The position numbers and the translations under genes are program-made. The notes under the pieces are model-generated. The model worked only from the letters and a program-made list of their open reading frames with translations, made no database searches and was not told the origin of the DNA. A stretch of 64,000 bases of DNA. Source: Hyperoodon ampullatus (Eukaryota; Chordata; Mammalia; Artiodactyla; Ziphiidae). The DNA lies in the NCBI GenBank assembly GCA_949752795.1, contig OX457074.1:30055980-30119979 (forward strand). Reading direction: 5' to 3'. Positions within the stretch are counted from its first letter, which is position 1, and the number at the start of each line of letters is the position of its first letter. Below, piece after piece: positions 1-64,000 of this stretch.

Positions 1-175
1 ATTAAAGTAAGTCCCCAGTGGCCAAACCAAAAGCAGAAGCCAGTTTCACCCGACTGCAAAGCTTGTGCACCCTACTCCATTCTTTTGTCTAGTCTCCTTT
101 GAGACAAAAACACAGGAAAGATTCAAAACACTGAAATTCAATGAAAGCCAGTATTTCTTTACTATAAAGAGTTTT

Positions 176-317
176 TGTTTGTTTGTTTGTTTGGAGGTGG
201 CGGGGTTTGGCCATGCTGTGCAGCTTGCGGGATATTAATTCCCTGACCAGAGATTGAACCTCGGGCCACAGCAATGAAAGCGCCAAGCGCTAACCACTAG
301 ACCACCAGGGAACTCCC
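176..317 (-). mobile_element. CHR-type tRNA-derived SINE
   Basis: Read on the minus strand this starts with the SINE head 'gggagttccctggtggtcta', continues through a tRNA-like box A/box B region ('ggttcaatctctggtcaggg') and ends in a (caaa)n tail. A 9-bp target-site duplication, aagagtttt, flanks it at 167-175 and 318-326. CHR SINEs are RNA polymerase III-derived and mobilised by L1. Confidence 0.85.
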
Positions 318-589
318 AAGAGTTTTAAAAGTCAACAAGAAGAAGACAAACAGTCCAGGGGAATAGGGGGCAAGGGCTGTGAAGAGTAGGAGGTGTGTTG
401 ACAGTCTGCCACCATATCTGCCTGTCGTCTGCTCATGGCTCATGTGGGGTGGGTTTTGTTAGCCAGGCCTTTGTCAACTCATGAAGTAAAAATCATCTCT
501 AATATTTTCTTCAAGTACTTTTATAATCTGTCTAGAATTTGTTGTATTTGTTTTTAAGGGTGGTTGAGGTAGGAGATCTAACTTTTTCC
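318..589. other. No recognisable feature
   Basis: About 270 bases between a SINE and an old L1 relic. I see no ORF, RNA gene or repeat with a clear family signature. Confidence 0.5.
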
Positions 590-1480
590 CCCTACACAAT
601 GAAGATCTAATTGTTTTAAATCTTTCACTGGATGGTTTATTCTTTCTTCCCTGGTCTAATATACTATCTTCATCTGGACTCTATTCTGTGATCCAGTTAT
701 CTTGTCCTATATCAGTACCAGTATCACACTGCTTAAATCCAGTTGCTCTATAACTTATTTTATACCTGGTAGGGCAAGGTCCTACTCTTTGACTTTTTCG
801 TGCATTTCATAACTATTCTTACATATATTCTCTACCAAATGTCAGCTGGCCAGGTTTTATTTAAAAATTATTTTGGCTATAAATGGATTGCATTGAATTT
901 GTAGGTTAATTTTAGGAGAATTGGCCTCTTTACAACATTCTAGGAGGATGGTATCACATGCCATGTAAGTACTTCTTCTTAATGCCCTTCAGAAAAGTTT
1001 TTATATTTTCATCACATAGGCCTTAGAAATTTTGGTTAAGCTTATTCCTAGGTACTTTATGCATTTTTATTGATATAGTAAATGGGATGTTTCTTCTGTT
1101 TTTTAGTTAGTTAGTTGTGTTATATGGGAAAGCTATTGAGGCTTATATGTTGATCTCTTGATTTTGTATGGAGCCATCTTACTCATGTTACTTCCAATAA
1201 AATTTCGGTTGATTCTTTTGGTCTTTTTAGGTCCCTCATTTCATATGCAAATTTTTTGTCTCTTCCTTTCCAGTACTTAATTTTTCTTATCATAAGGACT
1301 AAGACCTCCTCCACAATGCTCAATAGTAGCAGTAATGATTGGGCATCCTACTCTTGTTCTTGACTTTAAATCAATGCTTAGGGTTCTGCTTAGGATTATT
1401 TTCTTTTCCTACTTCTAAGGGTTTTTATTAGGAATTATCTGTTGAACATTATCTAAAACTGTCAATAAAATATATCGCCA
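590..1480 (-). mobile_element. Old L1 relic (ORF2 reverse-transcriptase region)
   Basis: On the minus strand this resembles a decayed stretch of L1 ORF2. The phrases 'ttggctataaatggattgca' near 873 and 'tgattgggcatcctactctt' near 1336 match the order of the same ORF2 parts in the fuller L1 at 36.1-43.5 kb (compare 37.7-38.3 kb there). It has many substitutions and indels and no reading frame of note, so it is an ancient insertion. Its subfamily is not assigned. Confidence 0.65.
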
Positions 1481-4035
1481 GCTGCATGCAAGACCCTAAG
1501 TTAGGTACTGTGGAAGAGTCAAAGGATTATTAAACGGGGTAGAATTCCTTTCCTTAAAAAAGTTATCATCTCACTGGGTAGATAAGATTTAAAGTAAAAA
1601 GGAATGAATAAGGATTTGGAAATAGTTGTAATGGATAATCATGATCATGTTTTCTTTCAAAACAGATTTATTCTCATAGAATTGCAAAAGAGGAAGATAG
1701 AAAAAGAAGCAGAAAGTAAATATTGGTCTTTGAAAGCAGAATTTTACAACTAGAGGAGACCTTAGAACTCATCAATTTCAATTTCCTCACCAAAGGCAGG
1801 AGGAATGTTTAATTACCCTAATGGTTTACCCTAATTTATTTATCAGCAGAATTAGCTCCCCAGCCCAACCTGAGTTAGAAGAGGACTGGCACACATTCAT
1901 CTGCTTTCACTAGTCCTTTAAGGAAAGAGGGTGGACGGGGAGAGGAATTGGTTGTACCTGTTCCTGCTGGCCTGATGCCTGGTTCGTAAGCATCAGGCCA
2001 GGCCAGAGGCCTTCTAGGAGGCTCTGGGGTAGGGAGGGCCACATGGTTGGGGATGTAGGGGCTGGCCTCACTCAAAGCTGACCAAAGGTAGAACATACGA
2101 GTCCCTTCTGTAAAGTGGCAAGAAAATCCCTCCTTATCCTACTGTTTTTCAGGCCCCTACTCTCTATTCCCTTTATCCAAACCTCATTGAATTTTAACCA
2201 GGAGAAAGTTTAGACAGTAGTTATCTCTTCCTTTTATAATAAGGAAATGGAGAAAGAGAAAGGGAAAATATCTTGCTCCATGGTCATACTGCTAGTGATT
2301 ATCAAAAAGAAGATGGTCCCTTTCCACTGAGGACTTCTCTACTGATCACACTGTGCTTGGGCTGTGAGCTACGTTTTAGGTCACAATTAAGTAGACACAT
2401 ATATATGGACATAAGTAGTTTCTGAAACAAACTTATTGTGCACTCTGATTTTTTTCTATTCTATTTGTATTCAAAAGGAGTATTTTGTGCTTCCCTGCTG
2501 GTCATGGCCTTTAAACTGATTGCACAATTCACTGACACCTCAGTGACAGCCTGCAGTGTGAAAGTCAGAGAGCTATAGATAACTTTGTTCGTTGGGTTCA
2601 GGTGTTTACTTGGTGTGATGCAACTTATAGGACAGAGCAGCCAGGAAAAGAAAAGCACCTTCTCCCCACACCCATACCCCCGGAAAGTGCTGCATGTGCG
2701 ACTAAGTCCGAAGCAGACTGGTGTGAAGCACAACTTATTGAAGTTACAAATACTCAGCCCTACTCTGGACCTCTTGAATCAGTAACTATGGGAGTGGAGC
2801 TTCTGTTTTCACAATCCTCCAAGTGGTTGCTTCTGTTGAAGGCTAAAGCTTGTCCTAAAGCTCTGCTGTGGTAACATGGTAGCTTGGCATGTTATCCTTG
2901 TCTTGGCCTCCAAAGCCCTAGATGATCTGGCTCTCATCTCCTACTCTTCCCACTTGTACTCTACAGGAACTCAGAGTATTTTTCCTGTGTTTTGCCTTTC
3001 TCCCACTTTCCTTTTTCAAGCTTATTCTTCCCAAGTTGTCTGTCATTGATACCCAGTGGCCCTTCGAGGTCCCATTTAAACAGCATTGCTCTAGTAACAT
3101 CTTCCCTGATCCAATTTGAAGTGTTTTTTCCCTCTTTTGTGCTCCAATACCAAGTTATAGCTCTCATTGCCCATATTCATTTCTTTCTTTAAATATAGCT
3201 ATTTTTGCAACCTATTTCCTCTGAGCATAAACTCCTTCAAAGTATGGACTAGATCCTGCTTATGTGCATCGTCTATCATGATTAAAGCCAATGCGTGGAC
3301 ATAAAGCAAACTGAAATATTTATAAAATCAACAAATTGCTGGGGAGTGGATAGAAGGAGGAAATGACTGTTTTGAAAGAAATGTAGTTTTATTACTTCAT
3401 GGTGCCTCCACAGCACTTTGTCATTTTGGTTTGAGTTTATTATATGTTTATTTTCCCTGTGAGATCATGAGTTGCTAAAAGGAATCCTGCCTTACCCATC
3501 TTCGTGTTTACAGCAGTAGGCATAGTGCTTATTAGTATATTCCTTTTTTGCTTTTTTATTGATTGGCATTTTTTTTTAAAGAATGAGAATACTTATGCTA
3601 ACCTGAAATAAACAGGTTATAAAGTATTTCATAGTAGAAGTAATGAAGGGCCTGGTTCACTGAGCAATTATCTTATTTGTTTTTCCCCAAAATGTGTTTG
3701 TAAGTTTTGGAGCCCAGATGGAAGAGAAGAGACTACTATAAAGATGACTACCCTTTAAGGCTTGGAAGGTTTGATAATTAAAAGAACTATTTTTAGGGTC
3801 ATTTGAGGCTCTTTATACCCACTTCCCTTAAGCCTTTTATATTTGCAAGAAAAATCTATTTGCTAAGGAGGATCATTAATAGGCTTAATAAGTATTAATG
3901 ACATAAACAGCTTTGGATGCCATGTACAAAGGACAAAAACTGAGCTTTTATAGCAAAAAACACAGTTATCTCCTCATCCGTAAATAAAAAGAAATACTAG
4001 GCAAACATTTCCTCTTTGATAAAGAAGCTGGAGAG
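1481..4035. other. Intergenic or intronic DNA, no gene seen
   Basis: About 2.5 kb of AT-rich, low-density sequence. The longest open frames (up to 90 codons near 2461-2874, on both strands) overlap each other, have no family signature and look like chance. A weak MIR-like stretch may lie around 2170-2310 ('aaggaaatggagaaagagaa' followed by 'catactgctag'), but it is too diverged to call. Confidence 0.5.
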
Positions 4036-4180
4036 GGAATTCTCTGGTGATCCGTGGTTAGGACTCAGCGCTTCCACTGCTGGGAACCTGTGTTCATTCC
4101 CTGGTCAGGGAACTAAGATCCTGCAAGTCGTGTGGCGTGACCCAAAAAACAACAACAAAAAAAAAACAGAAAAAAAATAA
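4036..4180 (+). mobile_element. CHR-type tRNA-derived SINE
   Basis: Plus-strand SINE with head 'ggaattctctggtgatccgt', a box B-like 'ttcattccctggtcaggg' and an A-rich tail of the form (caacaa)A(n) ending near 4180. It is more diverged than the copy at 7625, so it is an older insertion. No clean target-site duplication was found. Confidence 0.8.
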
Positions 4181-4357
4181 ACCTGGAGATATTTTTGTTA
4201 AGGGCATTTCTGATATGCTTATTTAGTGTAAACATTTCTAAATATACCACTTAACCATCATCTTAAACATTCTTAATATTGGTATCACAATTCCTGCATT
4301 GAAATCCTTAACAACAGCTTGTTCTTTTGGTAACTTAATGTGTTCTTGACAATACCG

Positions 4358-4561
4358 ATTTTTTAAAAGATTTTTTTGTTTGTTTGTTTACGTGGTCCAT
4401 TTTTAAATTCTTTATTGAATTTGTTACAATATTGCTTCTTTTTTATGTTTTGGTTTTTTGGCCATGAGACATGTGGGATCTTAGCTCCCTGACCAGGGAT
4501 CAAACCTGCACCCCCTGCATTGGAAGGCAAAGTCTTAACCAGCAGACCACCAAGGAAGTCC
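4358..4561 (-). mobile_element. CHR-type SINE with a long atypical 3' part
   Basis: Minus-strand SINE whose head is at 4561 and whose tRNA-like body reaches back to about 4460. Beyond the body is a further 100-base A-rich 3' part (minus strand) before the (caaa)n end. The whole block is bounded by imperfect duplications: cttgacaataccg at 4345-4357 and cttgacaatactg at 4562-4574, one mismatch. That makes 4358-4561 one insertion event. Confidence 0.75.
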
Positions 4562-4744
4562 CTTGACAATACTGTTTACATAATTCTTCTGCTTAAATAT
4601 TTAACATTTAAATATTAAATTAATTTAGATTAAATTATCAAAGTTAGGTGTTAATGGCATTCATATTAATATGTGTTCTATATTTTCTTGTCTTGTAGGT
4701 GACAATTTCAGGTTAAATTTAATTCCCTTCATTTCACTAAACCA

Positions 4745-4930
4745 ACTTTTTCAAACCTTTGCTGTAAAGGCCAGATAAGCAAATATTTTAGGCTTTGCAG
4801 GCCACATACAGTCTCTGTCACATATTTTTCTTCGTTTCTTTTTTTTTTTTCATTTACATCTCTTTAAAGATCACTTTTAACTTATGGGCTGTATAAAAAC
4901 GGACTGTGGGCCAGATTTGATCCATAGGTC
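4745..4930 (+). mobile_element. hAT/MER-type DNA transposon relic
   Basis: The stretch contains 'ctgtaaaggccagataagca', 'ttttaggctttgcaggccac' and, near its other end, 'actgtgggccagatttgatc'. These are the two inverted ends of a common non-autonomous mammalian MER-type DNA transposon. The centre carries a poly-T run and is shortened. I recognise the family by its ends but do not assign a subfamily name. Confidence 0.6.
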
Positions 4931-5570
4931 ATAAACAAAATATAAATACAGATGTGGACTATATGAACACTTATATAACAAGGTTCATGTGGGAGTCTCT
5001 AATTGCTCAGACTTCATTACCACTTTTCCTCTCCAACTAAAGTTTATTTTTCTATCTATATTTCTATCTATATTTTCTATCTATATATTGTCTATATAGT
5101 TACAAAATTAAAAATGAATAGGAGATATTTAGTGCTAGTGATGGGCTGGGGCCCTACATAGACTTACAGAATTGTAGAACTTTATTGCCAAAAGAAATTG
5201 AAGAGATTATCTAACTTGAACCCCTTAATTACTTTATAGATAATCTACTTTATAGATAAGAACTCATAAATAAATATGATTAACTTACAAATATCGGATG
5301 GATAGCAAGCCTTCAAATGAGTCCTTATGTAATTCAGTCAAATAATTTTCACTGAGAATTCTGAAAAATGAAAAGGTTATTTCTGGGTCAAAGTGCAAAA
5401 TAACTACAACTATATACTACATAGGACTAACTCCTATATGTGGAGGAAAGCTGGGTAATGGTGCCACCTAAACAACCTAATTCTTATTTAATTTAGGGAT
5501 GGTGATTTCTGCTCTGTTTTCATTTAAACTTTCTTTTCACATCCTTCTTTGTGTCCATCTCTCTCCATCA

Positions 5571-5606
5571 CACATGTGCGCACACGCACGCACACACACA
5601 CACACA
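5571..5606. repeat. (CA)n microsatellite
   Basis: Imperfect CA/CG dinucleotide run (cacatgtgcgcacacgcac, then an uninterrupted CA stretch). Ordinary simple repeat. Confidence 0.9.
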
Positions 5607-5989
5607 AAACCCCACCCGCGCTTCACACCAAATCATATAGTTAATATCTACTCTCTAGATCATGATGTCTCTGTCAGAACCCAGCTCTGGTGGCACCAAC
5701 GTTGCAGAGCTGCCCTTCCCTCCTCTCTTTCCCCAAACCTTACTGGGAAGTCCCACACAGAATTATATCAGCGAAAATGGAGCCATCTGATTTTTCCCCC
5801 ATTAAATTTTTTTTGAAAACTAAAATGGGCATAAAATATGCATAACTGTTCAATAATTCAATCTAACTACTGTTCAACTGTTTAATAATTACAAAACAGA
5901 TCCCCACGTAACACCATTCATGTTAAGAAGGAATCCTGCCAGCATCCCAGAAGCCCACCCCATGTGCCCTTTTCTAATCACAACCCTCT

Positions 5990-6990
5990 CTCTGACTTCC
6001 TAGAGGGAACCACTATCCTGACTTTAAGAATAATTTCCTTGCTTTTTAAATGTAGTTTTGCCTTTTCTCTATCAGCCATAAGCAGCACAGTTTAGTCTTG
6101 CTTCTTCTTGAACTTTATATAAGTGGAATCATATTATATGTATTATTTTCCACATTGCTTCTTTCATTCAACATTATTTTGTAAAATTATTTTCTTTTTG
6201 CCTGTAGTATGTAGTGTTGCATGTCCGACTACATGAGGCTTCTGAATATTTGAACATGGCTAATGTGATTAAGGAGTTGAATTTTTAATTAAATTAATTT
6301 CAATTATTTTAAAATTAAAATTTTAAAAACTGATAATGTAATTATTGGAAAATGTTTATGTTAGCAACAACTTGCATATGTGATACTACTTTTTCGACTG
6401 TAAATTTTATGAAATCTAAATACCAATCAAGTATTTGTAATAAAATTTAGCAACCAAATTGTGATTTCAAACAGTTAGTATGGGAAAAAAATGTAGATTC
6501 TCTCATTAATTTTTATATTGATTACATGTAGATATGATAATACTTTGGATATTTTTAAATACTTACTATGAAAAATATGTATAATATCTTATTAATAATG
6601 TATGTAATGATTACATGTTAAAATGATAATATTTTGGATATAAGGGTTAAGTAAAACATATTAACATTTATTTCATTTGTTTCATTTTTCTTTTCTTTTT
6701 AAGTGGCTACCAGAAAACTTAAGATTATTTATGTGACCTGCATTATGTTTCTGATGAAGAGTATGACTTCTAAGTATGATTATCCCACACATTGTTCATT
6801 CAACTGTCTGTATATGCTGAGATTTTTATAGTTTTTATTTATTAAAAACAATACTGCTTTGAACATTCTTGTATTTGTAACCTGATACATATTTGCCTGA
6901 GTTTGTCTAGGATGTAATAGGGATACAAAATTGTTTCCTAACAACTTGTACTATTTCAAGTTGGCAGATTGAAACATGTCAAGTTTCCAC
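5990..6990 (-). mobile_element. Old L1 relic split by an AT-rich element
   Basis: The parts at about 6020-6230 and 6790-6990 read like the ancient minus-strand L1 3' region common in mammalian introns ('aactttatataagtggaatc', 'cttctttcattcaacattat', 'aacaatactgctttgaacat'). Between them, 6235-6720 is an AT-rich block with 'gaacatggctaatgtgatta' at one end and 'aagtggctaccag' at the other, suggesting a small DNA transposon inserted in the L1. Both are strongly decayed and the boundaries are approximate. Confidence 0.4.
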
Positions 6991-6999
6991 CCCTTCAAC

Positions 7000-7609
7000 T
7001 TCCACCAAAATCCCTAAGAATGATAGAAAAGATATAACTTAAAAATCACCACCTTAGCTCAATGTGTGGGAGCAGCTCAACAAATGCTTCCCTACCAGAA
7101 ATGTCCCAGAGCTACCTACAGGGTGATCCGTTCAAATAATGTGGTAGGAGCAGCCTACAACACACATCAACCCCACATCTTCCCTCCTTGATCCAGGCAG
7201 CAAAAGGTGTCTTCCTCTAGGCAGGAGCAATTGGTGTTAGAAAGGGGGCAAGGTCCCAGAACCCTGGAAGAAAGGTATGCACTCCCTGACTAGCCACCAG
7301 AAGGCAGCTTCCACCTCTGCCTTAATCGCAGGGGAACCCATTGGGAGTAATAAGCCCCAACAGCTCATTTCACTTCTCCCATAAAGCTGGGAAACAAAGG
7401 CAGTAGAATCTCAACTACAAAGATGAATTACACTCAGGAATGACCAAACAATGTGAGAGAGACAACTCCATTAAGGACAGAAAACAAAAACAAACATAAG
7501 AGCTTATAGCCAATGAATCAGAGTTAACAAAGCACAAAAGGACCTTAGGATAGCACAATTATTACCCTCAGACAGATGTAAGCAGATAGTGCATGCATTA
7601 ATCAACTCA
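7000..7609. other. No recognisable feature
   Basis: About 600 bases with neither a convincing ORF nor a recognised repeat. Confidence 0.45.
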
Positions 7610-7624
7610 AGAATATACGAATGA

Positions 7625-7833
7625 GGGGCTTCCCTGGTGGCGCAATGGTTGAGAGTCCGCCTGCTGATGCAGGGGACACGGGTTTGGGCTCCAGTCTGGG
7701 AAGATCCCACATGCCACGGAGTGGCTAGGCCCGTGAGCCATGGCCGCTGAGCCTGTGCGTCCGGAGCCTGTGCTCTGCAACGGGAGAGGCCACAACAGTG
7801 AGAGGCCCGCATACTGCAAAAAAAAAAAAAAAA
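7625..7833 (+). mobile_element. CHR-type SINE, young copy with perfect TSD
   Basis: Complete plus-strand CHR SINE from 'gggcttccctggtggcgcaa' to a 16-base A tail. A perfect 15-bp target-site duplication (agaatatacgaatga) lies at 7610-7624 and 7834-7848. The intact duplication and pure A tail indicate a relatively recent insertion. Confidence 0.95.
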
Positions 7834-7848
7834 AGAATATACGAATGA

Positions 7849-9744
7849 AAAGTGTTAGCAATAATAAAACAACTCAGTATATGAGCAGCAGAAATGACAG
7901 TTAAAGAATAAATTAGGAAACTGAGAGATCCAGCCAATGACTTCTCCAGAATGCAGAATGAAGGGAGCAGGAAAGATTCACAATCAAGCCTGATGCCTGG
8001 GTCTGCCCGAGGAATATTAAGCCCTTTTCTTCTGCTGGTCTCACAATAAAGACCAGGAACATGCTGTGGGGAGGAGGGTGGGTGTTTTGCACCAGTTTCT
8101 TACATCTGATAAGCAGGAAGGCACATAGCCTGTATCCCAAGAGTGGAGTGAGGGAGTGGTAGAGAGAGCCAGTACAGAAGAAACTCTATAAGATGTCAAA
8201 GGGAGGTTTCTCTTGCCTGGAAGGATCCCCTTCCTTGCAGGTGGTATTAACAGTGGTACATCCTTCAGGAGCCTTGGGGATCTGAGCACAGGCTATGTTG
8301 CCTTGTAAAACTATTTCCACTGAGTTCTGCATTTAAAACCTTCTGCTTTTCACTCACAGTGTCTCTTCATCACATATTTATATTAATTCCATCACATAAC
8401 TTAATTCCAGCTCATAAATTAATTCTTTACTCATAGCTTATGACAATTAAAATATTACTACCTGGAAACTCTGCAACTCAGTTATTAAGGTGGTTCATAT
8501 TATACAGAATATTGTCACACACATTTTTAAGAGATCATTAACACAAAAACACAAAAGGCTTCAATTCCCTCAAAGAACTCTTGGAGCCCTGAGCATGCTT
8601 CAAAGACCCTGACCTCAATTTGAAATTCACCATGTTAGAAGGAATTGCAGTGATTTTCAGAATACATGTTAGGGAGAATTGTCAACAGTTGGTGCTAAGA
8701 TTGATTGTTTTCTCACCTCTAAGAAGTGGTTTCATATTTCCATGGATATGATCCAAAAAGAAAAAAAACAAATCAATATGCCCAACGATATGTATGGTAA
8801 CCGTTTTCATACCTTCAAAGGTAGGAATAAACTCTACCTCCCAATATCGTGTAACAAAACTGTATGTATATACCATAAATGATATACAAACGTCACAGGA
8901 AGTGATGGTATATGAAAAAAAAACTACACAAAAGTGGAACTCATATATACTAATCATAACATTGAACGTTGACAAGGGTTCAGGAAGTACAGCAAAGTGA
9001 TGGGGCTGATCCTCAACTCTTCATGGCACTGTCTTCTCTGATTGGCTGATGCCCATATCAGACTTATTAGAGTTTGAATATCATAGTAGGACAGGGGGTA
9101 ACAAAACAGTATGTATTTCAAAGTAATGGGGTTTCTTTCTGTGAAGTTATTTGGATGACAGGATAGTAGAAATTTAAAAAAATAACAATGGTAAATTCAG
9201 CCTAGAAGTAAAGTTTAGACTAAGAATGAGTCAGGCACCAAAAAATTACCCAAAAAGGAGCTTCAAGTAAGGAATAAGTGAATAACTGAAATAAAATACA
9301 TTAATCTGTAGAACTCCAAACATTCATTTTGCCTGAAGAAAAGATTTTAAAACTATGGGGAGTCAAGAGTTAAAGCCAGATCTAAAACTCCCTCACACCA
9401 TGAAAATATTAAAACCAGTCATGAAGTAACATTTAAGAAAGATCCATGTCTAACTTTTGACCAGGGTGCTGTTGTAAGGCAATCTTCTGAATTTCACATT
9501 CATTCTTGATTCTGTATTATTGACAATTATCCTTCTCTCCACCTCTGTAACTTCTAGGAAATTGAGAGGGCTCAGGGTTTGTTTGTTCGATCGATTTAAC
9601 TATATACATAATGCAAAATATAGGCCTTTCTGGAACTGATTTACTCTTCTTCCCTTGCTTTCTTTCTCTCCAAAGTACTTAGCAATGCTTGAAGTTATAT
9701 CTATCTATTTATTATACTTATATACTTATATTTATATATTTGTA
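7849..9744. other. Intergenic or intronic DNA, no gene seen
   Basis: About 1.9 kb without a recognised gene or repeat. Open frames of 65-97 codons occur on both strands (for example 8682-8975) but overlap each other and show no motif or family resemblance. Confidence 0.5.
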
Positions 9745-9862
9745 AACCCCCTGAGAACTGGGATACATGGGCTCTTTCATTCTTGGGCCTGTAACCCTAG
9801 CATGTTAAACAGTTCCTGGCATATAATAGATACTTGAAAAATATTTATTGAATGAATTCAGA
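9745..9862 (+). mobile_element. LINE2-like 3' end relic
   Basis: The order 'ccctgagaactgggatacat', 'agttcctggcatataataga', 'tacttgaaaaatatttattg', 'aatgaattc' matches the ancient mammalian LINE2 3' end (a motif of the form 'cagtgcctggcacatagtag' followed by 'ataaatatttgttgaatgaa'). Too diverged for a subfamily call. Confidence 0.6.
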
Positions 9863-11229
9863 AAGTGACAAGTTATCAACTATCAGATACTTTTATTTAA
9901 AACAAATTATCCATTTATCATCATTCATGAGGATAAGTACAGGAAAAGAAATATCTTTCTTCTCCCCTACATGTGTGAATCAATCTTTTGAGACAAGAAT
10001 CCTTTGAGAATTTCATAAAAGCAATGGCTCTTTTTCCTAAAAAACTGCACTTTCTTGAACACAGGCAAAAGTGTGCATGCAATTTCGACTTGTGGATCAT
10101 CCTTTTAGGGCAGAGGTCTGTGAATAGAGAGGACGGAATCCAGAGTGCCAAACTTGGATGGGAAATAAAATTACATCTCAGTTTTCACAAATCTCTAACT
10201 AAAATCAGCACTTCCTTCCATTACGAATGTAGGCAACAAACCACAGTAGGCCAGCAGAATAGTTAATTTGGTCCCCAATAAAAATCACAGGTCATTTCAT
10301 ATCACATATATGCTGCAGATACCTCGAAATATCATTTATTCTCATCACTACCCTGGAGTTTTAATATTTATTAGACCTACCACTATATCTTGCTATTTAG
10401 TGTGTTGAGAGAAGCATACTTATTACTATTTCACTAATTTAAAAAATATTCTGAAAACTATTTCAATATAGTTGGAAACCAACTTTGTTTTTCTATATAG
10501 TTTGACTTATTATATATTTTAAAACATTATCCCAAGAACATAATCTTCTGAAGCTTGACACAGAGGTATACACGGGGGAGCAGGAGGGAGGTTAAGAAAT
10601 TCTGCTTTGGGGAACCACTGACCTCAAGTAAGGAACCTCTGCTTATAAGGTATAAACATCAAGCTGACTTCGAAATCTTCAAACCTTACCAGACTCATGT
10701 TATAGTGTATCGCCTCCCAAACACATGCTTTTTAAAAATTAATTTTTTAATTTCAATTTATTTTTTAAAAATATGTAATATATATTCACATCTCAAAATT
10801 CCAAAAATATGTAGCACACAATTCAAACTTTTTCTCTTACCTCTGTCCCTTAGTCTACCACCCCCTCCACTCCCAGAAGAAGTTATCTATTTCTTGTGCC
10901 AAATGGCTTCCATTTTTCTTACAAGTTTGGGAAATAAAATCTCCAAGTTAGATACTATCATGGGAAACATAAACTACATATAGTATTCAGGAAATCTGTA
11001 AATTAAAAAAAAATTGTCTGGTTCTAGCATTTTTTCCCTTACCAGTAAGATATCAGGCTAAGGGGGCATCTCTTTAAGGGTGGTCATAATACCTGTTTTA
11101 GATTGACTGTTATGTCTTTTATTATTAATTCAGAAGTCATTTATGACTTGTCTATTCAAGTTGAACTAAGGATATGACCACAGACTGTCATGAAAAATTA
11201 CTTTGAATGTTTTTTGCCAAAACCACTTA
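9863..11229. other. Intergenic or intronic DNA, no gene seen
   Basis: About 1.4 kb of AT-rich DNA. A 142-codon open frame at 10555-10983 has low-complexity Leu/Pro-rich content, no start context of note and no domain. I treat it as chance. Confidence 0.5.
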
Positions 11230-11501
11230 TGTATCTAAACTGACTTTTTCTACAAATCAATAAAATAAATAGTAACAGAAAAATGGGCAAAGGACAAATA
11301 ATTCAGAGATAAAATACAAATGTTCAGTAAACGTATAAAGATATTTATGTCGACAAGTAATAAGAAAAATTCAAGTTCAGATGGGACCCCTTTTATTCAC
11401 CCGTCAGATCAGCAAAAAAAAAGGAGAATATCCAGTGGTGGAAGGGTGTGGGGAAATGAATGTCATCACAGCATGATGACTGGAGTATAAGCTGGCACAA
11501 C
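11230..11501 (+). mobile_element. Old L1 relic, upstream half (split by retrocopy)
   Basis: Plus-strand decayed L1 from the ORF2 C-terminal region ('gaaaaatgggcaaaggacaa', 'ggtgtggggaaatgaatgtc', 'tggagtataagctggcacaa'). It stops at 11501 and resumes at 16626 with 'gtttttgagggcaattaaaa'. Joining the two halves restores the usual L1 phrase order, so the intervening 5.1 kb is a later insertion. Confidence 0.8.
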
Positions 11502-11529
11502 TTTTTTTTTTAAGATTTTCAAAAGAACA

Positions 11530-11535
11530 TTTATT
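11530..11535 (-). terminator. Poly(A) signal of the retrocopied RNA
   Basis: AATAAA on the minus strand, about 18 bases before the poly(A) tract at 11511-11502, a normal spacing for a cleaved and polyadenylated RNA. Confidence 0.8.
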
Positions 11536-11999
11536 TCTTAAAAGTTAACATGTGCATAATAGGAAACCAAAGAACACAAGAAGCAAAAAACAAAGTCATC
11601 CATCATCATAAGCAGTTTACCATTTGATTTGGCCTTCTAGGTCTCGTTTGTGTATTTAAATGCAACTAAGCGTCCATTTTTATGTAATTAAGATCATACA
11701 TTTATGTATCATGCTTTTTCACACATCATGAATATTTACCATTTCAAAGTCCCAAAGTTCTGAGTATTTTGATAACCAAAAATACTCTGCACCAACTCAA
11801 TCTGGAAGGAAAAAAAATGTAATCCTTTCTTGGTGACAAAAACTTCAGAAAAGACAAAAATGGCAACAGGCCTCTAGATAAAGATATTGGCAGAGTTATG
11901 ATTAAAATACTACATTCCCTTAACGTTCAATTAAAAATGAGATATAAAACAACACAGTACCCAAAGTAAAATGCTTTTAAGAGGATTCATTATCTGATC

Positions 12000-14900
12000 T
12001 ATACTATTAAAGTATTAGTAAGGAGGTATGTTTCCACTGAATTACTTAACAATATATTCCTATAGTACAGCTAAGAGATGCACACACATCAATGGTTATC
12101 ATCAAAATATAAAAAGGAACACATCCACATACTTCCCTTCCTTTTATACTTCCTTCTGCCCCTCTGCTGCCAACCTAATGAACAAGTCCTGGTGTACGTT
12201 TCTCAGATGGTTTAACAATTCCATGTCCAAGATGCTACTTTTTTATCAATTATAACAAAGATATTTACAAATTGGTTAATTCACTAGCTCTACTTTTTAT
12301 CATACATTATCACCTCAGGACTCCTAAAAAGCCTAGATGTTGCAAAATAATGAATGAACCTTGTCCATAAAAAGCATTGGTACTTTACAAAAATGCACAT
12401 TTTGACCTATGGTTATAACCTAAAACTGTCTTCTAGATATGGAGATATTAGCTAAGAGCCCTTCTCTTCACCATTCCTCTTACCCCTCCTCCAGCATATC
12501 AGCGACTAAGTACAGGACTATATCTAGCTCCAAGAGGTGGATAAACATAGACGCTCCCAGAAGACACAGCCCTTCCTAAAAACCAACAAAAGAGCACTTA
12601 TTACGGAATTATTTTACTACCTCTACTTTTAATACACTTTGGGCATTAGGACTTGCTTATTCTTTAATACACAGCAATATTAACTAAAACACACAAATAG
12701 AACAATGGTTAGACAATCTGAACTTGTCTAAAGACTCATGGGCACAGATCCCTTCTCTGTACTTCCTTCCCTGTCTGCTCCCCGCCTCCCCACCACCCAG
12801 TGAATAGTCAGCTTACTCTCCAAGACTCAAGTTTAACAATTTCCACTCCCCCAATACAAGCATTCCTATGAATTAACAGAAAAAAATACTTAAAATGCGT
12901 TACTTTTAACTCTCTACTTTCAACATATGTTGTGCACTTTTACACATCTAGAAAGATTAGATATTTCAAATACAGATTTAAGTGTGCCCACTATGTATAC
13001 ATGTAGTAGCACTGAAGAAACTGCACACAAAGGTTATAGTCACAAAGTGTCTCCTAAACAGGAACACTCTGTCCTAGAAGCTTCCCCTTCTCATCTCTAT
13101 CAACCCAGTGGACAAGAATAATAAGCATCTGTAATGCTTAGAGGGGATTTTAACAATTTTACTTCCTCCAGTTGTTTTCAGAAGTCTTTCCTATGAATTT
13201 TAACACAAAGTGTACACAATGTAGTTATCGGCTATTTTTGTCACACACTGGCAACTGCTTTAACACCTGGGAAGACGAGATGTTGTAGATTCGGACCTCT
13301 GTCCTTTATGTACACAGCCAAGTAAAACAAAACGCAGAGACGTAGCAGACAATGGTTAGTCTTGGTATAAAGCCCTTTACACTTTCTTCTTTCTCCCTGA
13401 AAATAATGTGTACTGCTCAGAGAGGCGGTTTGAGCATTTTGATCACTCCATTTCTAAAAGACAGTATTTCATATGAATTTTAACAAAAGGATATATCTAC
13501 AAAATATGTTACTTCACTACCTCTACTTTTAACATACTTTGTGCACTTCTACACATCTAGAAAGACTAGATGTTTCAAATAAGGACTTAAGTTTGTCCAC
13601 TATATACACAGTAGTGTTGAATAAACTACACACGTGTAACAATGGTTAGATCTGAAAGTGTCTTCTACATAGGAACATTCTAATCTAGAACACTTCGTTT
13701 CCCCCAGTACCTCCTTTCTGCCATCCATCCAACACTGGGCAAGTACAGGCACAGGTGTCACTTAGATGTGATTTACAATTTCACTCCAAAGGTCCTTTTC
13801 AGAAGACGGCCTTTCAGTGAATTTTAACACAAAGTGTACAAAATGTGTTAGTTTACTAACTCTACTTTTGTCATGCACTGGCAACCTCTTTAATATCTAG
13901 AGACTAGATATTATAAAATTGGGACCCATTGGTTCAGTATATACAAAATATATACAGTAAAGTTAAAAAAATGCAACATATAGAGCAATGGATAAGCTGA
14001 AATGTTGCAGTACCTGCTAGCAAAACATCTTTTGCAATCTTCCCTCCCACCTCCCTAAACCCAATGAACAAGCACAGAGTATACTGTTCAGAGAGGAGGT
14101 TTAACAATTCCATTTCCAAAGACTATTTCCCATCAATTTTTAAAAGCTATTTACAAGAATCATTATTCTACTAAAACTATTTTTAAATACATCAAGCACT
14201 TCTAAACATCTAGAAAGAATAGATATTTCATGTAAGAACTTACTTGTCCACTATGTACACAGCACTGTTAAATAAAATTGCACACATGTAACAATGGTTA
14301 TAATCTGAGGTGTCTTCTTAATATGGCCATTTTGGCCTGAACCATTTTCCTCCCTCACTTCCTTCTCTCCACCGCCAATGCAGTGGACAAGTACATGCAT
14401 GTGTAATGCCTAGAGGTGGTTGAACAAATTCATATCCAAAAATCATTTACAGAAGACAAGCTTTCCTATGAATTTCAATAAAGTGTACAAAATGTGCTAA
14501 TTTTACTACTTTGTCATACACTGGCAACCCCTTTAACATCTAGAGACTAGATGTTGCAAAGCTAGGACTCAATTTGTCCATTATATACACTATATACACA
14601 GCAAAACAAAATGAACATACAAAAATGGTTTTGTCTGAAAATGTCCAGGTATGAAGACACTAGCATATGACCTTTTGTAATTCTTTCCCTCCCTCCTCCA
14701 AACCACTGAACAAGTATAGACAATAGTATACTGCTCAGAGAGGTGGTTTAACATTTAACATTCCCAAAGACAGTACTTCCGATGAATTTTAGCAAAAAGA
14801 TATTTACAAAGTGATATTTTACTACGTCTACATTTAACATATGTTGGGCACTTCTAAACATCTAGATGGACTAGATGTTTCAAATAAGGACTTAATTTGT

Positions 14901-15880
14901 CCACTATATACAGAGGAGTACTGAATGAACTGCACACATGTAACAGTTATAATCTGAAAGTGTCTTCAAAATACCAGCATTCTAGCCATTCTAAGACCAA
15001 CTCCCTTCTCTCTCTCCCAGCTCCACCAACCCAGAGGGCTATAGTGCTCAAATTTTCAGAAGACAATCTTTCCTAAAAATTTTAACACAAAATGTACAAA
15101 ATGTATTATTTACTAACTCATTTTTGTCATACACTGGCAACCTCTAACATCTGGAAAGGCTAGGTGTTGCAAATTAGGACTCATTTGTCCATTATATACA
15201 CTATATATGCAGCAAAGTGAAACAAAATGCAGGAACATAAAAAAGACAATGGTTAATGTTGCCTCACTATAAACACACTGGCACAGAGCTCTTTGCACTT
15301 CCTTCTCCTCCCCCCGACCTTGAACCAGTGCACAAACAAACACAGTGCATACTGCATACTGTCCAAAAAGGTGGTTTGGCCACCCCTCCCCCCCCAAAAC
15401 AACATTTCATACGAATTTTAACAAAAAAGATATTTACAAAATGTCTTTTTACTACCTCTACTTTGAACATATATCAGGCACTTCAGAACTTCTAGAAAGA
15501 CTAGACATTAGTCTTTCTAATAATATATCTAAGACTAGATATATCTTCTAACTCTGACCAGTCTGGCATAGAAGCTTCTTTTCTTCCTCCTCAGCGTCTT
15601 CCATTCCATGTCCTCTGATCCACTGAACAAACGTGGACTTCTGTGGCTCCTGATGTCGCCTCCAGAAGTGGTCAAACAATTGCATTTCAAAAAGTCATTT
15701 CCAGAAGACATTTCTTTTCTATGGTGTTTTTAAAGAAACAAATGGGCATTTACAAGACATGTGACTTTAACTCTATCACACGTCGGCAACCTCTTCACAT
15801 CTAGAAGGCCTATATGTAGCAAAAATTTTTGAAAGGTTGGGGGGAAAGTTGAGAGCAGCTTTTTCATATTATATACACAG
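12000..15880 (-). repeat. Tandem array of ~320-bp NORAD-type units
   Basis: Diagnostic phrases recur at regular steps. Type A ('catctagaaagactagatgt' and variants) occurs near 12948, 13557, 14208, 14861 and 15489. Type B ('atctagagactagatgttgc' and variants) occurs near 13265, 13899, 14541, 15150 and 15800. Steps between neighbours are about 290-340 bases, and A and B alternate, giving a higher-order period near 640. Each unit also carries 'gaattttaac', 'tatttacaaaatgt', 'tgtccactatatacacag' and 'caatggtt' in the same order. Weaker units extend left to about 12000. About 11-12 subunits in all. Confidence 0.85.
12262..15877 (-). other. Cluster of 15 Pumilio response elements
   Basis: Perfect matches to UGUANAUA in the minus-strand RNA (tatNtaca on the given strand) begin at 12262, 13307, 13494, 13601, 13938, 13949, 14148, 14252, 14582, 14591, 14801, 14905, 15193, 15431 and 15870. 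Two are close pairs (13938/13949 and 14582/14591). I found none in the opposite orientation in this interval by eye. UGUANAUA is the established PUM1/PUM2 recognition element. A rough base-composition estimate predicts about one per 5 kb by chance. Confidence 0.85.
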
Positions 15881-16625
15881 GCCTTCTATAAACGGCCAGT
15901 AAATCTTCCCAAAGGGTAGTGGGCACTTCCTATGGGCTGCATGTGGTACGTTATTCTACCATTTCTATCTTCCGACATCGAGGTCTTGGTAGAATGACGA
16001 CCAACCGCCCGATGACCCACTAACATTGCACCCGTCGTCGACCAGGGCTCCGCTCACCATCCGGACCCGTTAAGGCCTTTGTCCGTCATTGTCCAGACGA
16101 GGTGAGGTCTCGTCCAACTGGGACAGAGAGGTCACCTCAGGTCCCGGATTGCGTGGGCTCCAAAGCCTAAGGGTGGCTGAGCTGGCGTCCATGTAAACTC
16201 GCCTTCCCGGGCCCTCGAGGCTCTAACGGCACTCCACAGGGTTCCAGTGGCCGCCATTCTTCTTGCCCTGCCACGCCCGATGCCCAAAGGCACCACGTCC
16301 TCAGTGGCCTGCCAGAGGCTTCGCCTAACCCCTGCAGCGTGGGGTCAGGAGACCCGGCGGTAGGTGGGATCTGGGCTCCAAGGGGCCACCGCCATTCGGT
16401 CACGGAGGTGGGGGTGGGGGAGCAGTTCATTGCTGCTTCCAGGCTCGGGCCCTGCCAGTGGGCGGCTGTGGCGAGGGCTCTGGGGCTCGACAAGACACAG
16501 CCTGATCCTGTCGCAGGGTACCCCCAATTCACCTGCCGACCGGAGGCCGGAGGGCCTAGAGGGCCCCGGGCTAGAAGGCCACGATCCGCTTCTCTCCACG
16601 ATCTCTGCCGGAACTGTGGCACAAC

Positions 16626-17160
16626 GTTTTTGAGGGCAATTAAAATTTTATATCTAAATAGTCTTCACCCCAAAAATCCCATTTCTAGATAACTATTCTA
16701 TAGAAATAAATGACCAGGCTCACAAAAACGCATGTACAAGGATATTCATTGAAGCAATGCAAGTAACAAGAAAACTGGACATAATCTAAACATCCTTCAA
16801 TAAGGACATTATTGAACCGTGATACATTCATACTATGGAATATTATGCAGGAGTTTAAATGAATGGGGTAACCCTCTATGTACTGGGAAGGAAAGAAATC
16901 TAAGACTTATCATGAAATGGAATCAAGTTGCAGGATGTTACTTATGTAAAAAAAGATAAGAAAAACACTCAAACCTCTTTTGCTATCTGTAAATATGTAT
17001 GTACTCAAACATATGGAAAAGAGTTTGGAAGGATTAATACTAAACTCAAAGTAGTGGCTGGGGGATTAAGGCACAAGGAGGGTTTTCACTATACCTGTTA
17101 TTTCATTGTTATATATTGAGAATATAATTGTGTATTACTTGTATAATGGAAAATAAGTTT
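16626..17160 (+). mobile_element. Old L1 relic, downstream half
   Basis: Continues the plus-strand L1 interrupted at 11501: 'ttcaccccaaaaatcccatt', 'acaaggatattcattgaagc', 'catactatggaatattatgc', then a decayed 3'UTR. No intact frame. Old age is shown by its divergence from the young L1s further along. Confidence 0.75.
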
Positions 17161-17330
17161 ACATTTTTTCTTACTGATTTTCAAGAGGTCCTGACAAACT
17201 TAATTTTTAAAATAAACACAGAATTTCAATCATTAGGTTGCTTTGGGATATGGAAGGGGAAATACCTTTTCTCACAGGTATTGACCTCAAAATTCTGGAC
17301 CAAGAAGGATCTTACAATGCAGTTAGCTTT

Positions 17331-18680
17331 GTTTTTTTTAAACATCTTTATTGGAGTATAATTGCTTTACAATGATGTGTTAGTTTCTGCTTTATAACAA
17401 AGTGAATCAGTTATACATATACATATGTTCCCATATCTCTTCTCCCTTGTGTCTCCCTCCCTCCCACACTCCCTATCCCACCCCTCTAGGTGGTCACATA
17501 CAACCTAGCTGATCTCCCTGTGCTATGCGGCTGCTTCCCACTAGCTATCTATTTTACGTTTGGTAGAGTATATGTGTCCATGCCACTCTCTCATTTTGTC
17601 ACAGCTTACCCTTCCCCCTCCCCATATCCTCAAGTCCATGCTCTAGTAGGTCTGTGTCTTTATTCCCATCTTACCCCTAGGTTCTTCATGACATTTTTTT
17701 TTCTTTTCTTAGATTCCATATATATGTGTTAGCATACGGTATTTGTTTTTCTCTTTCTGACTTACTTCACTCTGTATGACAGACTCTATGTCCATCCACC
17801 TCACTACAAATAACTCAATTTCCTTTCTTTTTATGGCTGAGTAATATTCCATTGTATATATGTGCCACATCTTCCTTATCCATTCACCTTTCGGGGGACA
17901 CTTAGGTTGATTCCATGTCCTGGTTATTGTAAATAGAGCTGCAATGAACATATTGGTACATGACTATTTTTGAATTATGGTTTGCTCAAGGTATATGCCT
18001 AGTAGTGGGATTGCTGGGTCATATGTTAGTTCTATTTGTAGTTTTTTAAGGAAGCTCCATACTGTTCTCCATAGTGGCTGTATCAATTTACATTCCCACC
18101 AACAATGCAAGAGTGTTCCCTTTTCTCCACACCCTCTCCAGCATTTATTGTTTCTAGATTTTTTGATGATGGCCATTCTGACCTGTGTGAGATGATATCT
18201 CATTGTAGTTTTGATTTGCATTTCTCTAATGATTAATGATGTTGAGCATTCTTTCATTTGTTTGCTGGCAATCTGTATATCTTCTTTGGCGAAGTGTCTA
18301 TTTAGGTCTTCTGCCTATTTTTGGATTGCGTTTTTTGTTTTTTTGTTATTGAGCTGCATGTGCTGCTTGGAAATTTTGGAGATTAATCCTTTGTCAGTTG
18401 CTTCATTTGCAAATATTTTCTCCCATTCTGAGGGTTGTCTTTTCGTTTTGTTGATGGTTTCCTTTGCTGTGCAAAAGCTTTTAAGTTTAATTATGTCCCA
18501 TTTGCTTATTTTTGCTTTTGTTTCTTTGGCCTTGGGAGACAGATCCAAAAAAATATTGTTATGATTTAAGTCAAAGCCTGTCCCGCCTATGTTCTCCTCT
18601 AGGAGTTTTATGGTTTCAGGTCTTACATTTAGGTCTTTAATCCATTTTGAGTCTAGTTTTGTATATGGTGTGAAGGGATA
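17331..18680 (-). mobile_element. 5'-truncated L1, minus strand
   Basis: The L1 3' end (T run at 17332-17339) runs through the 3'UTR into the ORF2 C-terminus. Open pieces are at 17709-17951 ('YTMEYYSAIKRKEIELF') and 17964-18257, which holds the Cys/His-rich C-terminal segment '[20 protein letters not shown]'. It is truncated at about 18680, after 'cattttgagtctagttttgt'. No clear duplication was found. It is somewhat different in sequence from the two full-length L1s here, so it is probably a different subfamily. Confidence 0.9.
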
Positions 18681-18689
18681 GCCCCAATT

Positions 18690-21600
18690 TTAGAGAGGGG
18701 TAATTGGAATATTAAAGACGTAATATGCTACTCAGAGTTCTTGGTTGCAAATGATGGAAAACAACTCTAACTTTTGAAAAAATAATAACCTATTGGAAGG
18801 ATATTGAGAAGCCCTGAATTCCACTAAGACTTGGAAAAAGAGGGGCTTCTCTAAAATATGAAGGGGGTTCAGTTCTCAAATTAGGAAATATTTACAATAG
18901 TAATAACTTGTCCGGGTGTCCCATTTAGAAATGTAATTGAGGCTCAACTCTTCCTTTTATTTAATTTTTTTTAAAACTCCAAATTCACATTTATCCATTT
19001 TCAAACTGGAAGGTTTTGTACCTTCCTTTCTCTTTTTAGGAGAACTCAAAATGTTAAGGTACTCATCGTCAATTGCCTATGAATACTTACGATATGTGAA
19101 AGTAGCTGGAAGTTTTGTGGTGAGTACAAAGAAATAAAGCATACCTTTGCTGAGCCTCCTTCAAGCTTCCCCTGAGGACTGCTGTGCTGGGCTGGGAGGG
19201 GCAGCACTTGGACTGGACTAAGCCTCTGAGTTGGTGGGAGCAGGTCTTAAGTGTCCATATGGTCTTGGCAGCCAGTTATGCACTAGATTGGGGCGGGGGG
19301 TGATTAAATGCAGAGATGGGGTTAAACTGTTAAATCCTAAGTGATATGAATGGTTACAAATGAATGACCCAGAAAACTCCCTCCCCCACCCCATATTCTG
19401 TATTTAGGAGATAGATCATATAGACTTTGAATAGCAGCCCGAGGATGAATAGATTTATATTGTAAACCATGCTTGTTTGGTTAAAAAAAATTCTGCAACA
19501 ATTTACTCTCTTACACCACAAAATCCTCCTTCATTAAAAATAGACTTCATTATTTAAATTTACTGCTGTAAATTTCAAATATCAGGCCGCTGGTGAATTG
19601 TTAGCCAATCTCTAAGTAATAAGAACTAATATTTATTAATGAGAGTTTAAAATATGCAAACCATATAATTTCTTAATCTAATCCCAATGCAATGAAATAA
19701 TTAATACACATGAGTCTACACTACTGTGATCATATTCACACATTCTGCTTCCTTGGTTCCCTCTTCATTATTACAAAATAATTGATGTTTGTCATATGGC
19801 ATATAATGAAATTGATGGTGACCCTGCCTGCCAGTGAAAAACATATATTTCACTTTTTCTACCTGTTGTCCTTTCCCCCCCATATCTGCCAACATTGATT
19901 CATGAAATGCCACGTAGAATGGCATTATAGATTTATCATTTAGCCAAGTATTATGTAAGGTAATAAGTACAACACTGTTCCTCATTCTTTCTTTTTTCTT
20001 TACCCTTTATTCAACTATGGTTTAAAGTGTAAAATGGGCTTACTGCACATGGAACCTAAAGTTTTGGGGAAAGCTAAATTCCCACAGAACTAATGGACGT
20101 GGAGCTCGAGAAATACAGCTTATGACTTCTGCCAAGTCTCTACATCTACACCCAGGCTAATGTGGCCTGGAGAGTTGTTCCACAGCAGCTCCAATGAGTT
20201 AAGACACTTGCTCAAGGTTATTGATTTAGGAATGGTCTTTCTGCAAAATCCTTCCCAGACCTAGTCCCCCACATGGTTAGTGGAAAACCTCAGGATTCCA
20301 TCTCTGCTCTGCTGTTAATGTATTCATTATAGGATATTGGAAGAGTTAACTTACTTCCCTGAGTGGGAGTTTATCATCTTTTAAAAGAAGGGCTTGGACT
20401 AGAAAAGTACAACATTCTGTGATTTTGCTTTTTTACTAAATTTACTTATTTATTTTTAAAAAGGGGATTTTAAAACTTCTGATAGAATTATGATTCATTT
20501 TTTTATATGGGGAAATATTTTAAATGTGTAAAAATAAATATATGCTCTTTGATTTCAACATTGAACTGTATCTGCTTAGAGCATAAGATTCGTGTGTACA
20601 TTCCACTGCTTTGGCTTGTGTAACTCTATGAAAGAATTTTGCTTTCATGTAACAGGGACATCTATCCACGTACTGGGTGAATTATAAACTACTTCAAACA
20701 CCCTTGGATAGAGGGGGCATGGGCAATATTATGCTCATATTTCTGCCAGTGATATAAATGTCCTCTTTTTTGATGGAGGCTGGCCATGAGAAAATTTGTT
20801 TCACAGGACAACATTACATACCATATTTAGATTTGCAGCCATAATCTTGTCAAGAGTTGATTATCACATGATTGGAGCAGTAAAAGAAAATGAATTGGGG
20901 TTTAAACTTTTATGAGAAAGCACTTATATTGTGGAATAAGACTTCTTAATGGAGTGCAGGCATTAAACAGACCTTGTATTAGGTTCTGAAATTAATGGGT
21001 CACTGTATAACTTTCTAGTTTGCATAGTCTGATAAGCTTAATGCTTGCTTAAATAGCAAATTCAATGGCTCATTTAATTTCATATGAATGTTTAAAGTTA
21101 AATTGCTTTTGGATTAAGTCTTAATGCATTATTTATTTTAATGTCTGAAAGAACTTTCATTTTATTTAATCAAGTGCATCGTCATTAAGTAAAAACTAAG
21201 GACCTAGATAGCTAAAAATAATGTGAAAAGGAAATTTATTAATTTACATTGAAAAGAGACTTAAGTGTTATAAAATTTATTCAATACTATACCGTGCTTA
21301 TGTATGGTGCTATTTCAGAGATGAGATATTTATAGGCTTTTTGTCATATTTTAAAACACCAAATTGAAAAGCTGCCTATTTGGCCACCTAATGTTCCATG
21401 TGTACTCCTTGAGCAAAGATTACCATTGACCTTTATTTATACATTTTTCATTTATTCTCATAGTCAACAAACATTTATTCAGAACCTACACTCTATAGGC
21501 ACTGATCAAGCACTGTGGAGTATTCACTGTTGAAAACCACACCATGTCTGACCTGTAAGAATCAACAAGTCTTATAGAAGGGAACTTCACTTCAGAGGGC

Positions 21601-22074
21601 TATGGTGTACTCATCTTTACAGTGAGGGGGTTCTATTCAAGATCTCTAAGGTCCTCCTCAGTTCTTGTATTCTGTGATCCCATGGCTATATCATCCTTTG
21701 GGGTATGGGCAGAAAAGGAAAAATGAAATGAATGAATCTTCAAATTTATACTATTGGTCATATTAATATAATATCAATCATAACCATAACTACAACTATA
21801 ATTATTAGTTTGAGTATTCCTTTGAAATATATCCATTCTATCATTTCATGTTGTCCAGGTAACCATTATTATCTCCAGTTTGGAAAACAGTTGTGATAAG
21901 CATTTATTGAACATGTACTATACTTCCAGGACTTTGCCAAGTCCTATGAGGCATGGATGTGTTGGTCTGTCTTGGTCACTGCTCTGTCGATATGCCATTT
22001 AACAGCGCTTGGCATGTGGTGGCTGATCAATAAATATTGTGCATTTAGTCCTCAGGCACTGCCAGGTAATTCTT
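18690..22074. other. 3.4 kb without recognisable genes
   Basis: AT-rich, low-density DNA with no large insertion, no convincing ORF and no splice-site pattern I can support. The end (about 21900-22050) contains 'aagcatttattgaacatgta' and 'cttggcatgtggtggctgat' followed by 'caataaatattg', suggesting an ancient LINE2/MIR relic. Elsewhere I see nothing I can name. Confidence 0.5.
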
Positions 22075-22087
22075 AAGAACAGGCCAG

Positions 22088-22431
22088 GGCTTCCCTGGTG
22101 GTGCAGTGGTTAAGAATCCGCCTGCCCATACAAGGGACACAGGTTCGAGCCCTGGTCCGGGAAGATCCCACATACTGAAGAGCAGCTAAGCCCGTGCACC
22201 ACAACTACGGAGCCTGGGCTCTAGAGCTCGTGAGCCAAAACTACTGAAGCCTGCGTGCTGTAGAACCCGTGCTCTGCAACAAGAGAAGCCACCGTAATGA
22301 GAATCCAGCACACCGCAACAAAGAGTAGCCCCCACTCAATGCAACTAGAGAAAGCCCACGTGCAGCAACGAAGACCCAACAGAGCCAAAAATAAGTAAAT
22401 AAAATAAATAAATTTATTAAAAAATAAAAAA
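22088..22431 (+). mobile_element. Long-form CHR SINE, tail invaded by an L1
   Basis: Head 'gggcttccctggtggtgcag', tRNA-like region, then the longer CHR body ('gagtagcccccactcaatgc', 'agcaacgaagacccaacaga') and an A/T-rich tail. The 13-bp duplication aagaacaggccag lies at 22075-22087 and again at 30122-30134, on the far side of the following L1. The L1 therefore sits inside the SINE tail. Confidence 0.9.
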
Positions 22432-23610
22432 GGGGAGGAAGATGGCGGAAGAGTAAGACGCGGAGATCGCCTTCCTCCCCACAGATACATCAGAAATTCA
22501 TCTACACGTGGAACAACTCCTACAGAACACCTACTGAATGCTGACAGAAGACCTCAGACCGCCCAAAAGGCAAGAAACTCCCCACATACCTGGGTAGGGC
22601 AAAACAAAAAAGAATAAACAGAGACAAAAGGATAGAGACGGGACCTGCACCAGTGGGAGAGAGCCGTGAAGGAGGAAAGGTTTCCACACACTATAAGCCC
22701 CTTCGTGGGCGTAGACTGCGGGTGGCAGAGGGGGAAAGCTTCAGCGTAGTGGAGGAGAGCACAGCAACAGGGGTGTGGAGGGCAAAGCGGAGAGATTCCG
22801 GCACAGAGGATCGGTGCCCTCAGGCACACACCAGCCCGAGAGGCTTGTCTGCTCGGCCGCCAGGGCGGGCGGGGCTGGGAGCTGAGGCTCGGGTATCAGG
22901 TTTCAGTCGGAGCGCAGGGAGAGGACTGGGGCTGGCGGCAGGAAGAGAGCCTGAAGGGGTTAGTGCACCACAGCTAGCCTGGAGGGAGTCCGGGGAAAGG
23001 GTTTGGAGCTGCCGAAGAGGCAAGAGACTTTTTCTTCCCTTTTGTTTCCTGGTGCGTGAGGAGAGGGCATTAAGAGGGCTGCTTGGGGAAGCGGCGGAGA
23101 CGGGCGCGAGCCGCGGCTAAAGGCGCGGACCCTGGAGACGAGCATGGGATGCTGGGGCTGCTGCTGCCACCGCCGTGGAGCCTGTGTGTGAGCACGAGTC
23201 ACTGTACGCCCTGCCTTCCGGAGGGCCTGTGCACCCCGCCACTGCCAGGGTCCCGGGACCCGGGGACGGCTTTGCCGGGAAAGCGCACGGAGCGCCACGG
23301 TCTGGTGCAACGTCATGTCGGCCTCTGCCGCCGCAGGCACGCCCCACACTGCGCGCCCCTCCCTCCCCTCTGCCTGAGTGAGCCAGAGCCCCCGAATCAG
23401 CGGCTCCTTTAAACCCGTCCTGTCTGAGCGAAGAACGGACGCCCTCCAGCGACCTATGCGCAGAGGAGGGGCCAGGTCCAAGTCTGAGACCCGGGAGCTG
23501 TGAGAGCAGAGAAGAGACAGGGAAATCTCTCTGTGCAGCATCGGAGGCAGCGGATTAAAGCTCCACGGTCCACTTGATGTGCCCTGCGTCTGTGGAGTGC
23601 ATAAATGGAC

Positions 23611-23835
23611 AGCAAATCATCCCAAATTGAGGAAGTGGACTTTGAGGACAAGATTTAAGACTTTCCCCCCTTTTCCTCTTTTTACAACGAATTATCCCGA
23701 ATTACGGAGGTGGACTTAGAGAGCAAGATTTCAGAATTCTCGCCCTTTTCCTCTTTTTACAACGAATTATCCCAAATTGAGGAGGTGGACTTGGAGAGCA
23801 AGATTTTTGATTTTTCCCCCTGTTCTCTTTTTGTG
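23611..23835 (+). repeat. Triplicated ~75-bp unit in L1 5'UTR
   Basis: Three head-to-tail units start near 23611, 23688 and 23763. Each has 'atcccaaattgagga' or a close variant, 'gtggactt', 'gcaagatt' (or 'acaagatt'), a C/T run and 'ctctttttacaa' or a variant. The corresponding part of L1 copy 2 (about 42240-42310, minus strand) has only one unit. Confidence 0.85.
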
Positions 23836-23989
23836 AATGTGTATGTGTATTCTTCTGTGTAAGATTCTCTCTGTATAGCTTTGCTTCCACCATATGTCCC
23901 AGGGTTCTATCTGTCCATTTTTTTTCAATAATTACTTTTTAATTTTAATAACGCTAATATATTTCCTACTTTATTCTATTTTACGTTAC

Positions 23990-24440
23990 CTGCTCTTTCT
24001 TTTCTCCCTACCTTCCCGTCCTCCCTCCCTCCCTCTGCCCCTCCTTTCCTTCTTTCGCTCTTTCTTTCCTTCCTCCCTCCCTGGTTCCTTTCACTCTTTC
24101 TTTTTCTTTCCTTCCTCCCTCCCTTCCTCACTCCCTCCCACCCTTCTTCCTTTCACTTTCTTTTTCATTCCTCCCTCCCTCCCTCCCTCCTGTCTTTCAT
24201 TCTTTCTTTCTTTCCTTCCTCCCTCACTCCCTTCTTCCATCCACTCTTCCTTTTTCTTTCATTCTTCCTTCCATCCCTCCTTTCTTTCTTTCTTTCTTTC
24301 CATCCTTCCTCCCTGCCTCCCTCCTTTCTTACTTTCTTTCTTTCCATCCTTCCTCCTTCCCTCCCTCCTTTCTTTCTTTCTTCCTACCTTCCTTCCTTTC
24401 TTTCCTTCTTCCTTTCTTTCTCTCTCTCTTTCTTTCTTCT
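23990..24440 (+). repeat. (CCTT)n-type polypyrimidine tract in L1 5'UTR
   Basis: About 450 bases composed almost only of C and T, built from ccttcctccctccctc-like and tttctttc-like blocks. L1 copy 2 has only a short purine-rich counterpart on the given strand (about 41995-42065), so the tract has expanded here. It gives a meaningless Ser/Phe/Pro-rich open frame. Confidence 0.9.
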
Positions 24441-24979
24441 ACTAATTCTTTCTTTCTACTTTTTCTCCCTTTTATTCTGAGCCGGGTAGATGAAAGGCTC
24501 TTGGTGCTGCAGCCAGGAGTCAGTGCTGTGCCTCTGAAGTGGGAGAGCCAACTTCAGGACACGGGTCCACAAGAGACCTCCCAGCTCCACATAATATCAA
24601 GTGGCGAAAATCTCCCAGAGATCTCCATCTCAACACCAGCACCCAGCTTCAGCCAACGACCAGCAAACTACAGTGCTGGTCACCATATGCCAAGCAACTA
24701 GCACGGCAGGAAAACAACCCCACCCATTAACAGAGAGGCTGCCTAAAAACATAATAAGGCCACAGGCACCCCAAAACACACCAACAGACGTGGAACTGTC
24801 CACCAGAAAGACAAGATCGAGCCTCAACCACCAGAACACAGGCACTAGTCCACCCCACGAGGAAGCCTACACAACTTACTGAAACAACCTTAGCCACTGG
24901 GGACAGACACCAAAAACAACGGAAAATACGAATCTGCAGCCTGCAAAGACGAGACCCCAAACACAGTAAGATAAGCAAA

Positions 24980-25892
24980 ATGAGAAGACAAAAAACACAC
25001 AGCAGGTGAAGGAGCAAGATAAAAACCCACCAGACCTAACAAATGAAGAGATAATACGCAGTCTACCTGAAAAAGAAATCAGAATAATGATACTAAGATG
25101 ATCCAAGATTCTATTTCCAAGATCCAAAATCTTGGAAATAGAATAGACAAAATGCAAGAAACAGTTAACAAGGACCTAGAAGAACTAAAGATGAATCAAG
25201 CATCGATTAAAAACACAATAAATGAAATGAAAAATACTCTAGATGGGATCAATAGCAGAATAACTGAGGCAGAAGAACGGATAAGTGACGTGGAAGATAA
25301 AATAGTGGAAATAACTGATGCAGAGCAAAATAAAGAAAAAAGAATGAAAAGAACAGAGGACAGTCTCAGAGACCTCTGGGACAACATTAAATGCACCAAC
25401 ATTCGAATTATAGAGGTTCCAGAAGAAGAAGAGAAAAGGAAAGGGACTGAGAAGATATTTCAAGAGATTATAGTTGAAAACTTCCCTAATATGGGAAAGG
25501 AAATAGTTAATCAAGTCCAGGAGGCACAGAGAGTCCAATACAGAATAAATCCAAGGAGAAAAACGCCAAGACACATATTAATCAAACTGTCAAAAATTAA
25601 ACACAAAGAAATCATATTAAAAGCAGCAAGGGAAAAACAACAAATAACACACAAGGGAATCCCCATCAGGTTAACAGCTGATCTCTCAGCAGAAACTCTA
25701 CAAGCCAGAAGGGAGTGGCAGGACATAATTAAAGTGATGAAGGAGAGAAACCTGCAACCAAGATGACTCTACCCAGCAAGGATCTCATTCAGATTTGATG
25801 GAGAAATTAAAATCTTTACAGACAAGCAAAAGCTGAGAGAGTTCAGCACCACCAAACCAGCTTTACAACAAATGCTAAAGGAACTTCTCTAG
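24980..25892 (+). pseudogene. L1 ORF1 (RNA-binding chaperone), broken
   Basis: ORF1p is the trimeric RNA-binding chaperone that coats L1 RNA. The start ATG at 24980 opens 'MRRQKTHSR' and meets a stop at once. A frameshift continues as 'KEQDKNPPDLTNEEIIRSLP', then a TGA near 25099 coincides with a templated insertion (25108-25144). The long open part 25098-25766 holds the coiled coil (heptad-like 'AEERISDVEDKIVEITDAEQ'), then the RNA-recognition region and the C-terminal domain ('VQYRINPRR', 'ILIKLSKIKHKEIILKAARE'). A TGA at 25764 is followed in frame by 41 open codons ('LYPARISFRFDGEIKIFTDK' onward) up to TAG at 25890. Copy 2 has the same TGA. Confidence 0.9.
25108..25144. repeat. Perfect 16-bp inverted repeat, 5-base loop
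   Basis: attctatttccaagat (25108-25123) is the exact reverse complement of atcttggaaatagaat (25129-25144), with ccaaa between. L1 copy 2 has only the right arm at the matching place, so the left arm is a templated insertion made from the neighbouring sequence. Confidence 0.9.
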
Positions 25893-25950
25893 GCAAGAAA
25901 CACAACAGAAGGAATATACCTACAATAACGAATCCAAAGCAATTAAGGAA

Positions 25951-28900
25951 ATGGGAATACGAACATACATATCGATAATTACCTTAGATGTAAATGGACT
26001 AAATGCTCCCATCAAAAGACACAGATTGCCTGAATGGATACAAAAACAAGACCCATATATATGCTGTCTACAAGAGACCCACTTCAGACCTAGAGACACA
26101 TACAGATTGAAAGTAAGGGGATGGAAAAAGATATTCCATGCAAATGGAAATCAAAAGAAAGCTGGAGTAGCAATGCTTATATCAGACAAAATAGACTTTA
26201 AAATAAAGACTATTAGAAGAGACAAAGGACACTACATAATGATCAAGGGATCGATCCAAGAAGAAGATATAACAATTGTAAATATTTATGCACCCAACAT
26301 AGGAGCACTTCAAAACATAAGGCAAATACTAACAGCCATAAAAGGGGAAATCGACAGTAACACACTCATAGTAGGGGACGTTAACACCCCACTTTCACCA
26401 ATGGACAGATCATCCAAAATGAAAATAAATAAGGAAACACAAGCTTTAAATGATACATTAAACAAGATGGACTTAACTGATATTTATAGGACATTCCATC
26501 CAAAAACAACAGAATACACATTTTTCTCAAGTGCTCATGGAACATTCTCCAGGATAGATCATATCTTGGGTCACAAATCAAGCCTTGGTAAATTTAAGAA
26601 AATTGAAATTGTATCAAGTATCTTTTCCGACCACAATGCTATGAGACTAGACATCAATTACAGGAAAAGATCTGTAAAAAATACAAACACATGGAGGCTA
26701 AACAATACACTACTCAATAACGAAGTGATCACTGAAGAAATCAAAGAGGAAATTTAAAAATACCTAGAAACAAATCACAGTCGAGACACGACGACCCAAA
26801 TCCTATGGGACGCAGCACAAGCAATTCTAAGGGGGAAGTTTATAGCAATACAATCCCACCTTAAGAAACAGGAAACATCTCGAGTAAACAACCTAACCCT
26901 GCACCTAAAGCAATTAGAGAAAGAAGAACAAAAAACCCCAAAGCTAGCAGAAGGAAAGAAATCATAAAGATCAGATCAGAAATAAATGAAAAAGAAATGA
27001 AGGAAATGATAGCAAAGATCAATAAAACTAAAAGCTGGTTCTTTGAGAAGATAAACAAAATTGACAAACCATTAGCCAGACTCATCAAGAAAAAGAGGGA
27101 GAAGACTCAAATCAATAGAATTAGAAATGAAAAAGGAGAAGTAAAAACTGACACTGCAGAAATACAAAAGGTCATGAGAGATTACTACAAGAAACTCTAT
27201 GCCAACAAAATGGACATCCTGGAAGAAATGGACAAATTCTTAGAAATGCACAACCTGCCAAGACTGAATCAGGAAGAAATAGAAAATATGAACAGACCAA
27301 TCACAAGCACTGAAATTGAAACTGTGATTAAAAATCTTCCAACAAACAAAAGCCCAGGACCAGATGGCTTCACAGGCGAATTCTATCAAACACTTAGAGA
27401 AGAGCTAACACCTATCCTTCTCAAACTCTTCCAAAATATAGCAGAGGGAGCAGCACTCCCAAACTCATTGTACGAGGTCACCATCACCTTGATACCAAAA
27501 CCAGGCAAGGATGTCACAAAGAAAGAAAACTACAGGCCAATATCACTGATGAACATAGATGCAAAAATCCTCAACAAAATACTAGCAAACAGAATCCAAC
27601 AGCACATTAAAAGGATCATACACCATGATCAAGTGGGGTTTATTCCAGAAATGCAAGGATTCTTCAATATATGCAAATCAATCAATGTGATACACCATAT
27701 TAACAAGTTGAAGGAGAAAAACCATATGATCATCTCAATAGATGCAGAGAAAGCTTTCGACAAAATTCAACACCCATTTATGATAAAAACCCTGCAGAAA
27801 GTAGGCATAGAGGGAAATTTCCTCAACATAATAAAGGCCATATATGACAAACCCACAGCCAACATTGTCCTCAATGGTGAAAAACTGAAACCATTTCCAC
27901 TAAGATCAGGAACAAGACGAGTCTGCCCACTCTCACCACTCTTATTCAACCTAGTTTTGGAAGTTTTAGCTACAGCAATCAGAGAAGAAAAGGAAATAAA
28001 AGGAATCCAAATTGGAAAAGAAGAAGTAAAGCTGTCACTGTTTGCAGATGACATGATACTATACATAGAGAATCCTAAAGATGCTACCAGAAAACTACTA
28101 GAGCTAATCAATGAATTTGGTAAAGTAGCAGGATACAAAATTAATGCACAGAAATCTCTGGCATTCCTGTACACTAATGATGAAAAATCTGAAAGTGAAA
28201 TCAAGAAAACACTCCCATTTACCATTGCAAAAAAAAGAATAAAATATCTAGGAATAAACCTACCTACGGAGACAAAAGACCTGTATGCAGAAAATTATAA
28301 GACACTGATGAAAGAAATTAAAGATGATACAAATAGATGGAGAGATATACCATGCTCCTGGATTGGAAGAATCAATATTGTGAAAATGACTCCACTACCC
28401 AAAGCAATCTACAGATTCAATGTAATCCCTATCAAACTACCACTGGCATTTTTCACAGAACTAGAACAAAAAATTTCAAAATTTGTTTGGAAAAACAAAA
28501 GACCCCGAATAGCCAAAGCAATCTTGAGAACGAAAAACGGAGCTGGAGGAATCAGGCTCCCTGACTTCAGACTATACTACAAAGCTACAGTAATCAAGAC
28601 AGTGTGGTACTGACACAAAAACAGAAAGATAGATCAATGGAACAGGATAGAAAGCCCAGAGATAATCCCACGCACATATGGTCAACTTATGTTTGATAAA
28701 GGAGGCAGGAATGTACAATGGAGAAAGGACAGCCTCTTCAATAAGTGGTGCTGGGAAAACTGGACAGGGACATGTAAAAGTATGAGATTAGATCATTCCC
28801 TAACACCATACACAAAAATAAGCTCAAAATGGATTAAAGACCTAAATGTAAGGCCAGAAACTATCAAAGTCTTGGAGGAAAACATAGGCAGAACACTCTA

Positions 28901-29765
28901 TGACATAAATCACAGCAAGATCCTTTTGGACCCACCTCCTAGAGAAATGGAAATAAAAACAAAGATAAACAATTGGGACCTAATGAAACTTTGAAGCTTT
29001 TGCACAGCAAAGGAAACCATAAACAAGACCAAAAGACAACCCTCAGAATGGGAGAAAATATTTGCAAATGAAGCAACTGACAAAGGATTAATCTCCAAAA
29101 TTTATAAACAGCTCATGCAGCTCAATAGCAAAAAGACAAACAACCCAATCCAAAAATGGGCAGAAGACTTAAATAGGCATTTCTCCAAAGGAGATATACA
29201 GACTGCCAACAAACACATGAAAGAATGCTCAACATCATTAATCATTAGAGAAATGCAAATCAAAACTACAATGAGATATCATCTCACACCAGTCAGAATG
29301 GCCATCATCAAGAAATCTAGAAACAATAAATGCTGGAGAGGGTGTGGAGAAAAGGGAACACTCTTGTGCTGCTGGTGGGAATGTGATTGGTACAGCCACT
29401 ATGGAGAACAGTAGGGAGATTCCTTTAAAACTAAAAATAGAACTACCACATGACCCAGCAATCCCACTACTAGGCATATACCCTGAGAAAACCATAATTC
29501 AAAAAGAGACATGTATCAAAATGTTCACTTCAGCTCTATTCACAATAGCCCGGAGCTGGAAACAACCTAAGTGTCCATCATCGGATGAATGGATAAAGAA
29601 GATGTGGCACATATATACAATGGAATAATACTGAGCCATAAAAAGAAATGAAACTGAGCTATTTGTAATGAGGTGGATAGACCTAGAGTCTGTCATACAG
29701 AGTGAAGTAAGTCAGAAACAGAAAGACAAATACCGTATGCTAACACATATATATGGAATTTTTAA
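25951..29765 (+). pseudogene. L1 ORF2 (endonuclease-reverse transcriptase), broken
   Basis: ORF2p nicks target DNA and reverse-transcribes L1 RNA. The start codon at 25951 opens the apurinic-like endonuclease: 'NGLNAPIKRHR', 'CCLQETHF', 'VGDVNTPLSPMDRSS', 'IDHILGH' and 'SDHNAMRLD' are present in order up to a TAA at 26755. A frameshift precedes the reverse-transcriptase part (26997-28613), with '[15 protein letters not shown]' and the catalytic 'LFADDMILY'. Further lesions: TGA in 'WY*' at 28611, TGA at 28992, and stops or shifts from 29412 on. The C-terminal Cys-rich segment is at about 29330-29390. There are at least five inactivating changes. Confidence 0.95.
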
Positions 29766-30149
29766 AAAAGATGTCATGAAGAACCTAGGGGTAAAACGGG
29801 AATAAAGACACAGACCTACTTGAGAATGGACTTGAGGATATGGGGAGGGGGAAGGGTAAGCTGTGACAAAGCGAAGGAGAGGCATGGACATATATACACT
29901 ACCAAACGTAAGGTAGATAGATAGTGGGAAGCAGCCGCAGTGCACGGGGAGATCAGCTTGGTGCTTTATGACCGCCTGGAGGGGTGGGATGGGGAGGGTG
30001 GGAGGGAGGGAGATGCATGAGGGAAGGGATGTGGGAACAGATGTATATGTATGACTGATTCACTTTGTTATAAAGCAGAAACTAATAAAGAAATTTTAAA
30101 AAATAAAAAAAATAAAAAAGGAAGAACAGGCCAGTGTGGGAAACATTAA

Positions 30150-30335
30150 TGTAACTCGGAAGTTCTTAAAAACGTGATCCCCTGTAGCATCAGCATCACT
30201 TGGGAACTCACTTTAAAATGTATATTTTCTGATCCTCTCCAGATCTACTAAATCAGAAACCCTTCGGTGGGGCCCTGTAATCTGTATTTCAACAAGCTCT
30301 CCAGGTGTGCATTAACATTTGAGAATCACTTATAA
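30150..30335 (+). mobile_element. MER5-type hAT DNA transposon relic
   Basis: The order 'agcatcagcatcacttggga', 'actaaatcagaaacccttcg', 'gtggggccctgtaatctgta', 'tttcaacaagctctccaggt' and 'catttgagaatcact' is typical of the non-autonomous hAT element MER5A. The ends are eroded. Confidence 0.8.
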
Positions 30336-31429
30336 AAGAGTCAATTTACTGTTGGGTCCTAAGGAGATGGGAGCATGTCCATGCCCACCTGGTCTGAGAC
30401 CTGAAGGGTCGAAACGAAAGCAAACCAGCTTCTAGTCTTGACAGTGGGAAGCGAGGGTGCAGGTGGGAACAAAGAGGCTGACCCAGAAAAAGAGCTGTGA
30501 GCCTGCCTGGGCTCTCCTCCCGACTGGGCAGGGGAAGTATCTGTGGCACCATCCACAGGCGCTGCAAAGCATGTGTGTTCACGTCTGTGGTGAAATTGAG
30601 TGTAGAGAGAGGATGCTGATTTAGCAATGGGCTTAACCAATGGAAAAGGATTATTTAGAAGCTGGGTAGAGCCAAGGTATGGATGTGGAAATCAGCTAGG
30701 AATTCGGTAATGGAGTAGCAAGGCCCGCATTTTCCTGATACCATTTTTTAACATAAAAAAAAGGTTTTGTAATGTTTCCTATGAGAATTTAAGAACTCTA
30801 AAGCCCTTGCTTTTTCCACATAAGGAGTGCCACATGTGAGATTTTTTCTCCCTCAGGTATGTTGGCTCAGAGTAACATACTAGATAATGAATTATTCAGG
30901 GTGTTTCCTAGGTTGGAGGAGAGACGCACCTGTCTGAGATGCTTACAGACTTGATTAGATAACATTTGTCAGCCGCATCAGCCAGAGGTAACTCCTGATA
31001 CAAATTGTATTTCCCTGTAGGTAGTGGAACCAAGCAATGTTCCAGATTTCATGGGATTGCTGAAGAGGCTTGCAGGAGTGTCATGCCTAAGAGGCTGCAT
31101 TGCATTTGTCAAGGTAATCAGACTATTTGCAATCACTATTTTCTGCCCTCTTTTTTCAGAGTTCCTAGATGGGAATATAAAATAACCAAGAAGAGGTGAC
31201 ACATTTGTGTGCTATAAATAGATCGTTTCCAGTCAAAGTGTAATAGATCCATACTTTTCTTGATAAAATCCTATCAGTGATTTCTTTTCTGTTTTTTTAA
31301 TTCCTCTCTGTCATTGAGTGAAATAAATTAACTTGTGAATACATAATGAGCCATGTTTATGCTGCCCAAATTTTGTGTTTATACAACAAACTAATTATAC
31401 TATACACAGGAGATTTTCTATTTTGCTGA
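30336..31429. other. No recognisable feature
   Basis: About 1.1 kb with two overlapping 93-codon open frames on the minus strand (about 30346-30640). Neither shows a domain or conserved motif. Single-copy-looking DNA. Confidence 0.45.
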
Positions 31430-31445
31430 AAATACCTTTTCTTTT

Positions 31446-31799
31446 CTTTCTTTTTTTAAAAAATTTATTTTTATGTTTGGCTGGTTCGGTCTTCCTTGCT
31501 GCATGTGAGCTTTCTCTAGTTGGAGTAAGTGGGGGCTACTCTTGGTTGCAGTGCGTGGTCTTCTCATTGCGGTGGCTTCTCTTGTTGAGGAGCACGGCCT
31601 CTAGGTGTGCGGGCTTCAGTAGTTGTGGCACACAGGCTCAGTAGTTGTGGCTCAAGGGTTCTAGAGTTCAGGCTCGGTAGTTGTGGTGCATGGGCTTAGT
31701 TGCTCCATGGATGTGGGATCTTCCCAGACCAGGGCTTGAACCCATGTCCCCTGCATTGGCAGGCGGATTCTTAACCACTGCGCTACCAGGGAAGTCCCC
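31446..31799 (-). mobile_element. Long-form CHR SINE with TSD
   Basis: Minus-strand copy: head at 31799 reading 'gggacttccctggtagcgca', long body and a T-rich (A-tail) end at 31446. A 16-bp duplication, aaataccttttctttt, lies at 31430-31445 and 31800-31815. Confidence 0.95.
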
Positions 31800-32221
31800 A
31801 AATACCTTTTCTTTTAGCTTCTGGGAAGCTCTCTTTGGGCTTGTTTTTAAAATATATCTCCCAGAAAAGCACAATATTATTTTTCATGTTGGAGTAGGCA
31901 TATCTGTGGTTCTTCTCTCAGCACAGTCAAGAGAAGGTTGAGCTTAAATCACCGTGTGTGAGGAAGTACTTGAGAAACAGTGTGATTGCATTCAGATCCA
32001 GCTCCCTCACCAGCCAGTTCTGGGAGACTTTAGATGGCCTTCCTCAAATGGTGCTGCTGGCTGCCTAAAACAGATGTTTTGGTACTAAATAGAATAATAT
32101 ATGCAAAGTGGTTTTGCTCAGTGTTAATAAGCTTTTTATAAATGTTAGTTTAAATTTTTGGTCAAAGGTAGCAAGACAGAGAGAAAAGAGCATGACGGGA
32201 AGCTGGGTCTAAAATCATGTA

Positions 32222-32709
32222 CAGGCAGACCTCGGAGAGGTTGTGGGTTTGGTTCCAGACCACTGCAATAAAGCAAACATCACAATAAAATGAGTCACAC
32301 GAATTTTTTGGTTTCCCAGTGCATATAAAAGCTGTGCTTACACTATACTATAGTCCATGAAGTGTGCAATAGCATTTTATCTTAAAAAAAGCACAATGTG
32401 CATATCTTAGTTAAAAAATACTTTATGGTTAAAAAGTGCTAACCATCATCTAAGCCTTCAGTGAATAGTGACATCTTTTTTAATAGTGATATCAAAGATC
32501 ACTGATCACAGATCACTGTAACAAATATAATAATAATGAAAAAGTTTGAAGTATTGTGAGAATTAACAAAATGTGACACAGAGACATGAAGTGAGCAAAT
32601 GATGTTGGAAAAATGGCGCCAATAGAATTGCTAGAAGCAGGGTTGCCACAAACCTTCAATTTGTAAAAATCATAATCTCTGCAAAGCACAATAAAACAAG
32701 GTATGCCTG
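32222..32709. mobile_element. Internally deleted Tigger1-type (pogo/mariner) transposon
   Basis: Terminal inverted repeats are recognisable: 'caggcagacctcggagaggt' on the left and the reverse complement of 'caggcataccttgttttatt' on the right. They are bounded by TA dinucleotides, the mariner-type target duplication. The outer parts match a Tigger1-family element ('ttggtttcccagtgcatata', 'atcactgatcacagatcact', 'gttggaaaaatggcgccaat'), but the transposase region is missing, leaving 488 bases. Immobile and ancient. Confidence 0.85.
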
Positions 32710-32710
32710 T

Positions 32711-33667
32711 AATTTCTTGTTAGTCCACAGTTTTCTTATCAATGCCAAGAAGAGTTTGAATTCAGTGGTTTCTAAGAGCTGTTGCAATCATGGAACCTTA
32801 GGATTCTATTAAAACGACCTCGGACCTAGTTTGAGAAGAGAGAGAGAGATGTGGAACTAGCTAGCTACCCTTCTCTCCTTTACCTTCATTTTTCCCCCCA
32901 CTCCCCCTCTTTATCCTCATGTTAAATGTCTCTGCTTGTCTCCTTAACATATCACCCCAACATTTGCTGTGTTAGAGAGAAGGGTCAATTGAGAAAATGG
33001 ACTTTCTCCCTAAGAGAACTTATTCAGCAGCCCATTGTTATCAAGGCACACATCTCCATATTGTGCCTGGAACCCCTTCACTGACAGCCTTTATGAAGGT
33101 GGCAGCCACATGGTTCTGTGAAGTCAAGTCAGGACATCCAGGTTTGCATGAGGGCTGAAGGATAAGGGAGAGGTTGATTCAGTTTGGAACTTCAAATGGG
33201 GTTCCCAGTCAGTTTTGGCTGCCAAGCAAAGGATAAACATTAGATCTCCACCATCATGAGAACATGGACAAAATTTCTCTCTGTCATTCAATCGTATCTC
33301 AATATTAAGCTATTGACTGGAGTATCATGTCTGAGTGAGTGATTTGTAAACAAAATACATGAACAACCACAGATGGTTCGCTAAATAAACTACCAGATTT
33401 GTGGAACTATTTTTTATAGGCAGTAGAAAGAAAATTAACTGGCTTTGAAAGGTGATTATGTTGTATCGCTTGATGGTAGCAAGTTAAATAGTATGGGCCA
33501 CTTTGTCAATAAGAATGTGTCTGAATGCGAGACTGCAAGCCATGAAAATTATTAGGTGTTTTCTCTAACTGTTGAGACTTTGAACAGATTCGTTGCTGTT
33601 CTTTTAGTATATAGGCTTCTAACTTTAAAAAGATGTTAACAGTTTTGACAAAGACAAAATCAGAGGC
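32711..33667. other. No recognisable feature
   Basis: About 950 bases between the Tigger-type element and the retroviral LTR. No supported ORF, RNA gene or repeat. Confidence 0.45.
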
Positions 33668-34065
33668 TGTTAGTTTCCAACTTTGGGAGTTATTTGGGTG
33701 TCCCTAGACGAAGGGCAGGGAGAGACCGAAGAAAGAGGCAGGCCACTCCAGGTTGGTAGGTGGCAGGTTTATTAAGAAAGGGAACCTACATACGGCTTGT
33801 CTTAGGCAGCTGCAGACAAGCAGATCTTTGCACCTGCCTGTTAAAATCTTAAAGTTTACATAGAAGCCTTAATGGGGCTCAGTTACATATACCATACAGG
33901 GGGTCTCAATCCCACCTTACTATCTCAAGGCTGTGTCCTTGGGCAGCTTCCAGTGTGGGGAAGGCAAGCAGAGCTCTCAATCCAAGGACAGGGGAGGGTG
34001 TAATAGACTCTGATTGCCTGGGTCCAGCTTGTGGGTCAACTGGCAGTCACGTCCTCTCAGTGACA
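33668..34065 (-). mobile_element. Retroviral LTR (3' LTR of an ERV relic)
   Basis: On the minus strand a 398-base segment starts TGTCACTGAG and ends in CA. It lies directly after the env relic, with a purine-rich run just before it. It has AATAAA at 33773-33768 followed by a C/T-rich U5-like end. These features fit a gammaretrovirus-like LTR. No second LTR is in the window, so the provirus is incomplete or was cut off by the L1 at 36118. Confidence 0.75.
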
Positions 34066-34072
34066 TAATCTC

Positions 34073-35830
34073 CTATGTTCCCCTCATCTGCAATGTACCC
34101 TCACCAGCAAGAGGTTTCATTAGCATGGAGGTGGCTTGTTTGGCAGCTGTTTGGCTGCATTGGAGGCAGGTGTAGCAATAATATAGGCACATATAAGAGA
34201 AAACACTGATTAAGACAAGGATTCCCAAAATCAGTGACGATTTTCCTTTTTTATCAAGAGGCCCATGATCCAAGTCACTGATATATTAAGTCCCCTAGGC
34301 TGGAGGTTACGTCACTCAGGGCATTTATTTGTGTTTTTATGTAATTTAATAAAGGTGGTATATACATTAGCAGACTCATCAGCTATGAGCACACAATATT
34401 CTGTTTGGATAATTGCATAGGTGCCCCCTTGTGTGGCAGTAATAACGTCTAAGGCCATCCTCTCTTGGAGGACAGCATTTCTCGTTAGAGACATTTCAGT
34501 GTTCAGTAAGGACCGGCTTTGTTGGCTATCGTTTAAGGCTTCCTGAGTGAATTTAGTAAGGGCTTCTGTGTGTGCTATAACATCCTCCAGGTCAATGGAG
34601 GGAATAAAGAGGGAAGCCAAATGATCATGCCAGTGAAAAAAAATGTGCCCCTCTGACCTTGAGGAGAGGGAAGTTGGCAATTTTTACTGTGGGTAGATTT
34701 TCTCCTGTGCCCGGGGAAAACCCTGGGTGCAGCAGCCCAACCACCCAGGTGGAAGCCACAGCCAAAGATGTGTGCTGCATGGCATTGAGTCCCGTTCAGG
34801 GTTACCCGGTAAATACCTGGGTGGTGTGACCAGTCACTATCAGTCACTATCCTTTAATATGACAGAATGACTACACAGCTCCAGTGATACCCATCCCATA
34901 TTCTTGGTACAATTGAGTTGGTTCTCTTTAGAGTGATTTCTCTGTTTCTAACATAGGGCTGCCTGGGTGTTCAAATGTCCACATCCTGTGGTAAACCCAT
35001 AAATCCATTCCAAATCTGAGCATAGCCACCCATAGCTCTAATGGTGGTATTTCTGGGACCTTTCTGCTCAGTAGTCTGATGGACTGCCTGTTGTAGTTTG
35101 ATTGGCAGAAAAAGAATAGCATGCCCCATGTTACTGATGATGTGTGCCACAGGCCAGGTTTTTGAATCAGCTGAATTAAGAGTCCTAGTTGTAGCTTGTT
35201 CTTCCTTAATGTACTGCTTTAGGGCTTTGCAGTCCCCTTCCTGGAGCAGTGATCACTACCATGGTAATCCTGATGAGCTAGAGAGGGGAAGCTGCCCACA
35301 TACCCAACAATTGGATTGATTTCTTTGCTGGGCATTCTTTGCAGACCCACCGTAGAAAGGAAAGGTCCATCCAGTGACCGGACACCATAGGAAAAGCAGA
35401 GGTCTAAGGTCAAAAAGACACTATCTAGTAGGAAATTGTATGGGGAGGTCTTCCCTTCTATAAGAATTACACTTGTGGCCTAATCCTTAGATGTTAATGT
35501 GGCTGCAGCTTTAGGAACTTGACCTGGTTGTGCAAACCATACGTGTTGGCCAGCCTGGGAGGGAGAGGGAGGCAGCACTGTCAGGTATGAAGAGGTGGAC
35601 TGGGGGTAGGGTATTCCAGACCAGGTCCTTTACTTTCTCTCCTCTGTAAATGGCATACATTCCATTCCAGGTAGAGTGTATTTCAGCAGGCTTATCTTGC
35701 AGCAGGACAATGGGATGCCACAGCATGTGAAGTAACGCATTGGTTTTGTGGGATGTCCCATTGCAAATTCCAGTAGGTAACTCCTTTCCCATATGTCAAA
35801 GGGCTTGGTGTTCTCAGGAGCATAGCTCAT
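34073..35830 (-). pseudogene. Class I endogenous retrovirus env relic
   Basis: Decayed envelope gene on the minus strand, spread over at least three frames (pieces at 35630-35830, 35511-35792, 35219-35413, 34928-35122, 34575-34847, 34312-34680 and 34073-34273). The first piece looks like the surface subunit. The piece at 34312-34680 holds the transmembrane-subunit heptad and the conserved region 'LQERMALDVITATQGG'. The downstream CX6CC-type cysteine motif is degraded, with tyrosine at two of its cysteine positions. The last piece is the membrane anchor ('ILGILVLISVFSYMCLYY') and tail. Multiple stops and shifts make it non-functional. Order and motifs point to a gammaretrovirus-like (class I) element. 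Confidence 0.75.
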
Positions 35831-35839
35831 TGATCCATG

Positions 35840-36117
35840 GTGAAAGTTGGGGCAATGGCTGTTTCCTGTGATTTCTGTACTTTTATGATATTGGGAGCCT
35901 TGGTAGGGGTCCCCAGTCTGGTATATGGGACACTAGGCCCTACTGGTTGCTCATTCAAGTGTATTAAAGCCTTGGACAGCACTTTAGCTCACCTGGCCAA
36001 GGTGGTTTTACCTGTTAGTAATTAAATGTGCTGTTTTAATATTCCATTTTTCCTCTCTACCAAGCTTGCTGCTTGTGGGTTACAGGGGAGATGGAAGCTA
36101 CATTCAGTATCATGTTC
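35840..36117 (-). pseudogene. ERV pol fragment (integrase C-terminal part)
   Basis: Immediately upstream of env on the minus strand. A short open stretch near 36110-36020 contains 'NPQAASLVERKNGILKQHI', the recognisable integrase region just after the catalytic core, ending at a stop. The rest towards 35840 is decayed. The pol-env-LTR order is as in a provirus. The relic stops exactly at the L1 poly(A) at 36118, so the 5' part was either separated or lost. Confidence 0.65.
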
Positions 36118-36465
36118 TTTTTTTTTTCTTTCATTATTTTCTGTTTTATAACAAAGTGAATCAGTCATACATATACATCTGTTCCCACATCCCTTCTCTC
36201 ATGCATCTCCCTCCCTCCCACCCTCCCCATCCCTCCCTCCAGGCGGTCACAAAGCACCGAGCTGATCTCCCTGTGCTCTGCGGCTGCTTCCCACTATCTA
36301 TCTACCTTACGTTTGGTAGTGTATATATGTCCATGCCTCTCCTTCGCTTTGTCACAGCTTACCCTTCCCCCTCCCCATATCCTCAAGTCCATTCTCAAGT
36401 AGGTCTGTGTCTTTATTCCCGTTTTACCCCTAGGTTTTTCATGACATTTTTTTTTAATTCCGTAT

Positions 36466-39400
36466 ATATGTGTTAGCATACGGTATTTGTCTTTCTGTTT
36501 CTGACTTACTTCACTCTGTATGACAGACTCTAGGTCTATCCACCTCATTACAAAGAGCTCAGTTTCGTTTCTTTTTATGGCTGAGTAATATTCCATTGTA
36601 TATATGTGCCACATCTTCTTTATCCATTCTTCCGATGATGGACACTTTGGTTGTTTCCAGCTCCGGGCTATTGTGAATAGAGCTGAAGTGAACATTTTGA
36701 TACATGTCTCTTTTTGAATTATGGTTTTCTCAGGGTATATGTCTAGTAGTGGGATTGCTGGGTCATGTGGTAGTTCTATTTTTAGTTTTTAAAGGAACCT
36801 CCCTACTGTTCTCCATAGTGGCTGTACCAATCACATTCCCACCAGCAGCACAAGAGTGTTCCCTTTTCTCCACACCCTCTCCAGCATTTATTGTTTCTAG
36901 ATTTCTTGATGATGGCCATTCTGACTGGTGTGAGATGATATCTCATTGTAGTTTTGATTTGCATTTCTCTAATGATTAATGATGTTGAGCATTCTTTCAT
37001 GTGTTTGTTGGCAGTCTGTATATCTCCTTTGGAGAAATGCCTATTTAAGTCTTCTGCCCATTTTTGGATTGGGTTGTTTGTTTTTTTGCTATTGAGCTGC
37101 ATGAGCTGTTTATAAATTTTGGAGATTAATCCTTTGTCAGTTGCTTCATTTGCAAATATTTTCTCCCATTCTGAGGGTTGTCTTTTGGTCTTGTTTATGG
37201 TTTCCTTTGCTGTGCAAAAGCTTCGAAGTTTCATTAGGTCCCAATTGTTTATCTTTGTTTTTATTTCCATTTCTCTAGGAGGTGGGTCCAAAAGGATCTT
37301 GCTGTGATTTATGTCATAGAGTGTTCTGCCTATGTTTTCCTCCAAGACTTTGATAGTTTCTGGCCTTACATTTAGGTCTTTAATCCATTTTGAGCTTATT
37401 TTTGTGTATGGTGTTAGGGAATGATCTAATCTCATACTTTTACATGTCCCTGTCCAGTTTTCCCAGCACCACTTATTGAAGAGGCTGTCCTTTCTCCACT
37501 GTACATTCCTGCCTCCTTTATCAAACATAAGTTGACCATATGTGCGTGGGATTATCTCTGGGCTTTCTATCCTGTTCCATTGATCTATCTTTCTGTTTTT
37601 GTGTCAGTACCACACTGTCTTGATTACTGTAGCTTTGTAGTATGGTCTGAAGTCAGGCAGCCTGATTCCTCCAGCTGCTTTTTTGTTCTCAAGATTGCTT
37701 TGGCTATTTGGGATCTTTTGTTTTTCCAAACAAATTTTGAAATTTTTTGTTCTAGTTCTGTGAAAAATGCCAGTGGTAGTTTGATAGGGATTACATTGAA
37801 TCTGTAGATTGCTTTGGGTAGTGGAGTCATTTTCACAATATTGATTCTTCCAATCCAGGAGCATGGTATATCTCTCCATCTATTTGTATCATCTTTAATT
37901 TCTTTCATCAGTGTCTTATAAGTTTCTGCATACAGGTCTTTTGTCTCCTTAGGTAGGTTTATTCCTAGATATTTTATTCTTTTTTTTGCAATGGTAAATG
38001 GGAGTGTTTTCTTGATTTCACTTTCAGATTTTTCATCATTAGTGTACAGGAATGCCAGAGATTTCTGTGCATTAATTTTGTATCCTGCTACTTCACCAAA
38101 TTCATTGATTAGCTCTAGTAGTTTTCTGGTAGCATCTTTAGGATTCTCTATGTATAGTATCATGTCATCTGCAAACAGTGACAGCTTTACTTCTTCTTTT
38201 CCAATTTGGATTCCTTTTATTTCCTTTTCTTCTCTGATTGCTGTGGCTAAAACTTCCAAAACTAGGTTGAATAAGACTGGTGAGAGTGGGCAGCCTTGTC
38301 TTGTTCCTGATCTTAGTGGAAATGGTTTCAGGTTTTCACCATTGAGGACGATGTTGGCTGTAGGTTTGTCGTATATGGCCTTTATTATGTTGAGGAAATT
38401 TCCCTCTATGCCTACTTTCTGCAGGGTTTTTATCATAAATGGGTGTTGAATTTTGTCAGAAGCTTTCTCTGCATCTATTGAGATGATCATATGGTTTTTC
38501 TCTTTCAATCTGTTAATATGGTGTATCACGTTGATTGATTTGTGTATATTGAAGAATCCTTGCATTCCTGGAATAAACCCCACTTGATCATGGTGTATGA
38601 TCCTTTTAATGTGTTGTTGGATTCTGTTTGCTAGTATTTTGTTTAGGATTTTTGAATCTATGTTCATCAGTGATATTGGCCTGTACTTTTCTTTCTTTGT
38701 GACATCCTTGCCTGGTATTTTTATCAAGGTGATAGAGGCCTTGTAGAATGAGTTTGGGAGTGTTCCTTCCTCTGCAGTTTTTTCGAAGAGTCTGAGAAGT
38801 ATGGGTATTACCTCTTCTCTAAGTGTTTGATAGAATTCGCCTGTGAAGCCATCTGGTCCTGGGCTTTTGTTTGTTGGAAGATTTTTAATCACAGTTTCAA
38901 TTTCAGTGCTTGTTATTGGTCTAGTCATATTTTCTATTTCTTCCTGATTCAGTCTTGGCAGGTTGTGCATTTCTAAGAATTTGTCCATTTCTTCCAGGTT
39001 GTCCAATTTATTGGCATAGAGTTTCTTGTAGTAATCTCTCATGATCTTTTGTATTTCTGCAGTGTCAATTGTTACTTCTCCTTTTTCATTTCTAATTCTA
39101 TTGATTTGAGTCTTCTCCCTTTTTTTCTTGATGACTCTGGCTAACGGTTTATCAATTTTGTTTATCTTCTCAAACAACCAGCTTTTAGTTTTATTGATCT
39201 TTGCTATCGTTTCCTTCATTTCTTTTTCATTTATTTCTGATCTGATCTTTATGATTTCTTTCCTTCTGCTAACTTTGGGGGTTTTTTGTTCTTCTTTCTC
39301 TAATTGCTTTCGGTGCAGAGTCAGGTTGTTTACTCGAGATGTTTCCTGTTTCTTAAGGTGGGATTGTATTGCTATCTACTTCCCCCTTAGAACTGCTTTT

Positions 39401-40500
39401 GCTGCGTCCCATAGGTTTTGGGTCATCGTGTCTCCATTGTCATTTGTTTCTAGGTATTTTTTATTTCCTCGTTGATTTCCTCAGTGATCACATCATTATT
39501 AAGTAGTGTATTGTTTAGCCTCCATGTGTTTGTATTTTTTACAGATCTTTTCCTGTAATTGATGTCTAGTCTCATAGCATTGTGGTCAGAAAAGATACTT
39601 GATACAATTTCAATATTCTTAAATTTACCAAGGCTTGATTTGTGACCCAAGATATGATCTATCCTGGAGAATGTTCCATGAGCACTTGAGAAAAATGTGT
39701 ATTCTGTTGTTTTTGGATGGAATGTCCTATAAATATCAATTAAGTCCATCTTGTTTAATGTATCATTTAAAGCTTGTGTTTCCTTATTTATTTTCATTTT
39801 GGATGATCTGTCCATTGGTGAAAGTGGGGTGTTAACGTCCCCTACTATGAGTGTGTTACTGTCGATTTCCCCTTTTATGGCTGTTAGTATTTGCCTTATG
39901 TTTTGAAGTGCTCCTATGTTGGGTGCATAAATATTTACAATTGTTATATCTCCTTCTTGGATCGATCCCTTTATCATTATGTAGTGTCCTTCTTTGTCTC
40001 TTCTAATAGTCTTTATTTTAAAGTCTATTTTGTCTGATATAAGAATTGCTACTCCGGGCTTCCCTGGTGGCGCAGTGGTTAAGAGTCTGCCTGCCGATGC
40101 AGGGGACACGGGTTCGTGCCCCGGTCTGGGAAGATCCCACATGCCGCAGAGCGGCTAGGCCCGTGAGCCATGGCGCTGAGCCTGCGCGTCCGGAGCCTGT
40201 GCTCTGCAAGGGAAGAGGCCACAACAGTGAGAGGCCCGCCTACCGCAAAAAAAAAAAAAAAAAAAAAAAAAAAAGAATTGCTACTCCAGCTTTCTTTTGA
40301 TTTCCATTTGCATGGAATATCTTTTTCCATCCCCTTGCTTTTAATCTGTATGGGTCTCTATGTCTGAAGTGGGTCTCTTGTAGACAGCATATATATGGGT
40401 CTTGTTTTTGTATCCATTCAGCCAATCTGTGTCTTTTGATGGGAGCATTTAGTCCATTTACATTTAAGGTAATTATCAATATGTATGTTCCTATTCCCAT
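36466..40500 (-). pseudogene. L1 ORF2 (copy 2), split by a SINE and broken
   Basis: Opens at 40500 with 'MGIGTYILIITLNVNGLNAP' and is cut at 40287 by a SINE. Without the SINE and its duplication (232 bases) the frame continues into 40040-39450, which holds 'VGDVNTPLSPMDRSS', 'IDHILGH' and 'SDHNAMRLD'. A one-base loss in an A run near 39450 shifts the frame. The reverse-transcriptase part is open at 39219-37624 ('[15 protein letters not shown]', '[13 protein letters not shown]', 'LFADDMILY'). Pieces at 37528-36803 and 36695-36294 continue in other frames. This copy keeps the conserved Gln-Gly after 'GTR', where copy 1 reads Arg-Val. Confidence 0.95.
40056..40272 (+). mobile_element. CHR SINE inserted in L1 endonuclease domain
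   Basis: Head 'gggcttccctggtggcgcag', complete body and a ~25-base A tail. A perfect 15-bp duplication, aagaattgctactcc, lies at 40041-40055 and 40273-40287. The insertion postdates L1 copy 2. It is close in sequence to the SINE at 7625-7833. Confidence 0.95.
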
Positions 40501-40561
40501 TTCCTTAATTGTTTTGGGTTCCTTATTGTAGGTATTTTTCTTCTGTTGTGTTTCTTGTCTA

Positions 40562-41452
40562 GGGAAGTTCCTTTAGCATTTGTTGTAAAGCTGGTTTGGT
40601 GGTGCTGAACTCTCTCAGCTTTTGCTTGTCTGTAAACGTTTTAATTTCTCCATCAAATCTGAATGAGATCCTTGCTGGGTAGAGTCATCTTGGTTGCAGG
40701 TTTTTCTCCTTCATCACTTTAATTATGTCCTTCCACTCCCTTATGGCTTGTAGAGTTTCTGCTGAGAGATCAGCTGTTAACCTGATAGGGATTCCCTTCT
40801 GTGTTATTTGTTGTTTTTCCCTTGCTGCTTTTAATATGATTTCTTTGTGTTTAATTTTTGACAGTTTGATTAATATGTGTCTTGGCGTATTTCTCCTTGG
40901 ATTTATTCTGTATTGGACTCTCTGTGCCTCCTGGACTTGATTAACTATTTCCTTTCCCATATTAGGGAAGTTTTCAACTATAATCTCTTCAAATATTTTC
41001 TCAGTCCCTTTCCTTTTCTCTTCTTCTTCTGGAACCTCTATAATTCGAATGTTGGTGTGTTTAATGTTGTCCCAGAAGTCTCTGAGACTGTCCTCTGTTC
41101 TTTTCATTCTTTTTTCTTTATTTTGCTCTGCATCAGTTATTTCCACTATTTTATCTTCCACGTCACTTATCCGTTCTTCTGCCTCAGTTATTCTGCTATT
41201 GATCCCATCTAGAGTATTTTTCATTTCATTTATTGTGTTTTTAATCGATGCTTGATTCATCTTTAGTTCTTCTAGGTCCTTTTTAACTGTTTCTTGCATT
41301 TTGTCTATTCTATTTCCAAGATTTTGAATCATCTTTACTATCATTATTCTGAATTCTTTTTCAGGTAGCCTGCCTACTTACTCTTCGTTTGTTAGGTTTG
41401 GTGGGTTTTTACCTTGTTCCTTCATCTGCTGTGTGTTTTTCAGTCTTCTCAT
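40562..41452 (-). pseudogene. L1 ORF1 (copy 2), nearly open with two stops
   Basis: ATG at 41452-41450 starts 'MRRLKNTQQMKEQGKNPPNL'. Codon 25 is TAA, then the frame stays open through the coiled coil and RNA-binding domains to TGA at 40687-40685. It continues without a stop for 41 more codons ('LYPARISFRFDGEIKTFTDK' onward) to TAG at 40561-40559. The TGA is at the same place as in copy 1, while the TAA is not, so the TGA is shared and the TAA private. Confidence 0.9.
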
Positions 41453-43476
41453 TTTGTTTATCTTACTGTATTTGGGGTCTCCTTTTTGCAGGCTGCAGGT
41501 TCATAGTTCCTGTTGTTTTTGCTGTCTGTCGCCATTGGCTAAGGTTTGTTCAGTGGGTTTGTAGGCTTCCTGGTGGAGGGGACTAGTGCCTGTGCTCTGG
41601 TGGATGAGGCTGGATCTTATTTTTCTGGTGGGCAGGTCCATGTCTGGTGGTGTGTTTTGGGGTGTCTGTGGCCTTATTATGATTTTAGGCAGCCTCTCTG
41701 CTAATGGGTGGCGTTGTGTTCCTGTCTTGCTAGTTGTTTGACATAGGGTGTCCAGTACTGTAGCTTGCTGGTCATTGAGTGAAGCTGTGTCTTGGTGTTG
41801 AGATGGAGATCTCTGGAAGGTTTTCCCCATTTGATATTAAGTCGAGCTGGGAGGTCTCTTGTGGACCAGTGTCCTGAAGTTGGCTGTCCCACCTCAGAGG
41901 CACAGCACTGACTCCTGGCTGCAGCACCAAGAGCCTTTCATCCACACAGCTCAGAATAAAAGGGAGAAAAAGTAGAAAGAATGAATTACTAATAGTAGTA
42001 GTAGAAGAAGAAGGAGAAGGAGAGGAGAAGGAGAGAGAGAGAAAGAGAGAATGAAAGAAAGAAGATACAGTAAAATAAAATAAAATAAGATAAAATAAAA
42101 TAAAATTATTAAAATAAAAAATAATTATTAAGAAAAAAAAATTTTTTAAACCGGATGGATAGAACCCTAGGACAAATTGTGGAAGCAAAGCTATACAGAC
42201 AAAATCTCACATGGAGGCATCAACATACACACTCACAAAAAGAGGAAAAGGGGAAAAAATCATAAATCTTGCTCTCAAAGTCCACCTCCTCAATTTGGGA
42301 TGATTCGTTGTCTATTCATGTATTCCACATTTGCAGGGTACATCAAGTGATTGTGGAGCTTTAATATGCTGCTTCTGAGGCTGCTGGGGGAGACCTCCCT
42401 TTCTCTTCTTTGTTCTCACAGCTCCCGGGGCTCAGCTTTGGATTTGGCCCCGCCTCTGTGTGTAGGTCACAGGAGGGCATCTGTTCATCTCTCAGACAGG
42501 ACAGGGTTAAAGGAACAGCTGCTTCGGGGACTCTGGCTCACTCAGGCCGGGGGCAGGGAGGGGTACGGAGTATCAGGAGAGCCTGCGGCGGCAGAAGCTG
42601 GCGTGACATTGCACCAGCCTGAGGCGCACCATGCGTTCTCCCGGGGAAGTTGTCCCTAGATCCCGGGACCCTGGCAGTGGCAGGCTGCACAGGTTCCCCG
42701 GAAGGGTGTTGTGGATAGTGACCTGTGCTCACACACAGGCTTCTTGGTGGCAGCAGCAGCAGCCTTAGTGTCTTATGCCCATTTCTGGGGTCCGCGCTTT
42801 TAGCCGTGGCTCGTGCCCGTCTCTGGAGCTCTTTTAAGCAGCGCTCTGAACCCCCTCTCCTCTAGCACCAGGAAACAAAGAAGGAAGAAAAAGTCTCTTG
42901 TCTCTTCATCAGGTCCAGACTTTTCCCTGGACTCCCTCCCGACTAGCCGTGGTGCACTAATCCCTGCAGGCTGTGTTCACGCCACCAACCCCAGTCCTCT
43001 TCCTGAGCTCCGACCGAAGCCCAGGCCTCAGTTCCCAGCCCTGCCCGCCCCGGCGGGCGAGCAGACAAGCCTCTGGGGCTGGTGAGTGCTGGTCGGCACC
43101 GATCCTCTGTGCGGGAATCTCTCCACTTTGCCCTCCGCACCCCTGTTGCTGTGCTCTCCTCCATGGCTCCGAAGCTTTCCCCCTCCACCACCCACAGTCT
43201 CCGCCCACGAAGGGGCTTCCTAGTATGTGGAAACCTTTCCTTCTTCACAGCTTCCTCCCACTGGTGCAGGTCCCGTCCCTATTCTTTTGTCTCTGTTTAT
43301 TCTTTTTTCGTTTGCCCTACCCCGGTACATGGGGAGTTTCTTGCCATTTGGGAGGTCTGAGGTCTTCTGCCAGCATTCAGTAGGTGTTCTGTAGGAGTTG
43401 TTCCACATGTAGATGTATTTCTGGTGTATCTTTAGAGGGTGCCTGTGCTGGCCCACTAGTTGCTGTCACCATCCTG

Positions 43477-43690
43477 GCATGGATGCTCTCACTGTCCTGG
43501 CTGCTGCTAAACTGTCACTGTGGATTGGATCTAGCCTGAGGGTTCTTGTCAGAACAAGTTCCAGACCTGTAACAGAGACTGTCTGGAAAATGAGGAGAGG
43601 GAGAGTCAGTGGTCCCCTGCAGTGGAGCTGTGCAAACATGGAATCCACACACTTGGTAGTCAGCAGTATTCCTTTGTATGATCTACCAAT
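43477..43690. other. Unassigned 210-bp segment between two L1s
   Basis: Lies between the 5' end of L1 copy 2 and an older L1 relic. It has a 60-codon open frame on the minus strand (43466-43648) with no recognised motif. It does not resemble the ERV relic that lies on the other side of L1 copy 2. Confidence 0.4.
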
Positions 43691-43831
43691 TTAATCATTC
43701 ATTTACCTATTGATGGACCTTTGGGTTGTTTCCAAGTTTTGACATTACAAATATATCTGTTATGAATATTTGTGCACAAGTCATTGTATAGACATATGCT
43801 TTCTTTCTCTTAGGTAAATAATTAGAAGAGG

Positions 43832-44170
43832 GGCTCGCCTGGTGGCGCAGTGGTTAAGAATCTGCCTGCCAATGCAGGGGACACGGGTTCGAGCCCTGGT
43901 CCCGGAAGATCCCATATGCCGCAGAGCAAGTAAACCTGTGCACCACAACTACTGAGCCTGCGCACTAGAGCCCGCGAGCCACAACTACTGAAGCCCGCAT
44001 GCCTAGAGCTCGTGCTCCACAGCAAGAGAAGCCACCACAATGAGAAACACACACACCACAAGGAAGAGTAGCCCCTGCTCACCACAGCTAGAGAAAGCCT
44101 GTGTGTAGCAACAAAGACCCAATGCAGCCAAATCTAAATAAATAAATAAATAAATAAATTTATTTAAAAA
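43832..44170 (+). mobile_element. Long-form CHR SINE
   Basis: Plus-strand copy, head 'gggctcgcctggtggcgcag', long body ending 'acaaagacccaatgcagcca', then an (aaat)n tail to about 44170. The flanks 'aataattagaagag' and 'aataactaagagag' look like an eroded duplication. Confidence 0.9.
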
Positions 44171-44744
44171 AATAACTAAGAGAGGAATGGTTGGATTGTA
44201 TGGTAGGTTTAACTTTTTAAAGAAAATTCCCAACATTTTCGGAAGCAGTTCTGCCATTTTACTTTCCCATGAGCAATGTTTGAAAGTTCCGGTTCCTCCA
44301 CATCTTTGCCAATACTTGGTATGATCATTTTAAAAAATTTAACCATTTAAATAGATTTGTTGTGGTTTTAATTTGCATTTTCCTAATGACTAAAGTTGTT
44401 GAATTGTTTCATAGACTTATTTGCCATTCATACATCTTCTCTGTTGAACCGTATGTTCAAATCTTTTGCTCATTTTTAAAAACTGGATTGTTTGGTTTCT
44501 TATTGTTGAATTTTGAGAGTTCTTAATATATTCCAAATAAGAGTCCTTTACCAGGTATATGCTTTGCAAATGTTTTCTCTCAGTCTTTTGCTTGTCTTTT
44601 CATTGTCTTAAGAGCGTCTTTCAAGGAGGAGTAGTTTAAAATTTTGATCATGTCTGTGATAGTTAATTTGATGGGTCATCTTTACCAGACCATGGGGTGC
44701 CCAAATATTTGGACCCACATTATTAAGGGTGTGTCTGTGAGGAT

Positions 44745-44868
44745 TTTTTTGTTTTTTTATTGGCCACACTGCATAGCATGCAAGATCTTAGTTTCCCAAC
44801 CAGGGATCGAACTGTGCCCTTTGCCATGGAAGTACAGAGTCTTAACCACTGTACCGCCAGGGAGGTCC
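44745..44868 (-). mobile_element. CHR-type SINE, short form
   Basis: Minus-strand copy with its head at 44868 ('ggacctccctggcggtacag') and a T-rich tail end near 44745. The flanks 'tgtgaggattttt' and 'tgtgaggatgttttt' are the duplication. Confidence 0.8.
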
Positions 44869-45267
44869 TGTGTGAGGATGTTTTTAGATGAGATTAACAT
44901 TTGAATCAGTAGACTAAGTGAAGCAGATTGCCCTCCCTAATCTGGATGGCCCTCATCAAATCATTTGAAAGACTGAATAGAACAAAAAATCCCATCTCCT
45001 CCTCTAATAAGAGGAAACTCCTGCCTGACTGCTTTGAGCTGGGACTTCAGTCTTTTCTGGTGTTGGACTCAAACAGAAACGTTGGCTCTCCTTTACTCTC
45101 AAGCCTGTTGGCTTTTGGACTGGAACTTACACCATCAGCTCTCTTGGTTCTCAGGCCTTTGGACTTAGACTAGAAGTACACATCCTGTGTCTCCAGCTTG
45201 CTGACTGCAGATCTTGAGACTTCTTAGCCTCCATAATTGCATGAGCCAATTCCTTACAATAAGTTTC

Positions 45268-45282
45268 TTCTCTCTCTCTCTC

Positions 45283-45358
<76 letters not shown>

Positions 45359-45359
45359 T
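45268..45359. repeat. (CT)n(TA)n(CA)n microsatellite
   Basis: About 16 bases of CT, then about 62 bases of alternating TA, then a short CA run. The self-complementary TA stretch is likely polymorphic in length. Confidence 0.95.
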
Positions 45360-46483
45360 CTTATTGGCTCTGTTTCTCTGGAGACTGCTGACTAGTACAA
45401 AGTCCAATATATCAGTTTTCTTTATGGACCATTATTTTGATGTCATATCTTAGAAATTTCCCCCTAATTCAAATTACAAAAGTTTTCTGCCATGATTTAT
45501 TCTAGAAATTTATAATTTTCAGTTATTACAATGGGTCTATGACCCACTTTGAGTTAATTTTTCTATGTGATATGAGGATGTATCAGATAATTTTTTTCTG
45601 TTTTTGCATATGGATATCCAATTGTTGCACCACCATCTGTTTAAAAGCTTATTCTTTTTCTGCTGAATTGTCTTTGTGCCTTTTTTGAAAACCAGTTGTT
45701 TATATATGTTTGAATCTGATTTCTGAATTCATTATTCTGTTAGGTTGATCTATTTGATAATTTTTTTTTGGCAATAGTTCACTCTTGATTGCCATAGCTT
45801 TTGTAATAATAATGCTAATCCTCCAAGGTTTTCCTTTTTTTCAAAGTTGTTTTGGATATACTAGGTCCTTTGTATTTCCATATAAGTGTTAGAAAAACGT
45901 TGTCAATTTCTACAAAAAGGTCTGTTTCGATTTTGATTGTGATTTAATCTGATTGATTTGGGGAGAATTGATATTTTAATGATTTTGAGTCTTCTGACTC
46001 ATACACACAGTTTATCACTTCATTTATTTAGGTCTTCAGTTTCTCTCCACAGTGTTTTGTAGTTTTCTGTGTTCACATCTTGCTCATACTTTATCCAGTT
46101 TGTCCCTAATAATTTAATATTTTTGATGCTATTGAAAATGATATATTAAAAAAATTCAACTTTCAATAGTTTATTGCTGGTAAGTTGAAATATAATTGAT
46201 TTTTATATGTTGATATTGTATCCTGCAACCTTTCTAAATCCACTTACCAGTTCTAGTTGCTTTATTGCACATTCCATCACGTTGTCTATGTTTTTATGTA
46301 GACAACCATGTCTTCTATGAATAAAGACTGTTTTACTTCTTTTGTTCCAAACTGGATACTCTTTATTTGCCTTATTGCCCTGACCAGACTCTCTAGTACA
46401 GTGATGACTAGAACTGATGAGAATGGACATCCTTGTCCTGTTCCTGTTCTTAGGGGGAAGATATTCAGTCTCTTACCATTATT

Positions 46484-46814
46484 ATTATTATTTTAAAAAT
46501 TTGTTTTAAAAAAATTTATTTATCTTAGGCTGCGTTGGGTCTCCTTTGCTGCACGTGGGCTTTCTAGTTGCAGTGACTTGCGGTGCATGGGCTTCTCATT
46601 GTCGTGGCTTCTCTTGTTGTGGAGCACAAGTCTAGGCATGCAGGCTTCAGTAGCTGTGGCATGCGGACTCAGTAATTGTGGCTTGTGGGCTCTAGAGTGC
46701 AGGCTCAGTAGTTGTGGTTCTCCATGGCATGTGGGATCTTCCTGGACCAGGGCTTGAACCCGTGTCCCCTGCATCAACAGGTGGATTCTCAACACCTGCG
46801 CCACCAGGGAAGCC
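46484..46814 (-). mobile_element. Long-form CHR SINE with TSD
   Basis: Minus-strand copy, head at 46814 ('gggcttccctggtggcgcag'). A 14-bp duplication, ctcttaccattatt, lies at 46470-46483 and 46815-46828. Inserted in the reverse-transcriptase part of the old L1. Confidence 0.9.
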
Positions 46815-47714
46815 CTCTTACCATTATTTTTTATGGTAGCTGTACATTTTAGGTAGACTGCTTTTATTGCATTGAGAAAGTTCTCTTCTGTGTGTAGTTT
46901 GTTGAGAGTTTTTTGTTTTTTTTAAATCAGGAATTAATGTTGGATTTTGTCAAATGTATTTTCTGTATCTACTGAGACAATGACATAGGGTTTTTTTAGT
47001 GTGTTAATAAGGTGAATTACATTGAATATTGAATGTTGAGCCAAGTGTGCCTTTTTGGGATTAAACTCAAGTTGGTCATGATGTATTATCCTTGTAAATG
47101 TTGGAATTGTTTTGCTAAAATTTTGCTTAGAATTTTTGTATTCATGGTCATGAGAGTTATTGCAATATAGTTTTCTTGTAATATCTTTTATTTTTGTATT
47201 AGGATAATACTAGTCTTGTGTAATGGTTTAGGAAGTATTCCCTCATTTTCAAATTTTTGCAAGAATTGTGTAGAATTGGTATTATTTCTTTGTTAAATAT
47301 TTGGCAGATTTCACCAGTGAAGCTATCTGGGCCTGGAAATTTTTTTTCTTTTTTTTTATTTTGTGTCTGTGTGTGGAAAAGCTTTTAACTGTAGATAAAA
47401 TTTATTTAATAGATATGGACTATTCAGGTTATTTCTTCTCAAGTGAGTGGTATTTTGTGTTTTTCAATAAATTTTTCCATTTCATCTAAGTTGTTAATTT
47501 AGTGTTATAAAATTATTCATAATATTTCATTATCTTTAGACTCTGTAGTGATTTTACTTCTCTCATTCCTGATATAGGTAATTTGTTCTCTCTCTCTTTT
47601 TGTGAAAAATCTTGGTAGAGGTTTTTCAGTATTTTTGGTTTCCCAAACAGCCCAGTTTGGGTTTTGTTGATTTTCTCTCTTGTTTATCTATTTCACTGAC
47701 TTCCACTTTTTTTT

Positions 47715-47729
47715 TAATAGTAACCTTTT

Positions 47730-47760
<31 letters not shown>

Positions 47761-48035
47761 TATTTATTTTTGGCTGTGTTGGGTCTTCGTTTCTGTGCAA
47801 GGGCTTTCTCTAGTTGCAGCAAGCGGAGGTCACTCTTCATCGCGGTGTGCGGGTCTCTTCACTATTGTGGTCTCTGTTGTTGCGGAGCACAGGCTCCAGA
47901 AGCGCAGGCTCAGTAGTTGTGGCTCACGGGCCTAGATGCTACGTGGCATGTTGTATCTTCCCAGCCCAGGGCCCAAACCCATGTCCCCTGCATTAGCAGG
48001 CAGATTCTCAACCACTGCATCACGAGGGAAGCCCC
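47715..48035 (-). mobile_element. Long-form CHR SINE
   Basis: Minus-strand copy, head at 48035 ('gggcttccctcgtgatgcag'), with a (ttta)n tail region at about 47725-47765. The flanks 'tgacttccacttt' (about 47697) and 'cgacttccagttt' (about 48038) are a slightly eroded duplication. Confidence 0.85.
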
Positions 48036-48714
48036 ATCGACTTCCAGTTTAATCTTAATTATTTTGTCTCTTTTGCAAATTTTGGGTTTAATTTTATCTT
48101 TTTCTCATTTATCAAGATGGATGCTAAGGTCATTGATTTGAGACCTTTCTCCCCATCCTCCTTCTTGTTCACTTCCTCCTCCTCCTTTTTAAAAAATCAT
48201 AGGTGCTCAGTGCTATAAATTTCATCTCCACCACTGCTTTGAAAGCATCCTTAAAATTTTAATATGCTGTACTTTTATGTTTATTCAATTGAAAAACTTT
48301 TCTAATTTTTCTGTTAATTTTTTCTTTGATTTATGGGTTATTTGTAAGGCTGTTATTTCATTTCCAAATATTTTGGGATTTTCTAGAGATATTTCTGTTG
48401 ATTTCTATTTTAATTTCATTATATACAGAGACTATACTTCGTTTGTCCTGAATTATTTTACATTTACTGAGATTTAATTTATGGCCCAGATTATGTTCTG
48501 CCTTTGCAATATTCCATGTGCACTTGAAGACTGTGTATTCTGCTGTTACTGGGAGGAATGTTCTATAAATGTCAATTAAGTCAAATTTGTTTGTGGTTTT
48601 CAAGACATATATATATTTACTAATATTCTGTCTACTTGTTCTATTAAATATATCTGATTGTAATTGTGAATTTTTCTATTTTTACTTGCAGTTTTTTTTA
48701 GAGATTTTTTAAAA

Positions 48715-49013
48715 ATTATATTATTTTTTATTCATTTAATTTCGGCTGCATTGGATCTTTGTTGCTGCATGCCTGTGTTCTCTAGTTCCGGCAAGTGGGG
48801 GCTACTCTTCACTGGGGTGCATGGGCTTCTCACTATGGTGGCTTCTCTTTTTGTGGAACATGGGCTCTAGGTGCACGGGCTTCAGTAGTTGTGGCACATG
48901 GGCTCTAGAGCACAGGCTCAGTAGTTTTGGCACACGGGTCTAGTTGCTCTGTGGCATGTGGGATCTTACTGGACCAGGGCTCAAACCTTTGTCCCCTTTG
49001 TTGGCAAGTGGGT
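48715..49013 (-). mobile_element. CHR SINE, head removed by the next L1
   Basis: Minus-strand long-form copy. It is complete from its A-tail end to 'gcaagtgggtcc', where the head should continue, but the sequence switches to an L1 poly(A). A weak resemblance of 51236-51265 ('actcttaacgactttg') to the missing SINE head suggests the remainder may lie beyond that L1. Confidence 0.75.
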
Positions 49014-51225
49014 CCTTTTTTTCTTTTATTTTAACATCTAAATTGGAGTATAATTGCTTTACAATGGTGTGTTAGTTTCTGCTTTATAACAAAGTGAATC
49101 AGTTATACATATACATATGTTCCCATATCTCTTCCCTCTTGCATCTCCCTCCCTCCCACCCTCCCTATCCCACCCATCTAGGTGGTTACAAACCACCTAG
49201 CTGATCTCCCTGTGCTATGCGGCTGCTTTCCACTAGCTATCTATTTTACGTTTGGTAGTGTATATATGTCCATTCCACTCTCTCACTTTGTCACAATTTA
49301 CCTTTCCCCCGCCCCATATCATCAAGTCCATGCTCTAGTAGGTCAGAGTCTTTATTCCCGTCTTACCCTTAGATTCTTCATGACCTTTTTTTCCCCCTTA
49401 GATTGCATATATATGTGTTAGCATACAGTATTTGTTTTTTTCTGTCTGACTTACTTCACTCTGTATGACAGACTCTAGGTCTATCCACCTCACTACAAAT
49501 AACTTAATTTCATTTCTTTTTATGGCTGAGTAATATTCCATTCTATATATGTGCCACATCTTCTTTATCCATTCATCTGTTGATGGACACTAAGGTTGCT
49601 TCCATTTCCTGGCTATTGTAAATAGAGCTGCAATGAACATTTTGGTACATGACTACTTTTGAATTATGGTTTTCTCAGGGTATATGCCCAGTAGTGGAAT
49701 TGCTGGGTCGTATGGTAGTTCTATTTGTAGTTTTTTAAGGAACCTCCATACTGTTCTCCATAGTGGCTGTATCAATTTTCATTCCCACCAAAAGTGCAAG
49801 AGGGTTCCCTTTTCTGCACACCCTCCCCAGCATTTGTTGTTTGTAGATTTTTTGATGATGCCCATTCTAACTGGTGTGAGGTGATATCTCATTATAGTTT
49901 TCATTTGCATTTCTCTAATGATTAATGATGTTGAGTGTTCTTTCATGTGTTTGTTGGCAATCTGTATATCTTCTTTGGAGAAATGTCTGTTTAGGTATTC
50001 AGCCCATTTTTGGATTGGGTTGTTTGTTTTTTTGTTTTTGAGCTGCATGAGCTGCTTGTAAATTGTGGAGATTCATCCTTTGACAGTTGCTTCATTTGCA
50101 AATATTTTCTTCCACTCTGAGGGCTGTCTTTTGTTCTTGTTTACAGCTTTCTTTGCTGTGCAAAAGCTTTTAAGTTTCATTTGGTCCCATTTGTTTATTT
50201 TTGTTTTTATTTCCATTCCTCTAGGAGGTGGGTCAAAAAGGATCTTGCTGTGATTTATATCATAGGGTGTTCTGCCTACAGGTTGAAGGAGAAAAACTAT
50301 ATGATTATCTCAATAGATGCAGAGAAAGCTTTTGACAAAATTCAACTCCTATTTATGGTAAAAACCCTGCAGAAAGTAGGCATAGAGGGAACTTTCCTCA
50401 ACATAATAAAGGCCATATGTGACAAACCCACAGCCAACATCATCCTAATTGGCGAAAAACTGAAACCATTTACACTAAGAACAGAAACAAGACAAGGTTG
50501 CCCACTCTCACCACTATTATTCAACATAGTTGTGGAAGTTGTAGTCACAGCAATCCAGAGAAGAAAAAGAAATAAAAGGAATCCAAATCGGAAAGGAAGA
50601 AGTAAAGCTGTCATTGTTTTCAGATGACATGATACTATACATAGAGAATCCTAAAGATGCTACCAGAAAACTACTAGAGCTAATCAATGAATTTGGTAAA
50701 GTAGCAGGATACAAAATTAATGCACAGAAATCTCTGGCATTCCTATACACTAATGATGAGAAATCTGAAAGAGAAATTAAGAAAACACTCCCATTTACAT
50801 TGCACTGAAAAGAATAAAATATCTAGGAATAAATCTACCTTAGGAGAAATAAGACCTGTATGCAGAAAATTATAAGACACTGATGAAAGAAATTAAAGAT
50901 GAAACAAATAGATGGAGAGATATACCATGTTCTTGGATTGGAAGAATCAACATTGTGAAAATGACTCTACTACCCAAAGCAATGTACAGATTCAATGCAA
51001 TCCCTATCAAACTACCACTGGCATTTTTCAACACAACTAGAACAAAAAATTTCACAATTTGTATGGAACCACAAAAGACCCCGAATATCCAAAGCAATCT
51101 TGAGAATGAAAAATGGAGCTGGAGGAATCAAGCTCCCTGACTTCAGACTATACTACAAAGCTACAGTAATCAAGACAGTATGGTACTGGCACAAAAACAG
51201 AAATATAGATCAATGGAACAGGAGA
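49014..51225 (-). mobile_element. L1 with 5' inversion (twin priming)
   Basis: The 3' part (49014-50280) is minus strand: poly(A), 3'UTR and ORF2 C-terminus up to 'ggtgttctgcctac'. At 50280/50281 the sequence flips to plus strand ('ggttgaaggagaaaaactat') and runs through the ORF2 reverse-transcriptase region (frame pieces 50181-50627, 50614-50808, 50883-51140, 50995-51267), ending near 51225 at 'atcaatggaacaggagagaa'. Relative to copy 1, the inverted block corresponds to about 27708-28650 and the direct block starts at about 28895, so ~245 bases were lost at the junction. The catalytic motif appears as 'MFSDDMILY'. Confidence 0.9.
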
Positions 51226-51570
51226 GAATCTCTACTCTTAACGACTTTGTTGTATTACCACCAATGAGATGGGGAGAGGGACATGTTGCTGTAAAGAGGA
51301 TGGAGTAAAGATGGGAGAAGAGTAGATGTTAAGGAATTAAATAATGGGGTAAAAAATGGAGAAGGAAAATATAAGGGCAATTAAAAGTAAAAGACTGAAG
51401 GAGAGGGCAAAATAGTAAGAAGGAGAATGAAGATAAGGAATCATTGAGAAGCAAAAGGTAGAAACAGAAAGTCAGTCAATGTGGATTGGGGAGAAAAGGA
51501 GGACCCAGGAAGACCTGAAGAAAGGCTGCCATGTCAGGCAGAATGCAGAGAACAAATGAGGAAATGCGAT
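51226..51570. other. Short purine-rich flank, no feature
   Basis: About 345 bases between the inverted L1 and the LRRC37-like exon. On the minus strand this would be the start of the intron after that exon. No other signal. Confidence 0.5.
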
Positions 51571-54500
51571 TCTTACATGATGGTGAAGGTGCCGTTGTAG
51601 GTGTTAGGCTCTGGCTCAGGCACTCTGTGGAGCTTCTGCTTTGGGCTGAGACCAACACACGACAGCGTCTCATTTGTGCAGGTACAGAGCTCACATAAGC
51701 TGATGTTTGTGGTGGCATTCTGTTCTGGCTGCTTCTTTTCTGGGGTATATTTTACACCAGGAAGGCCTGTGGATACTGAACACTGAGTTGAAGGAAAAAG
51801 AACTGTCTCAGATGGCCTTGGTTGCTGAGATGTGTTAACTCCCAGGTCCACAGGTGGAACTGTGACTTGAGTCAGGTTTGGTTGTGCAAGTGTCACCTCA
51901 GGGTGTTTTGGTGGGGGAGCTGTAGGGATGTAGAATGTCCAGCCTCCATAGTGGGTTCTGGAGTTGTGGTTTGCTCTAGGTCCACATGATGAACTGTGAC
52001 GCTGGATGATGTTGAATACTGACCTTGATCCTTCCTTGGAGTTGGAACTGTCACCTCCTGCTGGAATGGAAATTGAACTACAATGCCCTGAGGTGTCTCT
52101 AGAGGCTGAGTTTAGGTCTCCTGCATGATTGGAGAAGGTACAGTCTCCATATTGGATCCTGTAGTAACAGTAAGTTCCACATCCTTAGGTTGAATTGTGA
52201 CTTGAGTCAGGTTTGGCTGTGCAAGTGTCACCTCAGGGTGTTTTGGAGGGAGAGCTGTAGTCTTCTGCAGGGCTGTAGAAAGTTCAGACTCTGTAGTAGG
52301 TTCTGGAGTTGCGGTAAGCTCCAGGTCCAAAGATTTAACTGTGATACTGGGTTATGTTGGATGCTCAGCATGATCCTGATCTGGTGTTGGAACTACTGGC
52401 TTCTGATATACTGGAGGCTGAGCTACAAAAACCTCCTTAGGTGGTTCTGGAGGCTGGATTAAGGTCCCCTGCATGGTTGGAGAGGGTTCATCCTCCTTAG
52501 TGGGTTCTGGCTTTATGGTCAGTTCAAGGTCCAAAGGTTGAAGTGTGACCTCAGTCAAGGTTGGATGCTGAGCCTGAACTTGCTCTGGATTTGGAAATGT
52601 CACCTCGGGGTATGTTGGAGGAACTGCAGTCTGCTGCAGGGCTGCGGAATGTTCAGCCTCCATTGTAGGTTCTGGAGCTGTGGGAAGCCCCTGGTCCAAA
52701 GGTTTAACTGTGACACTGGGCATGTTTGAATGCTGTGCTTGATCCTGTCCTAGCGTTGGAACTGTCATCTCATAATGCACTGGAGTTTGTGCTACAACCT
52801 CCTTAGGTGGCGCTGGAGGCTGAGTGGGGCCTCCTGCTCGGCTGGATACGGTTCTGTCTCTTTAAGGGGTTCCAGAGGTAGGTCTGGGAACTCTGTTGGA
52901 CTGGAGAAGATTCCATATTCTCAGGGAGCTGTAGAAGCTGAGGAAGGGTCCCTTGAGGGACTGGAAATGGTTCCACTTATGCAGGGAGCTCTGATGACTG
53001 AGCCTGAAGCTCCTGCTGTGTGGGAGAAGGTACCACCTCCTTAGGGGGCTCAGGAGATGTAGCTGAGTCCCGCTGGGTAACTGGAGACTGAGCTGGGGCC
53101 TGCTCCTGGACTAAAGAAAGCTCTATCCTTCCAGGGGGATCTGGAGTCTGAGTAGGGTCCTCCTGATGCACTGGAGGATGTTCAACCTCTTTAGTGGGCT
53201 CTAGAGTTAAGATAACTGCCAGACCCATGGGTTTAACTGTGATATTAGGCAACACTGGATGTTCAACTCCCCTGGACTGAGAGGTGAGAATGTCACTTCA
53301 TTATGCACTGAAGGTTCAGCTGCACCATCTGTAGAGGCCCCTGGAGGCTGAGTTGGGTGCTGATGCTGGACTGGAGAAGGTCCAACCCACTCAGTGTGCT
53401 TTGGATGCTGAGCTGGGCTCTCCTGCTGGCTTGGAGAAGGTTCAGTTTCCTCAGGAAGCTCTTCAGGTTGAGTTGGGGCTCCCTGCTGAACTGGAGAAGG
53501 TTCAACATTTTCAAAGGGGGTTGGATGCTGATCTGAAACCTCTTGCCAGACTGACAAAGGTTCCAACTGCTCAGGGGACACTGTAGACTGAGCCGAGGTT
53601 TCTTGTTGAGGTGGAAAAGTTCCAACCTCATTAGTGAACGCTGGAGTTACGATAAGTGCGAGATCCACAGGTTTAACAGTGGCATCGTGCCGCGGAAGAA
53701 GCTGAGCTTGATCCTGACCAAGAGGAGAAACTGTTGTCACAGGATGCTCTGGAGAGAAAACTAGTCACATTAGAGAGCTCTAGAGACTGAGTTGGATAGG
53801 ATTCAAACTCACCAGGAGACTCTGCATGCTGAGCTGTGGCTTCCTGCTGAGGTGGAGAAGGTACAACCTCAGGAGCCTGTGGATGCTGATCTGGAGTCTC
53901 CTGCTGGCTTGTGGCAGGTATAACTTCTTCTCCAGAATGCTCTGGATACTGAGCTAGGGTCTCCTCTTGTACTGAAGATTTATTATGTGTACCGGCTTCT
54001 GGAGATTGGGCTGGAGCCTCCTGTTGAACTGGCAAAGTTTCAACCTCCTCAGGTGGCTGTGAAGGCAGCGTGGGGGCCTCATGCTGGGTTGTAGAAAATT
54101 CTGCATTAGTAAGGGGCACTGAGGACTGAGCTGAAGGCTTGTGCTGATTTGGAGAACGTTCCACCTCTGGAGTGGGTTCTTTTGTTATGTAAGCTCCACA
54201 TTTGCAGGTTTGACAGTGACATTGGATGTTTAAATGCTTAGCATGAGGGTGACTTGGAGGTGGAACTGTCATTTCCTGTTGTCTGGAGCTTGAGCTGGCT
54301 GTCCCTGTTGAGTTGGAGAAGGTTCCACCTCCCCTGAAGAAGGCTCTGGAGTCTGAGCAGGTTGCTCCTGCAGGGTTGCAGAAGGTTCTATCTCCACTGG
54401 AGACAGAGCTGGGATCCCCTGCTCGGTTGGAGAAGATTCTGCCTCATTAGTGGGCTCTGGAGACTGAGCTGAGGCTTTCTCCTGGGTTGCAGAAGTTTCA

Positions 54501-56077
54501 GGTTCTCCAATAGACTCTGAAAGCTGATCTGGGGTCTCCTGCTGGGTTGCTGGTTTCACCTTCTCAGGAGGCTCTGTAGGCTCAGAAGGCTGAGTCAGTT
54601 TGTTTCTCTTCACTTGGAGAAGGCTCAGCTTCCACAAGAGGCTTTGGAGGCTGACCTGTGGGCTCCTGCTTGGTTGGAGAAGGTTCAACTTCCCCAGGAG
54701 GCTCAGAAGGCTGAGCTCGTTGCTCCTGCTCCCTTGAAGGCTCAACCTCTCCAGGAAGCTCTGGAGGCTTCACTGAGGTCTTTTGTTGGGTTGTAGAAGA
54801 TTCTGTCTCCTCAGGATGCTCAAGAGGTGGAGCCAGGGCCTCCTGTTAAGTTGTAGGAAATTCAGCTTCCGTAGTGGGCTCTGGAGTGATGGGAAGTTCC
54901 AAATGCAGAGGTTGAAGTGTAACACTGGGCAAGTTTGAATGAGCATGACACTGAACGCCAGGTAGAGATGCTACCTCTACACTCACTGGAATTGGAATTA
55001 CATATCAGTAGGGAACCTTGGAGCCTGAGTTGGGGCCTCTTGATGGAGTAGAGAAGGTTCAATCTCCTCAGGGCGCTCTGGAGACTGAGATGGGGTCTGC
55101 TGCTGAAGTGAAGGTGATTCTGCCTCTTCAGTGTGCTCTGAATGCTGAGCCTGGGCCTCTGCCTGGGGTGAAAAAGATTCAACCTCCTCAGGGGTCTGTG
55201 GATGCTGAGCAGGGGCCTCTTGCTGCGGTAAACATTCTGCCTCCTCAGTGAGCTCTGGATGACGAGTTTGGGCCTCCTGCTGGGATGGAGAAATTTCAGC
55301 TACCTCAGGGGGCTCTGGAGGTTCATCTGGGCTCCCCAGAAAATCCCTACAAGGGTCTCCTCCGGATAAGAAGCATCTGTACTGTGATCTAAATAATCAC
55401 CCTGCAACTGTTGTTCTACACCCTGAGTGTTTTTTTCAAATTGGCCTGTCGTTCCAACAACTTTGGCAAGACGTTGATGCTGAACTGGATCATTCTTCAG
55501 GTTTGGGGGTGATACAATAAACTTCATTGGTTTTGAGACCTTACTACCTAGAGGTGGAACAAGTATTTCAAATGATTGGTGACCTTCAGCCTGATCTAGA
55601 CCTATGTTTTTAGTCTTATTTTTGTGTAGAAGGCAGAACCAAGGATTGATTATGATTCCAATCTAGCACTGGAACTACCACTGGGAGCTTTTGATGTTGG
55701 GTTTGCTTGTCATTCAGATCCTTATGTGGAACAGTAAACTTATCTGGTCCTGTAGGCAGCTCTCCAACAGAATCCGTGTCCGGGTATGGAGCCTCAGTCT
55801 CAGTCAACTCCTGATGAGGCGGGGCCAACATCTGGACTGGAGACGAGGACATCAATTAATTAAAGCCTCCGGCTTCTGCCAGGGGTGTAAGGGCATGGGG
55901 CAATTTGGGAGGGGGGTCTGAGGCGTATGAAGACCAAGCCTCCTCACACACGCGGGGTTGGGGGGTCACCTGAACGGGGTCCAGGGCCCACTCCGAAGGC
56001 TGAACTGCCTGGACTAGAAGCCACAGTTGTTGCCACGTGAGGAAGAGCCATGGCAACCAAAGGAACGACCGGGACAT
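51571..56077 (-). pseudogene. LRRC37-family first exon, degenerate
   Basis: The start codon at 56077-56075 opens 'MSRSFLWLPWLFLTWQQLWL', a signal-peptide-like N-terminus. The LRRC37-type head follows ('LPVVVPVLDWNHNQ', 'KFIVSPPNLKNDPVQHQRLA'), then a long array of ~25-residue Pro/Glu/Gln repeats of the form 'EVEPSPTQQEAPAQSPEPPE'. It ends with the Cys-rich part before the leucine-rich repeats ('SLCELCTCTNETLSCVGLSP'). LRRC37 proteins are mainly testis-expressed membrane proteins with a very large first exon. A good donor (GTAAGA, 51576-51571) follows the last codon. Lesions: TAA at 55858-55856, a frameshift near 55630, another near 55340 and several further frame changes. No leucine-rich-repeat exons are in view. 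I call it a pseudogene copy. Assembly errors could explain some shifts but hardly all of them. Confidence 0.85.
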
Positions 56078-56241
56078 AATGTGCAGCGGCTCCCAGGTGC
56101 AGTGACACATGCCAGTGAGGACCCAGAGCCACATCCTGCGTCCGAGTTGAACCGCTATGCCAGCGCCGAGGCGAGGGCTCACGTTAGCAACCGCACACCC
56201 CTCCCCCCCAACTTCCCGCCCGTTATTTATGATATCTTTAG

Positions 56242-56249
56242 TTACGTCA
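56242..56249. promoter_or_regulatory. CRE-like site upstream of LRRC37-like start
   Basis: ttacgtca (minus strand tgacgtaa) lies about 165 bases upstream of the LRRC37-like start codon in a GC-rich stretch (56,150-56,420). CREB/CREM sites are common in testis-gene promoters. A TATA-like 'ttatttat' lies just next to it on the given strand. No experimental support. Confidence 0.35.
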
Positions 56250-56704
56250 CCTTTATTAGGCTCGTGCGGAGATCCAATCCGTGCCACCAGAGTGGGCCTT
56301 TTTCCCAGAGACCCAGGGCGCAAGCCATCCTTCCCCTTGCAAAGGCGACAATTACCTCCTGCCGGGCCCTCTTCCCAACCCCTCCCTGCCCTCCCTGGCC
56401 CCAAACAATGAGGTGGGATTGGGGCTGCAGACCCGAGTGGCCCCAAACTCCAGCAGCCAAGGGGTGGAAGGGGGTTCAGAAGGATGTAGAGCTTCCTGAG
56501 GAAACCATAGGACGTGGCATTCTGGGAAATTCAAAAGTGCTAGTCCAGTTCTGGCAATATGAACTCTTCCTCCTCCGAGCTGAAGTCTGAGAGACATTCT
56601 TCCTCCCTTTGGCCACACGGCTGACAAGAAAAGTAGCTGACCTGCGAAATGAGCACCACTTAGCGTGGCGGGAGGGGAACACACCTTACAATTATTCAAA
56701 AATG

Positions 56705-56932
56705 TTGTGTATATATGTCCATGCCACTCTCTCACTTTGTCACAGCAGCTCGGTGATTTGTGACCACCTAGAGTGGTGAGATAGGGAGGGTGGGAGGGAG
56801 GGAGGTGCAAGAGGGAAGAGATATGGGAACATATTTATATGTATAACTGATGTGTAATTTTGTTATAAAACAGAAACTAACACACCATTGTAAAGCAAAT
56901 ATACTCCAATAAAGATGTTAAAAAATAAAATA
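56705..56932 (+). mobile_element. Short L1 3' end with 5' inversion
   Basis: 56705-56746 is minus-strand L1 3'UTR ('tgtatatatgtccatgccac'). From 56747 the strand flips to plus ('agctcggtgatttgtgacca') and runs through the G-rich 3'UTR to an A-rich tail ('caataaagatgttaaaaaat'). About 60 bases of L1 are missing at the flip. This is a second, much shorter twin-priming product. Only a weak duplication (aaaatgttg / aaattgttg). Confidence 0.8.
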
Positions 56933-59479
56933 AATTGTTGCCATTTCCTCCAAACTCTCAGTATTCACGTCTCATTAATAATTCACCACTCTATTATTAG
57001 GGGTGACCACTGAATCAGTGATGACTCCAGAACTCCTATAGGAGGCGTTTGGGGCAGATGAATAATCCATTCTGGGAAGGAGAGTCTAAAACCAAGTGAA
57101 TGGCCCTTTACATTAGCATGGGAAAACTTCTCCCACCGCCCCTGGTCTCAACAGAGCCATTAATCTAGAGAAAACTACAGTGTCACTTTTCAGAGGTCTT
57201 CCCTGTGTGCAGACATGGAGAAGACACTTAGAATGTTAAAGTCAGCATGTTAAGTAATTTTCTTCAAATACTGTAACTAGCACCCAGTTTACATTCTTCA
57301 CAGTCCTTTTCATAATCTATTTAATTTTAGTCCTTTTTAGTTGTCTGGTACACCTCTAACACCTAAACTCCAAGAGAGAAGGAGCTTCCTCTTATTTCCA
57401 GTGCCTAGCACATAATGGTTTCTAAATGGAACTCATTCCACGATTGGCCTCATTTAGGAATGGATCTGTTGTTATAATCAGGTTTCCAAAATCTTTAGTA
57501 TCAATACGGAATCCTTTCCTCTCACATTTCACAGTAAGCTAGACTTCTTAAAGCCCAAACATGGATACGTCTGAAGTTTCCTTGACTGATTTAAATTGAA
57601 TTAAAATAATTATTTTGTACAGGAAAAACTTTCAAAATTTTTACATTTTTCAGAACATAACCACCTTTTCTTTCTCTACATTCTTCCCTTCAAAACAAAC
57701 TTTGCAACATTGGGGTGAGTTAACTAATCAGAAATCTAGCCCCAAATTAAGCTCTCAATGACATGAAACACATTTTTGCTCCTTTTTAATAAAAATCCTA
57801 TGTGCAGTACATTAATGTTTTCTTTTAGAAATTACGTTGAGTATTTAATCCCTAATTCGAGGCATCCATATAATTGCTTTACAGCAAGGTTCTTTGGCAA
57901 AATATTTAATACAAGATATATATGAGATGCTGAGATCTGGGTAATATACTTTACTTGAAATGCATGAATAGTTTTTAAACACTGTAGCATAATCACACTT
58001 AAGGCCATAGTTACTTTGTTCCCAAATTCCTGCAATTCTATTTGAGGGGAGTTCTAAACGGCCTGTGTCTTCTCCTGTGTCCACAACTGTAGACGTACAT
58101 TGATGGCCCTCAATCCTGCTCTCCAAACTTCAAATAAGGGGCCAGAGACAAGGCTCAGAACTTGGAAAAGTCCTAGAAATACCCTGCCTCAAAAGCAGTT
58201 TCAGAGTTTCACATTTTCCTAAGGATGACAGAGCTGAGTAGACATGCCAAAGTCTTCCAAATCCTGCTGGATGTTTTGAATTATGGCTACACTGGCTGTG
58301 TACCCCTTGAGTTTTTATCTCCACATACATGAATTAAATCCTGTAGTTCCTCTTCCGTTCTAGCAACTGTGACCTCTTCACAGGGTCTATATGCCACAGC
58401 TATTTTACCACTTTCTGAAATAAAGTTAACAAGGATCAATTCAGAAGTTTTCTTGTTCTAAAACTTCCTGTTTACAATGGTAGCATCCAATAATTAGATA
58501 TTCTTTTGATTTCTACAAGCAGAAAATAAGAGCATTTTTATAGAAGTTCCCTCATCTGACACTTCAGTTTTGTCATAATTATTTTTGAAAAAATATATAA
58601 GAAGTATCAACTTTGTTTCAAAAACTTCTATGAACTTAGAAATAAGAACTAAGGAATAATGACATAGGAATTAAAAGCTGTGGAAGCAAAAATGTTCAAT
58701 CACAATACAATGAAATAGGAAGGCATTAGGTGGGGGTCAAAATGAGTTCAAACGTGGAGAGATACCACTGGACTATAATAGATACTTCATATTAGAAGCA
58801 AGGCAAGTGCCTACTCCTTGGGACCAAAATTCTACCAGATACAATGAACAAAGTGTTGGAGACAGAGAGAGAGAGAGCATTTGCACACTCTACTGGCAGA
58901 AACTGGCCCATGTACCTTTTGGACAATACAGCTTTCCTCAAGGCAAGCTAGAACCACCAGGCTTTTTGTCTAAGGAGTTTGGAGTACATATAAAGAATAC
59001 CTTGGCATATTAGGGACAAACAACCCAGACATTTAGTTTGGTTCTTAAAGGTTGTTACCCAGAGTTGACAGCTGATGGAGATTCTGCCTGATGACCAGGG
59101 AAGTCAAACTTCACTGGAAGGACTGCCCAGGCTGGAAGGCCAAGACCAATCCAGGGTCAACTCTTACAAGCAAATAAGGTCTCTGACAACTTAGCTCGGA
59201 TTTTCTCTAAGCCTGAAGGGCTGTGAAGCAGGGGAGCAATTCTGTTCCGGGAATCTACTGATCATAAAGTTTCCTTTGGGCACAGCCTGTGACATTCTCA
59301 CCGCTGTATAACTCGATAGGGAACACAATCAACGCTATTCAGTAGCATGACCACTTTTAAGGCTCACAAAAACGTAGCCGATTATTATATAAGAATCATA
59401 TTCACCCAATATATCAGAAGTGAAAACTGAAATTAAATTGATTCCAAAAACATAATCTAATAAACTCTTCAACAAGAAA
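56933..59479. other. Intergenic DNA, no gene seen
   Basis: About 2.5 kb without a supported gene. A LINE2-like phrase ('ccagtgcctagcacataatg') is near 57399. Short open frames (up to 93 codons, 57845-58126) show no motif. Confidence 0.5.
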
Positions 59480-59670
59480 ACACCAACGATAAGAATAATA
59501 GTCCATATATTTTGTCTGCTTGCTATGTTTCAGGCATAGTTCTAAGTTTTTTACATTCATCATCTCATTTACTCTTACAATATCCCCCATTAGGTGATAA
59601 GCTGAATTACTAACCCTATTTGCAGATAAAGAAATTGCAGCTTAGAGATATTAAATACCTTCAAATGTCT
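59480..59670 (+). mobile_element. MIR SINE relic
   Basis: Reads as a decayed MIR: 'tgctatgtttcaggcatagt', 'catcatctcatttactctta', 'ccccattaggtgataagctg', 'tttgcagataaagaaattgc', 'agcttagagatattaaatac'. The order of the parts matches MIR, and divergence is high, as expected for its age. Confidence 0.75.
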
Positions 59671-61861
59671 CTGGCTAGAAAAACCTAAAATTGCAACAAC
59701 AACAAAAAAATCTAAGAGCCAATGTTAGGACTCAAACACAGGTGACCAAGGCTTGTAATCACCACACTATTCTGTATGATAAGCAAGCAATTGAGGAAGA
59801 ACTGGATCAACACTTTCAGTATGAACTGAGGCAAGTCATTCTACATCACTGCTGCTGTGAAAGCATCTGGTGAATGAAAGAATATGTAATGTTTTAGATA
59901 ACCATTATTTTCATCCAATCAACTTTTCATATAAGTTTATTTGCTCAATGAAACTGAAGCACTTCAAGGACAATCAAAAAGGTCTTACCTAAAACCACAA
60001 TCAGCAGTTTCTGGAATGCATCTGTCATAGCCTTCTGAATAGCAAGCTTCTGGGTTACCTTCCTTTTCATAAGGAATGCTAATGACCCTAAATCCAACCA
60101 AAACAGATGAATTTAAAATGCCTGTCTGCATAACTGATTTCTAGGTTATGTGCTTAAAACTAAAAATGCATCTGTGATTCTTAGATCATTAGCTTAGTGA
60201 TTAAGGGCAGGCACAACACTGGGGTATGGGTGAATGTCTCTGTTGTAGGTATACCCTGGCTTGGCACATTTTTACTGCTCAGATCTATTCTGAAAGTTCC
60301 TAAAATACTCAATGGGAAATGCAAACCAAGAACGTGGCACAAATCTCATACTACTCACAGATTTCAAATGGACAAGCTGAGGCTGCACTGCTACAGACCC
60401 TGCTCTCCTGTGCATAAAGGGCTGGATTCATACAGTGAGATAGATTTGGTGGTAGTGCAGATGATCTGGCCTCTCCTCAACCATCACCCACTCAGGTGGA
60501 TGGTGGAGCCTCCTCCACTCCATTCGCTAACAGCCCTGCCTCTGACTTAAAACCCTAAGCCCAAGTGCCATGGATCCTAGGAAAAAACTCAGTACCAATC
60601 GGAATCCTCCTTCTAGGGATCTACATTTACTTTTTCTGCTCAGGCCCTTCTATAGGAGGCAAAGGACTGCATATTTACACAAGAGTTTATTTCAACCTTT
60701 AGACAACGACTTTGTTGGGATAACTGAAGGCCAGAAGACATCTGTATCTGAAGGACTGTTTTAGCACAAAACAAATTATTAACCAAAAAACAAACCAAAA
60801 AACCCTAATTTTCCCCCCTCCTAAGCTTCTTTGCAGGCAGTCAGTTCTAAAATTCTAAAGTTTAAGGTGCTGTCAGGTATTGCCTAAGATAAAAACCTAT
60901 ATTGTCAGGCAGAAAAATTCTGCCCAGGTCATTAGTTGCCTGGCAAAGGTGATTATGTATCTGAAAAGTTGAGTTTCAGAAAGAAAGGAAAACAGAGAAA
61001 TCCCACTCCCTCACTCCCCACACACACACATACTGGAAAACAGACCTTCCTACAACTTATCCAAAGGTTCCTCAGCCATGCCAACTCCAGGACTCCTGCA
61101 CTCGTGGGAGGAAAACACCACCTCTAAAGCACAAAACAACTTCAGGCTTTGCTTCTGAAGTGGGGTCACAATATCTTCATTTTCCCTTTCTTCAAGGTTA
61201 GAAAGATGCTGAAGCTGTTAGGATTTTGAATTAAAGGCTAGACTTCAAAATATTCTGTTGTTAGAAATAAAAACTAAACTCCAGCAATCCCAGGTAATAG
61301 TTTAGGTATGCTATAGCTTCAAAATCAAGTGAGACTTGCAAATGAAAGACTAGATATGGACAACTATTTTTTATTATATACCATACAAATACTGGAGAAA
61401 ATTATGGACACCACTGTCCAAGTCATTGAGATTATCACTAATTCTAGGTGGCAGGCCAATGCTCAGATACTTCCATTTGGAAGCCTCTCACATCTCCTCC
61501 CCATAGCCCTGTTCTATTCTTCTCTCTAAAATCTAGGAGTTCAATGTTGAAAGGAGTCTGCTTAGTCAAAGAAAATCTACCGAGTTTACCTTGATGATCC
61601 TTTTTGAGCACCCACTGAAACCAAAGTAGTAATTTGCCAATTCTTGGCATCTGGAGCTGTTTAGGGCCAGCGTATTATGTTGAATCGCCTTATGTCTGGT
61701 GCCGAGATGAACCTAAAGACATAAAAGACCTAAAAATATCACAATCCTACATAGAGACTTATTTTGGATATACCTGAGATTTATCAATACCAAGTTCATA
61801 GAGTGGTTGTGAAGATTAAGTAGGACATTTTAAGCAATGAGTTCACAGTCAGCCCTAAATA
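59671..61861. other. Intergenic DNA, no gene seen
   Basis: About 2.2 kb. A 117-codon open frame at 60197-60550 and a 64-codon one at 60570-60764 are adjacent, but I recognise no domain and no codon pattern that would support a gene. No mobile element seen. Confidence 0.45.
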
Positions 61862-61867
61862 AATGTT

Positions 61868-62089
61868 ATTTTTTTTTCTTTTTCTTTTTTTTTTTTTTGT
61901 GGTACGCGGGCCTCCCACTGCTGTGGCCCCTCTCGTTATGGAGCACAGGCTCCGGACACGCAGGCCCAGCGGCCAGGGCCCACGGGCCCAACCGCTCCGT
62001 GGCACGTGGAATCCCCCTGGACCGGGGCACGAACCCGCGTCCCCCGCATCGGCAGGTGGACTCCCAACCACTGTGACACCAGGGAAGCC
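61868..62089 (-). mobile_element. CHR SINE
   Basis: Minus-strand copy: head at 62089 ('ggcttccctggtgtcacagt'), GC-rich body ('ggccagggcccacgggccca' on the given strand) and a long T run (A tail) at 61869-61899. Confidence 0.9.
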
Positions 62090-62736
62090 TATTATTTTTA
62101 AGTCAGTACTTTTCTGCATCATTTCCAGGGCCCTTGATTAACCAGAAGGTTCCCTGACCTCTGGTGGTGAAAGTGATGATGAAAGCAACCAAGGAAGCCC
62201 AGCAGAAGCCTATTATGGGGCTGGGGGTAAGCAAAGGAAGTGAACTCTTTTAGTCGTCTCATCCTGTAGTCCCTGCTTGAGAGTATGAGCTGAAGAGGAG
62301 ATAAGATGGACCTGCCACTGAATTAGGACCTTAATCTGCAGCACCCCCTCCCAAGTTACTAAACCCTGTTAGAAGAGGGAATACGTATACCTCTATAAAT
62401 ATAAATAAAGCAACCAAAAGAATTAGAGGTTCATTTGCATTAACAAGCTTCTTTGAGAGTGCAAATACTTCCAGTCTTAACTCTCTAAATAACTTACATA
62501 TTACTGTGGATTTTTTCACCACTAGTTCTTTCTTAAATGTCTATTTCCACTTTGAACAGGGTGTAGTATATAAATATAGTCATAAAAATTCAAATAATAC
62601 AAATAAAGTCAAAGCATTGTTAATTCTTTATTGATTTCTTTGTGCATCTTCCTCTGTCACTAGTTTATGAGCTCCTTAAGTGCTTGAAGGAACCATATAT
62701 TATTCTTTGCAAAAACAAGCATAGATCTTGGCATAT
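62090..62736. other. No gene; LINE2-like relic at the right end
   Basis: About 650 bases. The final ~100 bases ('tttatgagctccttaagtgc', 'catagatcttggcatataat') continue across the small L1 insertion into 'gattgagtgaatgaatgagt' at 62943. That is the pattern of an ancient LINE2 3' end. Confidence 0.5.
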
Positions 62737-62748
62737 AATAGAGGAGTG

Positions 62749-62921
62749 GCATAGGGAGGGTGGGAGGGAGACGCAAAAGGGAGGGGATATGGGAACATAT
62801 GTATACATATAACTGATTAAATTTGTGATAAAGCAAAAAATAAAAATAAAAAAAAATAAAAAAAAAATAAAATAAAAAAGAAATCACCTCCTTGTTCATC
62901 TCAAAAAAAAAAAAAAAAAAA
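62749..62921 (+). mobile_element. Tiny L1 3' end with probable 3' transduction
   Basis: Severely 5'-truncated L1: G-rich 3'UTR, 'cataactgattaaatttgtg', then an A-rich tract (about 62834-62883), a 19-base unique segment 'tcacctccttgttcatctc' (62884-62902) and a second pure A tract. The whole is flanked by a perfect 12-bp duplication, aatagaggagtg, at 62737-62748 and 62922-62933. Confidence 0.85.
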
Positions 62922-62933
62922 AATAGAGGAGTG

Positions 62934-63350
62934 ATGTTCTGTTGATTGAGTGAATGAATGAGTACATAAGAAAATGAAATTACTTTCTCCAACTGAAGCT
63001 GCCTGCTGGGAAGGAGAAATGAAGACAAATTTTTAAATGTTGTGTGTCACATGGGAGGCTAGGCCCTGTATGGTGAGTCATAATGGAGCTGTCCTGGACA
63101 ATTAGGAAGCTTCAGAAGGGCTCTGAGCCCCTGGGTAGTAGAGAGAGTTGACATCTTGGATAACCTTGTCACAGTTCTTGCTGGCAAACATTTCCCTTCA
63201 TACTACTGAGAAAAACTCAGATATATTAGGCCTTTCCTTCATTTTATTTTAAGATGTTATTCTCTTTTCTGTATTTATAAAAAAATACAGGGGAAAAAAG
63301 ATAAGAAGTATGTACACCTGCCAATGAATAACAGAACACATAATTGGAAC
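62934..63350. other. No recognisable feature
   Basis: About 400 bases of ordinary sequence beyond the LINE2-like relic. Confidence 0.45.
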
Positions 63351-63392
63351 TTCCCTGCTGGTGCAGTGGTTAAGACTCCATGCTCCACCCCC
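63351..63392 (+). mobile_element. CHR SINE head, cut off by an L1
   Basis: Only the first ~40 bases of a SINE ('cttccctgctggtgcagtgg', 'ttaagactccatgctccacc') are present before the L1 start. The remainder is expected beyond the L1, outside the window. Confidence 0.7.
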
Positions 63393-64000
63393 GAAGGAAG
63401 ATGGCAGAAGAGTAAGACGCGGAGATCACCTTCCTCCACACAGATACATCAGAAATTCATCTACACATGGAACAACTCCTACAGAACACCTACTGAACGC
63501 TGACAGAAGACCTCAGACCCCCCAAAAGGCAAGAAACTCCCCACATACCTGGGTATGGCAAAAGAAAAAAGAATAAACAGAGACAGAAGGATAGGGACGG
63601 GACCTGCACCAGTGGGAGGGAGCTGTGAAGGAGGAAAGGTTTCCACACACTACAAGCCCCTTCGCGGGCGGAGACTGCAGGTGGCGGAGGGGGAAAGCTT
63701 CGGAGTAGTGGAGGAGAGCAGAGTAACAGGGGTGTGGAAGGCAAAGCGGAGAGATTCCGGCAGAGGATCGGTGCCCTCAGGCACACACCAGCCCGAGAGG
63801 CTTGCCTGCTCAGCCGCCGGGGCGGGCGGGGCTGGGAGCTGAGTCTCGGGTATCCGGTTTCAGTCGGAGCACAGGGAGAGGACGGGGGCTGGCGGCAGGA
63901 AGAGAGCCTGAAGGGGTTAGTGCACCACGGCTAGCCCGGAGGGAGTCCGGGGAAAAAGTCTGGAGCTGCCAAAGAAGCAAGAGACTTTTTCTTCCCTTTT
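63393..64000 (+). mobile_element. Full-length-type L1 5' end (copy 3), runs off window
   Basis: Starts 'gaaggaagatggcagaagag' and follows L1 copy 1 closely through the GC-rich 5'UTR ('gtttcagtcggagcacaggg') to the window end, which matches about 23042 of copy 1. Its orientation and intact 5' end suggest a full-length insertion whose ORFs lie outside the window. Confidence 0.9.

Follow-up and report, generated by a model that had tools for sequence, protein, structure and literature searches.

The question raised by the minus-strand element at 11502-16615 of the 64-kb window (the whole stretch of DNA that was analysed) is whether it is the NORAD gene of the species or a copy of its transcript and, if a copy, whether it could still act. 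The evidence makes it very probable that the locus is a near-full-length processed (retroposed) pseudogene, most likely made by L1, of NORAD, an lncRNA that is unspliced and polyadenylated. The insert comprises 5,114 bases and, read on the minus strand from 16615 to 11502, begins with a GC-rich head, continues with tandem repeats in its middle, and ends with the polyadenylation signal AATAAA (11535-11530) and a tail of ten A (11511-11502). Directly after the A run lies the 3' copy of a target-site duplication, GTTGTGCCA (11501-11493, minus strand; possibly reaching to 11507, into the A run). The 5' copy is found on the same strand at 16625-16617, possibly extended to 16631 as AAAAACGTTGTGCCA, and one C (16616), which can be assigned either to the insert or to the flank, separates it from the insert head. 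The preliminary description had given the span as 11502..16616; the insert itself stands, with 16615 used here as its end and the C at 16616 treated as ambiguous. The duplication is 9 bp long and exact, or 15 bp long with one mismatch if the A run is counted, and in the 64 kb, read on both strands, the 9-mer occurs twice, both times at the insert ends. In L1-mediated processed retrocopies, the target-site duplication measures roughly 7-20 bp. The nick site deduced from the duplication, TTTTT/GA on the other strand, lies in the known range of the L1 endonuclease. Two hallmarks of an L1 retrocopy are seen here, a target-site duplication at both ends and a 3' poly(A) following a polyadenylation signal.

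The third hallmark, interruption of a pre-existing sequence, was found by joining the flanks of the insert at one repeat copy and aligning them to a provisional L1 3'-end consensus, one not drawn from a database. Joined, the flanks scored 267, the single flanks 163 and 118, the best of 100 shuffles 46, and the reverse complement 27; with a second provisional L1 variant, the corresponding scores were 170 for the joined flanks, 102 and 81 for the single ones, 54 for the shuffles, and 29 for the reverse complement. The two halves join, on the provisional consensus, at the repeat GTTGTGCCA: the 5' part of the older, 3'-end type L1 begins at 16840 and runs to 16632, and the aligned stretch of its 3' part covers 11492-11312, both on the minus strand. 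Since the joined flanks align continuously to the L1 3' end, the NORAD copy, as judged by this provisional consensus, appears to interrupt one older L1. The poly(A) with its AATAAA, the 9-bp duplication confined to the insert ends, and the splitting of an older L1 had all been claimed in the preliminary description, and all three were borne out, the last against the provisional consensus.

The 5' end of the copy is CpG-island-like (15864-16615, minus strand, by GC content and CpG observed/expected ratio). Its first 715 nt have a GC content of 0.63 and a CpG ratio of 0.66, compared with a CpG ratio of 0.255 for the whole window. CpG is found there 46 times against 69.8 expected, TpG 49 times against 40.9, and CpA 42 times against 42.8; the sign of CpG decay is weak and one-sided. 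The 200-bp windows passing the CpG criterion extend to 16706, all of them overlapping the copy, and a looser criterion gives 15 runs in the 64-kb window, two inside the copy. Either the insertion is fairly recent, or the copy was kept unmethylated. The CpG-rich end and the near-full length could also be expected if the locus were the species' own parental NORAD gene and no copy at all. NORAD is unspliced (PMC4947167), and therefore intron loss cannot discriminate a retrocopy, so the missing introns are no argument against such a gene. Nevertheless, this locus is flanked by a target-site duplication and an A tail and sits within one continuous L1, and between 10501 and 18600 every CpG-rich window overlaps the insert, i.e., no promoter-side island was seen. 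It is thus very improbable that this is the parental gene.

Whether the retroposed sequence is indeed NORAD was addressed by short oligos, with published human oligos used as stand-in samples of human NORAD sequence. Every distinct NORAD/HCG11 oligo, 14 in total, was taken from excerpts of PMC7976429, PMC10471651, PMC8805945, PMC8973981, PMC4947167, and PMC8301222; the controls were 32 oligos for other genes, a subset of those printed in excerpts of five oligo-source papers and of PMC7368683 and PMC7962263. Eight of the 14 score 13-20 in the insert, above all 32 controls (control maximum 12), which shows sequence homology of the kind expected in the NORAD family. Outside the insert (58.9 kb), single control oligos reach up to 15; the three oligos scoring 13-15 are therefore weak singly, and no control in the whole window reaches the 16-20 of the other five. 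Two NORAD primer pairs are convergent in the insert, at 639-734 and 4382-4444 in insert coordinates. The reverse primer of the first pair matches at 20 of its 21 bases; in the second, the common reverse primer (27 nt) has a mismatch-free alignment of 20 nt, and the forward primer facing it (25 nt) aligns over 15 nt.

The remaining six oligos do not exceed the controls in the insert, four scoring 12 and two lower. One of the four tied at 12 is plausibly placed, on the right strand and just past the primer pair at 4382-4444; two match the wrong strand, and the fourth is distant from its partner primer. The CRISPRi guide, the forward cloning primer, and the reverse cloning primer score 10, 9, and 12 in the insert (control maximum 12) and 11, 11, and 10 in the rest of the window. 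The guide and the forward cloning primer share sequence and count as one spot, taken as the start of the human gene; the two wrong-strand ties include the reverse cloning primer. Such a lack of matches is expected if the transcript alone was copied, and divergence at these places would account for it too. It bears on a DNA-level (segmental) duplication of the NORAD locus, with which the near-full length would agree; in addition to the oligos at the human NORAD borders having no match above controls, the borders of the insert are a poly(A) end and a target-site duplication, and such a duplication is improbable in the extreme. Other searches returned nothing further. A gapped DNA pattern that combined two pieces of NORAD primers matched 0 stretches in viral_contigs and 0 in genome_contigs, and therefore gave no stray mammalian NORAD for comparison; the excerpt of PMC8882980 contains no NORAD oligo. 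Rfam at gathering thresholds gave no match in the 64-kb window. When the insert's 5' frame (16167-16610) was searched against proteins, it yielded 196 candidates, 0 of them at E 0.001 or better, and Pfam gave no match for the frame 16167-16664.

The internal organization of the insert is a second line of evidence for NORAD, whose central ~3.5 kb is described as a series of 12 units of ~300 nt that carry Pumilio sites and stem-loops (Tichon et al., 2016; PMC4947167). A core motif derived from the insert itself was searched against 20 shuffles and the rest of the window. Eleven unit cores score above the shuffles (tandem-unit region 12305-15821, minus strand), starting at 15821, 15512, 15171, 14882, 14558, 14230, 13915, 13577, 13287, 12968, and 12344, i.e., with spacings of 309, 341, 289, 324, 328, 315, 338, 290, 319, and 624 bases, and their starts cover 3,477 bases. 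The cores score 15-33, the shuffles at most 14 (n=20), and the rest of the window at most 15; with its score of 15, the core at 13915 exceeds the shuffles and does not exceed the rest-of-window maximum. Nine further matches scoring 9-11 were discarded as background. The 624-base gap contains, near 12650, a degenerate unit-like stretch with no hairpin and with unit-like sequence on both sides. A perfect hairpin with a stem of at least 8 lies at the core in four of the 11 units (14880, 14555, 13913, and 13573), and one more overlaps the 15512 core; eight such hairpins occur in the insert vs 17 in the remaining 58,886 bases. Two characteristics of the NORAD family are accordingly found in the insert: a central ~3.5 kb of about 12 tandem ~300-nt units, represented by 11 cores, and stem-loops of 8-9 base pairs.

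So is a high density of Pumilio sites. Fifteen UGUANAUA Pumilio response elements are located at 12262-15877 on the minus strand, which is the NORAD sense, with first bases at 15877, 15438, 15200, 14912, 14808, 14598, 14589, 14259, 14155, 13956, 13945, 13608, 13501, 13314, and 12269. All 15 are in sense and 0 in antisense orientation; 500 shuffles gave a mean of 0.66 and a maximum of 4, and outside the insert the two strands of the window together (117,772 bases) have 23. Under the motif UGURUAUA, the insert has 11 overlapping or eight non-overlapping sites. For human NORAD, 17 non-overlapping UGURUAUA sites (PMC4947167) and “at least 15” canonical Pumilio sites, with 16 in HCG11 (PMC7976429), are reported. 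The Pumilio sites of the copy are well preserved under UGUANAUA and fewer under UGURUAUA, and the eight vs 17 in human would fit either decay or a parent with fewer sites. Of the 12 unit stretches examined, four (15512, 12968, 12650, and 12344) have no UGUANAUA, which the parent may lack there too. The preliminary description had named the repeat architecture, the length, the 5' sequence, and the Pumilio sites as pointing to NORAD, and had proposed a retrocopy of it. The 11 cores, spaced by 289-341 bases except for one interval of 624, can be set beside the 12 units reported, the 15 sense UGUANAUA far exceed the shuffle mean, and the oligos, the 12-unit layout, the Pumilio sites, and the hallmarks of retroposition agree with one another.

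If the copy arose as proposed, a germ-line NORAD transcript would have been captured by the L1 machinery, and target-primed reverse transcription would have started from the poly(A) tail at the A-rich nick, TTTTT/GA on the other strand, inside the older L1. The insertion would then have been completed with a short target-site duplication, and the promoter side of NORAD would have been left behind. The insert, its tail, its duplication, the L1 split by it (on the provisional consensus), and the NORAD-like sequence are direct observations; L1 proteins as the agent, the NORAD locus as the donor, and the loss of the promoter are what they suggest. Tichon et al. (2016; PMC4947167) suggested that the large number of NORAD pseudogenes is due in part to high expression in germ cells.

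The surroundings of the NORAD copy are made up of LRRC37-family and L1 sequence. Several frames of LRRC37-family coding sequence occur at 51573-55662 on the minus strand, where Pfam PF15779 (LRRC37 family) is matched on that strand with E 1.7e-55 at 52352-52861 and 1.9e-15 at 53207-53764 and, just below the cut-off, with 8.2e-06 at 53673-54443. Four other of the seven frames tested in this region had no Pfam match, and the sequence is possibly a degenerate copy. A pattern for LRR-like exons, by which the copy might have been placed within an LRRC37 gene, gave three loose matches on the minus strand, one in an L1 reverse transcriptase and one with a stop. Two L1s face each other at 24370-30093 and 36125-42063; they share 96.9% identity over 3.9 kb (26164-30093 vs 36125-40055) and 91.7% over 1.8 kb, and have frames free of stops, 582 and 583 residues long, that contain a reverse transcriptase domain. 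Of seven frames scanned besides those of the LRRC37 region, three have this domain, and in NCBIfam, three of five L1-region frames matched a reverse transcriptase model, all below the cut-off. Just upstream of the copy (17328-18679) lies another partial L1, whose identity to other L1s of the window is 87.5-89.0%. A 75-bp tandem repeat of 2.9 copies (23615-23832) is followed by a pyrimidine-rich repeat (24040-24457). Words belonging to SINEs of even-toed ungulates and whales are present in the window, and one BovB word is absent from it, which gives at most a hint of such an origin.

The remaining question is whether the copy still acts. Most likely, it makes no RNA of its own and is silent and functionless today. 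If it were transcribed, its RNA should bind Pumilio via the remaining sites, by analogy with NORAD. A transcribed copy, with its start perhaps in the CpG-rich 5' end or in an element close by, could serve as a second Pumilio decoy, as raised in the preliminary description and speculated for human HCG11; the GC content and CpG ratio of the first 715 nt relative to the window speak for this, as do the number of UGUANAUA elements, comparable to the count of canonical sites in human NORAD (PMC7976429), and the precedent of HCG11, an NORAD pseudogene expressed at a level about 20-fold below that of NORAD (PMC4947167). Nevertheless, a recent insertion explains the same features, and recent age accounts for the CpG-rich head and the intact Pumilio sites as well as function does. 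Moreover, the long human pseudogenes other than HCG11 are apparently not expressed (Tichon et al., 2016; PMC4947167), the unit near 12650 has no hairpin, and four of the 12 unit stretches have no UGUANAUA, although the parent may be without them as well. A transcribed decoy is therefore quite unlikely. Little probability is likewise given to the more specific proposal that the copy carried along the transcribed half of the NORAD CpG island, escaped methylation, and became a lineage-specific second Pumilio decoy that raises the Pumilio-buffering capacity of the species, in parallel to HCG11. Expression shown by reads unique to the copy would raise its importance, because NORAD is thought to act through the number of Pumilio sites offered. 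With the silent copy as the favored reading, a well-preserved NORAD pseudogene is a warning for read mapping, and the Norad mouse study planned its read mapping around NORAD pseudogenes (PMC6407921). The copy would also become a datable marker if the empty site turned up in relatives.

The novelty implied in the preliminary description is not upheld, and the idea of a categorically new event was rejected: NORAD pseudogenes are already in print, as a “large number ... throughout mammalian genomes” (PMC4947167) and a “high number” in human and mouse (PMC6407921). These were the only two papers returned by a literature search for NORAD-pseudogene phrases, and the titles and abstract openings found for NORAD pseudogenes in cow and pig and for retrocopies and lncRNAs mention no locus of this kind. 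The copy resembles NORAD (LINC00657; 5,339 nt in human, PMC7976429) in its 12-unit layout, Pumilio sites, hairpins, and polyadenylation signal, whereas it differs in lying inside an L1, in being flanked by a target-site duplication, and in that no promoter-side CpG island was seen. HCG11, at human 6p22.2 and 91% identical to NORAD with its 16 Pumilio sites (PMC7976429), is likewise a long NORAD-related copy rich in such sites; however, HCG11 is expressed, whereas the present copy is known from its sequence, and the two are presumably independent insertions. A further comparison is with the mammalian NORAD pseudogenes, four of which in human are more than 90% identical over more than 4 kb (PMC4947167). 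They share with the present element the nature of a long NORAD transcript copy away from the home locus and differ from it in genome and locus; the present copy is one more NORAD pseudogene of a kind already known in mammals.
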